Shown here piece by piece: positions 1 through 47,369 of a stretch of DNA of 47,369 nt. The notes beneath the pieces were generated by a model. The model was not told where the DNA came from, did no database searches, and saw nothing but the letters and a program-made list of their open reading frames with translations. Every line of letters starts with the position of its first letter. The first letter of the stretch is position 1. The position numbers and the translations under genes were made by a program. The DNA lies in assembly GCA_903865705.1 (NCBI GenBank), contig CAIPKT010000120.1, forward strand, positions 1-47,369, read 5' to 3'. This stretch comes from an uncultured Chlorobiaceae bacterium (GTDB lineage Bacteria; Bacteroidota; Chlorobiia; Chlorobiales; Chlorobiaceae).

Positions 1-218
1 AAATCTTTTTTAATCTGCGTTACAGCATCCGGCTCAATCCCCTGAACAGTTCCATCATCCTGAACACCAAGCAGAATCGTGCCACCATGACGATTGAGAA
101 AGGCGCAAACCGTCTCATAAACATCGCGATTGATCTTAGTCTGGCAAGTTTTGAATTCTACCGAAATCCCCTCACCCTGACGGATCAGTTCATGTATCTG
201 TTTTATGCTGATGTCCAT
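1..218 (-). CDS. AlbA_2 (Schlafen-type) domain protein, 3' end outside window
   Basis: Reading leftward from ATG at 218, 72 codons stay open to the window edge, so only the N-terminus is present. The peptide begins MDISIKQIHELI and carries the AlbA_2 signature: a VEFK segment near residue 20, then an FLNRHGGTILLGVQDDG stretch near residues 41-57. This domain binds DNA or nucleic acid and is common in regulators and defence-linked ATPases with a C-terminal GHKL-like part. A weak purine-rich ribosome site (AAAAGG) precedes the start. It resembles the complete AlbA_2 gene at 3104-4513 in the same island. Whether the rest is intact cannot be seen. Confidence 0.75.
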   Translation of the reverse strand, partial: MDISIKQIHELIRQGEGISVEFKTCQTKINRDVYETVCAFLNRHGGTILLGVQDDGTVQGIEPDAVTQIKKD

Positions 219-290
219 TACATTACCTTTTAAGATTCAGGATGAAAGAGAGTTAATGCCTTGGGACCTTCGTCATGGAATGGCGTTTTA

Positions 291-315
291 TCAGGATGCT
301 TTCGTTTCCCACATC
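291..315. repeat. Left copy of 25-bp direct repeat flanking the defence island
   Basis: TCAGGATGCTTTC followed by GTTTCCCACATC matches the copy at 7495-7519 at 23 of 25 positions, in the same orientation. The rest of the gap between the AlbA_2 gene and the toxin gene (219-391) shows no gene. On the minus strand both copies would encode a similar peptide (DVG-N/D-ESIL), so they could be fragments of one lost gene rather than a site. Confidence 0.55.
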
Positions 316-391
316 AGCTATTCCAGTACAGTGTAATCAGATTAGCAGTACAATAAGCGCGAACCGCTTTAATCACCGAATAGAGAAACAA

Positions 392-670
392 TCATCGATC
401 ATCATAATGCCCGTAAACAGAAAGCAGGTTAACAGTTACGGTTTTGTCATCTACTTGATAGACAAGTCGGTGTTTCATGGAAATCCTTCGTGACCAGCAA
501 CCAGAAAAATCGTATCTGAGTTGTTCCGGTTTACCGGACCCTGTAAAAGGATGATCAATAAGCTCTTCAAGCATCCTTGCAAGTTTGCGGATCGCAACCA
601 TGTCGCCTGACTTTTTAAGCCTCTCAATGTCTTCTCGAGCAACGTCAGTATAGACAAGCGTATAGCCCAT
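392..670 (-). CDS. yoeB: YoeB-family mRNA interferase toxin
   Basis: This 92-residue protein is the toxin of a type II toxin-antitoxin pair. YoeB binds the ribosome and cuts mRNA in the A site. The family residues are visible: Glu49 in the GKPEQL segment, Arg68 in the HRLVY segment after the CWSRRI stretch, and His88-Tyr89 near the C-terminus, corresponding to Glu46, Arg65 and His83-Tyr84 of the E. coli enzyme. The E. coli protein ends at the Tyr, while this one has a short DDR tail. The start codon overlaps the antitoxin stop by one base (TAATG), so translation is coupled and antitoxin is made first. The protein looks complete. Confidence 0.9.
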   Translation of the reverse strand: MGYTLVYTDVAREDIERLKKSGDMVAIRKLARMLEELIDHPFTGSGKPEQLRYDFSGCWSRRISMKHRLVYQVDDKTVTVNLLSVYGHYDDR

Positions 671-930
671 TACTCAAGTCCAAGGAAGTTTTTGATATCT
701 GATTTTTTGAGAACCGTGGTTTTACCCTCCTCTACTTGCTGAAGAGAGTGCTGTAAATGCTCAACAACATTGGGATCCGAAAAATATCGGTCGGTATCAC
801 TCATTTTCCGAGCAGGAATAATTTCATAAGTTTCGTTCTTCCCGCACTGGATAATTACCCGTTCCTTATCTACGATATTGAGGTATTTCCTAAGGTTACG
901 CCTCAACTCCGTTGTGCTTATTGCTATCAT
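670..930 (-). CDS. yefM: Phd/YefM-family antitoxin
   Basis: This 86-residue protein starts MIAISTTELRRNLRKYL, the typical N-terminal fold of Phd/YefM antitoxins, which binds the operator of its own operon. The C-terminal half (about residues 45-86) is charged and probably disordered until it wraps the toxin. A good ribosome site (AAAGAGGAA) lies just before the ATG. It is the first gene of a two-gene operon with the YoeB toxin, overlapping it by one base. By family knowledge, it neutralises YoeB and the complex represses the promoter, which should lie in 931-1000. I do not see a clear operator there. Confidence 0.88.
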   Translation of the reverse strand: MIAISTTELRRNLRKYLNIVDKERVIIQCGKNETYEIIPARKMSDTDRYFSDPNVVEHLQHSLQQVEEGKTTVLKKSDIKNFLGLE

Positions 931-1002
931 AGTTGTTCCTCTTTAAGTATCACTATAGCGTACAAATCAATCGCAATATAGCTCAATTCCAGATAATCCC
1001 AC

Positions 1003-1251
1003 TCATGCCATACCGCGCCTGACCACTGTCGTCACTGACAAGAAGGGCACCTGAATACGTTCATAGCCTACTTTGGCCAACCATTGCTTGAATGGCTCAG
1101 CCTTGGGTGAGGGAATGGACTGAATAATTCTCAGCAATCCTTCAACATCCGCGCAATCTGTAGCATGTTTTTTCCCATCTGAAGATTTCAATTTCAGTTG
1201 TCGACAAATTGTCGACAACTCAATCGTCTTATTCTCTAACAACCATGGCAC
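1003..1251 (-). pseudogene. Internal fragment of a BRO-N / DinD-type protein
   Basis: The 82-codon frame contains a stretch (about residues 35-66, with FRIIQ-like LLRIIQSIPSPKAEPF and WLAKVGYERIQ) that is highly characteristic of BRO-N/phage antirepressor and DinD-like proteins. In the full proteins it lies after about 80-90 N-terminal residues and is followed by an EIENPEL segment. Here the front is missing and the sequence diverges right after ERIQ, ending in an unrelated tail. The apparent ATG lies inside the end of the preceding frame and has no ribosome site of its own. I read it as a leftover from recombination rather than a working gene. Confidence 0.65.
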
Positions 1252-1442
1252 TTCTTATACTTTAAACCACTTCCACAATGGCATGGCTCATTCCCTGGTT
1301 CGTAGAGATACTCATAAAAATATTTGCTTTGGTTTTCGCTCGATGAATAAAAAGGGTATTTACCTTCCTTCAGCCCATCTCCAGCCTTGATTTTAGACTT
1401 TGGAAGAAAGTAAAAAAGATCATTTAGCTTGTCATGTCTCAT
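1236..1442 (-). pseudogene. hsdS: Truncated hsdS fused to a SEC-C zinc motif
   Basis: The ATG overlaps the hsdM stop (ATGA), exactly where a type I specificity gene should begin. The first ~49 residues (starting MRHDKLNDLFYFLPK, with a KYPFYSSSENQ stretch) look like the beginning of an HsdS target-recognition domain. The frame then switches to residues 50-68, ending PCHCGSG-x-KYKKCHG-C, a SEC-C zinc-binding motif normally found at protein C-termini such as SecA. Normal HsdS has about 400 residues, so over 85 percent is gone. This looks like a deletion joining the head of hsdS to the tail of an unrelated gene. The 68-residue product could still be made but cannot provide two recognition domains. 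Confidence 0.7.
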
Positions 1443-3100
1443 CCAATAATCCTCCTCAACTCCAACAGCTCCCGTACAATGCCGCTCTGAATGTTGGCAA
1501 GTTCAGCCTCATCAATCTCCCCCACCTCTGCGGCAATCAGCTTGTCGAGAATTACCGACGGACTTTCGTAGACGACTTCTTCAAATACATCGGTTTTATA
1601 GCGGGAAATGGAGAGATCATATACCCCTTCGCCTTCAATTTCTGCACGGGGAACCATAAAGAACTTTTTGGTTCTGTCGGTGTCGCGCTCAACGCTTCGC
1701 TGTTTATATTTCTCGACAATATCAAGCAGATCGCCGAAACCCTCCTGCTTGCTGCGCTTGTCGTCGAGAGAGTAGCCGTCCGACTGCATGTCGTAGAACC
1801 AAACGTGCTCTGTCGCCGGTTTGGTGACTTTGTCGAGCGGGCCCCATACCTTGGTAAAGAGCAGAATTGAGGTCGATACACCTGCATAGGGCTTGAATAC
1901 TCCGCTTGGCATGGTGATGACTGCTTTGAGGTCGCATCGGTCAACAAGCAGCTTGCGCAGTGCCTTGAATGCAGTGCCGGAGCCAAAGAGGACGCCTTGT
2001 GGTACAATGACGCAGGCGGTTCCCCCTTTTTTCAGCAGCCGGTAGATGTTTTCGACAAAGAGCAGTTCTGTTTTGGTGGTGGAGAGGGTAAAGCTTTCGT
2101 TGATGTCGCCTTTGTCGATACTGCCGGTAAAGGGGGGATTGGCCATGATGATGTCGTAGCAGGACTCCTCGGTAAAGCTCTTGCTCAGGGTGTCTTTGTA
2201 GTCAATTTCTGGCTCGTCAATGCCGTGCATCATGAGGTTCATGAGCGCGAGCCGAACCATGGTGCTGTCGATATCGTAGCCAAAAAGCGTCTTGCCGAGA
2301 ATGGTTTTGGCATCTTCGGTAAGGCCGGCAGAGACGGAGGTGCGAAGAAATCCATCTTCGTCCGCCACAAGATCCTTGTTTCCGGCACGAATCGCCAGTT
2401 GCGTTACGATGTATTGATAGGCCCCGAGCAGGAATCCGCCTGTGCCACATGCGGGATCGGCAATGGTGTGGCCAAGCTTGGGCCCGACCAGATCGGCCAT
2501 CATCTTGATGATGTGGCGAGGGGTGCGGAACTGACCGTTTTTACCAGCGGAGGCAATTTCGGAGAGCAGAAATTCATAGACGTCGCCCTGAATATCCTGA
2601 AATGCCTGCCCCTTTTCATTCGAGTCTTTCTCCATTACCTCAAAGATCTCGTCAACCGTTTTCACGGCTTCAACAAGGAGCGACGGCTTGGGAATGATGA
2701 AAACAGCATTTTTCATGTGGTGGCTGAATTGCGATTCGGCACCGTTCATGTCTTTCAGGTAGGGAAAGACTTTTGTCTGTACATGGGTGAGCATCTCTTC
2801 GGCCTGCATGTGCTTGAATTCACTCCAGCGGAGGGTGCTTTTGTCTATCGCATAATTGAATGAATTTGATTTTCCACGGTATTCCTGCGGAATCCACACT
2901 CCCTTGAATTTTGAGGTGTAGGGTTCGCCTGCCCATTCGGCGCTTGCCTGCTTTTCCTGATCCTGATCGTCCATTCGCTTCATGAAAAGCAGATAGGTGA
3001 TCTGCTCAATGGCGGTGAGTGGATTGGATATGCCACCGCTCCAGAACTTGTTCCAGAGTTGGTCTATTTTTGATTTCAGTTCAGGGTTGTGCTGCAGCAT
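1439..3100 (-). CDS. hsdM: Type I restriction-modification DNA methyltransferase subunit HsdM
   Basis: This 553-residue N6-adenine methyltransferase is the modification subunit of a type I system; with HsdS it methylates the recognition site. The N-terminal helical HsdM domain spans about residues 5-150. The catalytic domain follows, with a GQFRTP segment at 189-194, the SAM-binding DPACGTGGF at 215-223 and the catalytic NPPF at 321-324. Length and motifs are normal, so it appears intact. It starts three bases after the stop of the AlbA_2 gene and overlaps the hsdS remnant by four bases, so all are translated from one message with hsdR. Without HsdS it would have no DNA specificity, unless it borrows a subunit encoded elsewhere. 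Confidence 0.95.
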   Translation of the reverse strand: MLQHNPELKSKIDQLWNKFWSGGISNPLTAIEQITYLLFMKRMDDQDQEKQASAEWAGEPYTSKFKGVWIPQEYRGKSNSFNYAIDKSTLRWSEFKHMQAEEMLTHVQTKVFPYLKDMNGAESQFSHHMKNAVFIIPKPSLLVEAVKTVDEIFEVMEKDSNEKGQAFQDIQGDVYEFLLSEIASAGKNGQFRTPRHIIKMMADLVGPKLGHTIADPACGTGGFLLGAYQYIVTQLAIRAGNKDLVADEDGFLRTSVSAGLTEDAKTILGKTLFGYDIDSTMVRLALMNLMMHGIDEPEIDYKDTLSKSFTEESCYDIIMANPPFTGSIDKGDINESFTLSTTKTELLFVENIYRLLKKGGTACVIVPQGVLFGSGTAFKALRKLLVDRCDLKAVITMPSGVFKPYAGVSTSILLFTKVWGPLDKVTKPATEHVWFYDMQSDGYSLDDKRSKQEGFGDLLDIVEKYKQRSVERDTDRTKKFFMVPRAEIEGEGVYDLSISRYKTDVFEEVVYESPSVILDKLIAAEVGEIDEAELANIQSGIVRELLELRRIIG

Positions 3101-3103
3101 CGG

Positions 3104-4513
3104 TTATTGACCTTTATTTACATTTTTCACATAGCTTGACCCTTTTTCGGTAAGCTGGTACTTTTGCAGGCGGCTGCCAGGCTTTTCAGGGAAAGTATAA
3201 GCCACCAGCTTCCTTTCAATAAGCTTTTTCATCAACTCATTGAGATATCGAGTTGGATTTTCTTTGCCAAGTGCCTGCGCAATTGCGGATTTCGATAACG
3301 TGCCAAGTTGAAGAAGTTGCATAATATGCAACCCCATCGCCGACTCTACCCCTGACTCTACCCCTGACTCTACCCCTGACTGGGCCCCCGAGGTTTTAGC
3401 TTCTCCTTTCAAAACCTCTTCTTCCAGCGCAAGAGCTTCGTTGGAAACGGGAAACGTCGTCCGGATAAAATGGGTGGAAAAGGTGTAGGCTTCACGCGGG
3501 TAAGCTTTGAGAATCCGGGGCATTCCGGAGCCGAGGTATTCCACCATAGCAAGATCCTTGAAGACCCGCATCAGGGTTTTGTTGCGGGGCATGGAGTATC
3601 CGGCAAAAAAATCATCCTGCTCCGATCCGGGATGAACGGTACCTGCCGAGGTAATTTCCAGCCGGTCAGTAAAGATTTCAAACTTTGGCACCAGTTCTGT
3701 GCTGTAGTCGTTATGAATGATGGCGTTGATAACGGCTTCACGAAGGGCTACCTTGTTCCACAGGCTTCGGCTTATACGCTCACGGGGTGTTATTTTATTG
3801 ATAACACGGTTCTCGACACCCTCCAGACGGTCGAGTATCTGCTTGCAGGTTTTAACCAGGCAACAGAAGCCGTAATCCTTGCTTTCAAGCAGATCAACTC
3901 TGTCACCGCCTGCGTATTTAGCAACCTGCACCGAGTTGCCGTTCTGGTCTGCCAACAGGTAGCCAGCGTAGTTGTAGGCACCATCCTCGGTGAGCAGTTC
4001 GAGATTGGCTGCAAATTTGTCGCCGAGTGTAAGTCCTGCCTCCTGATAGTAGATTTTAAGCTGTTCAAAAGTGAGATCCTGCCGCAGTGAACGGATGCGG
4101 GCAATTGAATTACGGGTACGCCGAGCAAACAGCTCTTCAATCATGTGCTGCGTCATGGGCTCACTGGCGCTGCCAATACGAATGAAACATCCTTTTTCCG
4201 ACATGCCGAACCTGCGCAGGTAATATGGCTTTTCGGTACCACTGGCAACAATGATTTTAATAATATCTTTGCCGTCTCGGGTTTCGTGAATGACATCGAA
4301 CAAACCAAGGCATGATGGCTGAATATTGTTTTTGAGGCGATCCTTGATGGTAAGCTGCAGAGCATCACAATCAGAAACGCCATATACAGATCCATGCTTG
4401 TCAATACCAAGCCAGATAATGCCGCCATCATGATAGTTCAGAAATGCGATGACCTCTTTTTCAAGTCCGTCAGTCAGTTCGCGCTTGTATTCAATGCGGT
4501 TATTTTCCGTCAT
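3104..4513 (-). CDS. AlbA_2-domain ATP-binding regulator embedded in the hsd operon
   Basis: The start is set at ATG 4513, one base after the hsdR stop (TAACATG), giving 469 residues. A longer in-frame reading from 4615 would overlap hsdR by 100 bases and is less likely. The N-terminus (about 1-120, beginning MTENNRIEYKREL, with YHDGGIIWLGID) is an AlbA_2 domain. The middle (about 250-360) holds a REAVINAIIHNDYS segment typical of the GHKL-ATPase-like part of this family. The C-terminus is a winged-helix region (about 400-469). Before it lies a QSGVESGVESGVES linker encoded by perfect 12-bp repeats. Proteins of this type sit in many type I operons and in transcription control; their exact role there is not settled. 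Its position between hsdR and hsdM suggests a role in controlling the system. Confidence 0.85.
   Translation of the reverse strand: MTENNRIEYKRELTDGLEKEVIAFLNYHDGGIIWLGIDKHGSVYGVSDCDALQLTIKDRLKNNIQPSCLGLFDVIHETRDGKDIIKIIVASGTEKPYYLRRFGMSEKGCFIRIGSASEPMTQHMIEELFARRTRNSIARIRSLRQDLTFEQLKIYYQEAGLTLGDKFAANLELLTEDGAYNYAGYLLADQNGNSVQVAKYAGGDRVDLLESKDYGFCCLVKTCKQILDRLEGVENRVINKITPRERISRSLWNKVALREAVINAIIHNDYSTELVPKFEIFTDRLEITSAGTVHPGSEQDDFFAGYSMPRNKTLMRVFKDLAMVEYLGSGMPRILKAYPREAYTFSTHFIRTTFPVSNEALALEEEVLKGEAKTSGAQSGVESGVESGVESAMGLHIMQLLQLGTLSKSAIAQALGKENPTRYLNELMKKLIERKLVAYTFPEKPGSRLQKYQLTEKGSSYVKNVNKGQ
3342..3377 (-). repeat. Three perfect 12-bp tandem repeats inside the AlbA_2 gene
   Basis: The plus-strand unit GACTCTACCCCT is repeated three times without a mismatch. 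The unit length is a multiple of three, so copy-number change would keep the reading frame and only lengthen or shorten the SGVE linker between the ATPase-like part and the winged helix. Confidence 0.9.
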
Positions 4514-4514
4514 G

Positions 4515-7313
4515 TTATGCTGCAAGTTGCCGGGCCAGAGCCAGGATTTCGTTAATTTCAGCCGGACTGAACACCCCGCGAATGCCTTTTGGGTGTATGA
4601 CCGTAAAAGGGGCATTGATCAGGTCCCTCTTTTCCACCTTTTCACGTTCTACAATAAAGTTTTTGAGCAGGTTTAAAAAGTCGAGTTGACGACTTGAAAG
4701 GGTTGTGTGCTCTTTGATAAACTGATCAAACGCATCAGCAACGGTTTCGGGGAAACTTTTGAGGATTTCCAGCCCCAGAATATGGCGGATAAACTGGATG
4801 AAATGAGCCTTGCGGTTGTTATAGACCGAGCGCAAAAGCTCCTCGGTAATGTGCGGATGCTCTTCGTGGAGCAGCTCCGCAAGCTCAGTTGCCTCTTCAG
4901 GAGAAATCTCTTTGCCCTCTTTGATTTTGGTGAGGATTGGATTCTGTTTTGTCAGTTCAGTAATGAGCGATTCGACCATTTCACGGTAGCGTGTAATGCT
5001 GACGGCCTCATTCCGGGGGCCGAATTCAACCATCTCTTTATGGTGAAGAATATCCTGCAAGTTCAGGTGGACTTGACCGATTGCGCCGCTATCAGACTCG
5101 CGAAACTTCATCAGAGGTGAGAGCTTTTCTATAAGCTCGTCGAAAGTATCTTCCGTTGCCTTGTTCCAGAAGTGTTTCGTTTGAGCGGCCCGTATCAATT
5201 CATCTTCTTGCTTCACAAAGCCGATGCTCAGGGGAAGCTGGCTGATCTGCTCGGCAATGCCGTCGTTGAGCGTGTCGTAACGCTCTTTCTGGTCGCGAAG
5301 TTGTGCCAGTGAACTCTCCAGAACGTCCCGCTCAAAACGCATGGCTTTAAAATCGGCATCTGACACAGTCCTGAAGAGCGGTTTGACCTGATTTCTCAGA
5401 TATTCCAGCTTTTGCGGTGTGAGAGAGATCCAGAAGTTCTCCTCTTCGAGAGGGTGAAGAACGGATGCGGCCTCTTTGATTACCACTGAGGTATGCGGAA
5501 GCCCGACAATCTGTTTACGCAGTTTTACCGTTTCCCGTTCTGCAATGGCCGTGTTGCCGATTGAGAGCGCACACTCAATTTTGTCGAGCCGCAGCCCGAA
5601 CAGTTTCACGGGAAGCGGCAGTTGTGTTTGCGGCTCTTTGCCTTTGGGCTGAAGCTTGAAGTATTCGAAGTTGTCCCAGCAGTCAATAATCAGGAAGCAA
5701 TCTTTTTGGGTGCACCATGGCTTGATTTTAGCAGGTTCAAGGAGCCGTGTACCCCGGCCAATCATCTGCCAGAATTTTGTGTAGGAGTAGACAGGCTTGA
5801 CAAAGACGAGATTGACGAGTTCCCGGATGTCAATACCGGTATCGAGCATATCAACACTGATGGCGATACGGGGCATATCGCAATTCTTGAATTGATCGAG
5901 CAAGCCGCCCTTGCCGTAGACGCGCGGGTCGTCGGAAACCAGAACCTTGGCAAGTTCACCCATGTATTGCGGGTAGAGCTTGTCGAATATCTCCTCAATT
6001 CTGCGTGCATGAGCTATGGTGGCGCAGAAGAATATGGTTTTTCCGGGAAGAACACCGTTCTGGTCTTTGATGCACTCTTCCATGAACTCTTTGACGATGA
6101 GACTGTTCGTCCCCCTATTGATGACCTGCTTTTCAAGCTGTGTTCCTTCAAAGTTGATCTCTTCGATATCTTTGCCTTCGAGAATCAGCTTTTTCTGATC
6201 TTCAAGGGAGATAGTCCGCTTGCTGATGCCCTCCATCTGGAATTTTGTCTGGATCTTCATCACCTGGAAATTGCACAGAAAGGGCGGAATATTGTTTACA
6301 GCCTCTTCGTAGGTATAGGCAAAGGTTGGAAGCCCATCTTCACAGTGAAAGAGGTTGAAGGTGTTGTGGTCAAGAATGTCGGTGGGAGTGGCCGTCAGCC
6401 CCAGGGTAATTGTTTTGAAGTAATCGAGGATTTCTCCGTAGGTGTTATAGATGGAGCGATGGCTCTCATCAATGACGATAAAGTCAAAGAAATATGGTGA
6501 AATGTACGACGATTCATCCCGGATAAGATTGAGCATTGTGGGGTAGGTCGCAATATAGATGCGACGATCTTTTGCAAAAACCTTTTCACCGGTGTTGGGC
6601 CAGCGAGGTTCATTGGGTAAATACTCCTTGAAGGCAGAAAGTGCCTGTTCTCGCAAGGCAATGCGATCGACCAGAAAAAGAATTTTTTCGGCATGTCCGC
6701 CACGCATCAAGGCATCGACCATTGCAATAGCGGTACGGGTTTTGCCTGTGCCGGTGGCCATAACCAGAAGGAAATCCCGCTTTTTCTGCTCAATGGATTC
6801 AAGGACAGATCGAATTGCGCGAATCTGATAATCGCGACCGGCAATTGTTGTGTTGATCAGCTCCTGGGTGAGAGGCTTGCGGCTTCTGCGGATATATTGA
6901 AACCGCTCAAGGTCGTCACGGGTTGGAAAGCCTATAACTTTGCGTGGAGGGTAGTTGTCGATATCCCAGAAAAAGGTCTCCAGACCATTGGTATAAAAAC
7001 AGAACGGGGGCTCAATGCCAAACTGTTTCTGGATATTGCAGCAATACTGCTTTGCCTGTTCACGGCCAATGGCCGCATCTCGACTTGTTTTTTTAGCTTC
7101 AACCACGGCAAGAGGCTTACCATCTTTACCCAGTAAAACATAATCGCTGAACTGATGGCCCTCATAAGGGGTGCGGGGTTCTTGTATTCCTTCAGGCAAA
7201 CCGACAAGAATATCGAATTCCTCCACAACCTGGAGGGGATCGTTCACGTTCCAGCTTGCCTGCAGTAACATCTTGTCAATCAATTCAATACGAGTTTGCT
7301 GCTCGTTTTTCAT
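4515..7313 (-). CDS. hsdR: Type I restriction enzyme HsdR (EcoEI-like restriction/translocase subunit)
   Basis: This 932-residue protein combines nuclease and DNA-translocation motor. The N-terminal PD-(D/E)xK nuclease shows Asp57 (SDYVLLG) and Glu72-x-Lys74 (VVEAKKTS). The superfamily 2 helicase core follows with Walker A ATGTGKT at 186-192, the DESH box at 282-285, a LTATP motif near 307-311 and a QMIGRGTR motif VI in the second RecA lobe. The C-terminal third matches the EcoEI_R_C region that docks on the methylase. The frame has no damage and all catalytic residues are present. It is the first gene of the operon hsdR-AlbA_2-hsdM-hsdS'. An intact motor and nuclease beside a destroyed specificity gene is unusual. 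No clear ribosome site is visible before the ATG. Confidence 0.95.
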   Translation of the reverse strand: MKNEQQTRIELIDKMLLQASWNVNDPLQVVEEFDILVGLPEGIQEPRTPYEGHQFSDYVLLGKDGKPLAVVEAKKTSRDAAIGREQAKQYCCNIQKQFGIEPPFCFYTNGLETFFWDIDNYPPRKVIGFPTRDDLERFQYIRRSRKPLTQELINTTIAGRDYQIRAIRSVLESIEQKKRDFLLVMATGTGKTRTAIAMVDALMRGGHAEKILFLVDRIALREQALSAFKEYLPNEPRWPNTGEKVFAKDRRIYIATYPTMLNLIRDESSYISPYFFDFIVIDESHRSIYNTYGEILDYFKTITLGLTATPTDILDHNTFNLFHCEDGLPTFAYTYEEAVNNIPPFLCNFQVMKIQTKFQMEGISKRTISLEDQKKLILEGKDIEEINFEGTQLEKQVINRGTNSLIVKEFMEECIKDQNGVLPGKTIFFCATIAHARRIEEIFDKLYPQYMGELAKVLVSDDPRVYGKGGLLDQFKNCDMPRIAISVDMLDTGIDIRELVNLVFVKPVYSYTKFWQMIGRGTRLLEPAKIKPWCTQKDCFLIIDCWDNFEYFKLQPKGKEPQTQLPLPVKLFGLRLDKIECALSIGNTAIAERETVKLRKQIVGLPHTSVVIKEAASVLHPLEEENFWISLTPQKLEYLRNQVKPLFRTVSDADFKAMRFERDVLESSLAQLRDQKERYDTLNDGIAEQISQLPLSIGFVKQEDELIRAAQTKHFWNKATEDTFDELIEKLSPLMKFRESDSGAIGQVHLNLQDILHHKEMVEFGPRNEAVSITRYREMVESLITELTKQNPILTKIKEGKEISPEEATELAELLHEEHPHITEELLRSVYNNRKAHFIQFIRHILGLEILKSFPETVADAFDQFIKEHTTLSSRQLDFLNLLKNFIVEREKVEKRDLINAPFTVIHPKGIRGVFSPAEINEILALARQLAA

Positions 7314-7494
7314 GGCATGTTGGCAGGTTGCACATCACGTTAACAATCCGTTGATGTTTAATATACGCCATACTTCCGCAAGTACACAGGAATAGTGATG
7401 CCTTTTATAACGATTTAACGGTTGCAAAGACATTTCGTTAACAACTGAAATTCATGCCATAACAGCTTTTCTGTTACATCGCTTGAGTGCTTGG

Positions 7495-7519
7495 TCAGGA
7501 TGCTTTCATCTCCCACATC
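7495..7519. repeat. Right copy of 25-bp direct repeat flanking the defence island
   Basis: TCAGGATGCTTTC followed by ATCTCCCACATC differs from the left copy (291-315) at two positions. It lies in the 260-base gap upstream of hsdR, which otherwise shows no gene. The two copies enclose the toxin-antitoxin and restriction genes, about 7.2 kb. Confidence 0.55.
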
Positions 7520-7575
7520 GACTTGCCGGTTGCCCTGAAATAAAGTGACTCAGGGGCCACATCACTGCGGCCAGG

Positions 7576-7962
7576 TTAGCCTATCACCTTCTCAATCATG
7601 TGGTTGATGACATGGCTGTGCTCGCGTTGAGGACTGAACATGATGATCTCAGCGTCTGCGTTGACCTTTACATTGTGTCCGGGTGGCCAATAAAAGAGAT
7701 CATCGGCGTTGACAGTCTCCTGTGCGCCGTTCGCATCCGTCGTGGTGAGTTGACCGCGCAAGACGAAACCCCAGTGTGGGCACTGGCACAAATCGCCATC
7801 CAGTCCCTGAAACAACGGGGTGGTATCGACACCTGCCGAGAGACTGAAGTATTCGCCACTGATCTTGCCTAATCCAGTTGCGTCACCGAACTCCGTTCGC
7901 TGACGAATCACAGCGCCTGGAATCTCCATCTTAATGTCTACGTCATCTTTGGCTATTCGCAT
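7576..7962 (-). CDS. Cupin-domain protein
   Basis: This 128-residue protein has a single conserved beta-barrel. The first cupin motif is around CQCPHWGFVLRGQL (residues ~59-72) and the second around DLFYWPPGHNVKVNADAE (~87-104). Several metal-binding histidines of classic cupins are reduced, so a catalytic role is unsure; small cupins like this often bind a ligand or metal. A strong ribosome site (AAGGAGACGCCAAC then ATG) fixes the start. The neighbours, a methyltransferase and a restriction operon, say little about its role, and the 254 bases between it and the methyltransferase hold nothing I recognise. Function unknown beyond the fold. Confidence 0.75.
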   Translation of the reverse strand: MRIAKDDVDIKMEIPGAVIRQRTEFGDATGLGKISGEYFSLSAGVDTTPLFQGLDGDLCQCPHWGFVLRGQLTTTDANGAQETVNADDLFYWPPGHNVKVNADAEIIMFSPQREHSHVINHMIEKVIG

Positions 7963-8216
7963 GTTGGCGTCTCCTTTGTGTTTTTGGATGCTCTAAGTCT
8001 ATTGGTCTGTCTATCGCCACATCCATTCTTAAGCGATAAACGCCCAACATTGTTTAGACAGGTCTGCCTGATTCAGAAAAAGCAGACAGTTCCTCTCTGC
8101 ATAAGAATACGTCAAAAATATTCAAAGAATTCTTTTTAACCACTTTTTGCAAAGAATTATAGCGAATAATCTGACAGTTCTTCTCCTTAGCGTGCGCTGA
8201 AAGCTTCTCCCTGACA

Positions 8217-8774
8217 TCAGGACTTTTTCAAAAACACTGCCCTGCTGAAAAACACTTTTGGTCTTTCAACAACGGCAAACCCGGCCTCCCTGGCTTTTCT
8301 GACTGTTTCTTCAAACGCTGATTTCGAAACATGAAATGGCGGTTCAACGATCAGAACCTGTCCGTTTGGCTTCAATATTGCTCTAATCTCATTGAAGAAA
8401 TGCTCCTTGTTCGGGACTTCGTGAACCATGTAGAACAAAAGAACAAAATCGACAGGCTCCGAAACTCCTATGTTGTTCTCTCCACACTTGTGCAGGAGAA
8501 TCCGTTCTTCAAGTTCTGTCCCTTTAATCTTCTCTTTTACTTTCTGAAGCATCCCTTCCTGCATATCGGCAGCAATGATCCGGCCAGATTTACCGACCAT
8601 TCGGGCCATCTCGATAGTGAAAAAGCCCGGACCGCATCCTACATCAAGAACCGTCATTCCCTCTTTGATGTATGGGCCCAGGATTTTCCGAGGGTTTTGC
8701 AGCCATCTTCGAATACTGTTATCGAGAGAGCCTGATAATGCAACCGGACATACACGCTCATTGATTTTAGTCAT
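8217..8774 (-). CDS. Class I SAM-dependent methyltransferase
   Basis: This 185-residue protein has a Rossmann methyltransferase fold. Motif I VLDVGCGPGFF is at about residues 42-52, with an acidic ribose-binding position in the following IIAADMQEGML segment. An LFYMVHEVPN segment is near residue 112 and a proline-rich LIVEPPFH strand follows. The N-terminus (NERVCPVALSGSLDNSIRRW) contains a Cys-Pro motif found in a group of small methyltransferases of anaerobes. The substrate cannot be told. It appears to be a single gene, with the YccF gene next in the same direction. Confidence 0.85.
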   Translation of the reverse strand: MTKINERVCPVALSGSLDNSIRRWLQNPRKILGPYIKEGMTVLDVGCGPGFFTIEMARMVGKSGRIIAADMQEGMLQKVKEKIKGTELEERILLHKCGENNIGVSEPVDFVLLFYMVHEVPNKEHFFNEIRAILKPNGQVLIVEPPFHVSKSAFEETVRKAREAGFAVVERPKVFFSRAVFLKKS

Positions 8775-8871
8775 TTCACGTTCTCATATTTAGGTTTAAC
8801 GTTCAAAACCACCGGCCTGCCCGGGTTTTAACGCTTTGCGTCCCCTGCACCGCAGGGTCAGGCTTATTAGA

Positions 8872-9327
8872 CTATCCAGAATGATTGCCTCCTAAGGCTT
8901 TCGCTTTACGAAGTTCTATTTCTTCAACCACTGCACTGTGCACACATATCTTGTTGACCGGGTTCAGATAGGTCCCGAGAGACTTGGCAATAACAAGTGC
9001 AACAGGAATATTGATAATTGTCACGAACTGCGCGGCTACTTGAAAAACCGCGATTAGTGCAAGAATGAGGCCAAGGGGAAGGTAGATAATCATCACAATG
9101 GTTGAGTATGCCTTCCATGCCGGATTTTGTTTAACGTTGAGATCAGATTTGCTGATCATCGCATGCCCGAATGGGGCGAACAGAAATTTCCCGTACTCCA
9201 TTAACCCCAGGCCAATTGGAGCAGCAACGACCGTCACTGTAAAAATAAGCCCTAACAGATAGACAAGAATAGCACTGACGAAACCGAAAAACGGGAAGTG
9301 CCACAGAATATTGCCAAGCGTTTTCAT
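8872..9327 (-). CDS. yccF: YccF-domain inner-membrane protein
   Basis: This 151-residue protein has two copies of the YccF inner-membrane domain. One surrounds MKTLGNILWHFPFFGFVSA and VVAAPIGLGLMEYGKFLFAPFG (about 1-55), the second a YLPLGLILALIAVFQVAAQFVTIINIPVALVIAKS region (about 83-117). It should have about four membrane segments with small loops. A strong ribosome site (GAAGGAGATTCT then ATG) fixes the start. The family is widespread and its role is not firmly known. The C-terminal tail is short and charged (VEEIELRKAKALGG). Confidence 0.88.
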   Translation of the reverse strand: MKTLGNILWHFPFFGFVSAILVYLLGLIFTVTVVAAPIGLGLMEYGKFLFAPFGHAMISKSDLNVKQNPAWKAYSTIVMIIYLPLGLILALIAVFQVAAQFVTIINIPVALVIAKSLGTYLNPVNKICVHSAVVEEIELRKAKALGGNHSG

Positions 9328-9344
9328 AGAATCTCCTTCAAAGC

Positions 9345-9763
9345 TTAATCTGTAATATTAACGAATTGCCCATGTCCCTCGTGAACAAAGATACATATTT
9401 GAGTGATCTGCGGTAATGGCGGAGTTGTAAGTGGAGCCATGCTAAGGCACGCCAACGATTTGTCACACAGGCGCGGTTCTTTCTGCTCCTGCGACATGAA
9501 CACAACATGCAAAACCCCATGGATAACCAGGAACGCCGAAATCAAAACTTGAGTTCTGTTACGAATCGTTTCGCTGCTGCTTGCAATCAATGCTGTCAGC
9601 ACAGCAAACAAAGGAATATGAGCAAGCAGGGAGACCCTTTTTCTCCCTGCTCGTCCGGCAGCCAGCTTGTAAGCGGCAGTACCCGCCATTCAATATTGAG
9701 CATGGCATCCATTTCATGGGTGAACAGAAAACCTATACCAAGACAGAAAATTATCTTTTTCCT
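9345..9763 (-). pseudogene. Frameshifted DUF6713 membrane protein
   Basis: Two overlapping minus-strand frames together give one DUF6713-like protein. The front part reads KKIIFCLGIGFLFTHEMDAM then NIEWRVLPLTSWLPDEQGEK. Near 9640, around an A/G-rich run, the frame must change by one base to continue as SLLAHIPLFAVLTALI, then SSSETIRNRTQVLISAFLVIHGVLHVVF. The codon where members of this family start is AGG at 9763-9761 here instead of ATG. The end after SQEQKEP also loses similarity. With no proper start, a frameshift and a broken tail, it is most likely dead. An ATT start at 9752 and a sequencing error in the run are the alternatives. Confidence 0.6.
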
Positions 9764-9854
9764 ACACTAACCATTATATATAAAAGAGTTTAGATATCTT
9801 CCTGCTTCAGATAAAGCAGAGTTGATCAGAATCAAACGGCAGAATATCTTCGAT

Positions 9855-10547
9855 ATGAAAACAGACCCTATCTACATCTTCCGCAAAACCTGGGCAACCT
9901 ACCAGAAGGTCATCAGCAACAATCTTATGTTTCACCGGGAAATCACGACGGCTGTCAGGAAGCTGCTTGAGAGCCGCCAGGGACCGCTCAATGTCCTCGA
10001 TCTGGGGTGCGGAGATGCTGCCCATATCAGCAAGATACTGGACCCCGCTCAAGTTGCGGAGTACTGCGGATGCGATCTTTCCCCGTACGCTCTTGATGTC
10101 GCCCGAAATAATCTGGAGCCGCTGGGAATCCGTGTAAATCTGCTCTGCAGGGATATGGTCGCCGTTCTTAAGGAGGCTCCCGAAAAACATTTTGATGTGG
10201 TGTACTCAAGCTATGCCTTGCACCACCTGCCCACTCGGGACAAACAGACTTTTTTCAATGAATGTGGACGCACCCTTCGCGAAAACGGTTGCGTAATCCT
10301 GGTAGATGTCATGCTTGAAGAGCAGCAGACCCGGCCGGCATATCTCGATAGTTATAACGGAGCGGTAGCAACCCTATGGAAGGCCCTGACCCCATACGAA
10401 CGGGATCAGGTGCAGGAACACATCAGGAACTGCGATTTCCCCGAAACCCCGACCGTGCTCCATATGCTGGCCAGTAACGCTGGACTGACGACCTGCCACA
10501 GGCTCGAAAAACAGACGTGGCACGAAGCCTGGTGTTATTTGGCATAA
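9855..10547 (+). CDS. Class I SAM-dependent methyltransferase
   Basis: From ATG 9855 this is a 230-residue protein beginning MKTDPIYIFRKTWATY. A TTG at 9822 is an alternative start adding 11 residues. Motif I VLDLGCGDAAH is at about residues 47-57, the acidic loop YCGCDLSPYALDVAR follows, and the VVYSSYALHHLP segment (near 107-118) is typical of small-molecule methyltransferases of the Methyltransf_11/25 type. The C-terminal part, ending with tryptophan-rich WHEAWCYLA, may cover the substrate. The gene runs opposite to its left neighbours and ends before a hairpin terminator. Substrate unknown. Confidence 0.85.
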   Translation: MKTDPIYIFRKTWATYQKVISNNLMFHREITTAVRKLLESRQGPLNVLDLGCGDAAHISKILDPAQVAEYCGCDLSPYALDVARNNLEPLGIRVNLLCRDMVAVLKEAPEKHFDVVYSSYALHHLPTRDKQTFFNECGRTLRENGCVILVDVMLEEQQTRPAYLDSYNGAVATLWKALTPYERDQVQEHIRNCDFPETPTVLHMLASNAGLTTCHRLEKQTWHEAWCYLA

Positions 10548-10680
10548 GAGTGGCCGGCCGTCACAAAAATACTTGAATTCGGATTTTCAATTTGTCACAT
10601 CCGCCTTTGTCCTTAAATCTCTATGGGTCATATTCCCCGCATCTTGAGGCGTAAAGTATTATAGAGTTGTCTTCAAAATA

Positions 10681-10712
10681 CTCCGCTGTTTGCGGAGGGG
10701 TTCTTTATTTTC
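10681..10712 (+). terminator. Hairpin terminator downstream of the methyltransferase
   Basis: CTCCGC and GCGGAG form a 6-bp stem with a 5-base loop, followed by GGGTTCTTTATTTTCT. It lies 133 bases past the methyltransferase stop, and the gap before it contains no gene. Confidence 0.55.
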
Positions 10713-11261
10713 TACACGTGGAACATTAATGGGTTTTTGGGTTCTGACGCCGGTTTGCTGACCTTGTCGAGCACCTCCCATAACCCATCCAGTTCAGTCC
10801 GACAACAGGCGTGCGAAGCGTTCCTGCATGGCGGGCAACCCGGAGTAGCGCAACCAGGTGACCAAGAAGCAGCAATGCAGCGCCTGCTTTAGCGACAACT
10901 GGAATAGCTGCGTACGCGGTCATAAAATTGCGATATTATTCATACAATATTTTTTGTGTTTATTTATACAAAACTTATTGCTTACATAATATATTGAACA
11001 CAATACATCAAAAAGTAAATCAACAATCACTTCAATCATTCACAAAATGAGAGGACGCACGAAAAATATATCCTGATTAACCATCATTAATAAAATTACT
11101 TATCTCTTTATTACAGAAACCACGATCTCTTCAGAATCCGGCTATCCCGGAAAAGTGCGATGAGTGAAGTAAGGCTTACTAATAGTACAAAACACACGGT
11201 ACGAACAAAAAAACCCTCTCCTTCTTGCCTGGAAGCCATTGCTATTTCTCCTCTGATGACT
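10713..11261. other. Non-coding stretch: GC-rich fragment then AT-rich tract
   Basis: No gene is supported here. Bases 10740-10920 are clearly more GC-rich than what follows and carry open but unrecognised frames on the minus strand, which suggests a scrap of foreign sequence. From about 10930 to 11110 the DNA is very AT-rich. At 11239 on the minus strand an ATG with a good ribosome site (GAGGAGAAATAGCA) opens only a 42-codon frame without recognisable sequence. It follows the prohead protease fragment directly and is probably the mutated start of the next phage gene. Confidence 0.5.
10943..10956. repeat. Left copy of 14-bp AT-rich repeat around the prophage remnant
   Basis: TACAATATTTTTTG occurs here and again at 13077-13090 in the same direction. 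Both are inside AT-rich tracts, so chance cannot be excluded, but they bracket the prophage debris. Confidence 0.35.
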
Positions 11262-11450
11262 TTATTCTTCGAGCAGTTTCAGGCCGGTCACGGTCGCCTT
11301 GTTGAGTTCGTCGCGGCTGGTCACCTTACCGCCAATGCTGAAGCCTTTGTATACTCCGGCGGTCACCATGTTGACTGCTTCGGCGTCGACGATGTGCGCT
11401 TTGAAAAAGGTTTTTCCATCCTCTTGGACGTTATTCTGACGTGTTATTAA
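11262..11450 (-). pseudogene. C-terminal piece of a phage XkdF-type prohead serine protease
   Basis: The minus-strand frame gives about 60 codons with EDGKTFFKAHIVDAEAVNMV, a VYKGFSIGGKVTSRDELN segment and TGLKLLEE then stop. The GVYKGFSIGG signature and following TGLKL are typical of XkdF-like/prohead protease proteins of tailed phages, which normally continue with E-V/I-SLVDRPANP. Here a stop falls right before that segment, and the start is missing because similarity fades above about 11440. It is a relic. The longer plus-strand frame over the same bases (11160-11450) is its shadow. Confidence 0.65.
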
Positions 11451-11553
11451 CTTGCTTTGTCCGTAAAAATGATTATAATAGTAAGTTATATATGCTTGTA
11501 TCTATATAGACTGTAATCAGATAAACTTTTTATTAATCATAATCGAAACTACT

Positions 11554-11724
11554 ATGTCAAACGGATCAAACGTAGCGGCAAAAAATGAAAATGAAATCGA
11601 AAAGTTTCAAGATCAAGAGCACGAGGAGCAGGTAAGGCTTGCTGCGTATTACCGCTGGAAATCAAGGGGTGAAAATCATGGGGAAGACAGGGCTGACTGG
11701 TTTGAAGCTTTAGATTCGCTTTAG
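11554..11724 (+). CDS. Small DUF2934 protein
   Basis: This 56-residue reading frame begins MSNGSNVAAKNENEIEKF. Its C-terminal half has the DUF2934 pattern: an LAAYYRWKSRGENHG segment, then an acidic DRADWFEALDSL end. The family consists of short helical proteins of unknown role, often in mobile or stress-related regions. No strong ribosome site precedes the ATG. It is the only intact frame in the decayed prophage stretch and runs opposite to the phage relics, so it may be a later arrival or a carried accessory gene. It is short, but its match to the family pattern over about 30 residues makes chance unlikely. Confidence 0.7.
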   Translation: MSNGSNVAAKNENEIEKFQDQEHEEQVRLAAYYRWKSRGENHGEDRADWFEALDSL

Positions 11725-12183
11725 GCGTAGCAATTTAGCGGCCTAAACGGTTTGCTGCATTAACATGATGGCGCTCTCTGGCGGGCGTGCAAAGACTCCG
11801 ATTCGCTTCAGCTTCAGGAAAAGAGAAAGCCGGTAAATCACGCAAAGCAAGCAAGGCCGGTATGCCGACCCTGTTTGCTTGCAGGAGTGCAGACAAGCTT
11901 GCTGTGTGTTAGTATGTGTACTCAGGCCGTCAGGTACTGGTATTGGCAGGACGCATGCTCTCTGTAAACCCTTTCAGCTCCCGTTCAATCTTCTCAATCA
12001 AGTCATCATCCGGCGGGGCAACGCGGGCTCATTGCCAACGGCTGAAATATGATCATCCCTTCCGCATCGGCTTTTTTTTTATTAACCCGGTGGGTTAGCC
12101 GGGCTTGTACTAAAAAGGTACTTATATAGTTGTAATCAGTTCTTGCTCTTGAAATGCGCTTTTAAAGTCGGGTTTACCATTAT
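11725..12183. other. Degenerate stretch without intact genes
   Basis: No intact gene is seen. On the minus strand around 11930-12020 a short open piece reads RVAPPDDDLIEKIEREL then KGFTESMRPANT before a stop, which could be another shred of a phage structural gene. The rest contains scattered stops in all frames. Confidence 0.4.
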
Positions 12184-12870
12184 GTGCATGTTCAAGTTTG
12201 TGCTCTTGTTTGGTTTGCCGTGGTGAAATCCCGGGACTCGTTTGTTTGTTACTTTGCCGGTGCTGCTTGCCCATGCCTTGGCTCTTTCGTTGACCAGCTT
12301 AGTTGCATTCGTTTATGTGATGGATATTTGCGCAGCTCCTCCCATTATCCCTTCTTTTGCTATATCTTTTAGCTGGTCTTGCAGATCTGGTGCGAGGTCT
12401 GAAAAATCAATGTCGAGCTGGTCGAGGATCTTGTCTGCCGGGATCATCTTCCGGGTTGTCAGCCTTGGTCATTTCAGCATAGAACTTTACTTCCTGCTTT
12501 GCGATAGCTTTGCCTTTCTTCTTCAGGTACCCTGCGACAACATTCTTTAGTTCAGCCTCAAGTTTCAGTATATCGGGCCGGTCACGGTCAAGCGGTGCGA
12601 TCGCCCGGACTTTTTTTTAGAGTTTGCTCGTCGGCTCCTTGACCGTGACGTCTCGTTTTTGCTTGTCATCAGGTACCCGGCTTCGCTCCATTGTCTGTTT
12701 TGCCTGCTGCGAGCTATGAAGGGGGTGGTGGTTCTGCCTGGGCTATTTGCAGTTTGATTGCGGCTTCCTGCGCCATGACCAGATCTTTGCTGTCACTCCA
12801 TTTAAGCATCAGGCCGGTGTATCCGAAGTGCTTGATTATGATGAACTCAATCAGGGAATGAGATCAAAAT
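12184..12870 (-). pseudogene. Broken phage portal/MuF-type head protein
   Basis: Three minus-strand pieces in order look like one phage head protein. Piece A (about 12858-12714) has FIIIKHFGYTGLMLKWSDSK and AQEAAIKLQIAQAEPPPPS, like the late part of portal proteins. Piece B (about 12604-12432) has APLDRDRPDILKLEAELK then GYLKKKGKAIAKQ. Piece C (about 12426-12184) has DIDFSDLAPDLQDQLKDIAK, EGIMGGAAQISIT, an in-frame stop, then LVNERAKAWASSTGK. Frameshifts separate A, B and C. The order relative to the prohead protease relic matches phage head gene order. The family call rests on pattern memory of portal/MuF C-termini and is less sure than the conclusion that the gene is dead. Plus-strand frames here are shadows. 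Confidence 0.5.
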
Positions 12871-13270
12871 AGCCAAATACTTCGGGGTGTTGCAGGCAGG
12901 TTTCTGAGGGAAAGTTAACCTGAGAATTCAAAACGCTGTTCATTTTCTCTTTTTTGATGCCAGCAAGTTACCATTGTAACGGCGGTATTATTGCTGCCTA
13001 AACAAGAAAAAACAGTCATAAGATGGCGCGAAAAAAACATTAAACCATTTTATTTATATAGCTTATTAATAAGTCTTACAATATTTTTTGCACTAAATAT
13101 TACATAAATTCATTAAATCTATACTAATTATATACTTTATGTAATAGTATATTTAAGTCAATAAAGAATAAAGTATTGTATGATCAGTGTATTGCAATAT
13201 TGGTGTAAAGATGTTATATTCTAAATTGAAAATCCCGCTTTAATTCAAGAACACAATCCATCATGACTCC
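12871..13270. other. AT-rich upstream region of the parA cassette
   Basis: From about 13020 to 13220 the sequence is extremely AT-rich with many short partial repeats (for example AGTATATT, AGTATTGTAT, GTGTATTGCAATATTGG) just before parA. Such DNA commonly holds the promoter and partition or operator sites of ParA systems. I cannot define a single repeat unit, so this is only a candidate regulatory or centromere-like region. 12871-13020 shows nothing recognisable. Confidence 0.35.
13077..13090. repeat. Right copy of 14-bp AT-rich repeat around the prophage remnant
   Basis: Identical to 10943-10956 (TACAATATTTTTTG), same orientation, 2.1 kb apart, lying 180 bases upstream of parA. Confidence 0.35.
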
Positions 13271-13897
13271 ATGAAAATTATTGCCATGATATCGCAGAAA
13301 GGCGGGGCAGGCAAAACCACTTTGGCAATCAACCTTGCGGTTGCGGCTGAGAGCCGTGGACATTCGTGTGTTGTTATTGATATCGACCCTCAGGGCAGTG
13401 CGGTGGGGTGGAAAGACACTCGTACAAAAGAGAGCCCTGTTATCATTTCGGCACAACCGGTACGAATTAATGCAATCCTTCAGACTGCCCTTGAACATGG
13501 GGCTGATCTTGTTATTATTGATACAGCGCCTCACTCAGATGCCGCTGCACTGCAAGTCGCAAGAGTTGCTGATTTAGTGATTATCCCCTGCAAGCCCTCG
13601 ATTCTTGACCTTCGTGCCATTGCGACTTCTGTAGATATTGCTGCCATGGCAAAAAAACCGGCTGTTGCTATTCTGAATTCAGTTCCACCAAGAGGGTCAC
13701 TCACCAAAGAGGCTCTTGAGGCAATAAAATGTTATGATCTGGAAATCATTCCGAAATTTTTAGGCCAACGAGCCGCTTTTGTACACTCGTTAACGGTTGG
13801 ACTGGGCGTCATTGAATATGAGCCTTCAGGAAAAGCTGCCCAGGAGGTAGTGAGTGTTTATCGGTGGATTTGCCGCTATATTGGCATAAAAAAATAA
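13271..13897 (+). CDS. parA: ParA-family partition ATPase
   Basis: This 208-residue protein is of the small plasmid-type ParA/MinD class. The deviant Walker A is KGGAGKTT at residues 10-17, Walker A' is DIDPQGSA at 37-44, and a LVIIDTAP Walker B segment lies near 80-87. It has no N-terminal DNA-binding extension, so it belongs to the short ParA (type Ib) group, whose partner is usually a small ribbon-helix-helix protein, and such a gene follows 23 bases downstream. ParA dimers bind DNA non-specifically and move the partner complex. In a chromosome, beside prophage debris, the pair probably came with an integrated plasmid or phage. No strong ribosome site is visible before the ATG. Confidence 0.9.
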   Translation: MKIIAMISQKGGAGKTTLAINLAVAAESRGHSCVVIDIDPQGSAVGWKDTRTKESPVIISAQPVRINAILQTALEHGADLVIIDTAPHSDAAALQVARVADLVIIPCKPSILDLRAIATSVDIAAMAKKPAVAILNSVPPRGSLTKEALEAIKCYDLEIIPKFLGQRAAFVHSLTVGLGVIEYEPSGKAAQEVVSVYRWICRYIGIKK

Positions 13898-13920
13898 ATT
13901 ACAGCGAACGGAGAATAACT

Positions 13921-14211
13921 ATGCTAAAAAAAACAAGCCTTGCATCAGCTTTGCGCCAGTCATCAGACAGCCAAAAAGAGGATGCTGCGGCCGATAAAGC
14001 CGCAAGGCAGCCAATAGCGAAAATACGGTCGGTTTCACCGACACCGTCAAACCGACTTGGGAAAAAGTCCATCACAGGCTGGTTTGATGCGGAAGTCCTG
14101 AAGCAACTGAAAATGATTGGTCTGGACAAGGATAAGTCGATTCAGCAAATGGTCGGAGAGGCACTGAACGATTATTTCGCAAAAAATGGAAAACCGCAGA
14201 TTGCCCGTTAA
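13921..14211 (+). CDS. Ribbon-helix-helix ParA partner (ParG/ParB-like)
   Basis: From ATG 13921, with a good ribosome site (CGGAGAATAACT), this is a 96-residue protein. The N-terminal half is polar and probably unstructured, as in ParG-type partners, where it stimulates the ParA ATPase. The C-terminal half, SITGWFDAEVLKQLKMIGLD then KSIQQMVGEALNDYF (about 50-86), is a ribbon-helix-helix fold: a short strand then two helices, the second as DNA-binding dimer core. It directly follows parA in the same direction. By family analogy it would bind the centromere and repress the operon. An in-frame ORF beginning further upstream overlaps parA and has no basis. Confidence 0.8.
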   Translation: MLKKTSLASALRQSSDSQKEDAAADKAARQPIAKIRSVSPTPSNRLGKKSITGWFDAEVLKQLKMIGLDKDKSIQQMVGEALNDYFAKNGKPQIAR

Positions 14212-14316
14212 CGTCACCGGGCAGGACAAAAACCTTAAAGAGCATTCGACGATAAGCCTTTGCCAATTCGTTCACAGGCAGTGGGAAACCTTGCCGTTCC
14301 TGGGCTTTGATAAGCT

Positions 14317-15660
14317 TTACGGCGTTGCTTTCATAAGAAATTTCGGAAAATCCCTTCTCTCTCCCCAGTAGAGATGCACGTAAGAGGCAACGGTATTGTT
14401 TTGGCGGTACAGTGCGCTTCCTGTCTCTTCGTTTCGGGAATTGGTTATAAATGCAATGTTCTGCAGCTCTCCCCTTCTCTTGATCTGTGAGTAATGAAAT
14501 TCATGGCCGCGAAGCTCCCCTGGATATCCGCCGTTCAGAGAAACCTTTCTGTAACCGAGCGTCATCTTCACATCCTGCATGGTCGTATCAAGATCAAGAA
14601 CTCCGCACATCGGATAGAGTGAACCATCACCCAGCGTAACTGAATTTCCCAGATAGATCATCCCGCCACACTCGGCATACGCAAAGCCTCCATTACGGCA
14701 ATAGGCTGCAATATGGCCGCGCATTGCGCTGTTGCCGGAGAGTTTTTTCGCCATCAGTTCAGGATACCCGCCCGGTAGGTAAAGCAGGTCTGCCTGGGGA
14801 AGCATGGCATCGTCCATCGGGCTGAAAAACACGATCTTTCCATACTCTTTGAGCACATCAAGATTCTCCTGGTAGAAAAAATTAAACGCTTCATCACGAG
14901 CCACTGCGATAACTTTACTGCCTTCAGATGGAGGAAACGATATGTCGGGACAGCAAGGAATTTCAATCCTCGAAAGCTCCAGCAGCCTCTTGATATCTAC
15001 CGTTTTTTCGACATGTTCTGCCATGGAGGTAATCATGCCGTCGTAATCGAATTCTGCTGAAATATTCAGGCCCAAATGACGCTCGTTGATGGTCATGGAG
15101 TCGCTCCGGGGAACATAGCCAAGCGACTCAACACCGGCATCACGTGCCGCCATTTCAAGATAACGGTAATGGGACGCGGTGTTGACTCTGTTGAAGATTA
15201 CCCCTGCAAGGTTCAGTGAGGGATCGAAGGTCCGGAAACCATAGAGCAATGGCGCTGCCGAATAGGCCATGCTACTGGCATCAACCACCATAATTACAGG
15301 AAGGTTGAGCAGTTTGGCAATCTCCGCACTACTCCCTTCCGACTTTTCAGCCCCGTCAAAGAGCCCCATAACCCCCTCAACGATAGAGGTATCGGCACCT
15401 GCTGAATAGCGGGAGAAGAGCTCCTGTGCATGTTTTTTTGATGCCATCCATGTATCAAGATTGATGCTGGTATGGTTATTGCCTCCCCATGATGCCGCAA
15501 TGGAGTGCAACCAGGTATCAAGATAATCTGGCCCGCACTTGAACGGTTGAACCGTAAGCCCCCGCTGTGCAAGAGCTCTCAGAAGTGCAAGCGTCAGTGT
15601 TGTTTTTCCCGAACCGCTGGAGGGCGCAGCCAGAAGAAATCCTCTTTTGTTTGCGATCAT
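14317..15660 (-). CDS. cbiA: Cobyrinate a,c-diamide synthase
   Basis: This 447-residue enzyme amidates the a and c side chains of cobyrinic acid using glutamine and ATP, in cobalamin synthesis. The N-terminal P-loop is APSSGSGKTT (about 12-21) with a substrate segment FKCGPDYLD nearby. The C-terminal half is a class I glutamine amidotransferase with LYLPGGYPEL and the nucleophile Cys in AYAECGGMIYLG (near residue 330), and a histidine in RGHEFHYS. I chose ATG 15660 because AGGA lies 8 bases before it; the GTG at 15666 would be too close. It starts next to the end of the YhaN-like gene, so it is probably in that operon. The name cobB is used for the aerobic-pathway homologue; an anaerobe more likely has CbiA. 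Confidence 0.92.
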   Translation of the reverse strand: MIANKRGFLLAAPSSGSGKTTLTLALLRALAQRGLTVQPFKCGPDYLDTWLHSIAASWGGNNHTSINLDTWMASKKHAQELFSRYSAGADTSIVEGVMGLFDGAEKSEGSSAEIAKLLNLPVIMVVDASSMAYSAAPLLYGFRTFDPSLNLAGVIFNRVNTASHYRYLEMAARDAGVESLGYVPRSDSMTINERHLGLNISAEFDYDGMITSMAEHVEKTVDIKRLLELSRIEIPCCPDISFPPSEGSKVIAVARDEAFNFFYQENLDVLKEYGKIVFFSPMDDAMLPQADLLYLPGGYPELMAKKLSGNSAMRGHIAAYCRNGGFAYAECGGMIYLGNSVTLGDGSLYPMCGVLDLDTTMQDVKMTLGYRKVSLNGGYPGELRGHEFHYSQIKRRGELQNIAFITNSRNEETGSALYRQNNTVASYVHLYWGERRDFPKFLMKATP

Positions 15661-15662
15661 GC

Positions 15663-18600
15663 TCACTGTCCTGCCCCAAGCTTATGAATAAAGACTTTCC
15701 CCGCAAACTCAGGCTCCCCCGCTACTTCAACGATTTTTTGATGGTGCGTAAAGAGGATAACCTGGCTTTTTTCGCCCAGTTCGCTGAGCGCTTTTATGGT
15801 TGCCAGTGAGCGTTGATCGTCAAAGTTGATGAGGATATCGTCAACAATAAAAGGCATGGGCTCGCTTGATTCTGTGCGCCATTCAAGAGTGGCGAGGCGC
15901 AGGGCCAAGTAGAGCTGATCGCGGGTACCGGAACTCATCGCATCAACCTGCAGCCAGCTCTTATTTGGCCGCACACCGGTCAGAACCAGTTTGCCATGGT
16001 CGTCACTGTCGGTACGCAGGCCGGTAAAAGAGCCCATGGTCAGCTCAGTGAAATAACGGGAGGCAATTTTCAGCACCGGCGCCTCGTTTTCCTGGCGATA
16101 TCGTTCGGTTTCGTCACGGAGCATTTTTGCAGCAAGCTTGATGCGTATGTATCGTTCAGTCATACGACGGATTTTTGTGAGGGAGTGCTGCAGGGCTTCT
16201 GCCAGTTCAGCCGCCTTGCTGCCGCCATTCATCCGGTCAAGATCGTTTTTTTTCCGTCCTATGCTTTCCATCAATTGATTGATTTCCGGATCGAGCAGGC
16301 TGTTTATTTCCTTGTTCAGCGTTTCGATACGACCCGGAAGTTCATCTTGATTGACCGATTCGGCCTGAAGCTCAAGATCGGCAAGGGTTGTTCCCCCGGC
16401 AATGCGGGAGAGATTCTGTTCCAATTCCTGTTGCCTTTGTTTGAGCTTTGTGCCGGCCAGTGAGCGCTGTTCAGCCGCAATCAACTCCTCACGAGTGTCA
16501 CAACGGGCAGAGTGACGCATTGCCGCAAGTTCCTCTTCGCAGCTCCGCACATCAGTTTGCGTGGTGATGAGCGTTTTTTCGAGTGCTTCCAGCTCCTCAC
16601 TATCCCGCAGCAGGACAGCCTGCTCCTGATTGGCCCGGCCAAGACGCAGCTTGAGTTCCGTAATGGCCTGATGAGAGTCGGCGCCAAAAAGATCCGGGGC
16701 AATATCCCCGGTCAGCAATTCGACATCCTTTTCAAAATCTTTTATATCCCGGTCAATCCCCTCTATGCGTTTGCGAAACTCATCAGCCTCCTTGAGCTTC
16801 TCAAAACAGGCCTGAAGCGTTTCAATGAAATCGAGGGCCTCGGATGGAAGCGCCCTGCCATCAAGCCCGAGTGGAGTAAGCGCATCACTCCACTCTGCTT
16901 GCCACTCCTTAAGCTCATCCTCAGCCCGGTTCCTTTTTTCCACTGCTTGTTCAAGCGCCCTTTGACCATCATGAAGTTTGCCCTCCATCGATTCCTGCGC
17001 TTTCTGAACCGTTTCAATTTTGTTCATCAAAGCTCTTGCAACGTCAAGAGGCTCGTGCAGTTCCTCTCCCGTGAAGCTCTTTGCATCACCTGCTGCTGCA
17101 ATTTCCTTAAGGATATTTCCCCGCAACTCCCTGCGACGTGCCAGCTTTGCATCCAGCTCTCTCTGGCTCTTTTCCAGCTCTTTGACTTGTATGCGCAGAT
17201 TTTCAAAGGAGCTAAGCCAGGCGATCATTTCTCTGGGAGAGAGCGGTGTAATGCCGCTTGATGCCCATTGTTGCTGCCAGCGTCGGTTGAAATCTGCAAG
17301 GGCTCCGTCTGCAATTGCCTCTTTTTCATGGAGTGTCGCCAGTCTCTTCTCGCTCTTTTCCACCTCGGATTGCAGTGATGCATATTTCTCGACCAGTTCC
17401 GCTTCACGGTAAAGCCGGTCAGCGGTCTGGTCAGCCATAGCGACCATCTGCTCATAAGCTTCCGGGAGCGGGTGCCGGGAGTCATAGTTGCGGCTCTCTT
17501 CAGCAACATTCTCCTGCTTGATCCATTGACGGCGCAGAAGCTGCCACCCCTGCTCCCGCTTGCTTCTGTTCTTTACCAACTCCTCCTCACTGGGAACGTC
17601 AGAAGAAAATGCAAGTTTTTGAGCTTGCTCTGTGTCCTCTTTTTGTTGCTTTTCAAGCTCTTCCCTTTCTGCCTGAAGTTGCCGTTTCTGGTCGGTCAAG
17701 GCACGGAACTCCTCATCAAAGAGGTTCACGGTTTCACCGAGAGGAAGCGGCAGATGGAGCACGAGTTCCAGTGACCCTTTCCATAGTATGAGACGGTTCA
17801 GCGCCGCACGGCATTCATGATCGACCCTTTGCAGCTCTTGCTCCAGACTCATGATCTCGGTATCGATATCTCCGGCCCTTTCGGCAGCAAGAAGCGCCCT
17901 TGAAAGAAGTGCGCTTTCAGCAACAGGAGGGAGTTTCTGCCTCTCAGCATCAAAGCGTTCCAACGCTTTTTCAATCTCCTGCAACTGTAGCAGGGTGTTA
18001 CGGCTTCCCTGCTGAAGCGCTTCAAGGCGGGACGCAAGATCCTGCACCGTCCTGCGCTTTGAGAGGCCTGGACGCAGGCTTTCCAGATCATTGATGGTCA
18101 ATTCCGGCTTGATTTGGCGAAGAAAATCTGCCGCCGCAGTACGTGCGCTGATGCGCTGCCCCTCACGCAGCGGGCGGTCACTTTTTGCTTTCCGGTATTC
18201 GCCAAGCCGCTGATAGAGTTCATCAATACCAATACCTTCATCAAGGAGGGGGCTGTTAAGTGAGAGTCCACCCATTTTTTCCCGAAGCGCCTGAAGCCTT
18301 GCTGTTACCTGCTCATGGTGGAATCTTGCATCTCTTTCACGTTGTTCAAGGGAAACTCGGCGCTCACTGAAATCAGCAGGAAGAGGTGTGACTTTGCCCA
18401 GTTCTGCCAGTTGCAACAACAGGTTTTTACGATCTGAAAGGTCAGGCAGCGTCTGTTGCAAGCGCTCATACTTGCTTTTCTTCGTTTCAAGCTCTTGCTT
18501 TGCTTTCTGCCTCTCTGCAAGCTTCTTTTGGGCCTCATCGAGAGCCAGGCTGTGCTCCTCCCACTCACGCCCCGAAAGGGTAACCTCTTTCGACTGCTTC

Positions 18601-19178
18601 AGCAGCTCCTTGTGGTAAGCCAGAGCCTCATTGATCAACTTGCTTGAACCCTGTGGTCTGAAGAGGCTCTCCCCTTCCCGTTCAAGCTCATCAATGACCG
18701 GCTTCAGAGAGGCAAGCCCGGCACCGGCAGCAAAAAGGGCCTTGCCAACCTCTCCTTGCTGCTCAAGAATGCCTTGCCCTCCCATGACCAGCGTCTCATG
18801 ATTAATGCCGTACAGGGCAAGAAAAAGCTCTTTTTCAACGCCATGCAGCCAGGGCATAAGGGCTGATGGGTCAATCGGATTGTCCTGCTGGTCGAAGAGA
18901 TCTTTCACGTTTCGTTTGCGGCGGAAAAAGGCAAGTTCCTTACCGTCCGCACCCTGCAGGCAGCCTCCCACCAAAAGGTGCTGGTTAGGATGAAGAAAAT
19001 TATCGGCCGTGCGCATGGGAAAACCAAAAAAGAGGGCTTGAAGCGCTCTCATGGCACTGCTTTTCCCTGCTTCATTAGGACCATAAACAATATGGAGACC
19101 GGGAACCGGAGAGGAAAAATCAAGAAGTTCGCCGGAAAAAGGACCAAACGCTTTCAGTTCCAGTCGTTTAATTTTCAT
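15663..19178 (-). CDS. YhaN-like SMC-type coiled-coil ATPase
   Basis: This 1171-residue protein is built like SbcC/Rad50: an N-terminal half ATPase with KIKRLELKAFGPFSG and Walker A YGPNEAGKSS (residues 32-41), long heptad-rich coiled coils (about 180-1000), and a C-terminal half with the signature-like DAMSSGTRDQLYLALRL and Walker B PFIVDDILINFDD. The GKSSAMRALQALFFGF segment and the length match YhaN-type proteins more than true SbcC. It overlaps the nuclease gene by 11 bases, so the two form a complex as SbcC-SbcD and YhaN-YhaO pairs do, acting on DNA ends or double-strand breaks in the cytoplasm. No CXXC zinc hook is obvious in the coiled coil. Confidence 0.85.
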   Translation of the reverse strand: MKIKRLELKAFGPFSGELLDFSSPVPGLHIVYGPNEAGKSSAMRALQALFFGFPMRTADNFLHPNQHLLVGGCLQGADGKELAFFRRKRNVKDLFDQQDNPIDPSALMPWLHGVEKELFLALYGINHETLVMGGQGILEQQGEVGKALFAAGAGLASLKPVIDELEREGESLFRPQGSSKLINEALAYHKELLKQSKEVTLSGREWEEHSLALDEAQKKLAERQKAKQELETKKSKYERLQQTLPDLSDRKNLLLQLAELGKVTPLPADFSERRVSLEQRERDARFHHEQVTARLQALREKMGGLSLNSPLLDEGIGIDELYQRLGEYRKAKSDRPLREGQRISARTAAADFLRQIKPELTINDLESLRPGLSKRRTVQDLASRLEALQQGSRNTLLQLQEIEKALERFDAERQKLPPVAESALLSRALLAAERAGDIDTEIMSLEQELQRVDHECRAALNRLILWKGSLELVLHLPLPLGETVNLFDEEFRALTDQKRQLQAEREELEKQQKEDTEQAQKLAFSSDVPSEEELVKNRSKREQGWQLLRRQWIKQENVAEESRNYDSRHPLPEAYEQMVAMADQTADRLYREAELVEKYASLQSEVEKSEKRLATLHEKEAIADGALADFNRRWQQQWASSGITPLSPREMIAWLSSFENLRIQVKELEKSQRELDAKLARRRELRGNILKEIAAAGDAKSFTGEELHEPLDVARALMNKIETVQKAQESMEGKLHDGQRALEQAVEKRNRAEDELKEWQAEWSDALTPLGLDGRALPSEALDFIETLQACFEKLKEADEFRKRIEGIDRDIKDFEKDVELLTGDIAPDLFGADSHQAITELKLRLGRANQEQAVLLRDSEELEALEKTLITTQTDVRSCEEELAAMRHSARCDTREELIAAEQRSLAGTKLKQRQQELEQNLSRIAGGTTLADLELQAESVNQDELPGRIETLNKEINSLLDPEINQLMESIGRKKNDLDRMNGGSKAAELAEALQHSLTKIRRMTERYIRIKLAAKMLRDETERYRQENEAPVLKIASRYFTELTMGSFTGLRTDSDDHGKLVLTGVRPNKSWLQVDAMSSGTRDQLYLALRLATLEWRTESSEPMPFIVDDILINFDDQRSLATIKALSELGEKSQVILFTHHQKIVEVAGEPEFAGKVFIHKLGAGQ

Positions 19179-20424
19179 GACGTCCTCCCGCTATCTTGGC
19201 CATCAGCAACTCCTTCACCTCTTCACGCAACAGAGAAAGCTCATCCTCATCCGGTCGAAACGGGTCGCCATCGCTCAGCAACTCAGAAGGGAGTTTACTG
19301 CGAAGTTTTTCAAATTCCGGAACAAGCCCTAAAATGGTTGACTCTTCAAGCTGAAGAGCTTCAACCGATTTCAGTAAAGCCTCTACCGGAGAGTCATCTG
19401 CCCCACGGCCTACTGGCTCAGTGTTCTTCCGGGTTTTCATCACAATATCCTCAATCCACACATCACCAAGAGCGGCAGCAACAGACCGAAACTCCTCTCT
19501 CAATTGAAGCGCATTCTCATGGAACTCGACATGCAGCGCTGTTACACCCTCGACGATCAATCGCACGGCAAGGGGGCGGCCATCCGCCTTTGCCCTCTCA
19601 TCCTCAAACGACTCACGAACAAGGTCATACAGGGAGCCAGTGCTGTCGCACTGGGCAGGATCAACCTGGCATACCGCCCAGCGAAGAACATCAAGCTCGC
19701 GCTCTTCGACAGAAATGACGCGTCCCTCATCGACAGACACCAGCGTACACCCTTTTTGCCCTGTTTCGCGAATATGACGTCCCTGAATATTACCGGGGAA
19801 AACAACCCATGGATCACGGCAGATCTCTTCGCGCTGATGAATATGGCCAAGCGCCCAATAGTGGTAGCCTTTTGAGCGGAGCGCATCAAGCGTACAAGGA
19901 GCGTAAGGTTCGTGGCCTGGACGGCCATTGAGGCTGGTGTGGAGAAGACCGATATTGAAGAGCGCCGGATCACCCTGGGGAAAGTTTCGTACCAGGTCGT
20001 CCATCACCGAACGGGAAGAGAAGCTCTGACCATGAATGGCTACACCATACTGATCAAGGAGCAGGGTTCCAACACTCCGGTGCGGAAAGAGGGTGACATT
20101 GTCAGGCAGTTTCAGTGACTTGGTGATTTGGCTTGCCGCATCATGGTTTCCAGAAACCATGATGACGGGAATCCCCGCCTCTCGCAGCCGTCCCATCCGG
20201 TTCACAAAATAGATTCCTGTATTATAGTCTTTCCAGTCACCATCATAGAGATCACCTGCAAGCAGAACAAATGCAACCTTTTCATCCAATGCCAATTCCA
20301 CAAGGTTGTCAAAAGCCCGTCGGGCCGCCAGCCGAATCTGCTCAAGCGGAGCATCCTGATATGCTTCAAGCCCCCTTAAAGGACTGTCGAGATGGATATC
20401 TGCTGCGTGCAGAAATGTAAACAT
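19168..20424 (-). CDS. YhaO-like metallophosphoesterase DNA nuclease (SbcD/Mre11 type)
   Basis: This 418-residue protein has all the metal-binding motifs of the calcineurin-like nucleases: ADIHLDS (8-14), GDLYD (57-61), GNHD (92-95), LLHTS around 160 and a GHIH motif near 193-196. In this family these hold two manganese ions that cut DNA ends. The C-terminal part (about 290-410) is helical and charged and probably contacts the ATPase partner. Its stop overlaps the YhaN-like start by 11 bases, so both are made together. It is the first gene of the operon that ends in cbiA. No obvious ribosome site stands out before the ATG. Confidence 0.88.
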   Translation of the reverse strand: MFTFLHAADIHLDSPLRGLEAYQDAPLEQIRLAARRAFDNLVELALDEKVAFVLLAGDLYDGDWKDYNTGIYFVNRMGRLREAGIPVIMVSGNHDAASQITKSLKLPDNVTLFPHRSVGTLLLDQYGVAIHGQSFSSRSVMDDLVRNFPQGDPALFNIGLLHTSLNGRPGHEPYAPCTLDALRSKGYHYWALGHIHQREEICRDPWVVFPGNIQGRHIRETGQKGCTLVSVDEGRVISVEERELDVLRWAVCQVDPAQCDSTGSLYDLVRESFEDERAKADGRPLAVRLIVEGVTALHVEFHENALQLREEFRSVAAALGDVWIEDIVMKTRKNTEPVGRGADDSPVEALLKSVEALQLEESTILGLVPEFEKLRSKLPSELLSDGDPFRPDEDELSLLREEVKELLMAKIAGGRHEN

Positions 20425-20505
20425 AACGCAATCTCAAATGGTTAGGGAAAAAGGCTGACAACCATGACAGCTACTGACTGCCGACTTTGAACGGTAGTTA
20501 AATTA

Positions 20506-20757
20506 TTGGGATGGAGCAAGAGGGGTGATACTATTGTTGAAGAAACTTATCTAGACGATTCATCAGGGCAAAACACCTATTTGCTGACCGCCGACGCATC
20601 AGCGCTTGCGGGCCTGCTGAACACCATCGAAAAGATTGCTATTGAAGGGGCATATACACAACAAGGATCGGCATTTGTCGTCCTTGCCATCGACGTATCT
20701 TCGACTGGGATTATCAGCGATCAGATGAGCCCCGATTGTCCTGATACTTCCGCTTGA
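20506..20757 (+). CDS. Hypothetical short protein, unrecognised
   Basis: An 83-codon frame from TTG 20506 reads like a real protein in its middle (DDSSGQNTYLLTADASALAG then KIAIEGAYTQQGSAFVVLAID), but I do not recognise a family. There is no good ribosome site, no Cys pair and no membrane segment. It lies between the divergent yhaO start and the end of a small membrane gene on the other strand. It may be a remnant of a longer gene or a small accessory protein. Confidence 0.3.
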   Translation: MGWSKRGDTIVEETYLDDSSGQNTYLLTADASALAGLLNTIEKIAIEGAYTQQGSAFVVLAIDVSSTGIISDQMSPDCPDTSA

Positions 20758-20766
20758 TCCTCAAGA

Positions 20767-20985
20767 CTAAGGGCGATGAGTTGGCGATTCAGAAAGCGGG
20801 TATGAGCATTTTGGACATTTCTCAAGTTTCTTTGGTCGCGGATCGGAAGCAACAAGAACAAGGGCTCCCACAAACGGGGTTAAAAAAAGAGAGCAGAAAA
20901 AATATCCCAAAAATCCAAATTTCCTGTTTGAGCCAATGAAGGCAATCAAAATACAGAGTGCAATATACAACAGACAAATATCCAT
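20767..20985 (-). CDS. Small membrane protein with C-terminal CPKC pair
   Basis: The start is chosen at ATG 20985 because AAGGAG lies 9 bases before it; the ATG at 20994 directly abuts that site and a much longer in-frame reading from 21111 has no ribosome site. The 72-residue product begins MDICLLYIALCILIAFIG, has two hydrophobic segments (about 2-18 and 24-46) with a GFLGYFFCSLFLTPFVGALV stretch, and ends in a polar tail with KCPKCSYPL, possibly half of a zinc ribbon. The arrangement is common in small bacterial membrane proteins of unknown role. Confidence 0.55.
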   Translation of the reverse strand: MDICLLYIALCILIAFIGSNRKFGFLGYFFCSLFLTPFVGALVLVASDPRPKKLEKCPKCSYPLSESPTHRP

Positions 20986-21171
20986 CTGATTCATCTCCTT
21001 GTGCGATTGAAACAGCAAACAGACAGAACAAACCAATACCTCACCGCCATAGCTACCAAAAATAGAGAAGCCAATGCGGCTCAAGAAAGGATAAGTTAAA
21101 AAATAGCGCATAAAAAGCCTTATAACCCCTTGTGCGCTATTTTAGACGTTCACCATTGCCGGCAATAGCAA

Positions 21172-21708
21172 TCAATTAGGCGGGCTTGCCGTCTCATCTT
21201 TTTTCAAATCAACAGCTACCTTTTTTCCTTTCGTGAACTGCTCGGCAAAATAGGACTTTACCTTTGCCGGATCCAGATCAAGGAAGGTGCCGCCCGATTC
21301 AAAATGCTGTATAAAGACTTTGTAAATGGCATATGTTGATGCACCTGAAATAACCGGCATGGTAATGGCTCCTGTAGTCTGGCCAATCACGGGAATACAT
21401 TTTATCAAGCTGGAAAGAGTACCACCCAGGGCTACGGGAATAAAACCACCCAGCAACGTTGTGATAACAGACTTTCCGATGTCACGCCTGAATGGCACAC
21501 CGTACTCGCCTGAAAGCGTCCTGATCAAGTCAAGCTGTACGCCTACCAACGCGACCATATCAGCCAACGGTATCGGAACAAGCCCCACACCCATTGACGC
21601 AAGAATGTGATTTCTTGCATGTTTTTCAATACGCTGATCACGATCCAAAGTGTCGTTGATACTTTCTGTTACTACTTCAACTTTGGTTTCAACTGCTTCG
21701 TTTTTCAT
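21172..21708 (-). CDS. DUF697-domain membrane protein
   Basis: This 178-residue protein has the DUF697 pattern: an amphipathic helix with ARNHILASMGVGLVPIPLAD (about 31-50), then VALVGVQLDLIRTLSGEYGV, then hydrophobic segments around VITTLLGGFIPVALGG and TTGAITMPVISGASTYAIYK. In larger family members (YcjF type) this domain is attached to a GTPase; here it is stand-alone. The N-terminus is acidic and the C-terminal tail is lysine-rich. A strong ribosome site (AAAGGAGATTACTT) precedes the ATG. Its role is unknown; DUF697 proteins usually sit in or on the inner membrane. Confidence 0.82.
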   Translation of the reverse strand: MKNEAVETKVEVVTESINDTLDRDQRIEKHARNHILASMGVGLVPIPLADMVALVGVQLDLIRTLSGEYGVPFRRDIGKSVITTLLGGFIPVALGGTLSSLIKCIPVIGQTTGAITMPVISGASTYAIYKVFIQHFESGGTFLDLDPAKVKSYFAEQFTKGKKVAVDLKKDETASPPN

Positions 21709-21821
21709 AAGTAATCTCCTTTCTTAAAGGGGCTGTGTAAAGTTGATTTCACTGATTACTGATGCATTAAAATAGTAAAATAAAGCTTATTCATCAAAAC
21801 AGGAAAAAAACACGAACCCTC

Positions 21822-22970
21822 TTACTGAATCAAAACAGGTACTCCATGCTGAATCACATACAGGAATAAGGGCTTGTCTTCAAGATTGCCTGCGCGGTCA
21901 AACTTGTATCTGCCATTGGCGCCTTCAAAAGCATCCGCATACCTAATGGCGTAAGATAAATCGAGAGGGTTCCGTGAACCGGTGAATTTGATAGCCTTTG
22001 CAAGGATGTGCAATGCATCGTAGCTTTGGGCGGCCCAAGTATCCGGATTTCTGCCATATCGGTCAAAAAACTTCTTTACGAATAGTTGATTTTCAGGAGT
22101 TTGGGAATGGACGTTATAAAAACCGAAAAAAATCGCTCCCTCATATGCTGAACCTGCATGAATGCGCATTTCCGGAGTATTATTAAAAGCTCCCAGAACG
22201 GGAGTTTTCAGTCCAACCTTACGGGCGGCTCGTAAAAAATCCCCCGCTATCGGCTCGATGCCGCTGAAAAAAATCATATCCGCATCAATCATTTTCAGTT
22301 CGTTGACCAGTAACCGAAAGTCAACATTTTTACGGGAATAAGACCATTGATAGACCACTTTGGCATTTAATTGATCAAGGCCAACTTGATATTGATAGGC
22401 TAGATCCTCCCCATAAGCATCTTCCTCCCAGAGTATAGCTATTTTACGGTAGCCGTGATTTGTCGAAAGCTTGGCCAGTTTTGTTGCTATCCTGTCGCTG
22501 GACAGAACCGTGCGATTGATATAGTTGAACCCGTGAGAGGTCATATCAGTATTGTTGGCTCCGATCAACAGATGCAGCAATCGGCTTGACTCAAAAATTG
22601 AGGAGGCCTGGATAGCCGGTCCGTCATCATAGTATCCAATCACCGCGCTCATCTCAGGGTTATCAGCAAACTCCCTGGCGATAAGTTTCTGCTTTACACT
22701 ATTAAAAGAATCATCTCGAATAATCAGGCGGATAGTTTTTCCCCCTGCAAGATTTTTGGAATTGATTTCATCGAGAGCCATTTGAAGACCATCCGCCATG
22801 CCGTCCTGGTTTACAGAAAACGGCCAGCACACCCCAACAATAACCTCTTGCGAAGGGTTATTCAATACTTCAAATCGACGTAGACCCTTACGTTCAAAAG
22901 AACTGAACTGCGTAAACATGAAGAAAGCGAGCAACCCGATTGCCGCTACCCAAAAAATTATTTTCTTCAT
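21822..22970 (-). CDS. Periplasmic ligand-binding protein (branched-chain amino acid type), orphan
   Basis: This 382-residue protein starts with one hydrophobic segment (KKIIFWVAAIGLLAFFMF, residues 2-19) without lipobox Cys, so it is either a secreted or an anchored periplasmic protein. The rest is a type 1 periplasmic-binding fold (Peripla_BP_6): VIVGVCWPFSVNQDGMADG, DGLQMALDEIN, a YRKIAILWEEDAYGE strand-helix unit after residue 170, and WAAQSYDALHILAKAI near the end. Such domains bind amino acids or related ligands. No ABC permease or ATPase genes accompany it here. It starts 3 bases after the SPFH gene stop, so the two are co-translated. Confidence 0.85.
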   Translation of the reverse strand: MKKIIFWVAAIGLLAFFMFTQFSSFERKGLRRFEVLNNPSQEVIVGVCWPFSVNQDGMADGLQMALDEINSKNLAGGKTIRLIIRDDSFNSVKQKLIAREFADNPEMSAVIGYYDDGPAIQASSIFESSRLLHLLIGANNTDMTSHGFNYINRTVLSSDRIATKLAKLSTNHGYRKIAILWEEDAYGEDLAYQYQVGLDQLNAKVVYQWSYSRKNVDFRLLVNELKMIDADMIFFSGIEPIAGDFLRAARKVGLKTPVLGAFNNTPEMRIHAGSAYEGAIFFGFYNVHSQTPENQLFVKKFFDRYGRNPDTWAAQSYDALHILAKAIKFTGSRNPLDLSYAIRYADAFEGANGRYKFDRAGNLEDKPLFLYVIQHGVPVLIQ

Positions 22971-22973
22971 CTT

Positions 22974-23840
22974 TCAATCCTTACCTAAAATAATCGGCAA
23001 GCCAGATTGCCCGGAACCGATCACGACCACTTTGGCATTCGGTGATTTCGCCAGCTCACGCGTTGCCGCAATGCCTTGCCATTTGAGAATAGAAGGAGTC
23101 AAGCTCTTGTTTACCGTGTCATTGTATTGACGAATACCAATTGATTCAATCTGCAAACGCTCTGCTTCCTTTTTTGCTATCGACATGCGATAGGAATATT
23201 CCCCTTCACGTTGCTGCTGAACCATTTTCTCTTCAATAGCCATGGAGATCCGGGTTGGAAGAGTAATTGATTCAATTGGGACATCATCGATCTTTACGAA
23301 ACGCGCAGCAAGATGAGCCCTTGATTGCTCGTTGAACAGCAACTGGATAGCCTTCTGAGAGGTGTAGATTTCTTCGGGCTTGTACTGGCCGAAGAGAGTC
23401 CGGATAACAGATCGTATATCGGGGCGAATTGCTACGTTGACATAATCTGGACCTATGATCTGATGAAGCATGGGAAGTGTCGAAGGGTCAAGATAATAGC
23501 GGACGGTGTATTTTACCCGGACAGTAAGGCCATCAAACGTCAGAACATCAATCGAATCACGAAATTGCTGTTTGCGTACCGAGTATATGTACATCTTGTT
23601 AAACGGTAGAATCACATGCAGTCCCTCAGGATACACTGTATCAATCACCGTACCGGCGCCCAGCCTCCGCCATAAGATGCCACGTTGTCCGGAATGTATC
23701 GAAATAATGGTCCGGTCAAAAAAGAATACCAGAACAAGACACAGCAGTAACCCCAGTGAAATAACAGGAAGGGCATGCTGCCGAAGAAAAGATTTGCAAT
23801 GGGAGCTGAAATCTACAAGCCGTTCATGGAGAAGTTTCAT
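22974..23840 (-). CDS. SPFH/prohibitin-family membrane protein
   Basis: The start is placed at ATG 23840 (MKLLHERLVDF) for a 288-residue protein. The open frame extends to 24014 but the added part lacks sense. One membrane segment (about residues 26-45, PVISLGLLLCLVLVFFF) is followed by the band 7/SPFH domain: SIHSGQRGILWRRLG, GTVIDTVYPEGLHVILP, a LTFDGLTVRVKYTVRYYLD stretch and an RSVIRTLFGQYKPEEIYTS segment. The C-terminal coiled coil (about 205-250, QQQREGEYSYRMSIAKKEAE) is typical of oligomerising SPFH proteins. These form ring-like scaffolds around membrane complexes. Its coupling to an orphan binding protein is unusual. It is divergent from the NRPS gene, sharing its upstream region. 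Confidence 0.85.
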   Translation of the reverse strand: MKLLHERLVDFSSHCKSFLRQHALPVISLGLLLCLVLVFFFDRTIISIHSGQRGILWRRLGAGTVIDTVYPEGLHVILPFNKMYIYSVRKQQFRDSIDVLTFDGLTVRVKYTVRYYLDPSTLPMLHQIIGPDYVNVAIRPDIRSVIRTLFGQYKPEEIYTSQKAIQLLFNEQSRAHLAARFVKIDDVPIESITLPTRISMAIEEKMVQQQREGEYSYRMSIAKKEAERLQIESIGIRQYNDTVNKSLTPSILKWQGIAATRELAKSPNAKVVVIGSGQSGLPIILGKD

Positions 23841-24084
23841 TGCGTCTGTGCAGTAACCTGATTTTGGCAAAGCTCCAAACACTGCATTATAAAAAAAATT
23901 ACTGCATATAACAGCCGTCTCTTTTAATTTTAAGAGCATTATATTACTTTTATTTAGCAGTTTTACTCTTTTTTGTGGCATTTTATACTGAAGATACAGC
24001 GAACAGTTGATCATTTCTTCAAATACAAATTGTCGCGGGCAGCAGTAAAAAAGTATGCATTGATTGCAAATGATGAATGAGTTT

Positions 24085-24097
24085 AACGGTTACCGTT
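24085..24097. promoter_or_regulatory. 13-bp palindrome in the NRPS/SPFH divergent region
   Basis: AACGGTTACCGTT is a perfect inverted repeat (6-base arms around a central T) located 58 bases before the NRPS start codon, in the gap between two divergent genes. The shape suits an operator for a dimeric repressor. No regulator gene lies within the cluster, and I cannot say which family would bind it. Confidence 0.4.
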
Positions 24098-24154
24098 GCT
24101 TGAGCTATCAGTGGCGGGTTCTTCCCTGTTAACAATGACACTACTTGAGGTCAC

Positions 24155-27100
24155 ATGGGTTATTACCGTAAAATACAGGAGCATTTCAAGATATTGGCGC
24201 TCAGGCAACCCTCCTCTCCTGCACTTATTACTGATTATAACATAACCACGTATGCTGAGCTGGACGTTGCTGCCGAAAGACTTGCCATGGAACTATATAA
24301 CCGCGGCATCAACGTTCAGGAAGCAATCGGAGTGCTTACCGATCGATCGCCAGATTTACCTGCTGCATTTCTTGCGATCCTGAAAACTGGTGGAGTCTAT
24401 GTGCCAATGGTCGCAGAGTTGCCCCCCCAGCGACTGGCTAACATGGCCGAACAAGCCGGAATTCGGCGATTGATTGTTCTTGATGGCATAGAACCGCCAC
24501 CGGAGCTTGTTGATACCCTCATTGGCAATGGCTCACTCTCTCCCGGCAATGCGGTCATCAGGCCGGAGGCTTTGACGGCCGACTGGAAAGCTCCCGTCAT
24601 TTTTGATCATCAAAAACCGGGGATGACCGATCTTGCTGCTATTCTTTTTACTTCCGGGTCTACCGGAACACCGAAAGGAGTCATGATTCAGCATGATGCC
24701 TGTATCAATATGGCGCTCGGTCACATTGCTGCACATAAAATTACCAGTAAAGATCGGATTTTGCTTTCTACTTCGCCAGGTTTTATCCTTGGCTTTCGCG
24801 GTTTGTGCCTTCCTCTCGTTTCGGGAGCAGCCTATGTGCCTGTATCCCGATCCACAATCGACAATCCTGAAAGCCTGCTCGAACAGATGGGCAGGCATCG
24901 CGTATCGATTGCAATGTTTACTCCATCATATCTGCATTTGCTGAAGAGAATTGTACCAAAAGGATTGCGTTGTATCATTACTGCCGGAGAAAGACCCGAT
25001 GCTGATGACGCAAGACATTACGCTCGACAGGTGGACTACTGGAATCTGCTTGGAGCGACCGAAGCGTGTGGAGCAATTTGCATGCATCATGTCGATCCTG
25101 AAGAAGAGGGTCCGATACCCAGTGGTCGACCGTTCGCCAATACGGCTGTCTATTTGCTCGATAACGATGGCAATGAGGTGCCGAACGGCGAGGTTGGTGA
25201 ACTCCATGTTATCGGTACCGGCGTATCACCTGGATATTTGAAACAGCCTCAACTTACCGACGAGTTTTTTGTCGAAACTCGTTACGGACGTGCTTTTCGC
25301 TCACACGATCTCGCTCGATGGAACGCAAAAGGTGAACTTGAGTCTCTCGGACGGGCAGACCATGTTGTCAAAATTTCCGGCCAATCGGTATCGCTCGACG
25401 AGATTGAAGTTACGCTGCAGCGGCACCCCGGCGTGAGCAAAGCCAAGGTTTTGCATGCAAAAGGCAGAATGGTTGCCTTTGTTGAATGTCCGGAACCCGA
25501 TCAGTTACAACATGTTGACTGGCGTGAATTGCTCCTGAAAACACTCCCGTCGTACATGATTCCTGCCCGGGTTTCCGTGCTGTCGAAAATACCGGTCAAC
25601 TCTTCGGGCAAGGCCGATCAACTGGCTCTGCAGGAAATCGCTGATTCCCTTTTCAATGAAATGTCTGAACATGAAGGCGGAACACCTCCGCAAGGCAAAC
25701 TTGAAACTGCAATAGCCGGGATATGGGAAGATTTGCTTGATGTGCGGCCTATTTTCAGGGAACATAATTTCTTTGCCTCTGGAGGAACAAGCCTGCTTGC
25801 GATTGCCGTCAGTCAACGCCTGCATCTGCTTGGCTACAACGTCCCGGTACAGATGGTGCTGACAGCTCTGACGGTAAAAGCTTTGGCTGAACACATCGAC
25901 GCCATGCAGCAACAACAACCCGGCATGGGCAACGATATTCCGGTTGAGAATATTGCCACTGCTGACCAGGAGGATTTCTGGATCGCCTCGGAAATCGGTT
26001 TGGCACCGGCAGCCTCACATATTGTGCGTCTTCTGCATGTTCGCGGGCGGACGTTACTGCCGGATGTCTGGCAATCAGCATGGATTCGCCTGCTTGATCG
26101 TCATGCCGCCCTTCGAACGGCATTGTATCGGGATGAAAACGGCACCCTCCGATGGAGGACTGTTGCCTCTCATGAACTCCCCCCTGACTCATTGCTTCGA
26201 CTTGATCACTGCCCTTCAATAGAGACTGCTCGCAAGATAGCTGCAATCTGGGCTAACGAACGATTCCAGCTCACAACTCCCCCCCTTGCCAGAGCAGGCA
26301 TAATCAATGTTGATGAGGGAAATGAAACACTTCTCTGGCTGGTCTTCCACCATTGCGTCGTGGACGGCACATCGGCCCGATTGATACAGGATGATTTGCT
26401 TGCCCTGCTCGGCGAGCGAGCGTTGCCGCCGGCACCTGACGGCATCGCAATGGCCAGCATCGCTGAACAACAGTACCTGGTTTCTGAACAAGCTACACGC
26501 GACCGGCAGTTCTGGCTGAGCAGGCTCGATGCTCTGGCTGATCGCGAAAGCGGCGCCTTTACTGAGTACGTGACTGAACGTCAACGTCCAGCGTTACCCA
26601 GCGGACAAGGGGCATCACCCCTGACGGAGCACCTTGATGCCGGAACGTTTGACAGGCTTGCTCATCTTGCCAAAAGGCAAGGAATCGGGCTTCACGCGCT
26701 GTTGCTTGCCATCCTCGGAGCTGAAATCAGGCGACGTTGCGGACGCAGTGACATCATGGTTGGCAGCGGCATATCCATTCGCCCGGCAGGGGGAGAGAGC
26801 GCAATAGGCCACTTCGTCAACGTCCTTCCCGTTATTCTTTTGAAGATGGGCGATCTCCCCTTCTCGTCGCTTCTTCAAGAAACACAGTCAGCGCTTACCG
26901 AAACGGTTGGCCACGCCGCCTACCCGGCAGGCATTCTCTATCGCGAGTTCCGGCAACGACATCCTGAACTCCGCTCACATTCACGCACGTCGCTTTTCGA
27001 TATCGCCCTGACGGCAATTCCTCCAAGGATCATTGTAGACCGGGATGCAGGCCTTACTCTTGAGCCTTTGTCATTGGCTGGAGAACTCGAACACCCGGCT

Positions 27101-30100
27101 GCAGGTCTCGACCTTTCGTTCAGTCATGAGCCATATCCAGCAAACGGTGGCGGACTGAATCTTATATTGATCTGGAATCCGGATGTTTGCTCGAAAGAGA
27201 GTGCTCAGGCTTGGCTTTCTTCTTTCGCAGCCTGGGCTCGCTGGCTGGCCGAAGACCCTGAGCGGATCAAGCAACCTCTTCCAGCATTGCTGCCGCATGA
27301 AACGGTACTGCTTCAACACTGGGAACAAGGGCCAAAGCTGCACCGCCCCAATCGACGCAGCCACGAACTCTTTGAAGCACTTGCGGACCGTCATCCAGAC
27401 CGACCGGCAATTATCAGTCGCGACCACATCGAAACCTTAAAAGAGATCGAAGTCCGGGCAAATGGCCTTGCCCATGAGCTCATAAAAAAAGGGGTCGAAA
27501 GGGGAAACACCATTGGAGTACTCACCTCCGACCCGGCAAATATCCCGGCAACGGTACTGGGGATATGGAAAGCATGCGCAACCTATCTGCCTCTTGCGCA
27601 TGAACTCCCTGCATTGCGGCTGGCAAAAATGGCCACTGATGCCGGAGCGATGCACCTCATCGTGCTTGACGGGCTCACGATCCCGCATGTTCTGGAAAAA
27701 GCTGTCAAAACCATTATCCGTCCTGAGAAGTGTTCACCCTCAGATCGGCGTCCAGATAAAGCGGGTTCACCCGATGATATTGCCTACATCATCTACACAT
27801 CAGGCACAACAGGCACTCCGAAAGGCGCCCCCATTTCCCATGCCTCGTATATCAACACCATTCTTGGAGTGACAGAGAGAATAGGTGTCAAAGAGAATGA
27901 CCGCATGTCATTGGCAGCTACGGTTGGTTTCGATGCCTCCCTGTGGGAACTCGGACACGGGTTGTTGAATGGAATTGCCCTGGTACCGGTATCTCTGGCA
28001 CTCCGGGATGACCCCTGGCAACTGAAGCCATACTACCGTGAACTCGGGGTCACCATCGCCTTTCATGCTCCATCATACCTGCGCGTCAGCGAAAAACTTC
28101 CTTTTGAGGGATTGCGCATTCTGCTCACTGGCGGAGAAGCTCCTAACTTGCGTGACGTACGGCATCATGCCAGCAAGCTTGCATTCTGGAACTTTTACGG
28201 ACCGACAGAAGCTACCATTGTTGTTTCAGGCGGATTAATCGTGGGCAATCACGATTCGGATACTCCCCTGACAGTTGGTCGGCCGCTTCCCAACACTGAA
28301 ATTTCGATTCGCCATAATGATGGTTCTCAAGTGCCGCCAGGTGTTGAGGGCGAGCTGTGGCTTGGTGGTATCGGGATTCAACATGGATACCTGAACCAGC
28401 CCGGTCTGAGCGCAGAGCACTTTGTGTCCACTCAGGAAGGGCTCTTCTATCGCTCAGGAGACTACGGACGCTGGACGGCAAATGGCGAAATAGAAATCAC
28501 TGGGCGTATCGACCAGCAGATTAAACTGAACGGCCAGCGGGTTGAGCTTGGTGAAATCGAACAGATATTATGCACGAGTCCAGAGGTTGCGAATGCTGTC
28601 GTTCTTGTTGAAGAGCTTGATATGGGCGTCAAAGTGCTCAAGGCGTTTGTGCAGCCTGAAAACGATGCGGTGCCAACGGAAGCCAGGTTGAGAGCATTTC
28701 TTGCCGAACACCTATCTGCCTATATGATCCCTTCGAGTATCATGACGGTTCCAGTGATACCGCTTACTCCTGCTGGAAAAGTTGACCGGAATGCCCTGAG
28801 CAACCATGCGAAACAGCAGGATAAGGAGGCTGTTCGCGAGATGCCTCAAAATCCCATTGAAAAGCGTATCGCCGCCATCTGGTCGGATCTGCTCAGCCTT
28901 CCTGTTGCGCGCAACGACAACTTCTTTGCTCTTGGGGGGAACAGTCTGCTTGCTGTAACGCTGGCACATCGAGTGACCGAAATGCTGGGGCGGCAGGTGT
29001 CGGCTCGAACGCTTTTTGCAGCTCCGACAATTGCGGCGTTTGTTGAAAAAATCGGATTATCGCCCGCTATTCTGGAGCGGAAAGAGATCGCTCCCAAAAC
29101 TGATTTTGCCTCGGAAGGTGAAAAAGAGTTCTGGATTGCGGAATCGGCAGGACTTGATACTCGAAGTTTCACTATTCCTGTTCACTACCTTGTTACAAGA
29201 GATGTTGTGCTTGATCGTTGGCAGAATGCCTGGTCAACGATGGTGATGCGCCATGATGGATTGCGCACCTTTTTTGAAAATGATGATGCCGGCCAGTTGA
29301 GACGCAAAGTCGCACCAAAAATTGATGCCAGGCTGGAATTCACCGTTACATCCTCTGCCGATGAAGCCTTGGCCCATATCAGGCGACATCAGCTTATTCC
29401 CTTTTCAATGAATGTTGCCCCGCTCTGGCGTGCCGGCCTTGTCGAAGCGATTGATGACAACAAGCGTTTTTTCTGGCTTGCTCTTCATCATGCCGTTGGT
29501 GATGGACAATCGGTCGGCACCCTGTTCAACGAGCTGGAAATACTGCTTGATGAAGGTGTTTTGCCCTCAGAAGGTAACAGCGGAATGGTGTTTGCTGCCC
29601 GGGAGCAGTCATACCTTGCCTCGACAGACTCCATCAATGACACTGAATACTGGATCAGTCTGTTACAACAAGTACCTGCTGCCGCCTTTGATGAATGGCC
29701 TCTTGATGCAGCTCGTTCATCAAAAAAACCGACAGGCAGCCATCGCCTTGAGGTACTTCTCAGTCACCAGACAAGTGAGAATCTGAAAGCTCTTGCTCGC
29801 AGTCACCATTCGAGTCTTCACTCGGTGATACTTACTCTGCTTGCAATTGAAGTCATGCGTCGCACCGGCCGGTCCGACATCATAACAGGTACTACGGCAT
29901 CCCTCAGGGAGTCTGCATCAGACTCGCAAATAATCGGTTACGGGGTAAACATGCTGCCACTGCACCTGAAACCCGATGCGCAGCAATCTTTCGGTAGCCT
30001 CTTGCAAGCTACACAGAAAAGCCTTGCTGAGGCCCTGCAACATGCCCGTCTGCCGTTTGCCCGAATATACCGTGCATACTGGAATAACCATCCCCACCTG

Positions 30101-33100
30101 CGTCAACCTCTACGCTACCCTCTTTTCGACATCGCTGTAACCGAAAACCCTGCTCCTCGAAAAGAGGGCTCAGCCCGTCGTTTTACGAGGGCAACCTCAG
30201 CAAAAGAGAGTATACGGTACGAACGCACTGATGCTTCTCCAGGGCAGGATATGGTCCTGATCCATGAAAATCTGGATAACGATGGACTTCTCCTGCAATG
30301 GCAGGTCAATGCGGCAGTCTACTCTGAAGAAACGGCGCGAACATGGCTGGAATCTTTGGTCAGATGGGCTGGCTGGCTTGCTGAAGATCCTGAACATGCG
30401 GGCCAAACCTTGCCGGTTCTGCTTCCGGAAGAAGAAAGACAGCTTGCCAACTGGGAGCGGGGAGCAACTGTCGACAGGCCACCATTACGCTTTCATGAAC
30501 TCTTTGAAATGATGGTTGACCGGCCGGATCAGGCTGACTGCCCTGCTGTAATCACTTCAACAGATGCACTCTCCTATCGGGCCCTTGATGAGGAAGCCAA
30601 CGCCATCGCCCACAGCCTTTTGCAACGCGGAGTTGGATGCGGCAGCATTGTCGGCGTTCTGACTGGTCGGTCTCCGCATCTCCCTGCCACGGTTTTGGGT
30701 ATATGGAAATCAGGTGCAATTTATGTACCACTTGCATCCGACCTGCCACAGGAAAGACTCTCCTTTATGGCTGGCGATGCTGGCATATCACAGTTGGTCG
30801 TTCTTGATGGCATTGCCGTTCCGGAACTGCTTTCTGCAGGACGGCCCGAAGCATTTCGACCAGAGACGTTATCAGAATCATTTCGTCAGAACCATTCCAG
30901 AAGATTGTTCATTATCGGCAAACCCGACGACACGGCCTACATCCTGTATACTTCGGGTTCATCCGGCAAACCAAAGGGAACACTGATCAGTCATCGCAGC
31001 TACGTGAACATGATACTCGGCGCCACAGCGATATTGGATCTCAATGCCAATGATCGCATTCTGATGTTTGCATCCCCATCTTTTGACGTCTCTCTCTCCG
31101 ATATAGGGGTACCGCTCGCCTGCGGCGCTGCGATTTGCCAGGCACCTTTGGACGTCATTGAATCGCCAAATCGTTTTCTTGAGTTCCTGCGAGAATGTTC
31201 TGTTACCGTCGCAGACATCACGCCGACCTATCTTGGACTGTTCGAAGGTGACCCGCTTCCGCCTTCACTGCGTGTGCTGATAACTGGTGGTGAACCGCCG
31301 GTAGAAGCCGATGTAATAAGATATGCATCAAAACTTCGCTATTTCAATGCTTACGGCCCTACTGAAAATACGATTACCAGTACAATGGGGCTCCTTAAGG
31401 GTGACGAGCAGCGTTTTTTGTCGGCTGGCAGGCCGTTGCCGAATACCAGTATCCAAATCTGCGATAATAATGGACGTCCTCGAGTACCAGGGGTTGCCGG
31501 TGAGATCTGGCTTGGTGGAATTGGTATCAGTCAGGGTTATCTGAACCGCCCGGATCTGACGCAGTCCAGTTTTTTGGAGAGCGCACAGGGCCGTCAATAC
31601 CGTACCGGCGATCTTGGTCGCTGGCATCAGGATGGAACCATTGAAATCATCGGTCGAGTTGATGATCAGGTGAAATTGAATGGCATACGTCTTGAACTGG
31701 GTGAAATCGAGTATGCGCTGGCCTGCCACCCGGCAATCTCGCAGGCTGCTGTTGTTCTCATTGAACAGGATGGAAAATCGAAGAGTCTTTGGGGTGTGGT
31801 TCGACTCTCTCCGGGAGAGCGAATGCCTGAAATGGGCGAATGGAAAGCATACCTCATGGAACAACTCCCCTCCTTCATGATTCCTTCCGGTTTGATTCCT
31901 GTACCATCAATCCCGTTGACCGCTTCAGGCAAGGTTGACCGGACAGCTCTTATTGCATTGGTGGAAGATCGTCCTTTGCCATCAGGATTGACTCCGCCGA
32001 GAGGTGAACTGGAGTGTTGCATTGCTGAAATATGGACTGACGTATTGAAACGAAGTCCGATTTATCGTGAAGACAACTTCTTTGCACTCGGCGGGCATAG
32101 TTTGCTGGCGATTTCAGTGGCCCAACGCCTCGAAAAATCACTTAACCGTAACGTATCTGCCCGTGAACTTTTCGCCGAACCGACGCTTGCTGGTTTTGCC
32201 GATAGAGTTCATGATATGCAGACTCCTTTACCGACAGTCAACAGTGTGTCCGACCAGGCTACAGCAGGCCAGCGTGAGTTCTGGACAGCCGAACAGGCGG
32301 GGTTCGACACCAGCGGCTTCAATATCCCTCTTACTCTTATGGTTAAAGGAGAGGTGCCGTCCTATAAACGCTGGAGAGCAGCATGGCATGAGCTGATTGC
32401 AAGACATGATTCCCTGCGCACCAGTTTTTGTGAGGACGAATCCGGTGTTTTGCGTCGAGTTGTCGTTGCGCAACCGGATAAAACTTTGGAACTGCACGTC
32501 ATAGCGTCTCTTGAAGAAGCACGTACGTACATCAGCAGTCGCCAGGCGGAACCCTTTGCCATGGGCAACCCGGTACTCTGGCGCGCAGGCTTGACCAGGA
32601 TCGTTGACGGGAATCAAACAATTTTCTGGTTTGTCATGCATCATGCTGTGGGAGACGGTATTTCGCTTGGTATTCTCACCGATGAACTGTCCGCACTGCT
32701 CAGGGGGGGAATCCTGACTCCGCCAGGAGTAGGATTTGACCGGTCAGCGGCAAATGAAACAGCATATCTTGATAGTCAAAATGCTCTTATCGACGCCGCC
32801 TACTGGAAAGGCATCATGAGTGACCTTTTAAAAAGAAGAGCTGATGCCCTTGATGAATGGCCTCTCGACAAACCACGGCAAAATGGCCGGTCAGCCTCTT
32901 CATGTACTGGAAGCCATTGTTTCAGAACCCGTATCGAACCCGCAACAGCCAGTGCACTGCGGAGCCTTGCACAGCAAAACAAGGCAACTCTCCATGCGCT
33001 TATGCTGGCAATGCTCGGGCTGGAAGTAGAACGTCGCACAGGACGTTCCGAATTTCTGCTGGGCACCGCGGCATCAACCCGCCAGTCAAATGCCGAGATG

Positions 33101-36100
33101 CGAACCATAGGCTACTTTATCAACATGCTCCCACTGGTGTGCCCTGTTTCCAAATCGCGTTCACTCGATGCTTTGGTGCAAGCCATACAGCAAAATCTTG
33201 GGGAAGCACTCCAGCACTCTCGATACCCTTTTGCTTGTATCTATGGTGATTTCCGGATGAACGCAACGCATACAAACCATCCTGGCCGCTATCCGCTTTT
33301 TGACATTGCCGTCACTGAGAACCCCCCGCTCACGGTCGCTTCCGAAGCAGATCTCTTTCTTGCCGGTTTTGCTCCTCCTGAGCCTGATAAAGTAAGCTAC
33401 GAACTGCGACGCAATGCTCCAGCGCAGGATCTTGTTCTTGTACACGAGGGGCTGGCAGATGGCAGCCTTATGCTGACATGGTATGTCAACGCCGCAATCT
33501 ATACAAAGGATACTGCCCATACCTGGTTTGACTCGCTTATCGGCTGGATGCGGTATCCGGGGAAAAATCCTGATAAAAAAGGGATGCCGCTTCCTTGGCT
33601 GCTGCCAGAGGAAGAAGAGTTGCTCAATGAATGGCAAAATGGTCAAAACCTTCCTCTGCCGGCAAACTCTTTCCCTGACCTGTTCCGCAGGCTTGCAAAG
33701 AGTTACCCGGATCGGCCCGCAATGGTTACTGATGGCTGCATACAGAGCTATGAAATGGTGAATAGTCGTGCCGATGCACTTGCCAGAGCCCTGCTTAACC
33801 TTGATGTCATGCGCGGAGAAACCGTTGGAGTTTTCACGGAACGATCGGCCGCACTGCCGGAAACCGTTCTTGCCATCTGGAAGGCTGGAGCCTGCTACCT
33901 GCCACTGACTGCCGATCTGCCCGATGAGCGACTCGCCTTCATGGCACGGGATACGAATCTGAAAATCATCATAGCGCTTGACGGCCTTTCCCTACCGCCT
34001 GAACTTGCAGGCTGTCACTTCAAGACTTTACGGCCGGAAAATATTCCAGCCGGAGCAGGTGACTCACCCGGTATCGACAAAACCATCAAACCGGATGATC
34101 CTGCCTATATTATCTACACATCCGGTTCAACCGGAATGCCCAAAGGGGTTAAACTTCATCACAAAGGGCTGCTGAATCTTGGTATTGGAGAAGCTGAAAT
34201 TCTCGGCATAAGAGCTGACGATCGGCTCATGCAGATTTCTTCACCATCTTTTGATCTGTGGATGAGCGACCTTGTGATAACATGGTCAACCGGTGCGGCA
34301 TTGGTACCAGTCAGGCGCGAAGAGATGAATGATCTGTCAGGTATGCACTCCCTCATTCAGCGACGCGGCGTCACCGTCGCCACAATGTCGCCTTCCTATC
34401 TTCGCCTGTTCGAACAGGCTGATTTTCCTGGTGTAAGGATTCTGATGACCGTCGGGGAGGCACCTGTCGAGGATGATGCCCGATTCTACGCAACAAGGCT
34501 TTCATATTTCAATGGCTATGGCCCTTCAGAGTGTACGGCTGCATCGGCCGTTGGCTTTATTCATCCTGATGGACAGCCGATCACGATAGGTCCTCCTATG
34601 CCCAACACAACAATATCGGTCGTTGACGACTGCTGCAAACCGCTGCCTCCGGGTGTTACCGGTGAAGTCCTGATTGGCGGGACGGGACTTGCCGTCGGTT
34701 ATATCAATCGTCCAGATCTGACCGCTGCCGCTTTTGTGAATGTATCGGGCGAACGACGCTACAAAACCGGCGATCTGGGCCGCTGGCTCAGGACAGGTGA
34801 GCTGCAAATCCTTGGCCGAAAAGACACTCAGGTAAAATTGCACGGGCAACGAGTGGAACTTGGTGAGATCGAGCATCACATAGCGGCCTATCCAGGGGTG
34901 CTGCAGGCCGTCACCATCCTGGAAACACTGGCTGACCACACACAAGCGCTCCGATCATTCGTTACGCTTGATCCTCAGATAAAGACTCCCACCTGGGCGG
35001 AATGGTCAACATACCTGTCAGTGTCTCTCCCCTCATATATGATTCCGGCATCCATATCCCAAATCTCAGCAATACCCCTCACACCAGCCGGCAAAGTTGA
35101 TCGTCAGGCACTGCTCGACCTTGTCAATGAAACACCGCAAACAAAGAACCATCAAGAGCGAACACAACCGCAGACTACTATCGAAAAAAGGGTATCGGAA
35201 GTATGGGCTGAGCAGCTCCGTCATCCGATCATCACCAGAGAGGATAATTTCTTTGAAATCGGGGGTGACAGTCTGAGAGCCATTGCGGTCATAAGCCGGC
35301 TCCGCCGCGAGTTTGAATGTCAGGTGAATAACCTGTACGAACATCCGGTTCTTTCAAGTTTTGCTCTTTACTGTCGGCCACGTCCTGATCACCTGCGATC
35401 GGTTATCGGCAAACTCTGTACTGAATATGAGCGCGATCACCAAATTCGTGCACAAATAGAGCGTGAACGCGAAAATGCGTTGCACCCCCAACGAGCAGAA
35501 TATGAAACAAGGATACTTTCTGATCTGAAGCGTGATCTTTTGCCTTGCCACTCATACCGGCACGTACTGCTCACTGGAGCGACCGGCTATCTCGGAAGCT
35601 ACCTCTTGCGTGAGCTTCTTGCCGACCCGGCAATCAAGGTGACCGTGTTAGTGCGCAGCACAGACAACCAAACGGCACAAAGCCGTCTTGATAATATACT
35701 GAGCGGATATTTCGGAAATGAGGAAGGTGGATCGTTACGAAACAACCCTCGTCTGCATGTACTGGCAGGTGATCTGCGACATTCAAAATTCCTTCTCTCC
35801 CTGCATGATTACAATCAGCTCGCCGGTACCATTGACGCCATCTATCATTGCGCGGCCAATGTAAACCATATTGGTCTCTATCACGATTTTCTTGCTGACA
35901 ATGTAACTGCTACAAGTCATCTTCTGACTTTGGCTGCACAACAAAAGCAAACTCCTGCTGATTTTCATTTTATCTCCACCCTTTCAGTCGCTGGAAGCGG
36001 CTTGCCTAACGAGTTCAGGCTCTTTACAGAGTATGATTTTGCTCCGGAAGAACAGGATGAAAACTATTACGTCCGTACCAAGCAGGAAGCCGAACGACTG

Positions 36101-36682
36101 GTAATCGCATCACGCCAGGAATTGGCCAACAGTTGCATTTACCGCATTGGGAACATCTCCTTTGCAACAGATAGCACAAAATTACAGCAAAATATTGCCT
36201 ATAATGCCTTTTTCAGGCAACTGGTTGCCTTCATGCGCCTTGGAGTTATCCCGCTGGAACTTGACGCATCGCTTTGTTATGTTGATGTGGTCGCAAAAGC
36301 GCTCGTTACACTTGCAAACAGTAACGTTTTGACGAATGAGATCCACCACATTACGACGACACGACGGGAGCGACTGGCCAGCATTATCCTCTCAACCGAC
36401 GGGATTGCCGATAAAATCCGCGGCTGTGACTTCAGCACTTTTCTGAAACGGGTGCAGGCGGCAATCGATGAACCGCAGATGGAATTGGCACTGGCCGATA
36501 CCGTTGAAAATTTTGGACTTCAAACAGGGCGTTCCCTCATGACCCTTCTGCACGGAGTGGAGATTGCCTCAGATCGAACGCAGCGCATGCTTGATAAATT
36601 TGGCATCACCTGGCCTGAAATTCCTCAGGCAGGACAGAATGCTCTCTTGAGCGCTGCCATGAAAAAGGGGAGAGACCATTGA
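24155..36682 (+). CDS. Four-module nonribosomal peptide synthetase with terminal reductase
   Basis: This 4175-residue enzyme has the order A1-T1-C2-A2-T2-C3-A3-T3-C4-A4-T4-R. Adenylation motifs TSGxTGxPKG lie near residues 166, 1214, 2266 and 3322. The carrier serines that take phosphopantetheine are about 546 (GGTS), 1597 (GGNS), 2649 (GGHS) and 3706 (GGDS). Condensation motifs start at 732 (HHCVVDG), 1778 and 2829 (both HHAVGDG), all intact. No epimerisation or thioesterase domain is seen. The end is an NAD(P)H thioester reductase with LLTGATGYLG near 3806 and catalytic Tyr3972-x3-Lys3976, so the product leaves as an aldehyde or alcohol. By-eye pocket residues of A2 (DAWFLGFIV-K) resemble leucine codes. 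A1 has Ile211 where Asp normally grips the amino group. GAGG precedes the ATG. The exporter genes are coupled to its stop. The product is unknown. Confidence 0.97.
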   Translation: MGYYRKIQEHFKILALRQPSSPALITDYNITTYAELDVAAERLAMELYNRGINVQEAIGVLTDRSPDLPAAFLAILKTGGVYVPMVAELPPQRLANMAEQAGIRRLIVLDGIEPPPELVDTLIGNGSLSPGNAVIRPEALTADWKAPVIFDHQKPGMTDLAAILFTSGSTGTPKGVMIQHDACINMALGHIAAHKITSKDRILLSTSPGFILGFRGLCLPLVSGAAYVPVSRSTIDNPESLLEQMGRHRVSIAMFTPSYLHLLKRIVPKGLRCIITAGERPDADDARHYARQVDYWNLLGATEACGAICMHHVDPEEEGPIPSGRPFANTAVYLLDNDGNEVPNGEVGELHVIGTGVSPGYLKQPQLTDEFFVETRYGRAFRSHDLARWNAKGELESLGRADHVVKISGQSVSLDEIEVTLQRHPGVSKAKVLHAKGRMVAFVECPEPDQLQHVDWRELLLKTLPSYMIPARVSVLSKIPVNSSGKADQLALQEIADSLFNEMSEHEGGTPPQGKLETAIAGIWEDLLDVRPIFREHNFFASGGTSLLAIAVSQRLHLLGYNVPVQMVLTALTVKALAEHIDAMQQQQPGMGNDIPVENIATADQEDFWIASEIGLAPAASHIVRLLHVRGRTLLPDVWQSAWIRLLDRHAALRTALYRDENGTLRWRTVASHELPPDSLLRLDHCPSIETARKIAAIWANERFQLTTPPLARAGIINVDEGNETLLWLVFHHCVVDGTSARLIQDDLLALLGERALPPAPDGIAMASIAEQQYLVSEQATRDRQFWLSRLDALADRESGAFTEYVTERQRPALPSGQGASPLTEHLDAGTFDRLAHLAKRQGIGLHALLLAILGAEIRRRCGRSDIMVGSGISIRPAGGESAIGHFVNVLPVILLKMGDLPFSSLLQETQSALTETVGHAAYPAGILYREFRQRHPELRSHSRTSLFDIALTAIPPRIIVDRDAGLTLEPLSLAGELEHPAAGLDLSFSHEPYPANGGGLNLILIWNPDVCSKESAQAWLSSFAAWARWLAEDPERIKQPLPALLPHETVLLQHWEQGPKLHRPNRRSHELFEALADRHPDRPAIISRDHIETLKEIEVRANGLAHELIKKGVERGNTIGVLTSDPANIPATVLGIWKACATYLPLAHELPALRLAKMATDAGAMHLIVLDGLTIPHVLEKAVKTIIRPEKCSPSDRRPDKAGSPDDIAYIIYTSGTTGTPKGAPISHASYINTILGVTERIGVKENDRMSLAATVGFDASLWELGHGLLNGIALVPVSLALRDDPWQLKPYYRELGVTIAFHAPSYLRVSEKLPFEGLRILLTGGEAPNLRDVRHHASKLAFWNFYGPTEATIVVSGGLIVGNHDSDTPLTVGRPLPNTEISIRHNDGSQVPPGVEGELWLGGIGIQHGYLNQPGLSAEHFVSTQEGLFYRSGDYGRWTANGEIEITGRIDQQIKLNGQRVELGEIEQILCTSPEVANAVVLVEELDMGVKVLKAFVQPENDAVPTEARLRAFLAEHLSAYMIPSSIMTVPVIPLTPAGKVDRNALSNHAKQQDKEAVREMPQNPIEKRIAAIWSDLLSLPVARNDNFFALGGNSLLAVTLAHRVTEMLGRQVSARTLFAAPTIAAFVEKIGLSPAILERKEIAPKTDFASEGEKEFWIAESAGLDTRSFTIPVHYLVTRDVVLDRWQNAWSTMVMRHDGLRTFFENDDAGQLRRKVAPKIDARLEFTVTSSADEALAHIRRHQLIPFSMNVAPLWRAGLVEAIDDNKRFFWLALHHAVGDGQSVGTLFNELEILLDEGVLPSEGNSGMVFAAREQSYLASTDSINDTEYWISLLQQVPAAAFDEWPLDAARSSKKPTGSHRLEVLLSHQTSENLKALARSHHSSLHSVILTLLAIEVMRRTGRSDIITGTTASLRESASDSQIIGYGVNMLPLHLKPDAQQSFGSLLQATQKSLAEALQHARLPFARIYRAYWNNHPHLRQPLRYPLFDIAVTENPAPRKEGSARRFTRATSAKESIRYERTDASPGQDMVLIHENLDNDGLLLQWQVNAAVYSEETARTWLESLVRWAGWLAEDPEHAGQTLPVLLPEEERQLANWERGATVDRPPLRFHELFEMMVDRPDQADCPAVITSTDALSYRALDEEANAIAHSLLQRGVGCGSIVGVLTGRSPHLPATVLGIWKSGAIYVPLASDLPQERLSFMAGDAGISQLVVLDGIAVPELLSAGRPEAFRPETLSESFRQNHSRRLFIIGKPDDTAYILYTSGSSGKPKGTLISHRSYVNMILGATAILDLNANDRILMFASPSFDVSLSDIGVPLACGAAICQAPLDVIESPNRFLEFLRECSVTVADITPTYLGLFEGDPLPPSLRVLITGGEPPVEADVIRYASKLRYFNAYGPTENTITSTMGLLKGDEQRFLSAGRPLPNTSIQICDNNGRPRVPGVAGEIWLGGIGISQGYLNRPDLTQSSFLESAQGRQYRTGDLGRWHQDGTIEIIGRVDDQVKLNGIRLELGEIEYALACHPAISQAAVVLIEQDGKSKSLWGVVRLSPGERMPEMGEWKAYLMEQLPSFMIPSGLIPVPSIPLTASGKVDRTALIALVEDRPLPSGLTPPRGELECCIAEIWTDVLKRSPIYREDNFFALGGHSLLAISVAQRLEKSLNRNVSARELFAEPTLAGFADRVHDMQTPLPTVNSVSDQATAGQREFWTAEQAGFDTSGFNIPLTLMVKGEVPSYKRWRAAWHELIARHDSLRTSFCEDESGVLRRVVVAQPDKTLELHVIASLEEARTYISSRQAEPFAMGNPVLWRAGLTRIVDGNQTIFWFVMHHAVGDGISLGILTDELSALLRGGILTPPGVGFDRSAANETAYLDSQNALIDAAYWKGIMSDLLKRRADALDEWPLDKPRQNGRSASSCTGSHCFRTRIEPATASALRSLAQQNKATLHALMLAMLGLEVERRTGRSEFLLGTAASTRQSNAEMRTIGYFINMLPLVCPVSKSRSLDALVQAIQQNLGEALQHSRYPFACIYGDFRMNATHTNHPGRYPLFDIAVTENPPLTVASEADLFLAGFAPPEPDKVSYELRRNAPAQDLVLVHEGLADGSLMLTWYVNAAIYTKDTAHTWFDSLIGWMRYPGKNPDKKGMPLPWLLPEEEELLNEWQNGQNLPLPANSFPDLFRRLAKSYPDRPAMVTDGCIQSYEMVNSRADALARALLNLDVMRGETVGVFTERSAALPETVLAIWKAGACYLPLTADLPDERLAFMARDTNLKIIIALDGLSLPPELAGCHFKTLRPENIPAGAGDSPGIDKTIKPDDPAYIIYTSGSTGMPKGVKLHHKGLLNLGIGEAEILGIRADDRLMQISSPSFDLWMSDLVITWSTGAALVPVRREEMNDLSGMHSLIQRRGVTVATMSPSYLRLFEQADFPGVRILMTVGEAPVEDDARFYATRLSYFNGYGPSECTAASAVGFIHPDGQPITIGPPMPNTTISVVDDCCKPLPPGVTGEVLIGGTGLAVGYINRPDLTAAAFVNVSGERRYKTGDLGRWLRTGELQILGRKDTQVKLHGQRVELGEIEHHIAAYPGVLQAVTILETLADHTQALRSFVTLDPQIKTPTWAEWSTYLSVSLPSYMIPASISQISAIPLTPAGKVDRQALLDLVNETPQTKNHQERTQPQTTIEKRVSEVWAEQLRHPIITREDNFFEIGGDSLRAIAVISRLRREFECQVNNLYEHPVLSSFALYCRPRPDHLRSVIGKLCTEYERDHQIRAQIERERENALHPQRAEYETRILSDLKRDLLPCHSYRHVLLTGATGYLGSYLLRELLADPAIKVTVLVRSTDNQTAQSRLDNILSGYFGNEEGGSLRNNPRLHVLAGDLRHSKFLLSLHDYNQLAGTIDAIYHCAANVNHIGLYHDFLADNVTATSHLLTLAAQQKQTPADFHFISTLSVAGSGLPNEFRLFTEYDFAPEEQDENYYVRTKQEAERLVIASRQELANSCIYRIGNISFATDSTKLQQNIAYNAFFRQLVAFMRLGVIPLELDASLCYVDVVAKALVTLANSNVLTNEIHHITTTRRERLASIILSTDGIADKIRGCDFSTFLKRVQAAIDEPQMELALADTVENFGLQTGRSLMTLLHGVEIASDRTQRMLDKFGITWPEIPQAGQNALLSAAMKKGRDH

Positions 36683-38352
36683 ACCTGCTTCGCCTCCTGC
36701 AATCTATCGGTGACAAACCTCTCCGCAAGCTTATTGCCTTTGCTTCAGCCTCTGCATTAAGCACAACACTTGTGCTTGCAGTGGTTACCATGGCAGCCCA
36801 AAAAATCGATAAAACGAAGGAGGAATTTGTCGATTTACCGGTTGCAGCACTCTTTTTGCTCTGTTTACTTGTTTATGTGATCTATGAAAGCCGATTGGTT
36901 GAGCAGTTTGCGGCTGACATTGAAGAGGCGATAGACCAACTGCGGATGAAGCTTATCAATCGGGTACGCCATGCGGATTTGTGGCAACTTGAGCATTTTG
37001 GCCAAAGCAGACTGTTCGGGAACATCACCCAGAGCTGTAAAATTATTTCATCGAATTCCCAATACCTTGCCCTTGCAACACGTTCGGTTATCCAAATCGC
37101 TCTGATACTTATCTATATTGCCCTGGTGTCGATGGTTTCATTTCTGCTGTTGACACTTCTTCTGGCTGCGGCCGCAACCACTTACTACCGGCTTGGCCTC
37201 TCTTTGGAGAAATGCCAGGAAGAGCTCTCCCTGGATGAGGCAAAACTCTTTGAATGCGTCTCTGATCTCCTTGATGGATTCAAGGAACAGCGACTCTGCA
37301 GCAAACGCAGCAATGCTCTTGGTGATGAGTTTAATGAGCTGTCAAGCCGCATGGTAGAGGCTCGCAGCGAACTGCATCGACAAAGCTGGGCACAGTTTGT
37401 GTTCGGCGAGTCAATGTTCAACCTGATGCTTGGGCTTGTGGTTTTTGTTGTCCCGATTTATTCCCCTTCTGACAGAACCGAGCTGGTAAAAATATCGGCA
37501 GCGGTACTCTTTATGGTGCCCCCTATTTTTGGACTGATGCAGTCCTTGTCCGTATTGCGTGCAGCAAAAGCTGCAGCGGGACATATGATGGGACTCGACA
37601 CAGAACTCGCAAATATTGCAGAGCAAAGCAGTGAGGAACCTGCCAAACCGGCAGCCAGCAACGGCAACAACAACTTTAATGTCAACTTCAGCGAAATCCG
37701 GATGGCTGACCTGGTCTTTGCCTACCCTGCTCCTGGCGGTGAAATCCCCTTCACACTTGGACCCCTGAACGTCCGAATCCTGCGGGGCGAAGTAATTTTC
37801 ATTACTGGTGGTAATGGCTCAGGCAAGTCGAGCTTCATCAAACTGTTGACCAGTCTCTATCATCCTGAGCGTGGCCGACTATTGAAAGACAATACGGTAG
37901 TTTCTGCACCCCGCTTCGCAGAACATCGCGCACTAATGGCCTCAGTCTTCTCTGACTTTCACCTGTTCACCCGGCTCTATGGCATTGGTGAAGTAGACTC
38001 TATGGCTGCAGAAGAGCTCCTGCGCTGGGTGGAGATGGACCATATCGTCGGGTTCAAAGAGAACCGATTTACCCGGACAGAACTGTCGACGGGACAGCGC
38101 AAACGACTTGCCCTTGTCGCAGCATTGCTTGAAAAAAAACCAATCCTGATTCTTGATGAATGGGCTGCCGACCAGGACGCTTTCTTCAGAAAGAAATTCT
38201 ATCGAGAGATCATTCCGGAACTGAAGCGTCGGGGAATGACCATTATTGCCGTGACTCATGATGACCGCTATTTTGATGCTGCAGATCGCCGTCTCCATCT
38301 TGAGGAGGGCCAACTTAGAGAACTGCAGACAAGCAAGGAGGAAAGACCATGA
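36679..38352 (+). CDS. ABC exporter half-transporter 1 (cyclic-peptide-export type)
   Basis: The TTG start overlaps the NRPS stop (TTGA), so this 557-residue protein is made in step with the synthetase. The N-terminal ~320 residues are a membrane domain with about six segments; the C-terminal part is an ATPase with Walker A ITGGNGSGKSS near 375, signature LSTGQRKRLA near 469, Walker B ILILDEWAADQD near 491 and H-loop VTHDDRYF near 525. The DEWAADQD-x-FFRKKFY run is typical of SyrD/YojI-type exporters of peptides. It probably moves the NRPS product out of the cytoplasm, paired with the next gene. Confidence 0.93.
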   Translation: MNLLRLLQSIGDKPLRKLIAFASASALSTTLVLAVVTMAAQKIDKTKEEFVDLPVAALFLLCLLVYVIYESRLVEQFAADIEEAIDQLRMKLINRVRHADLWQLEHFGQSRLFGNITQSCKIISSNSQYLALATRSVIQIALILIYIALVSMVSFLLLTLLLAAAATTYYRLGLSLEKCQEELSLDEAKLFECVSDLLDGFKEQRLCSKRSNALGDEFNELSSRMVEARSELHRQSWAQFVFGESMFNLMLGLVVFVVPIYSPSDRTELVKISAAVLFMVPPIFGLMQSLSVLRAAKAAAGHMMGLDTELANIAEQSSEEPAKPAASNGNNNFNVNFSEIRMADLVFAYPAPGGEIPFTLGPLNVRILRGEVIFITGGNGSGKSSFIKLLTSLYHPERGRLLKDNTVVSAPRFAEHRALMASVFSDFHLFTRLYGIGEVDSMAAEELLRWVEMDHIVGFKENRFTRTELSTGQRKRLALVAALLEKKPILILDEWAADQDAFFRKKFYREIIPELKRRGMTIIAVTHDDRYFDAADRRLHLEEGQLRELQTSKEERP

Positions 38353-39977
38353 GATTATTTAAAGCAGTTGTACGGGAAATTCCGGAAAATCTCAAATCAC
38401 TCTTTTTTATGACCGTTTTGGCTGCAGTTGCAACAATGTCGCTCGTTGCGCTGGTTTCAACCGCTGCCAAAGAGGGAGGAGGAGGGCAAGTGAGTGGGCG
38501 TCTTATGTTGATGTTCGCAATAACCGTGATACTTTTCCATGTCACACACATCTATACGCTGGTGACAGCTTCTCGAGATACTGAGCGGCTGATACACAAG
38601 CTGCGGGTCGGCCTGTTCAATCTTATCCGTCGAACAGACCTGGTAACAATTGAAAAAATTGGTCACTCCGATCTTCAGGGAGCTCTCACCCAGGACACGC
38701 AAATTCTTGCCGAGGTTCTGCCAATGCTGGTGATCGGGTTTCAGCAGGCTGTAATGTTGCTCTTTCTGGCAGCCTACCTTGCATGGCTTTCCCCTTTCGC
38801 CTGTATCCTTGCCTTCAGCCTTGCCGGATTAACCGTCGCAATCCGCTTTTCCCGCGTTAAGGGGTTGCGGACGCTGATGCAATCGGCTGACAGAGCCGAA
38901 AAACGGGTTTTCGATGGGCTTGCCGAACTTCTGCACGGGTTCAAAGAAATCAGGATGAGCAACCCGCGTGCTGACGATTTGACCGGTGCTCTTGCTGATG
39001 CATCTCATGAATCACGGATAACCAGCTCATTGCTGAAAGCGCAATGGGGACGAAATTATGCCGTCATCGAAGCGATGTTATTTTCGCTGGTAGGCTTGAT
39101 GGTTTTCGTCGTGCCCCTGTTTGTTGCAGGCTTTCATCAGGTGGTCTTGCCAGCCACGATCGCGGTGCTTTTTATCTCTGGACCTGTGAGTACCGTTTCC
39201 TTTGTCACTCCTCTTGTTACAAAAGCTGAACTGGCACTTGAAAACATTGAAAAAATCAAAAACAAACTGACTGCCGCGGCAAAAACAGCATCAAGTGAAG
39301 AAACAGGTTCACTTGAAAAATCACCCTTGACGATTGCCCTTAAAAGAGCAGAGCTTTCTTTCAGGGATGAAAACGGAATGCCCTTATTCAAAGTCGGACC
39401 GCTCACGGCTGAATTCCATGCCGGTCAAATCACCATGATTACCGGGGGGAACGGCTCAGGCAAGTCAACCCTTCTGCGCATGCTTACTGGGCTGATTCCA
39501 CTGGATTCAGGCTCTCTTATTGCCGATGGAGTTGAGCTGCAAACCGAACAAATGCAGGATTACCGAAACAGATTTTCTGCCATTTTCTCCGACTTTCATC
39601 TTTCACAGCGCCTCACATCCATTGATGAGCCAAATCCGGAAATAATCAGCATCATGCTCGAACGTTTCGGCATGCAGGATAAAGTGACCTTGACCGGTGG
39701 TTCCTTCAGCACTATAGATCTTTCTGCCGGCCAGCGGAAGCGACTTGCATTTATAGTCGCAGAACTTGAGGACAACCCGATTATTGTGCTTGACGAATGG
39801 GCCGCAGACCAGGATCCATACTTCCGCCGCATTTTCTACGAAGAACTGTTACCTGATCTCAAGGCACGTGGCAAGATCATCATATGCGTAACCCATGATG
39901 ATCGATGGTTCCACCTCTCCGACAAAATGTATAGAATGAATGAAGGCCAGATAGAAGAACCTCGCACCATAATATAA
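38349..39977 (+). CDS. ABC exporter half-transporter 2 (cyclic-peptide-export type)
   Basis: The ATG overlaps the previous stop (ATGA). The 542-residue protein has the same architecture: a membrane domain to about residue 300, Walker A ITGGNGSGKST near 364, signature LSAGQRKRLA near 458, Walker B IIVLDEWAADQD near 481 and H-loop VTHDDRWF near 513. Both ATP sites look competent in both half-transporters. Different but related partners, translationally coupled, suggest a heterodimer, whereas single SyrD-like exporters usually act as homodimers. A gap of about 100 bases separates it from the phosphopantetheinyl transferase. Confidence 0.93.
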   Translation: MRLFKAVVREIPENLKSLFFMTVLAAVATMSLVALVSTAAKEGGGGQVSGRLMLMFAITVILFHVTHIYTLVTASRDTERLIHKLRVGLFNLIRRTDLVTIEKIGHSDLQGALTQDTQILAEVLPMLVIGFQQAVMLLFLAAYLAWLSPFACILAFSLAGLTVAIRFSRVKGLRTLMQSADRAEKRVFDGLAELLHGFKEIRMSNPRADDLTGALADASHESRITSSLLKAQWGRNYAVIEAMLFSLVGLMVFVVPLFVAGFHQVVLPATIAVLFISGPVSTVSFVTPLVTKAELALENIEKIKNKLTAAAKTASSEETGSLEKSPLTIALKRAELSFRDENGMPLFKVGPLTAEFHAGQITMITGGNGSGKSTLLRMLTGLIPLDSGSLIADGVELQTEQMQDYRNRFSAIFSDFHLSQRLTSIDEPNPEIISIMLERFGMQDKVTLTGGSFSTIDLSAGQRKRLAFIVAELEDNPIIVLDEWAADQDPYFRRIFYEELLPDLKARGKIIICVTHDDRWFHLSDKMYRMNEGQIEEPRTII

Positions 39978-40078
39978 GTGGTATAAATAATCCTCTGCAT
40001 GCAGCACACGATGAATTGAAGATGAAATCAAGACAACCAGCCGGCCATATCCATGAACAAATGGGTTGTGAGGTGCAT

Positions 40079-40762
40079 ATGCATATGAACCATCATCCTG
40101 CAGTCAGGTTGTGGACGATTAATCTAAATGGTTTGAACACTCCTCCTCCCAACTGGCTCGAACTGCTTGATGAAGAAGAGCTTTTGCATTGCCAGCGGTT
40201 TCGACAAGAAAAGGATCGCCTTGCCTATATTGCAGCACACGCCCTCCTCCGCTGCACACTCAGTCGTTCACTCAAGATTCCTCAGTCATCCCTGATTATA
40301 GCCCACGACAAAAGGGGAAAGCCCTTCATCAATATGCCGGAAAGCAGAGCCATTGGAATAAGTCTCTCTCATACGGCAGGAATGGTTGCCGTCGTTCTCA
40401 GCGAAGCAGGAAACGTCGGGGTTGATGTAGAAGCCGTCAATCAACAACTCATTCATCAGGATGATTTGTCTGCTTTTGGAGTGAGTCATGAAGAAGCCGA
40501 AGACCTTGCATCAATCGCTGAGCCCGCAAGAAGTGAGCTGTTTTTCGATTTATGGACAACCCGAGAAGCAGTTGCCAAGGCTGATGGACGAGGTCTTTCA
40601 CTCCCCTTCTCTCTCATACAAATTGATCGCTCAAAAAACATGGCGACAATTCAGGAAAATGGAAACTCTCCCGAAAGTCATTGGCGTTTGTGGCGCAAAC
40701 GCCCCTCCCCTCTTCACCGGTTAAGTGTGGCTTGGTCGAAAGAGTGCAGTGAATTACCCTAA
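40079..40762 (+). CDS. Sfp-type 4'-phosphopantetheinyl transferase
   Basis: From ATG 40079, with GAGG 5 bases before it, this 227-residue enzyme transfers phosphopantetheine from CoA to carrier-protein serines and so switches on the NRPS. The family motifs are a GVDVE at 114-118 that binds magnesium and a WTTREAVAKADGRGL segment at 159-173 that replaces the usual W-x-x-KEA-x-x-KA pattern. An RFRQEKDRLAYIAAHALLR segment (about 40-58) is typical of Sfp/HetI types. Longer in-frame starts exist at 40016 (TTG) and 40022 (ATG), without clear ribosome sites. Being in the cluster, it is almost certainly the activator of the four carrier domains. Confidence 0.9.
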   Translation: MHMNHHPAVRLWTINLNGLNTPPPNWLELLDEEELLHCQRFRQEKDRLAYIAAHALLRCTLSRSLKIPQSSLIIAHDKRGKPFINMPESRAIGISLSHTAGMVAVVLSEAGNVGVDVEAVNQQLIHQDDLSAFGVSHEEAEDLASIAEPARSELFFDLWTTREAVAKADGRGLSLPFSLIQIDRSKNMATIQENGNSPESHWRLWRKRPSPLHRLSVAWSKECSELP

Positions 40763-40912
40763 CTAATTTTATTAAAGTCTCATACGTGTAGCCGACTGCG
40801 GATGTAAAATGAAGCCCCAATCAACATTTTGATTAAAAGGGTTATAATGTTAAAATGAGTCATGTTTATAGCCACCATGTTCCATAAACCCATAATTAAG
40901 GAGAACCCGATT

Positions 40913-41248
40913 ATGTCCCGTTTTGTTTCTGCTTCACTTTGCGCTCTTTTTGTTCTCTCGATAGGCTCTGCGGAAGCCAAGGCAGCATATAATGCTGCTG
41001 CAGGCAAAGTTGTGTATGATGCCAGTTGTGCGACCTGCCACAAAGTAGCCCTCATGGGTGCGCCAAAATTAGGCGACAAGGCAGCATGGGCACCTCGTAT
41101 TGCTCAGGGCGAAGCTATGCTTGTCAGCAAATCAATAAAAGGTTTCACCGGTAAAAAAGGAATGATGCCGGCAAAAGGCGGCAATCCAAAACTCACCGAT
41201 GCCCAGATCGGCAATGCTGTCGCTTACCTCGTTCAGCAAAGCAAATAA
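40913..41248 (+). CDS. Cytochrome c-555, periplasmic monoheme electron carrier
   Basis: ATG 40913 follows a clear ribosome site (AAGGAGA). The 111-residue precursor has a signal peptide (about 1-24, ending AEAKA). The mature part has one haem site, CATCH at 39-43, and a methionine ligand in GMMPAKGG near 84-85, with the WAPRIAQG and NAVAYLVQQSK segments of the green sulfur bacterial c-555 family. In those organisms it passes electrons to the photosynthetic reaction centre P840 in the periplasm and accepts them from sulfide or thiosulfate oxidation. This is the main taxonomic marker in the window. An upstream in-frame start at 40862 is not needed. It is followed by a strong terminator. Confidence 0.93.
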   Translation: MSRFVSASLCALFVLSIGSAEAKAAYNAAAGKVVYDASCATCHKVALMGAPKLGDKAAWAPRIAQGEAMLVSKSIKGFTGKKGMMPAKGGNPKLTDAQIGNAVAYLVQQSK

Positions 41249-41275
41249 GCACATTTTCCTGATGATGATTGAATG

Positions 41276-41300
41276 GGCGGGATGATCTCCCGCCTTTTTT
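41276..41300 (+). terminator. Terminator of the cytochrome c-555 gene
   Basis: GGCGGGA and TCCCGCC form a perfect 7-bp stem around TGATC, followed by six T. It lies 27 bases after the stop. The remaining 238 bases to the next gene show nothing recognisable. Confidence 0.9.
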
Positions 41301-41538
41301 CATTTCTCCGATTCATCTCTTTTTTGTTCGACAGATACCACTAATCGGAGCGCAATTTACAGCAACTGTTATCTCAGCGGAAGTAAGCTCATCATACAAT
41401 TTTTGATAGTGAGCTTTTCGTAGAAGGAAAACAATGTTGAAGGCACTATATTATTACAAGATAAAATAATAGTATTTATCGCTTTATAAAGGCGTATTTT
41501 TAAGCCAATACTTTACTCACCTTTTACCGGGAAGACTA

Positions 41539-41766
41539 ATGAAACAAAATATGGGCCAAACTGACAGAATAATCCGTGCAGTAATCGGGGCGACAATTAT
41601 TCTGATTGGATTGATAACGCATTCGTGGTGGGGCGCGGTTGGACTTGTTCCGCTTTTGACTTCGGTTGCAGGGTTTTGTCCTCTATATACAGTGCTGAAG
41701 ATTTCGACATGCGGCAGTAGTGAACGCCAGGAAAAGCCGGCCAAAAGTGATGTTCCTAAATCATGA
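41539..41766 (+). CDS. Small DUF2892 membrane protein (YgaP-type)
   Basis: This 75-residue protein has two hydrophobic segments, the first with RAVIGATIILIGLITHSWWG and the second with VGLVPLLTSVAGFCPLYTVL. The final GFCPLYTVLKIST is the DUF2892 hallmark. Such proteins are small inner-membrane partners, sometimes fused to a rhodanese in YgaP. The ribosome site GGGAAG is near the ATG. A similar gene faces it at 41899-42102, sharing a terminator. Confidence 0.88.
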   Translation: MKQNMGQTDRIIRAVIGATIILIGLITHSWWGAVGLVPLLTSVAGFCPLYTVLKISTCGSSERQEKPAKSDVPKS

Positions 41767-41807
41767 GGGGCTAAAGAGCTTTTCCCCTGATTGACAGAGA
41801 TAGAACA

Positions 41808-41852
41808 AAAAAGCAGCAACATGAAGCTTTAATGCAAAGGTTGCTGCTTTTT
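41808..41852. terminator. Shared bidirectional terminator between two DUF2892 genes
   Basis: AAAAAGCAGCAAC pairs with GTTGCTGCTTTTT over 13 bases with a 19-base loop. A-rich and T-rich flanks let it stop transcription from both converging genes. Confidence 0.85.
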
Positions 41853-41898
41853 GTTGTGGTGTACAAACGTGCGAAATCAATAAAAAAATACGAACGAG

Positions 41899-42102
41899 TT
41901 ATTTGAACGCATGACCAGGCTCAACGCCAACAGCCTTAAGTATTTTGGCAAGTGGGCAGAACCCTGTAAATGCCGCTTGAAAAAGGTTTGCGCCTACAAA
42001 CCCCGTAAACCAGAGCCAGTTCTGATTGTGATAGATTGAAAGCAACACGCTTGCAAGCACAAAACAGCCTGCAACAGCCAATACAACTCGATCGATATTC
42101 AT
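41899..42102 (-). CDS. Small DUF2892 membrane protein (YgaP-type)
   Basis: This 67-residue protein is a second DUF2892 member, with [17 protein letters not shown] and [20 protein letters not shown] as its two membrane segments, followed by [13 protein letters not shown]. The CPLAKIL segment is the family end motif. It is convergent with its paralogue and separated from it by the shared terminator. The sequence differs enough that the two are not a recent copy. Role unknown; in other bacteria it is often near thiol or sulfur-related genes. Confidence 0.88.
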
Positions 42103-42141
42103 GTCCGAAGTATTTAGATTATTAATAAAATTATAAATAAT

Positions 42142-42840
42142 TCAATCCGGATCCTTGATGCAGCGCACCGAAAACCCATTGTTCTTACCGGCTTTGCCTT
42201 GTCGGAGAACTGCATCGAAATAGCCAAGCGCACTTACCCCGACAGTTTTTATTGTTAACTCCGTTGATGACCACAAGCGGTTGAACTCTCCAGGTTCCAT
42301 AAATTTTCCATCACTGTCCCTGCGTGCTCCGGCTGGAAGAGCGGCGAATCCACTTTTATTATTAGCCCCGGCATTCGGTTCATTCCAAAGCACCGTTGCC
42401 TTCATTGCTCCTCCAGCCTCCTGTGATCCTCCAAGCAGAAGGGCCAATTCAGACCATTCGGCATCAGTGGGCACATGCCAGCCTTTCGGGGCAAGGCCTC
42501 TTGGGTCATTGACCGCATACCAGTTATAGAGCTTCCCGTAAGTTTTACCGTTTTCAGCTTTGTTTTCGTTATAACACCAGGCCCCTGTTGTCAGGGTTGA
42601 CCACTCTTTTGTATCCTGTACTTCAAGAATCGGCTCTCCATTACGGTAGTGCGAAACATCAAGATTTTTTCCTGTCCAAAGCATTGTCCCGATCTTGACG
42701 ACAGAGTAACTGTTTCCGTCAATATCGACACATTTTTTTGGCTGATTGGCGCAGCTGGTAAAAAAAACCAGGATAATCAATAATCCAGTGCTGACAAGAG
42801 CTCTTCTTCTTGGTATCAAGCTCCATTTTTCCGCAATCAT
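42142..42840 (-). CDS. FISUMP-domain lipoprotein
   Basis: This 232-residue protein has a lipoprotein signal with a lipobox FTSC near residue 30 (VFFTSCANQ), then a Fibrobacter succinogenes major paralogous domain: DIDGNSYSVVKIGTMLW-x-x-KNLDV, WCYNENKAENGKTYGKLYNWY, GWHVPTDAEWSEL, SGFAALPAGARR and FSVRCIKD at the end. The domain is widespread in Bacteroidetes/Chlorobi surface proteins, with unknown ligand. It should be anchored to the outer face of a membrane. The N-terminus before the signal is longer and more charged than usual, so a start slightly later (residue 11 or so) is possible. Confidence 0.85.
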   Translation of the reverse strand: MIAEKWSLIPRRRALVSTGLLIILVFFTSCANQPKKCVDIDGNSYSVVKIGTMLWTGKNLDVSHYRNGEPILEVQDTKEWSTLTTGAWCYNENKAENGKTYGKLYNWYAVNDPRGLAPKGWHVPTDAEWSELALLLGGSQEAGGAMKATVLWNEPNAGANNKSGFAALPAGARRDSDGKFMEPGEFNRLWSSTELTIKTVGVSALGYFDAVLRQGKAGKNNGFSVRCIKDPD

Positions 42841-42937
42841 GCTGATATATATTTTCTGTTTTTGTAATAAAAAGTATCAGATATAACCTAAACTCATACC
42901 CCGCAGCAGAGCATCGAGGAATAAGTCCTATAGCTAT

Positions 42938-43594
42938 TCAAGATTTTGCTTTTTTCGCTGTTACCAGAAATACCGGATATGCAGTTTTTTTCCCCGCCCT
43001 GTTTTCCTTTTCAAACAAGTAAGCGGTTTCAAACGTTACTGCCTGCAGTCCTGCTGCATGAAACAGTGCATCAAGTTCTTCACGATCAAAGCCATAATGA
43101 ACCTTTTCAAGCGGATCGTCATGAAACAGGCCATCCTCCTTGTCAAGATCAGCTATAGCGATGATGCCTCCAGGAGCAAGAAGATTGGACAGGTGATTGA
43201 GAAACTCTGCCGTATCAGCAATATGGTGAAGGGTCATGCTGCTGTAGATCAAATCGAAGCTCTCTTCCTTTGCGGCGTTCTGCAAGGGAGACAAGAGATC
43301 AATGCATTTAGTTTCTATGTTCGTCAGCCGGGAGTTCCGGATTTTCTCCTGGAGTACGGCAAGCATTTCCCTGGAGGTATCAATTGCTGAAACCGACCCG
43401 ACAAGCGGAGCAATTTCAAGAGTGACCAGACCGGTACCACAACCGAATTCAAGGGCACGCATGGTTTTGGTAGGTCTTGTCGATGCAATAATAGCTTGAG
43501 CGACGGCCAAAGCAAGTGCACTGCGTCGCGGATTATCATCCCACTGCGAGGCTTCGCGATTGAATTTATCAGGACTGTTCCAGGTATCAGGCAT
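42938..43594 (-). CDS. Class I SAM-dependent methyltransferase
   Basis: This 218-residue protein has motif I ALEFGCGTGLV (about 47-57), an acidic SAIDTSREML segment, DLIYSSMTLHHIAD near residue 115-128 and an IIAIADLDKEDG strand near 150. These features are typical of Methyltransf_11/25 proteins acting on small molecules such as quinones or metal(loid) compounds; the substrate is not shown here. It lies just downstream of a DUF134 regulator in the same direction (a 42-base gap), so they may be one transcript. Confidence 0.85.
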   Translation of the reverse strand: MPDTWNSPDKFNREASQWDDNPRRSALALAVAQAIIASTRPTKTMRALEFGCGTGLVTLEIAPLVGSVSAIDTSREMLAVLQEKIRNSRLTNIETKCIDLLSPLQNAAKEESFDLIYSSMTLHHIADTAEFLNHLSNLLAPGGIIAIADLDKEDGLFHDDPLEKVHYGFDREELDALFHAAGLQAVTFETAYLFEKENRAGKKTAYPVFLVTAKKAKS

Positions 43595-43636
43595 GGTGAC
43601 AAAAAGTAAAATAATGTGCTATAAAATAAGTTGCCG

Positions 43637-44104
43637 TCAGGGTTTCAACTCTGACATGCAGCCGCCTTTACGTTTCAGGGAGGCACCACACTGCAAGCAG
43701 CAAGTCTCCCTGCAAGGATCACCCTTAAGATGTGGCAACTCAAAACCACATTCAGGACAGACGCAGATATCCGGACGGTCATTTGGGACAGAGTCACAAA
43801 GAGAGCGGAACATTCCGCCTTGAATGCAGAGCTTTTTGCCCTCAACAATGGCTTCAGCCACTTTTTTATGGGCAGCTTCAAGAATGCGGCCAAATGTTGG
43901 ACGGGATACATTCATCCTCATTGCAGCATCTGCCTGGTATAACCCCTCCTTATCGGCAAGTCTGATAGACTCCAGCTCATCAAGAGTCAGCACAATGCTT
44001 TGCAGTTCTTCAAGAGGAACACCGTCCGGCCTGAAACAGGTTATCCTGGGCATATCCTGAATGCTCCGGCAATGAGTCGGCCTGCCAACCCGATTGGTTT
44101 TCAT
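43637..44104 (-). CDS. DUF134 predicted DNA-binding protein with zinc-type cysteines
   Basis: From ATG 44104 this is a 155-residue protein beginning MKTNRVGRP. A GTG at 44110 would add two residues. A helix-turn-helix of the sigma-70 region 4 type lies at LTLDELESIRLADKEGL then QADAAMRMNVSRPTFGRIL (about 39-77). The C-terminal part has several cysteines, including CVCPECG and CCLQCGASL, which look like a zinc or metal site. DUF134 proteins are thought to be regulators in anaerobes, often near metal-cofactor genes. Neighbours here are a methyltransferase and an OsmC protein. Confidence 0.85.
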   Translation of the reverse strand: MKTNRVGRPTHCRSIQDMPRITCFRPDGVPLEELQSIVLTLDELESIRLADKEGLYQADAAMRMNVSRPTFGRILEAAHKKVAEAIVEGKKLCIQGGMFRSLCDSVPNDRPDICVCPECGFELPHLKGDPCRETCCLQCGASLKRKGGCMSELKP

Positions 44105-44179
44105 AGCCACATTTTAGAAAGCTTGTAGTAATGTCCCCAGCTCTTTTTCACCAATAGCTCCCTGTTGATTCCGTGATAG

Positions 44180-44581
44180 TTAAGTGGTAACAGTTTTTAC
44201 AACAAATTCAGGCGGATTCATGATGTGCTTTTTAACCGCACAGAGATTTGCCGCACTGATAAGAGCATCCTTGTATTTTTCGGGAAAGCTTGCAGGCAGT
44301 TCGATGGCCAGCTCTATTTTTCCTATGCCACGACCGGACTCTTTGACAAAATGGGACTGGACGAGACGTATGCCCTCCGTTGGGATACCCCTGCTTTGAC
44401 AGAATGAAGAGACATATATACCGGCACAGGTTCCGATAGAGGCAAGAAAAAGGGTAAACGGCTCAGGAGCAGAACCTTCGCCACCGGAATGTACCGACTG
44501 GTCAGTATGGATGGTAAAACCATTGAATTCCGCATCAACTTTCTTTCCTTCGCCGATAGTGATAATCATTTCGCTTTTCAT
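44180..44581 (-). CDS. OsmC-family protein
   Basis: This 133-residue protein (from ATG 44581; an ATG two codons earlier is equally possible) has the OsmC fold: FTIHTDQSVHSGGEGSAPEP, then FTLFLASIGTCAGIYVSSFC with the first conserved Cys, and NLCAVKKHIMNPPEF with the second. OsmC/Ohr proteins reduce organic peroxides with paired cysteines. The arrangement here is closer to the YhfA-type branch, whose substrate is less certain. It runs in the same direction as the DUF134 gene, with 75 bases between. No clear ribosome site. Confidence 0.87.
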   Translation of the reverse strand: MKSEMIITIGEGKKVDAEFNGFTIHTDQSVHSGGEGSAPEPFTLFLASIGTCAGIYVSSFCQSRGIPTEGIRLVQSHFVKESGRGIGKIELAIELPASFPEKYKDALISAANLCAVKKHIMNPPEFVVKTVTT

Positions 44582-44740
44582 ACACACAAATTGATAAATG
44601 GTTTCTGTAAAATTTTATAAATTAATTATAAGCATATGCTAATAATTAAACAAGTCGATTACCTATCTTTTTTATTTGTTAAAAAGATTCCGTTGGTCTC
44701 ATATAAGCACCAGCATATTTTAATGTATTGTCACTATCAT

Positions 44741-45436
44741 TTAATTGAACAAATAATAGAGCCCAACAATGAGTAGAAATAAGCCGGAAGTGCGCTTAAG
44801 GTATACCATTGCGATAGATTTGCCTGCCCAGTCGAGATAGCGTTGCACGAGATTGGTCATACTGCCAGCGACCGCGATGACTGCTGCATGACCAATACCA
44901 AAAGCTGCTACGAGCATGACTGCTTTAAGCCAACTGTCTGATGCGATGCTGAATACGGCTCCAAGCACCGGTGCAAGAAATGCGAAGGTACATGGCCCAA
45001 GCCCTATACCAAAAAGAAGGCCTAACAGAAAAGCACCCCACAGCCCACCCCGCTGATCATCGGCAAAGGCAATCCCGTTCCACGGTAACTTGATGATGTC
45101 CAGAAGATAAAGCCCCATCAGGATAAACACTCCAGCAATAACGTAACTACCCCACACTCCAGTATCACCCAGCATCCTGCCCATTGAGGCTGTTATCACT
45201 CCGATGAGTGCTATAGTGAACATACTGCCGGATGCAAATAAAAGAGAGAGGGCGACTGTTTGTTTTACTTTTACACGACCATGGCTGCTGATATAGCCGA
45301 TAACCAGAGGAATACCTGAAAGATGGCAAGGACTTAGAAGAACGCTCAATATTCCCCAAGAGAATGAGGCTGCCATGGCAAACCAGAAACTTTGCCCTAA
45401 CGCCAAGGTCAGTTCTGAAAAAAGAGTGTCAAGCAT
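44741..45436 (-). CDS. ccdA: CcdA-like thiol-disulfide transporter
   Basis: This 231-residue protein has six predicted membrane segments and the two conserved cysteines of CcdA/DsbD: one in LLSPCHLSGIP (near residue 37), the other in LGPCTFAFLAP (near 148). These pass electrons from cytoplasmic thioredoxin across the membrane to periplasmic thiol proteins, for example in cytochrome c maturation. It starts three bases after the stop of the thioredoxin-like gene, so the pair is translated together. Length is that of the short CcdA type. Confidence 0.9.
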   Translation of the reverse strand: MLDTLFSELTLALGQSFWFAMAASFSWGILSVLLSPCHLSGIPLVIGYISSHGRVKVKQTVALSLLFASGSMFTIALIGVITASMGRMLGDTGVWGSYVIAGVFILMGLYLLDIIKLPWNGIAFADDQRGGLWGAFLLGLLFGIGLGPCTFAFLAPVLGAVFSIASDSWLKAVMLVAAFGIGHAAVIAVAGSMTNLVQRYLDWAGKSIAMVYLKRTSGLFLLIVGLYYLFN

Positions 45437-45439
45437 GGC

Positions 45440-45895
45440 TTAATTGTTATTCAGCGGTTTCAGCCCTTGACTTTTCAGAAGTTTGGTGATCTCCGCTTCA
45501 GAGTAGAATCCCTCATGACGGAAAAACTCCTTACCCGCATTATTCAAAAAAACCTGCGTTGGAATAAGCCGGATAGAATACAAGTCAGCATAACGACTTT
45601 GTTCAGAACTTGATACGTCATAAAAAATTACCTTTACTTGCGTCCCGAATCTTCTTTCAACAGACAGCATAACCGGCTGCATCAATCGACATGGAATGCA
45701 GCTTTTAGAGCCAAGCTCAACAAATGTCACTTGAGGCTTTATTATGGAGGTCAAGGATTTAACCTGAATGTCTTTAGCCAATGCAGAGGTAAAAAACATA
45801 AGCACACATACCCAAGTCATCATCAACGATACTCTGATATTGTTTATTCTGTAGGGTATGCCGTTCCATTTCAAATATTTTTCCGGTAGAGTCAT
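45440..45895 (-). CDS. Periplasmic thioredoxin-like protein
   Basis: The start is set at ATG 45895, giving 151 residues; a start at MMTWVCVLMFFTSALAKD (about 45823) would place the signal peptide directly at the N-terminus and is a good alternative. Upstream in-frame starts overlap the efflux gene and are unlikely. After the hydrophobic segment the thioredoxin core has SKSCIPCRLMQP (active-site CxxC), then a beta strand VIFYDVSSSEQSRYADLY, and the cis-proline segment RLIPTQVFLNNAG. It probably receives electrons from the coupled CcdA and reduces haem-binding or other periplasmic cysteines. Confidence 0.85.
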   Translation of the reverse strand: MTLPEKYLKWNGIPYRINNIRVSLMMTWVCVLMFFTSALAKDIQVKSLTSIIKPQVTFVELGSKSCIPCRLMQPVMLSVERRFGTQVKVIFYDVSSSEQSRYADLYSIRLIPTQVFLNNAGKEFFRHEGFYSEAEITKLLKSQGLKPLNNN

Positions 45896-45998
45896 AATTA
45901 TTTCAGTTTGGTTTGAATGATGAGGAACAATTCGCAATACGAGATTAAACACATACCCAAATATTAAGATCTTCTCAAAAAAATCTTGCAGAACTGGT

Positions 45999-47369
45999 TT
46001 ATTTACTTCCTCCGCCCATTGCCTGATAAAAAGCAACTGCATCCGACAAGCGACGTGCCTGCGAAGCTATCAAATCAAGCCGATACTGTTCTGACTCACT
46101 TTGAGCCTGTAGTAACTCCAGATAGGATGCTGAACCAAGTTTGTATCGGTTTCCAGTGATCATTAACTGTTCCTGTGCCGCTGCATCTGCCCCGGTATAA
46201 CGTGAGAGTATTTGTTGATTGTTGTCAAGCGCAGTGAGAACATCTGCTACTTCGCGTAATCCTTTGAGTACAGTCTGGCGGTAGTTTGCTGATGCCGCAT
46301 CAAATCCAGCTTTGGCAGCATCTCTTTCCGGACCAAGCCCCTTGTTAAAAATCGGCTGAACGAGCTGTCCGGCAACTCCCCAAACCAGTGAACCGCTTCC
46401 AAACAAACTTGCAGTTGTCAAGGCTTGTGAACCAAGATTAGCACTCAGCATTATCTGAGGAAAAGATTTTGCTACAGCAGCACCATAATCAGCATTTGCT
46501 GCTCTCATAAGAGCTTCCGATGCCTTAATATCCGGTCGTACCCGAACCAGTTCGGATGGGATTCTTAGCGGAAGAGAGAGGGGTAGGGCAAAATCCTGTA
46601 ACGCAAACGAGGGTAAGCTGGCACTGTCCGGCGTTTGACCCGAGAGCAGAGCAAGGAGATGCGTGGTTTGGTCGAGTTGATTGCGCAGGGCAGGAATGCC
46701 CGCTCCGGTTTGTTCAACCAGAACCTGCATGGCCAGTACTTCTTGCGGCGAAGCACTGCCAAGTCTGAGGCGTTCACGGGTTATCGCAAGCTGCTCCTGA
46801 CGATTTGAAAGAATTTTTTTAAGAGCTGCTATCTGGCTGGATAGCTGCGCCTGTCGGATTGCCGTTGTTGCAATATCAGCAGCAAGCGTCAAACGTGCTC
46901 CTTCCAACTGAAAGCTATAATACCCTGCTTTGGCAGCCAAGGATTCAAGCTGACGGCGATTGCCGCCGGAGAAATCAAACGTGTACCCTGCGCTGACTGA
47001 TGCATTGAGCAGATTGAACGTTTTTTCACCGCCCTCCTGAGCGTTCATGGTGCCGTTGATTCCCTGACGCTGAGCGGCGAGGTTTGCCTCAACGTGAGGA
47101 TAGAGGGTTGAGCCTCCTTTGGCTTTATAAAGATACTCTGCCTGCCGGAGTGTTGCTGCCGAAGCCTCCAGCGTTGGGCTTTTTATCAAAGCCTCCCTAA
47201 TCAGGCTGTTCAGTTTCGGTGAACGAAACTCTTCCCACCAAGCCCCAGGAACTTCGCCTTGAATAACTCTCTGGGCATCACCAAAAGTGATGCTTTCAGC
47301 TTCGATACTGCTCGGCATAACTCTGGACGTATAGAGAGTATTCTGTGGCGGATCAGGACGCACAAAATC
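45999..47369 (-). CDS. Outer-membrane efflux protein of the NodT/OprM type (5' end outside window)
   Basis: The frame stays open to the right window edge, where it reads DFVRPDPPQNTL. In complete relatives this follows a lipoprotein signal and GP, so about 20-25 N-terminal residues are missing. The body has the two-repeat OEP architecture: WWEEFRSPKLNSLIREAL early, a central PSELVRVRPDIKASEALMRAAN linker, and a second repeat ending GSASYLELLQAQSESEQ. Such trimeric channels carry drugs or metals from RND or other pumps across the outer membrane. The pump partners should be outside the window to the right. The gap of 103 bases to the thioredoxin gene is empty. Confidence 0.92.
   Translation of the reverse strand, partial: DFVRPDPPQNTLYTSRVMPSSIEAESITFGDAQRVIQGEVPGAWWEEFRSPKLNSLIREALIKSPTLEASAATLRQAEYLYKAKGGSTLYPHVEANLAAQRQGINGTMNAQEGGEKTFNLLNASVSAGYTFDFSGGNRRQLESLAAKAGYYSFQLEGARLTLAADIATTAIRQAQLSSQIAALKKILSNRQEQLAITRERLRLGSASPQEVLAMQVLVEQTGAGIPALRNQLDQTTHLLALLSGQTPDSASLPSFALQDFALPLSLPLRIPSELVRVRPDIKASEALMRAANADYGAAVAKSFPQIMLSANLGSQALTTASLFGSGSLVWGVAGQLVQPIFNKGLGPERDAAKAGFDAASANYRQTVLKGLREVADVLTALDNNQQILSRYTGADAAAQEQLMITGNRYKLGSASYLELLQAQSESEQYRLDLIASQARRLSDAVAFYQAMGGGSK

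Follow-up and report, generated by a model that had tools for sequence, protein, structure and literature searches.

The window analysed here, a stretch of 47,369 nucleotides, is contig C120 of a metagenome-assembled genome of 226 contigs and 2.48 Mb with an estimated contamination of 3.46%. It carries a cassette of about 20 kb in the interval between parA (13271) and a small cytochrome c gene (40862–41248). The cassette encodes a large nonribosomal peptide synthetase (NRPS), two ABC half-exporters and a phosphopantetheinyl transferase (PPTase) on one strand. A trio of genes for membrane and periplasmic proteins lies upstream of the synthetase and is divergent from it (Table 1).

Table 1. Features of the cassette, with positions in the window.
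Feature	Position	Strand	Evidence
Variable cassette, parA–cytochrome c site	21077..40809		Homology to empty/deleted Chlorobium sites ends or resumes here
DUF697 small membrane protein, 178 aa (trio gene 3)	21172..21708	-	PF05128, 34 bits vs cut-off 27.7
Type-1 periplasmic binding protein (PBP), N-terminal membrane anchor (trio gene 2)	21822..22970	-	PF13458, 126.7 bits
SPFH/Band 7 membrane protein (trio gene 1)	22974..24014	-	PF01145, 93 bits
Four-module NRPS, A1-T-C-A2-T-C-A3-T-C-A4-T-R, terminal thioester reductase	24155..36682	+	Pfam domains; motifs; orthologues in 15 other Chlorobium genomes
A1 loading domain, code ILRMIALGAK	24176..25624	+	Ile at Asp235 in LgrA alignment
A2 domain, code DAWFLGFIVK, predicted Leu	27392..28804	+	Leu code comparison
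A3 domain, code DVSDIGAITK, predicted Arg	30512..31954	+	Arg cluster comparison
A4 domain, code DLSTMVGAAK, residue Y	33683..35134	+	Invariant in nearly all orthologues
Terminal thioester reductase (R) domain	35492..36679	+	PF07993 (NAD_binding_4), 146.9 bits; TGATGYLG; YVRTK
ABC half-exporter 1 (ABC1), SyrD/PvdE type, TTG start	36679..38352	+	TIGR01194, 288.1 vs cut-off 286.2
ABC half-exporter 2 (ABC2), SyrD/PvdE type	38349..39977	+	TIGR01194, 312.2 vs 286.2; ortholog in 15/86 family genomes
Sfp-type 4'-phosphopantetheinyl transferase	40016..40762	+	PF01648 (ACPS) and PF22624 (AASDHPPT_N) above cut-off

The synthetase is one intact frame of 4175 aa. Pfam placed four AMP-binding, three Condensation, four PP-binding and one NAD_binding_4 domain on it, all well above cut-off, and matched no thioesterase in the protein. 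The three HHxxxDG motifs (732, 1778, 2829) are intact, as are the serines of all four carrier-domain GGxS motifs and, in the R domain, the nucleotide motif and the Y-x3-K motif. Its three condensation domains are the only ones in the genome. Complete A/T/C modules followed by a C-terminal reductase, with no thioesterase, mark this protein as an NRPS with predicted reductive release. R domains yield either an aldehyde (two electrons) or an alcohol (four electrons). Since the line ends in a thioester reductase, the product is predicted to leave in one of these two forms. R-domain relatives of solved structure are MxaA, the R domain of AusA and 6vtj. Because they cover both kinds of release (AusA, MxaA), we do not claim one form over the other, and the sequence does not choose between them.

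ABC1 shares 4 nt with the end of the NRPS gene, and ABC2 shares 4 nt with ABC1. The NRPS/ABC1 overlap was missing in the six other genomes compared; the start context of ABC1 was conserved in five of these, and a conserved GGAGAG Shine-Dalgarno sequence precedes its TTG codon. The two half-transporters are adjacent but only about 31% identical, so they probably act as a heterodimer. No outer-membrane export gene was found in the cassette. The PPTase scored 53.7 for ACPS (cut-off 25) and 37.3 for AASDHPPT_N (cut-off 27), which assigns it to the Sfp type, and it is the only Sfp-type match in its genome. Open reading frames, Pfam, TIGR01194 and intact motifs thus bear out the preliminary description of a four-module NRPS, two overlapping ABC exporter genes and a PPTase at the positions in Table 1. 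That description had also treated 24155–40762 as a complete unit. The reading as an NRPS served by dedicated exporters and a PPTase stands, but the R domain, the unusual A1 domain and the trio (21172–24014) had been overlooked. Because the trio belongs with the cassette, the unit begins about 3 kb further left than first drawn.

The trio adjoins the synthetase in 14 genomes. In other carriers, the DUF697 proteins beside the NRPS are 77–93% identical (dN/dS 0.08) and the adjoining SPFH proteins 81–93%; orthologues place the conserved SPFH start probably at 23840. Among the 86 family genomes, the PBP gene was present in 15 of the 16 NRPS carriers and in none of the 70 non-carriers; across 394 genomes of the phylum, no match to the protein came from another genus. 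In G081 the trio and the NRPS lie apart; in G043, where the contig with the NRPS stops short of that region, no trio was found. By sequence and predicted structure, the PBP has the type-1 fold of LivK and 4q6b; the structure model is moderate (pLDDT 77.5) and served for the fold, not the pocket. In LivK, Ser79, Thr102 and Glu226 are presumably the residues of the amino-acid clamp. The alignment puts D116, N139 and F262 of the PBP at these positions, so the LivK clamp is not present, and all three residues are invariant in 15 orthologues. The leucine-binding proteins 4mlc and 4q6b, by comparison, retain Ser and Thr at the first two clamp positions.

Several neighbouring genes were considered as cassette members and rejected. 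The cytochrome c gene persists at the empty sites of cassette-free genomes, and the FISUMP, MT, DUF134 and OsmC genes, which persist there too, are flanks. The cobB/SMC/Mre11 block (14317–20424) occurs in G051 without the NRPS and is missing from the NRPS-bearing G068. These cobB-like, SMC-like (1171 aa) and Mre11-like genes form an independent cargo that G051 and G081 share. PADLOC matches of the SMC-like protein are weak (LmuB, 41 bits), and the SMC-like and Mre11-like genes are possibly a defence ATPase–nuclease pair. Type I restriction-modification genes hsdM and hsdR (1439–7313) stand on either side of a gene for an AlbA_2/RecG-C-like protein (3104–4615), which shares 101 nt with hsdR; no hsdS was recognised within the window. 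Beside the site on the right, a Fib_succ_major (FISUMP) domain protein is encoded at 42142–42840, with homologous DNA at the same site in G079 and G054. The whole parA–cytochrome c interval (13271–41248) is an integration hotspot that holds different cargo in G000, G051, G068 and G081.

A search with the C-terminal 1033 aa of the synthetase found orthologues in 16 of the 86 family genomes, i.e., in at least 16 Chlorobium species including that of the window; the G081 copy ends before the R domain. One carrier is the isolate Chlorobium ferrooxidans DSM 13031 (NZ_AASE01000011.1). Its orthologous locus, together with a gene for the FMO antenna protein in the same assembly as the cassette, identifies the host as a green sulfur bacterium, which upholds the earlier assignment against an origin in another phylum. 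A contaminating contig might be suspected in a fragmented assembly with a measurable contamination estimate, the more so as a Geobacter-labelled genome holds an orthologue. However, the orthologue lies at the same place in Chlorobium relatives, the parA, cytochrome c, DUF134 and OsmC flanks are conserved in Chlorobium, and with the isolate locus and the FMO gene added, this explanation is effectively refuted.

The Geobacter-labelled genome (L027, JANYBN010000112.1 / G394:C169) carries a synthetase orthologue of 60% identity. The same contig encodes a stand-alone C domain, a radical-SAM protein, an SHMT-like PLP enzyme and an ABC pair (69%). Among 76 family genomes, G394 was the only one with a close exporter, which the other 75 lack at this identity, and the genes next to its copy look non-Chlorobial by eye. 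The copy reflects either transfer between phyla or a misbinned contig, and we rank neither above the other.

Chlorobium is usually regarded as metabolically streamlined, and the locus had initially been called notable because green sulfur bacteria have few secondary metabolite genes. In its genome it is the only condensation-domain locus and has the only Sfp-type PPTase. Across the family it is no rarity: 16 of the 86 genomes have an orthologue, 33 of the 86 have some NRPS-like match, and several carriers hold a further NRPS/PKS line at that position. Given the orthologues, including that of C. ferrooxidans, the locus is not unique to this genome. Near-identical loci with a known product would have told against the preliminary description; comparison with Chlorobiaceae genomes supplied the orthologues but no known product. 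Neither a product nor a description of the locus was found in the freely accessible literature on NRPS and antiSMASH in Chlorobi/Chlorobium.

The carriers differ in what accompanies the synthetase. In the window, in G068 and, to the extent that its contigs reach, in G043, the locus is compact and the PPTase gene follows ABC2 immediately. In most other carriers, the cassette is joined by a radical-SAM-like gene (CxxxCxxC seen by eye, no Pfam match), a condensation domain that stands alone and another assembly line of NRPS or NRPS/PKS type. This second line is either a TubC-docked NRPS/PKS with a methyltransferase and a thioesterase or consists of two further large NRPSs. On the C. ferrooxidans contig (L037–L039; G024:C37 26358–50028), the second NRPS/PKS line adjoins the cassette and has the PPTase position in common with it; this line comprises TubC_N docking, KS-DH-KR, methyltransferase and TE. 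Lines of this type also occur in G028, G031, G051, G052 and G066.

Gain and loss of the cassette can be followed between close relatives. G059 and G068 are sisters on the rpoB tree; the flanks are 52 bp apart in G059 and 20.5 kb apart in G068, where the insert contains DUF697, PBP, Band7, NRPS, ABC, ABC and PPTase genes. The parA–cytochrome c site is empty in G052, G054, G059, G066 and G079. Two genomes keep scars at this site. G081 has lost NRPS-ABC-ABC but retains the trio, along with ~60 bp from the end of the PPTase gene; G051 retains DUF697 and a ~48-bp stretch of the PBP gene. Both have a different version of the synthetase elsewhere in the genome. These empty sites and deletion scars indicate that the cassette is mobile or losable. 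It lies beside nif genes in G066 and G074, which are sisters by rpoB, yet their synthetases are only 63% identical and fall into different clades. The conflict between the NRPS and rpoB trees, the scars and the varied sites together argue that the cassette has been gained, lost and replaced within the genus. A PPTase fragment in a genome without the NRPS (G058:C11:29169–29450; 56% identical, internal stop) is likely the relic of a lost cassette. Against the G068 orthologues, dN/dS was 0.08–0.21 for the NRPS, ABC and PPTase genes, and these low values point to purifying selection on every cassette gene; the value for the cytochrome c gene came from a mismatched pair and was disregarded.

To predict the product, specificity codes were taken at GrsA positions 235–517, with the frame set by the A4, A5 and A10 motifs. 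Asp235 contacts the alpha-amine of the substrate. This residue and Lys517 are kept by all alpha-amino-acid-activating domains (PMC12283262). The A1 domain has Ile where both LgrA A domains have Asp, and its code is kept in 15 genomes. As A1 lacks Asp235, its predicted substrate is a non-alpha-amino carboxylic acid, which would cap the N-terminus. A2 agrees at 8 of 10 positions with the commonest Leu code, DAWFLGNVVK (PMC12283262). A3 fits the published Arg cluster (D, A/V, E, D, I/V/L, G, A, V/I, T/D, K; PMC12283262) at 9 of 10 positions, the exception being Ser for Glu239, and the A4 code falls outside that cluster. Across the 15 other Chlorobium orthologues, the A1–A4 codes are nearly unchanged while protein identity drops to 51% (G043). 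In the Geobacter-binned copy, A2–A4 are the same except for one residue each in A2 and A4. The simplest reading of such near-invariance is one conserved product, predicted from these codes to be an N-capped X-Leu-Arg-Y aldehyde or alcohol. For residue Y, we know of no counterpart to the A4 code.

Other products were weighed against this prediction. PvdE-type siderophore exporters, which we take to belong to TIGR01194, raise the idea of a siderophore or metallophore exported in PvdE style, since both half-transporters pass that model; the R-terminated MxcG of myxochelin biosynthesis is among the NCBIfam matches of the synthetase, and the carriers include the iron-oxidising C. ferrooxidans. Yet the MxcG score is 1307 against a cut-off of 2300, and the cassette has no TonB receptor, ferrisiderophore reductase or catechol/hydroxamate gene. 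Aryl-acid A domains carry Asn235, which A1 does not have, and the A3 code is that of Arg rather than hydroxy-Orn. We reject the siderophore as improbable. Ring closure between the aldehyde and an N-terminal amine, giving a macrocyclic imine, a pyrazinone or a pyrazine as in nostocyclopeptide, lugdunin or aureusimine, is a somewhat stronger candidate but still an unlikely one. Cyclisation is common for aldehydes released by R domains (PMC7586950), and AusA is among the best NCBIfam matches (NF047350), although its 1463.8 bits miss the equivalog cut-off of 2500. Without Asp235 in A1, the first unit should have no alpha-amine to close the ring; a beta-amino starter would leave room for it. The linear, N-capped X-Leu-Arg-Y aldehyde or alcohol is the form that we carry forward, and by analogy with aeruginosins and spumigins it would most likely be a reversible covalent protease inhibitor.

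The substitutions in the PBP may be read together with this prediction. An acidic Asp at the carboxylate-binding position would suit a cationic ligand that has neither a carboxylate nor an alpha-amine free, as would be the case for the predicted peptide. We tentatively propose that the trio is an inner-membrane receptor or immunity complex for the NRPS-made peptide aldehyde, with the PBP re-tooled for a capped, Arg-containing aldehyde. If so, it could be a protective or sensory module of a kind that had not been linked with NRPS clusters before, a suggestion of the same tentative standing. The co-occurrence could instead be hitch-hiking on a shared cassette, with the trio a functionally unrelated solute sensor. 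We regard this as possible, though less than probable. In its favour, G081 still has the trio at the old site although NRPS-ABC-PPTase has been deleted there, with a different NRPS copy elsewhere, and in G051 DUF697 survives alone. Against it, the PBP occurs in no NRPS-free family genome and in no other genus among the 394 phylum genomes, and the trio accompanies the NRPS at different sites, both at parA–cytochrome c and beside nif genes.

The observed domain order, intact motifs, conserved codes, exporter and PPTase families, trio linkage and cassette gain and loss can be assembled into one model. The PPTase would activate the four carrier domains, A1 would load a carboxylic acid without an alpha-amino group as the N-cap, and modules 2–4 would add Leu, Arg and residue Y. 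The reductase would then free the N-capped X-Leu-Arg-Y aldehyde (or alcohol), and the ABC half-transporter pair would presumably carry it over the inner membrane. In the periplasm, the anchored PBP and the SPFH protein would probably bind or contain the product for self-protection, retention or sensing. Taken as a whole, with the roles of the trio and of protease inhibition included, we hold this account of a horizontally exchanged cassette that makes and exports such a peptide to be moderately probable.

Herein, Chlorobium is found to carry a natural-product cassette that is exchanged and conserved and whose product can be predicted in specific, testable terms. As the isolate C. ferrooxidans DSM 13031 carries it, the compound can be sought directly. 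The sharp record of gain, loss and scars offers a clean natural experiment across closely related species. The trio is the feature that most deserves follow-up: its function is the most novel point of the locus, and the co-inherited PBP and SPFH genes may represent a new class of module by which a cell perceives reactive peptide aldehydes or protects itself from them.

Among known systems, the aeruginosin and spumigin synthetases of cyanobacteria (PMC3765200) offer the closest parallels in logic. They too form a compact cluster whose assembly line ends in an R domain, which in their case frees a peptide aldehyde. Their product is a short, linear, Arg-containing peptide with a non-amino carboxylic acid at the N-terminus, features predicted here as well. 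In contrast, their C-terminal residue is Arg (argininal), whereas Arg is predicted third here and Y (DLSTMVGAA) last, and their third residue is Choi or Pro-type (AerG code DVHICAFLVK) where A3 reads DVSDIGAITK. The Chlorobium line is also a single protein, with no KR in the loading module and with other accessory genes. From its sequence, the synthetase would thus work like the aeruginosin/spumigin enzymes but fails two of their defining features, the Choi-type third residue and the C-terminal Arg. The aureusimine synthetase AusA shares the A-T-...-T-R layout and R-domain homology, but it has two modules rather than four and cyclises via a free amine. The exporters resemble the TIGR01194 cyclic peptide exporters of the SyrD/PvdE type, from which they differ as two adjacent half-transporters with no outer-membrane partner in the cassette. 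The PBP shares its fold and 27–28% identity with LivK-type leucine-binding proteins (1usg, 4q6b); unlike LivK, it is membrane-anchored, its clamp is replaced by invariant residues, and the cassette has no Liv permease genes. The nearest likeness is within the genus, as the loci of C. ferrooxidans DSM 13031 and 14 other Chlorobium genomes have the synthetase, exporters and trio in common with the window.
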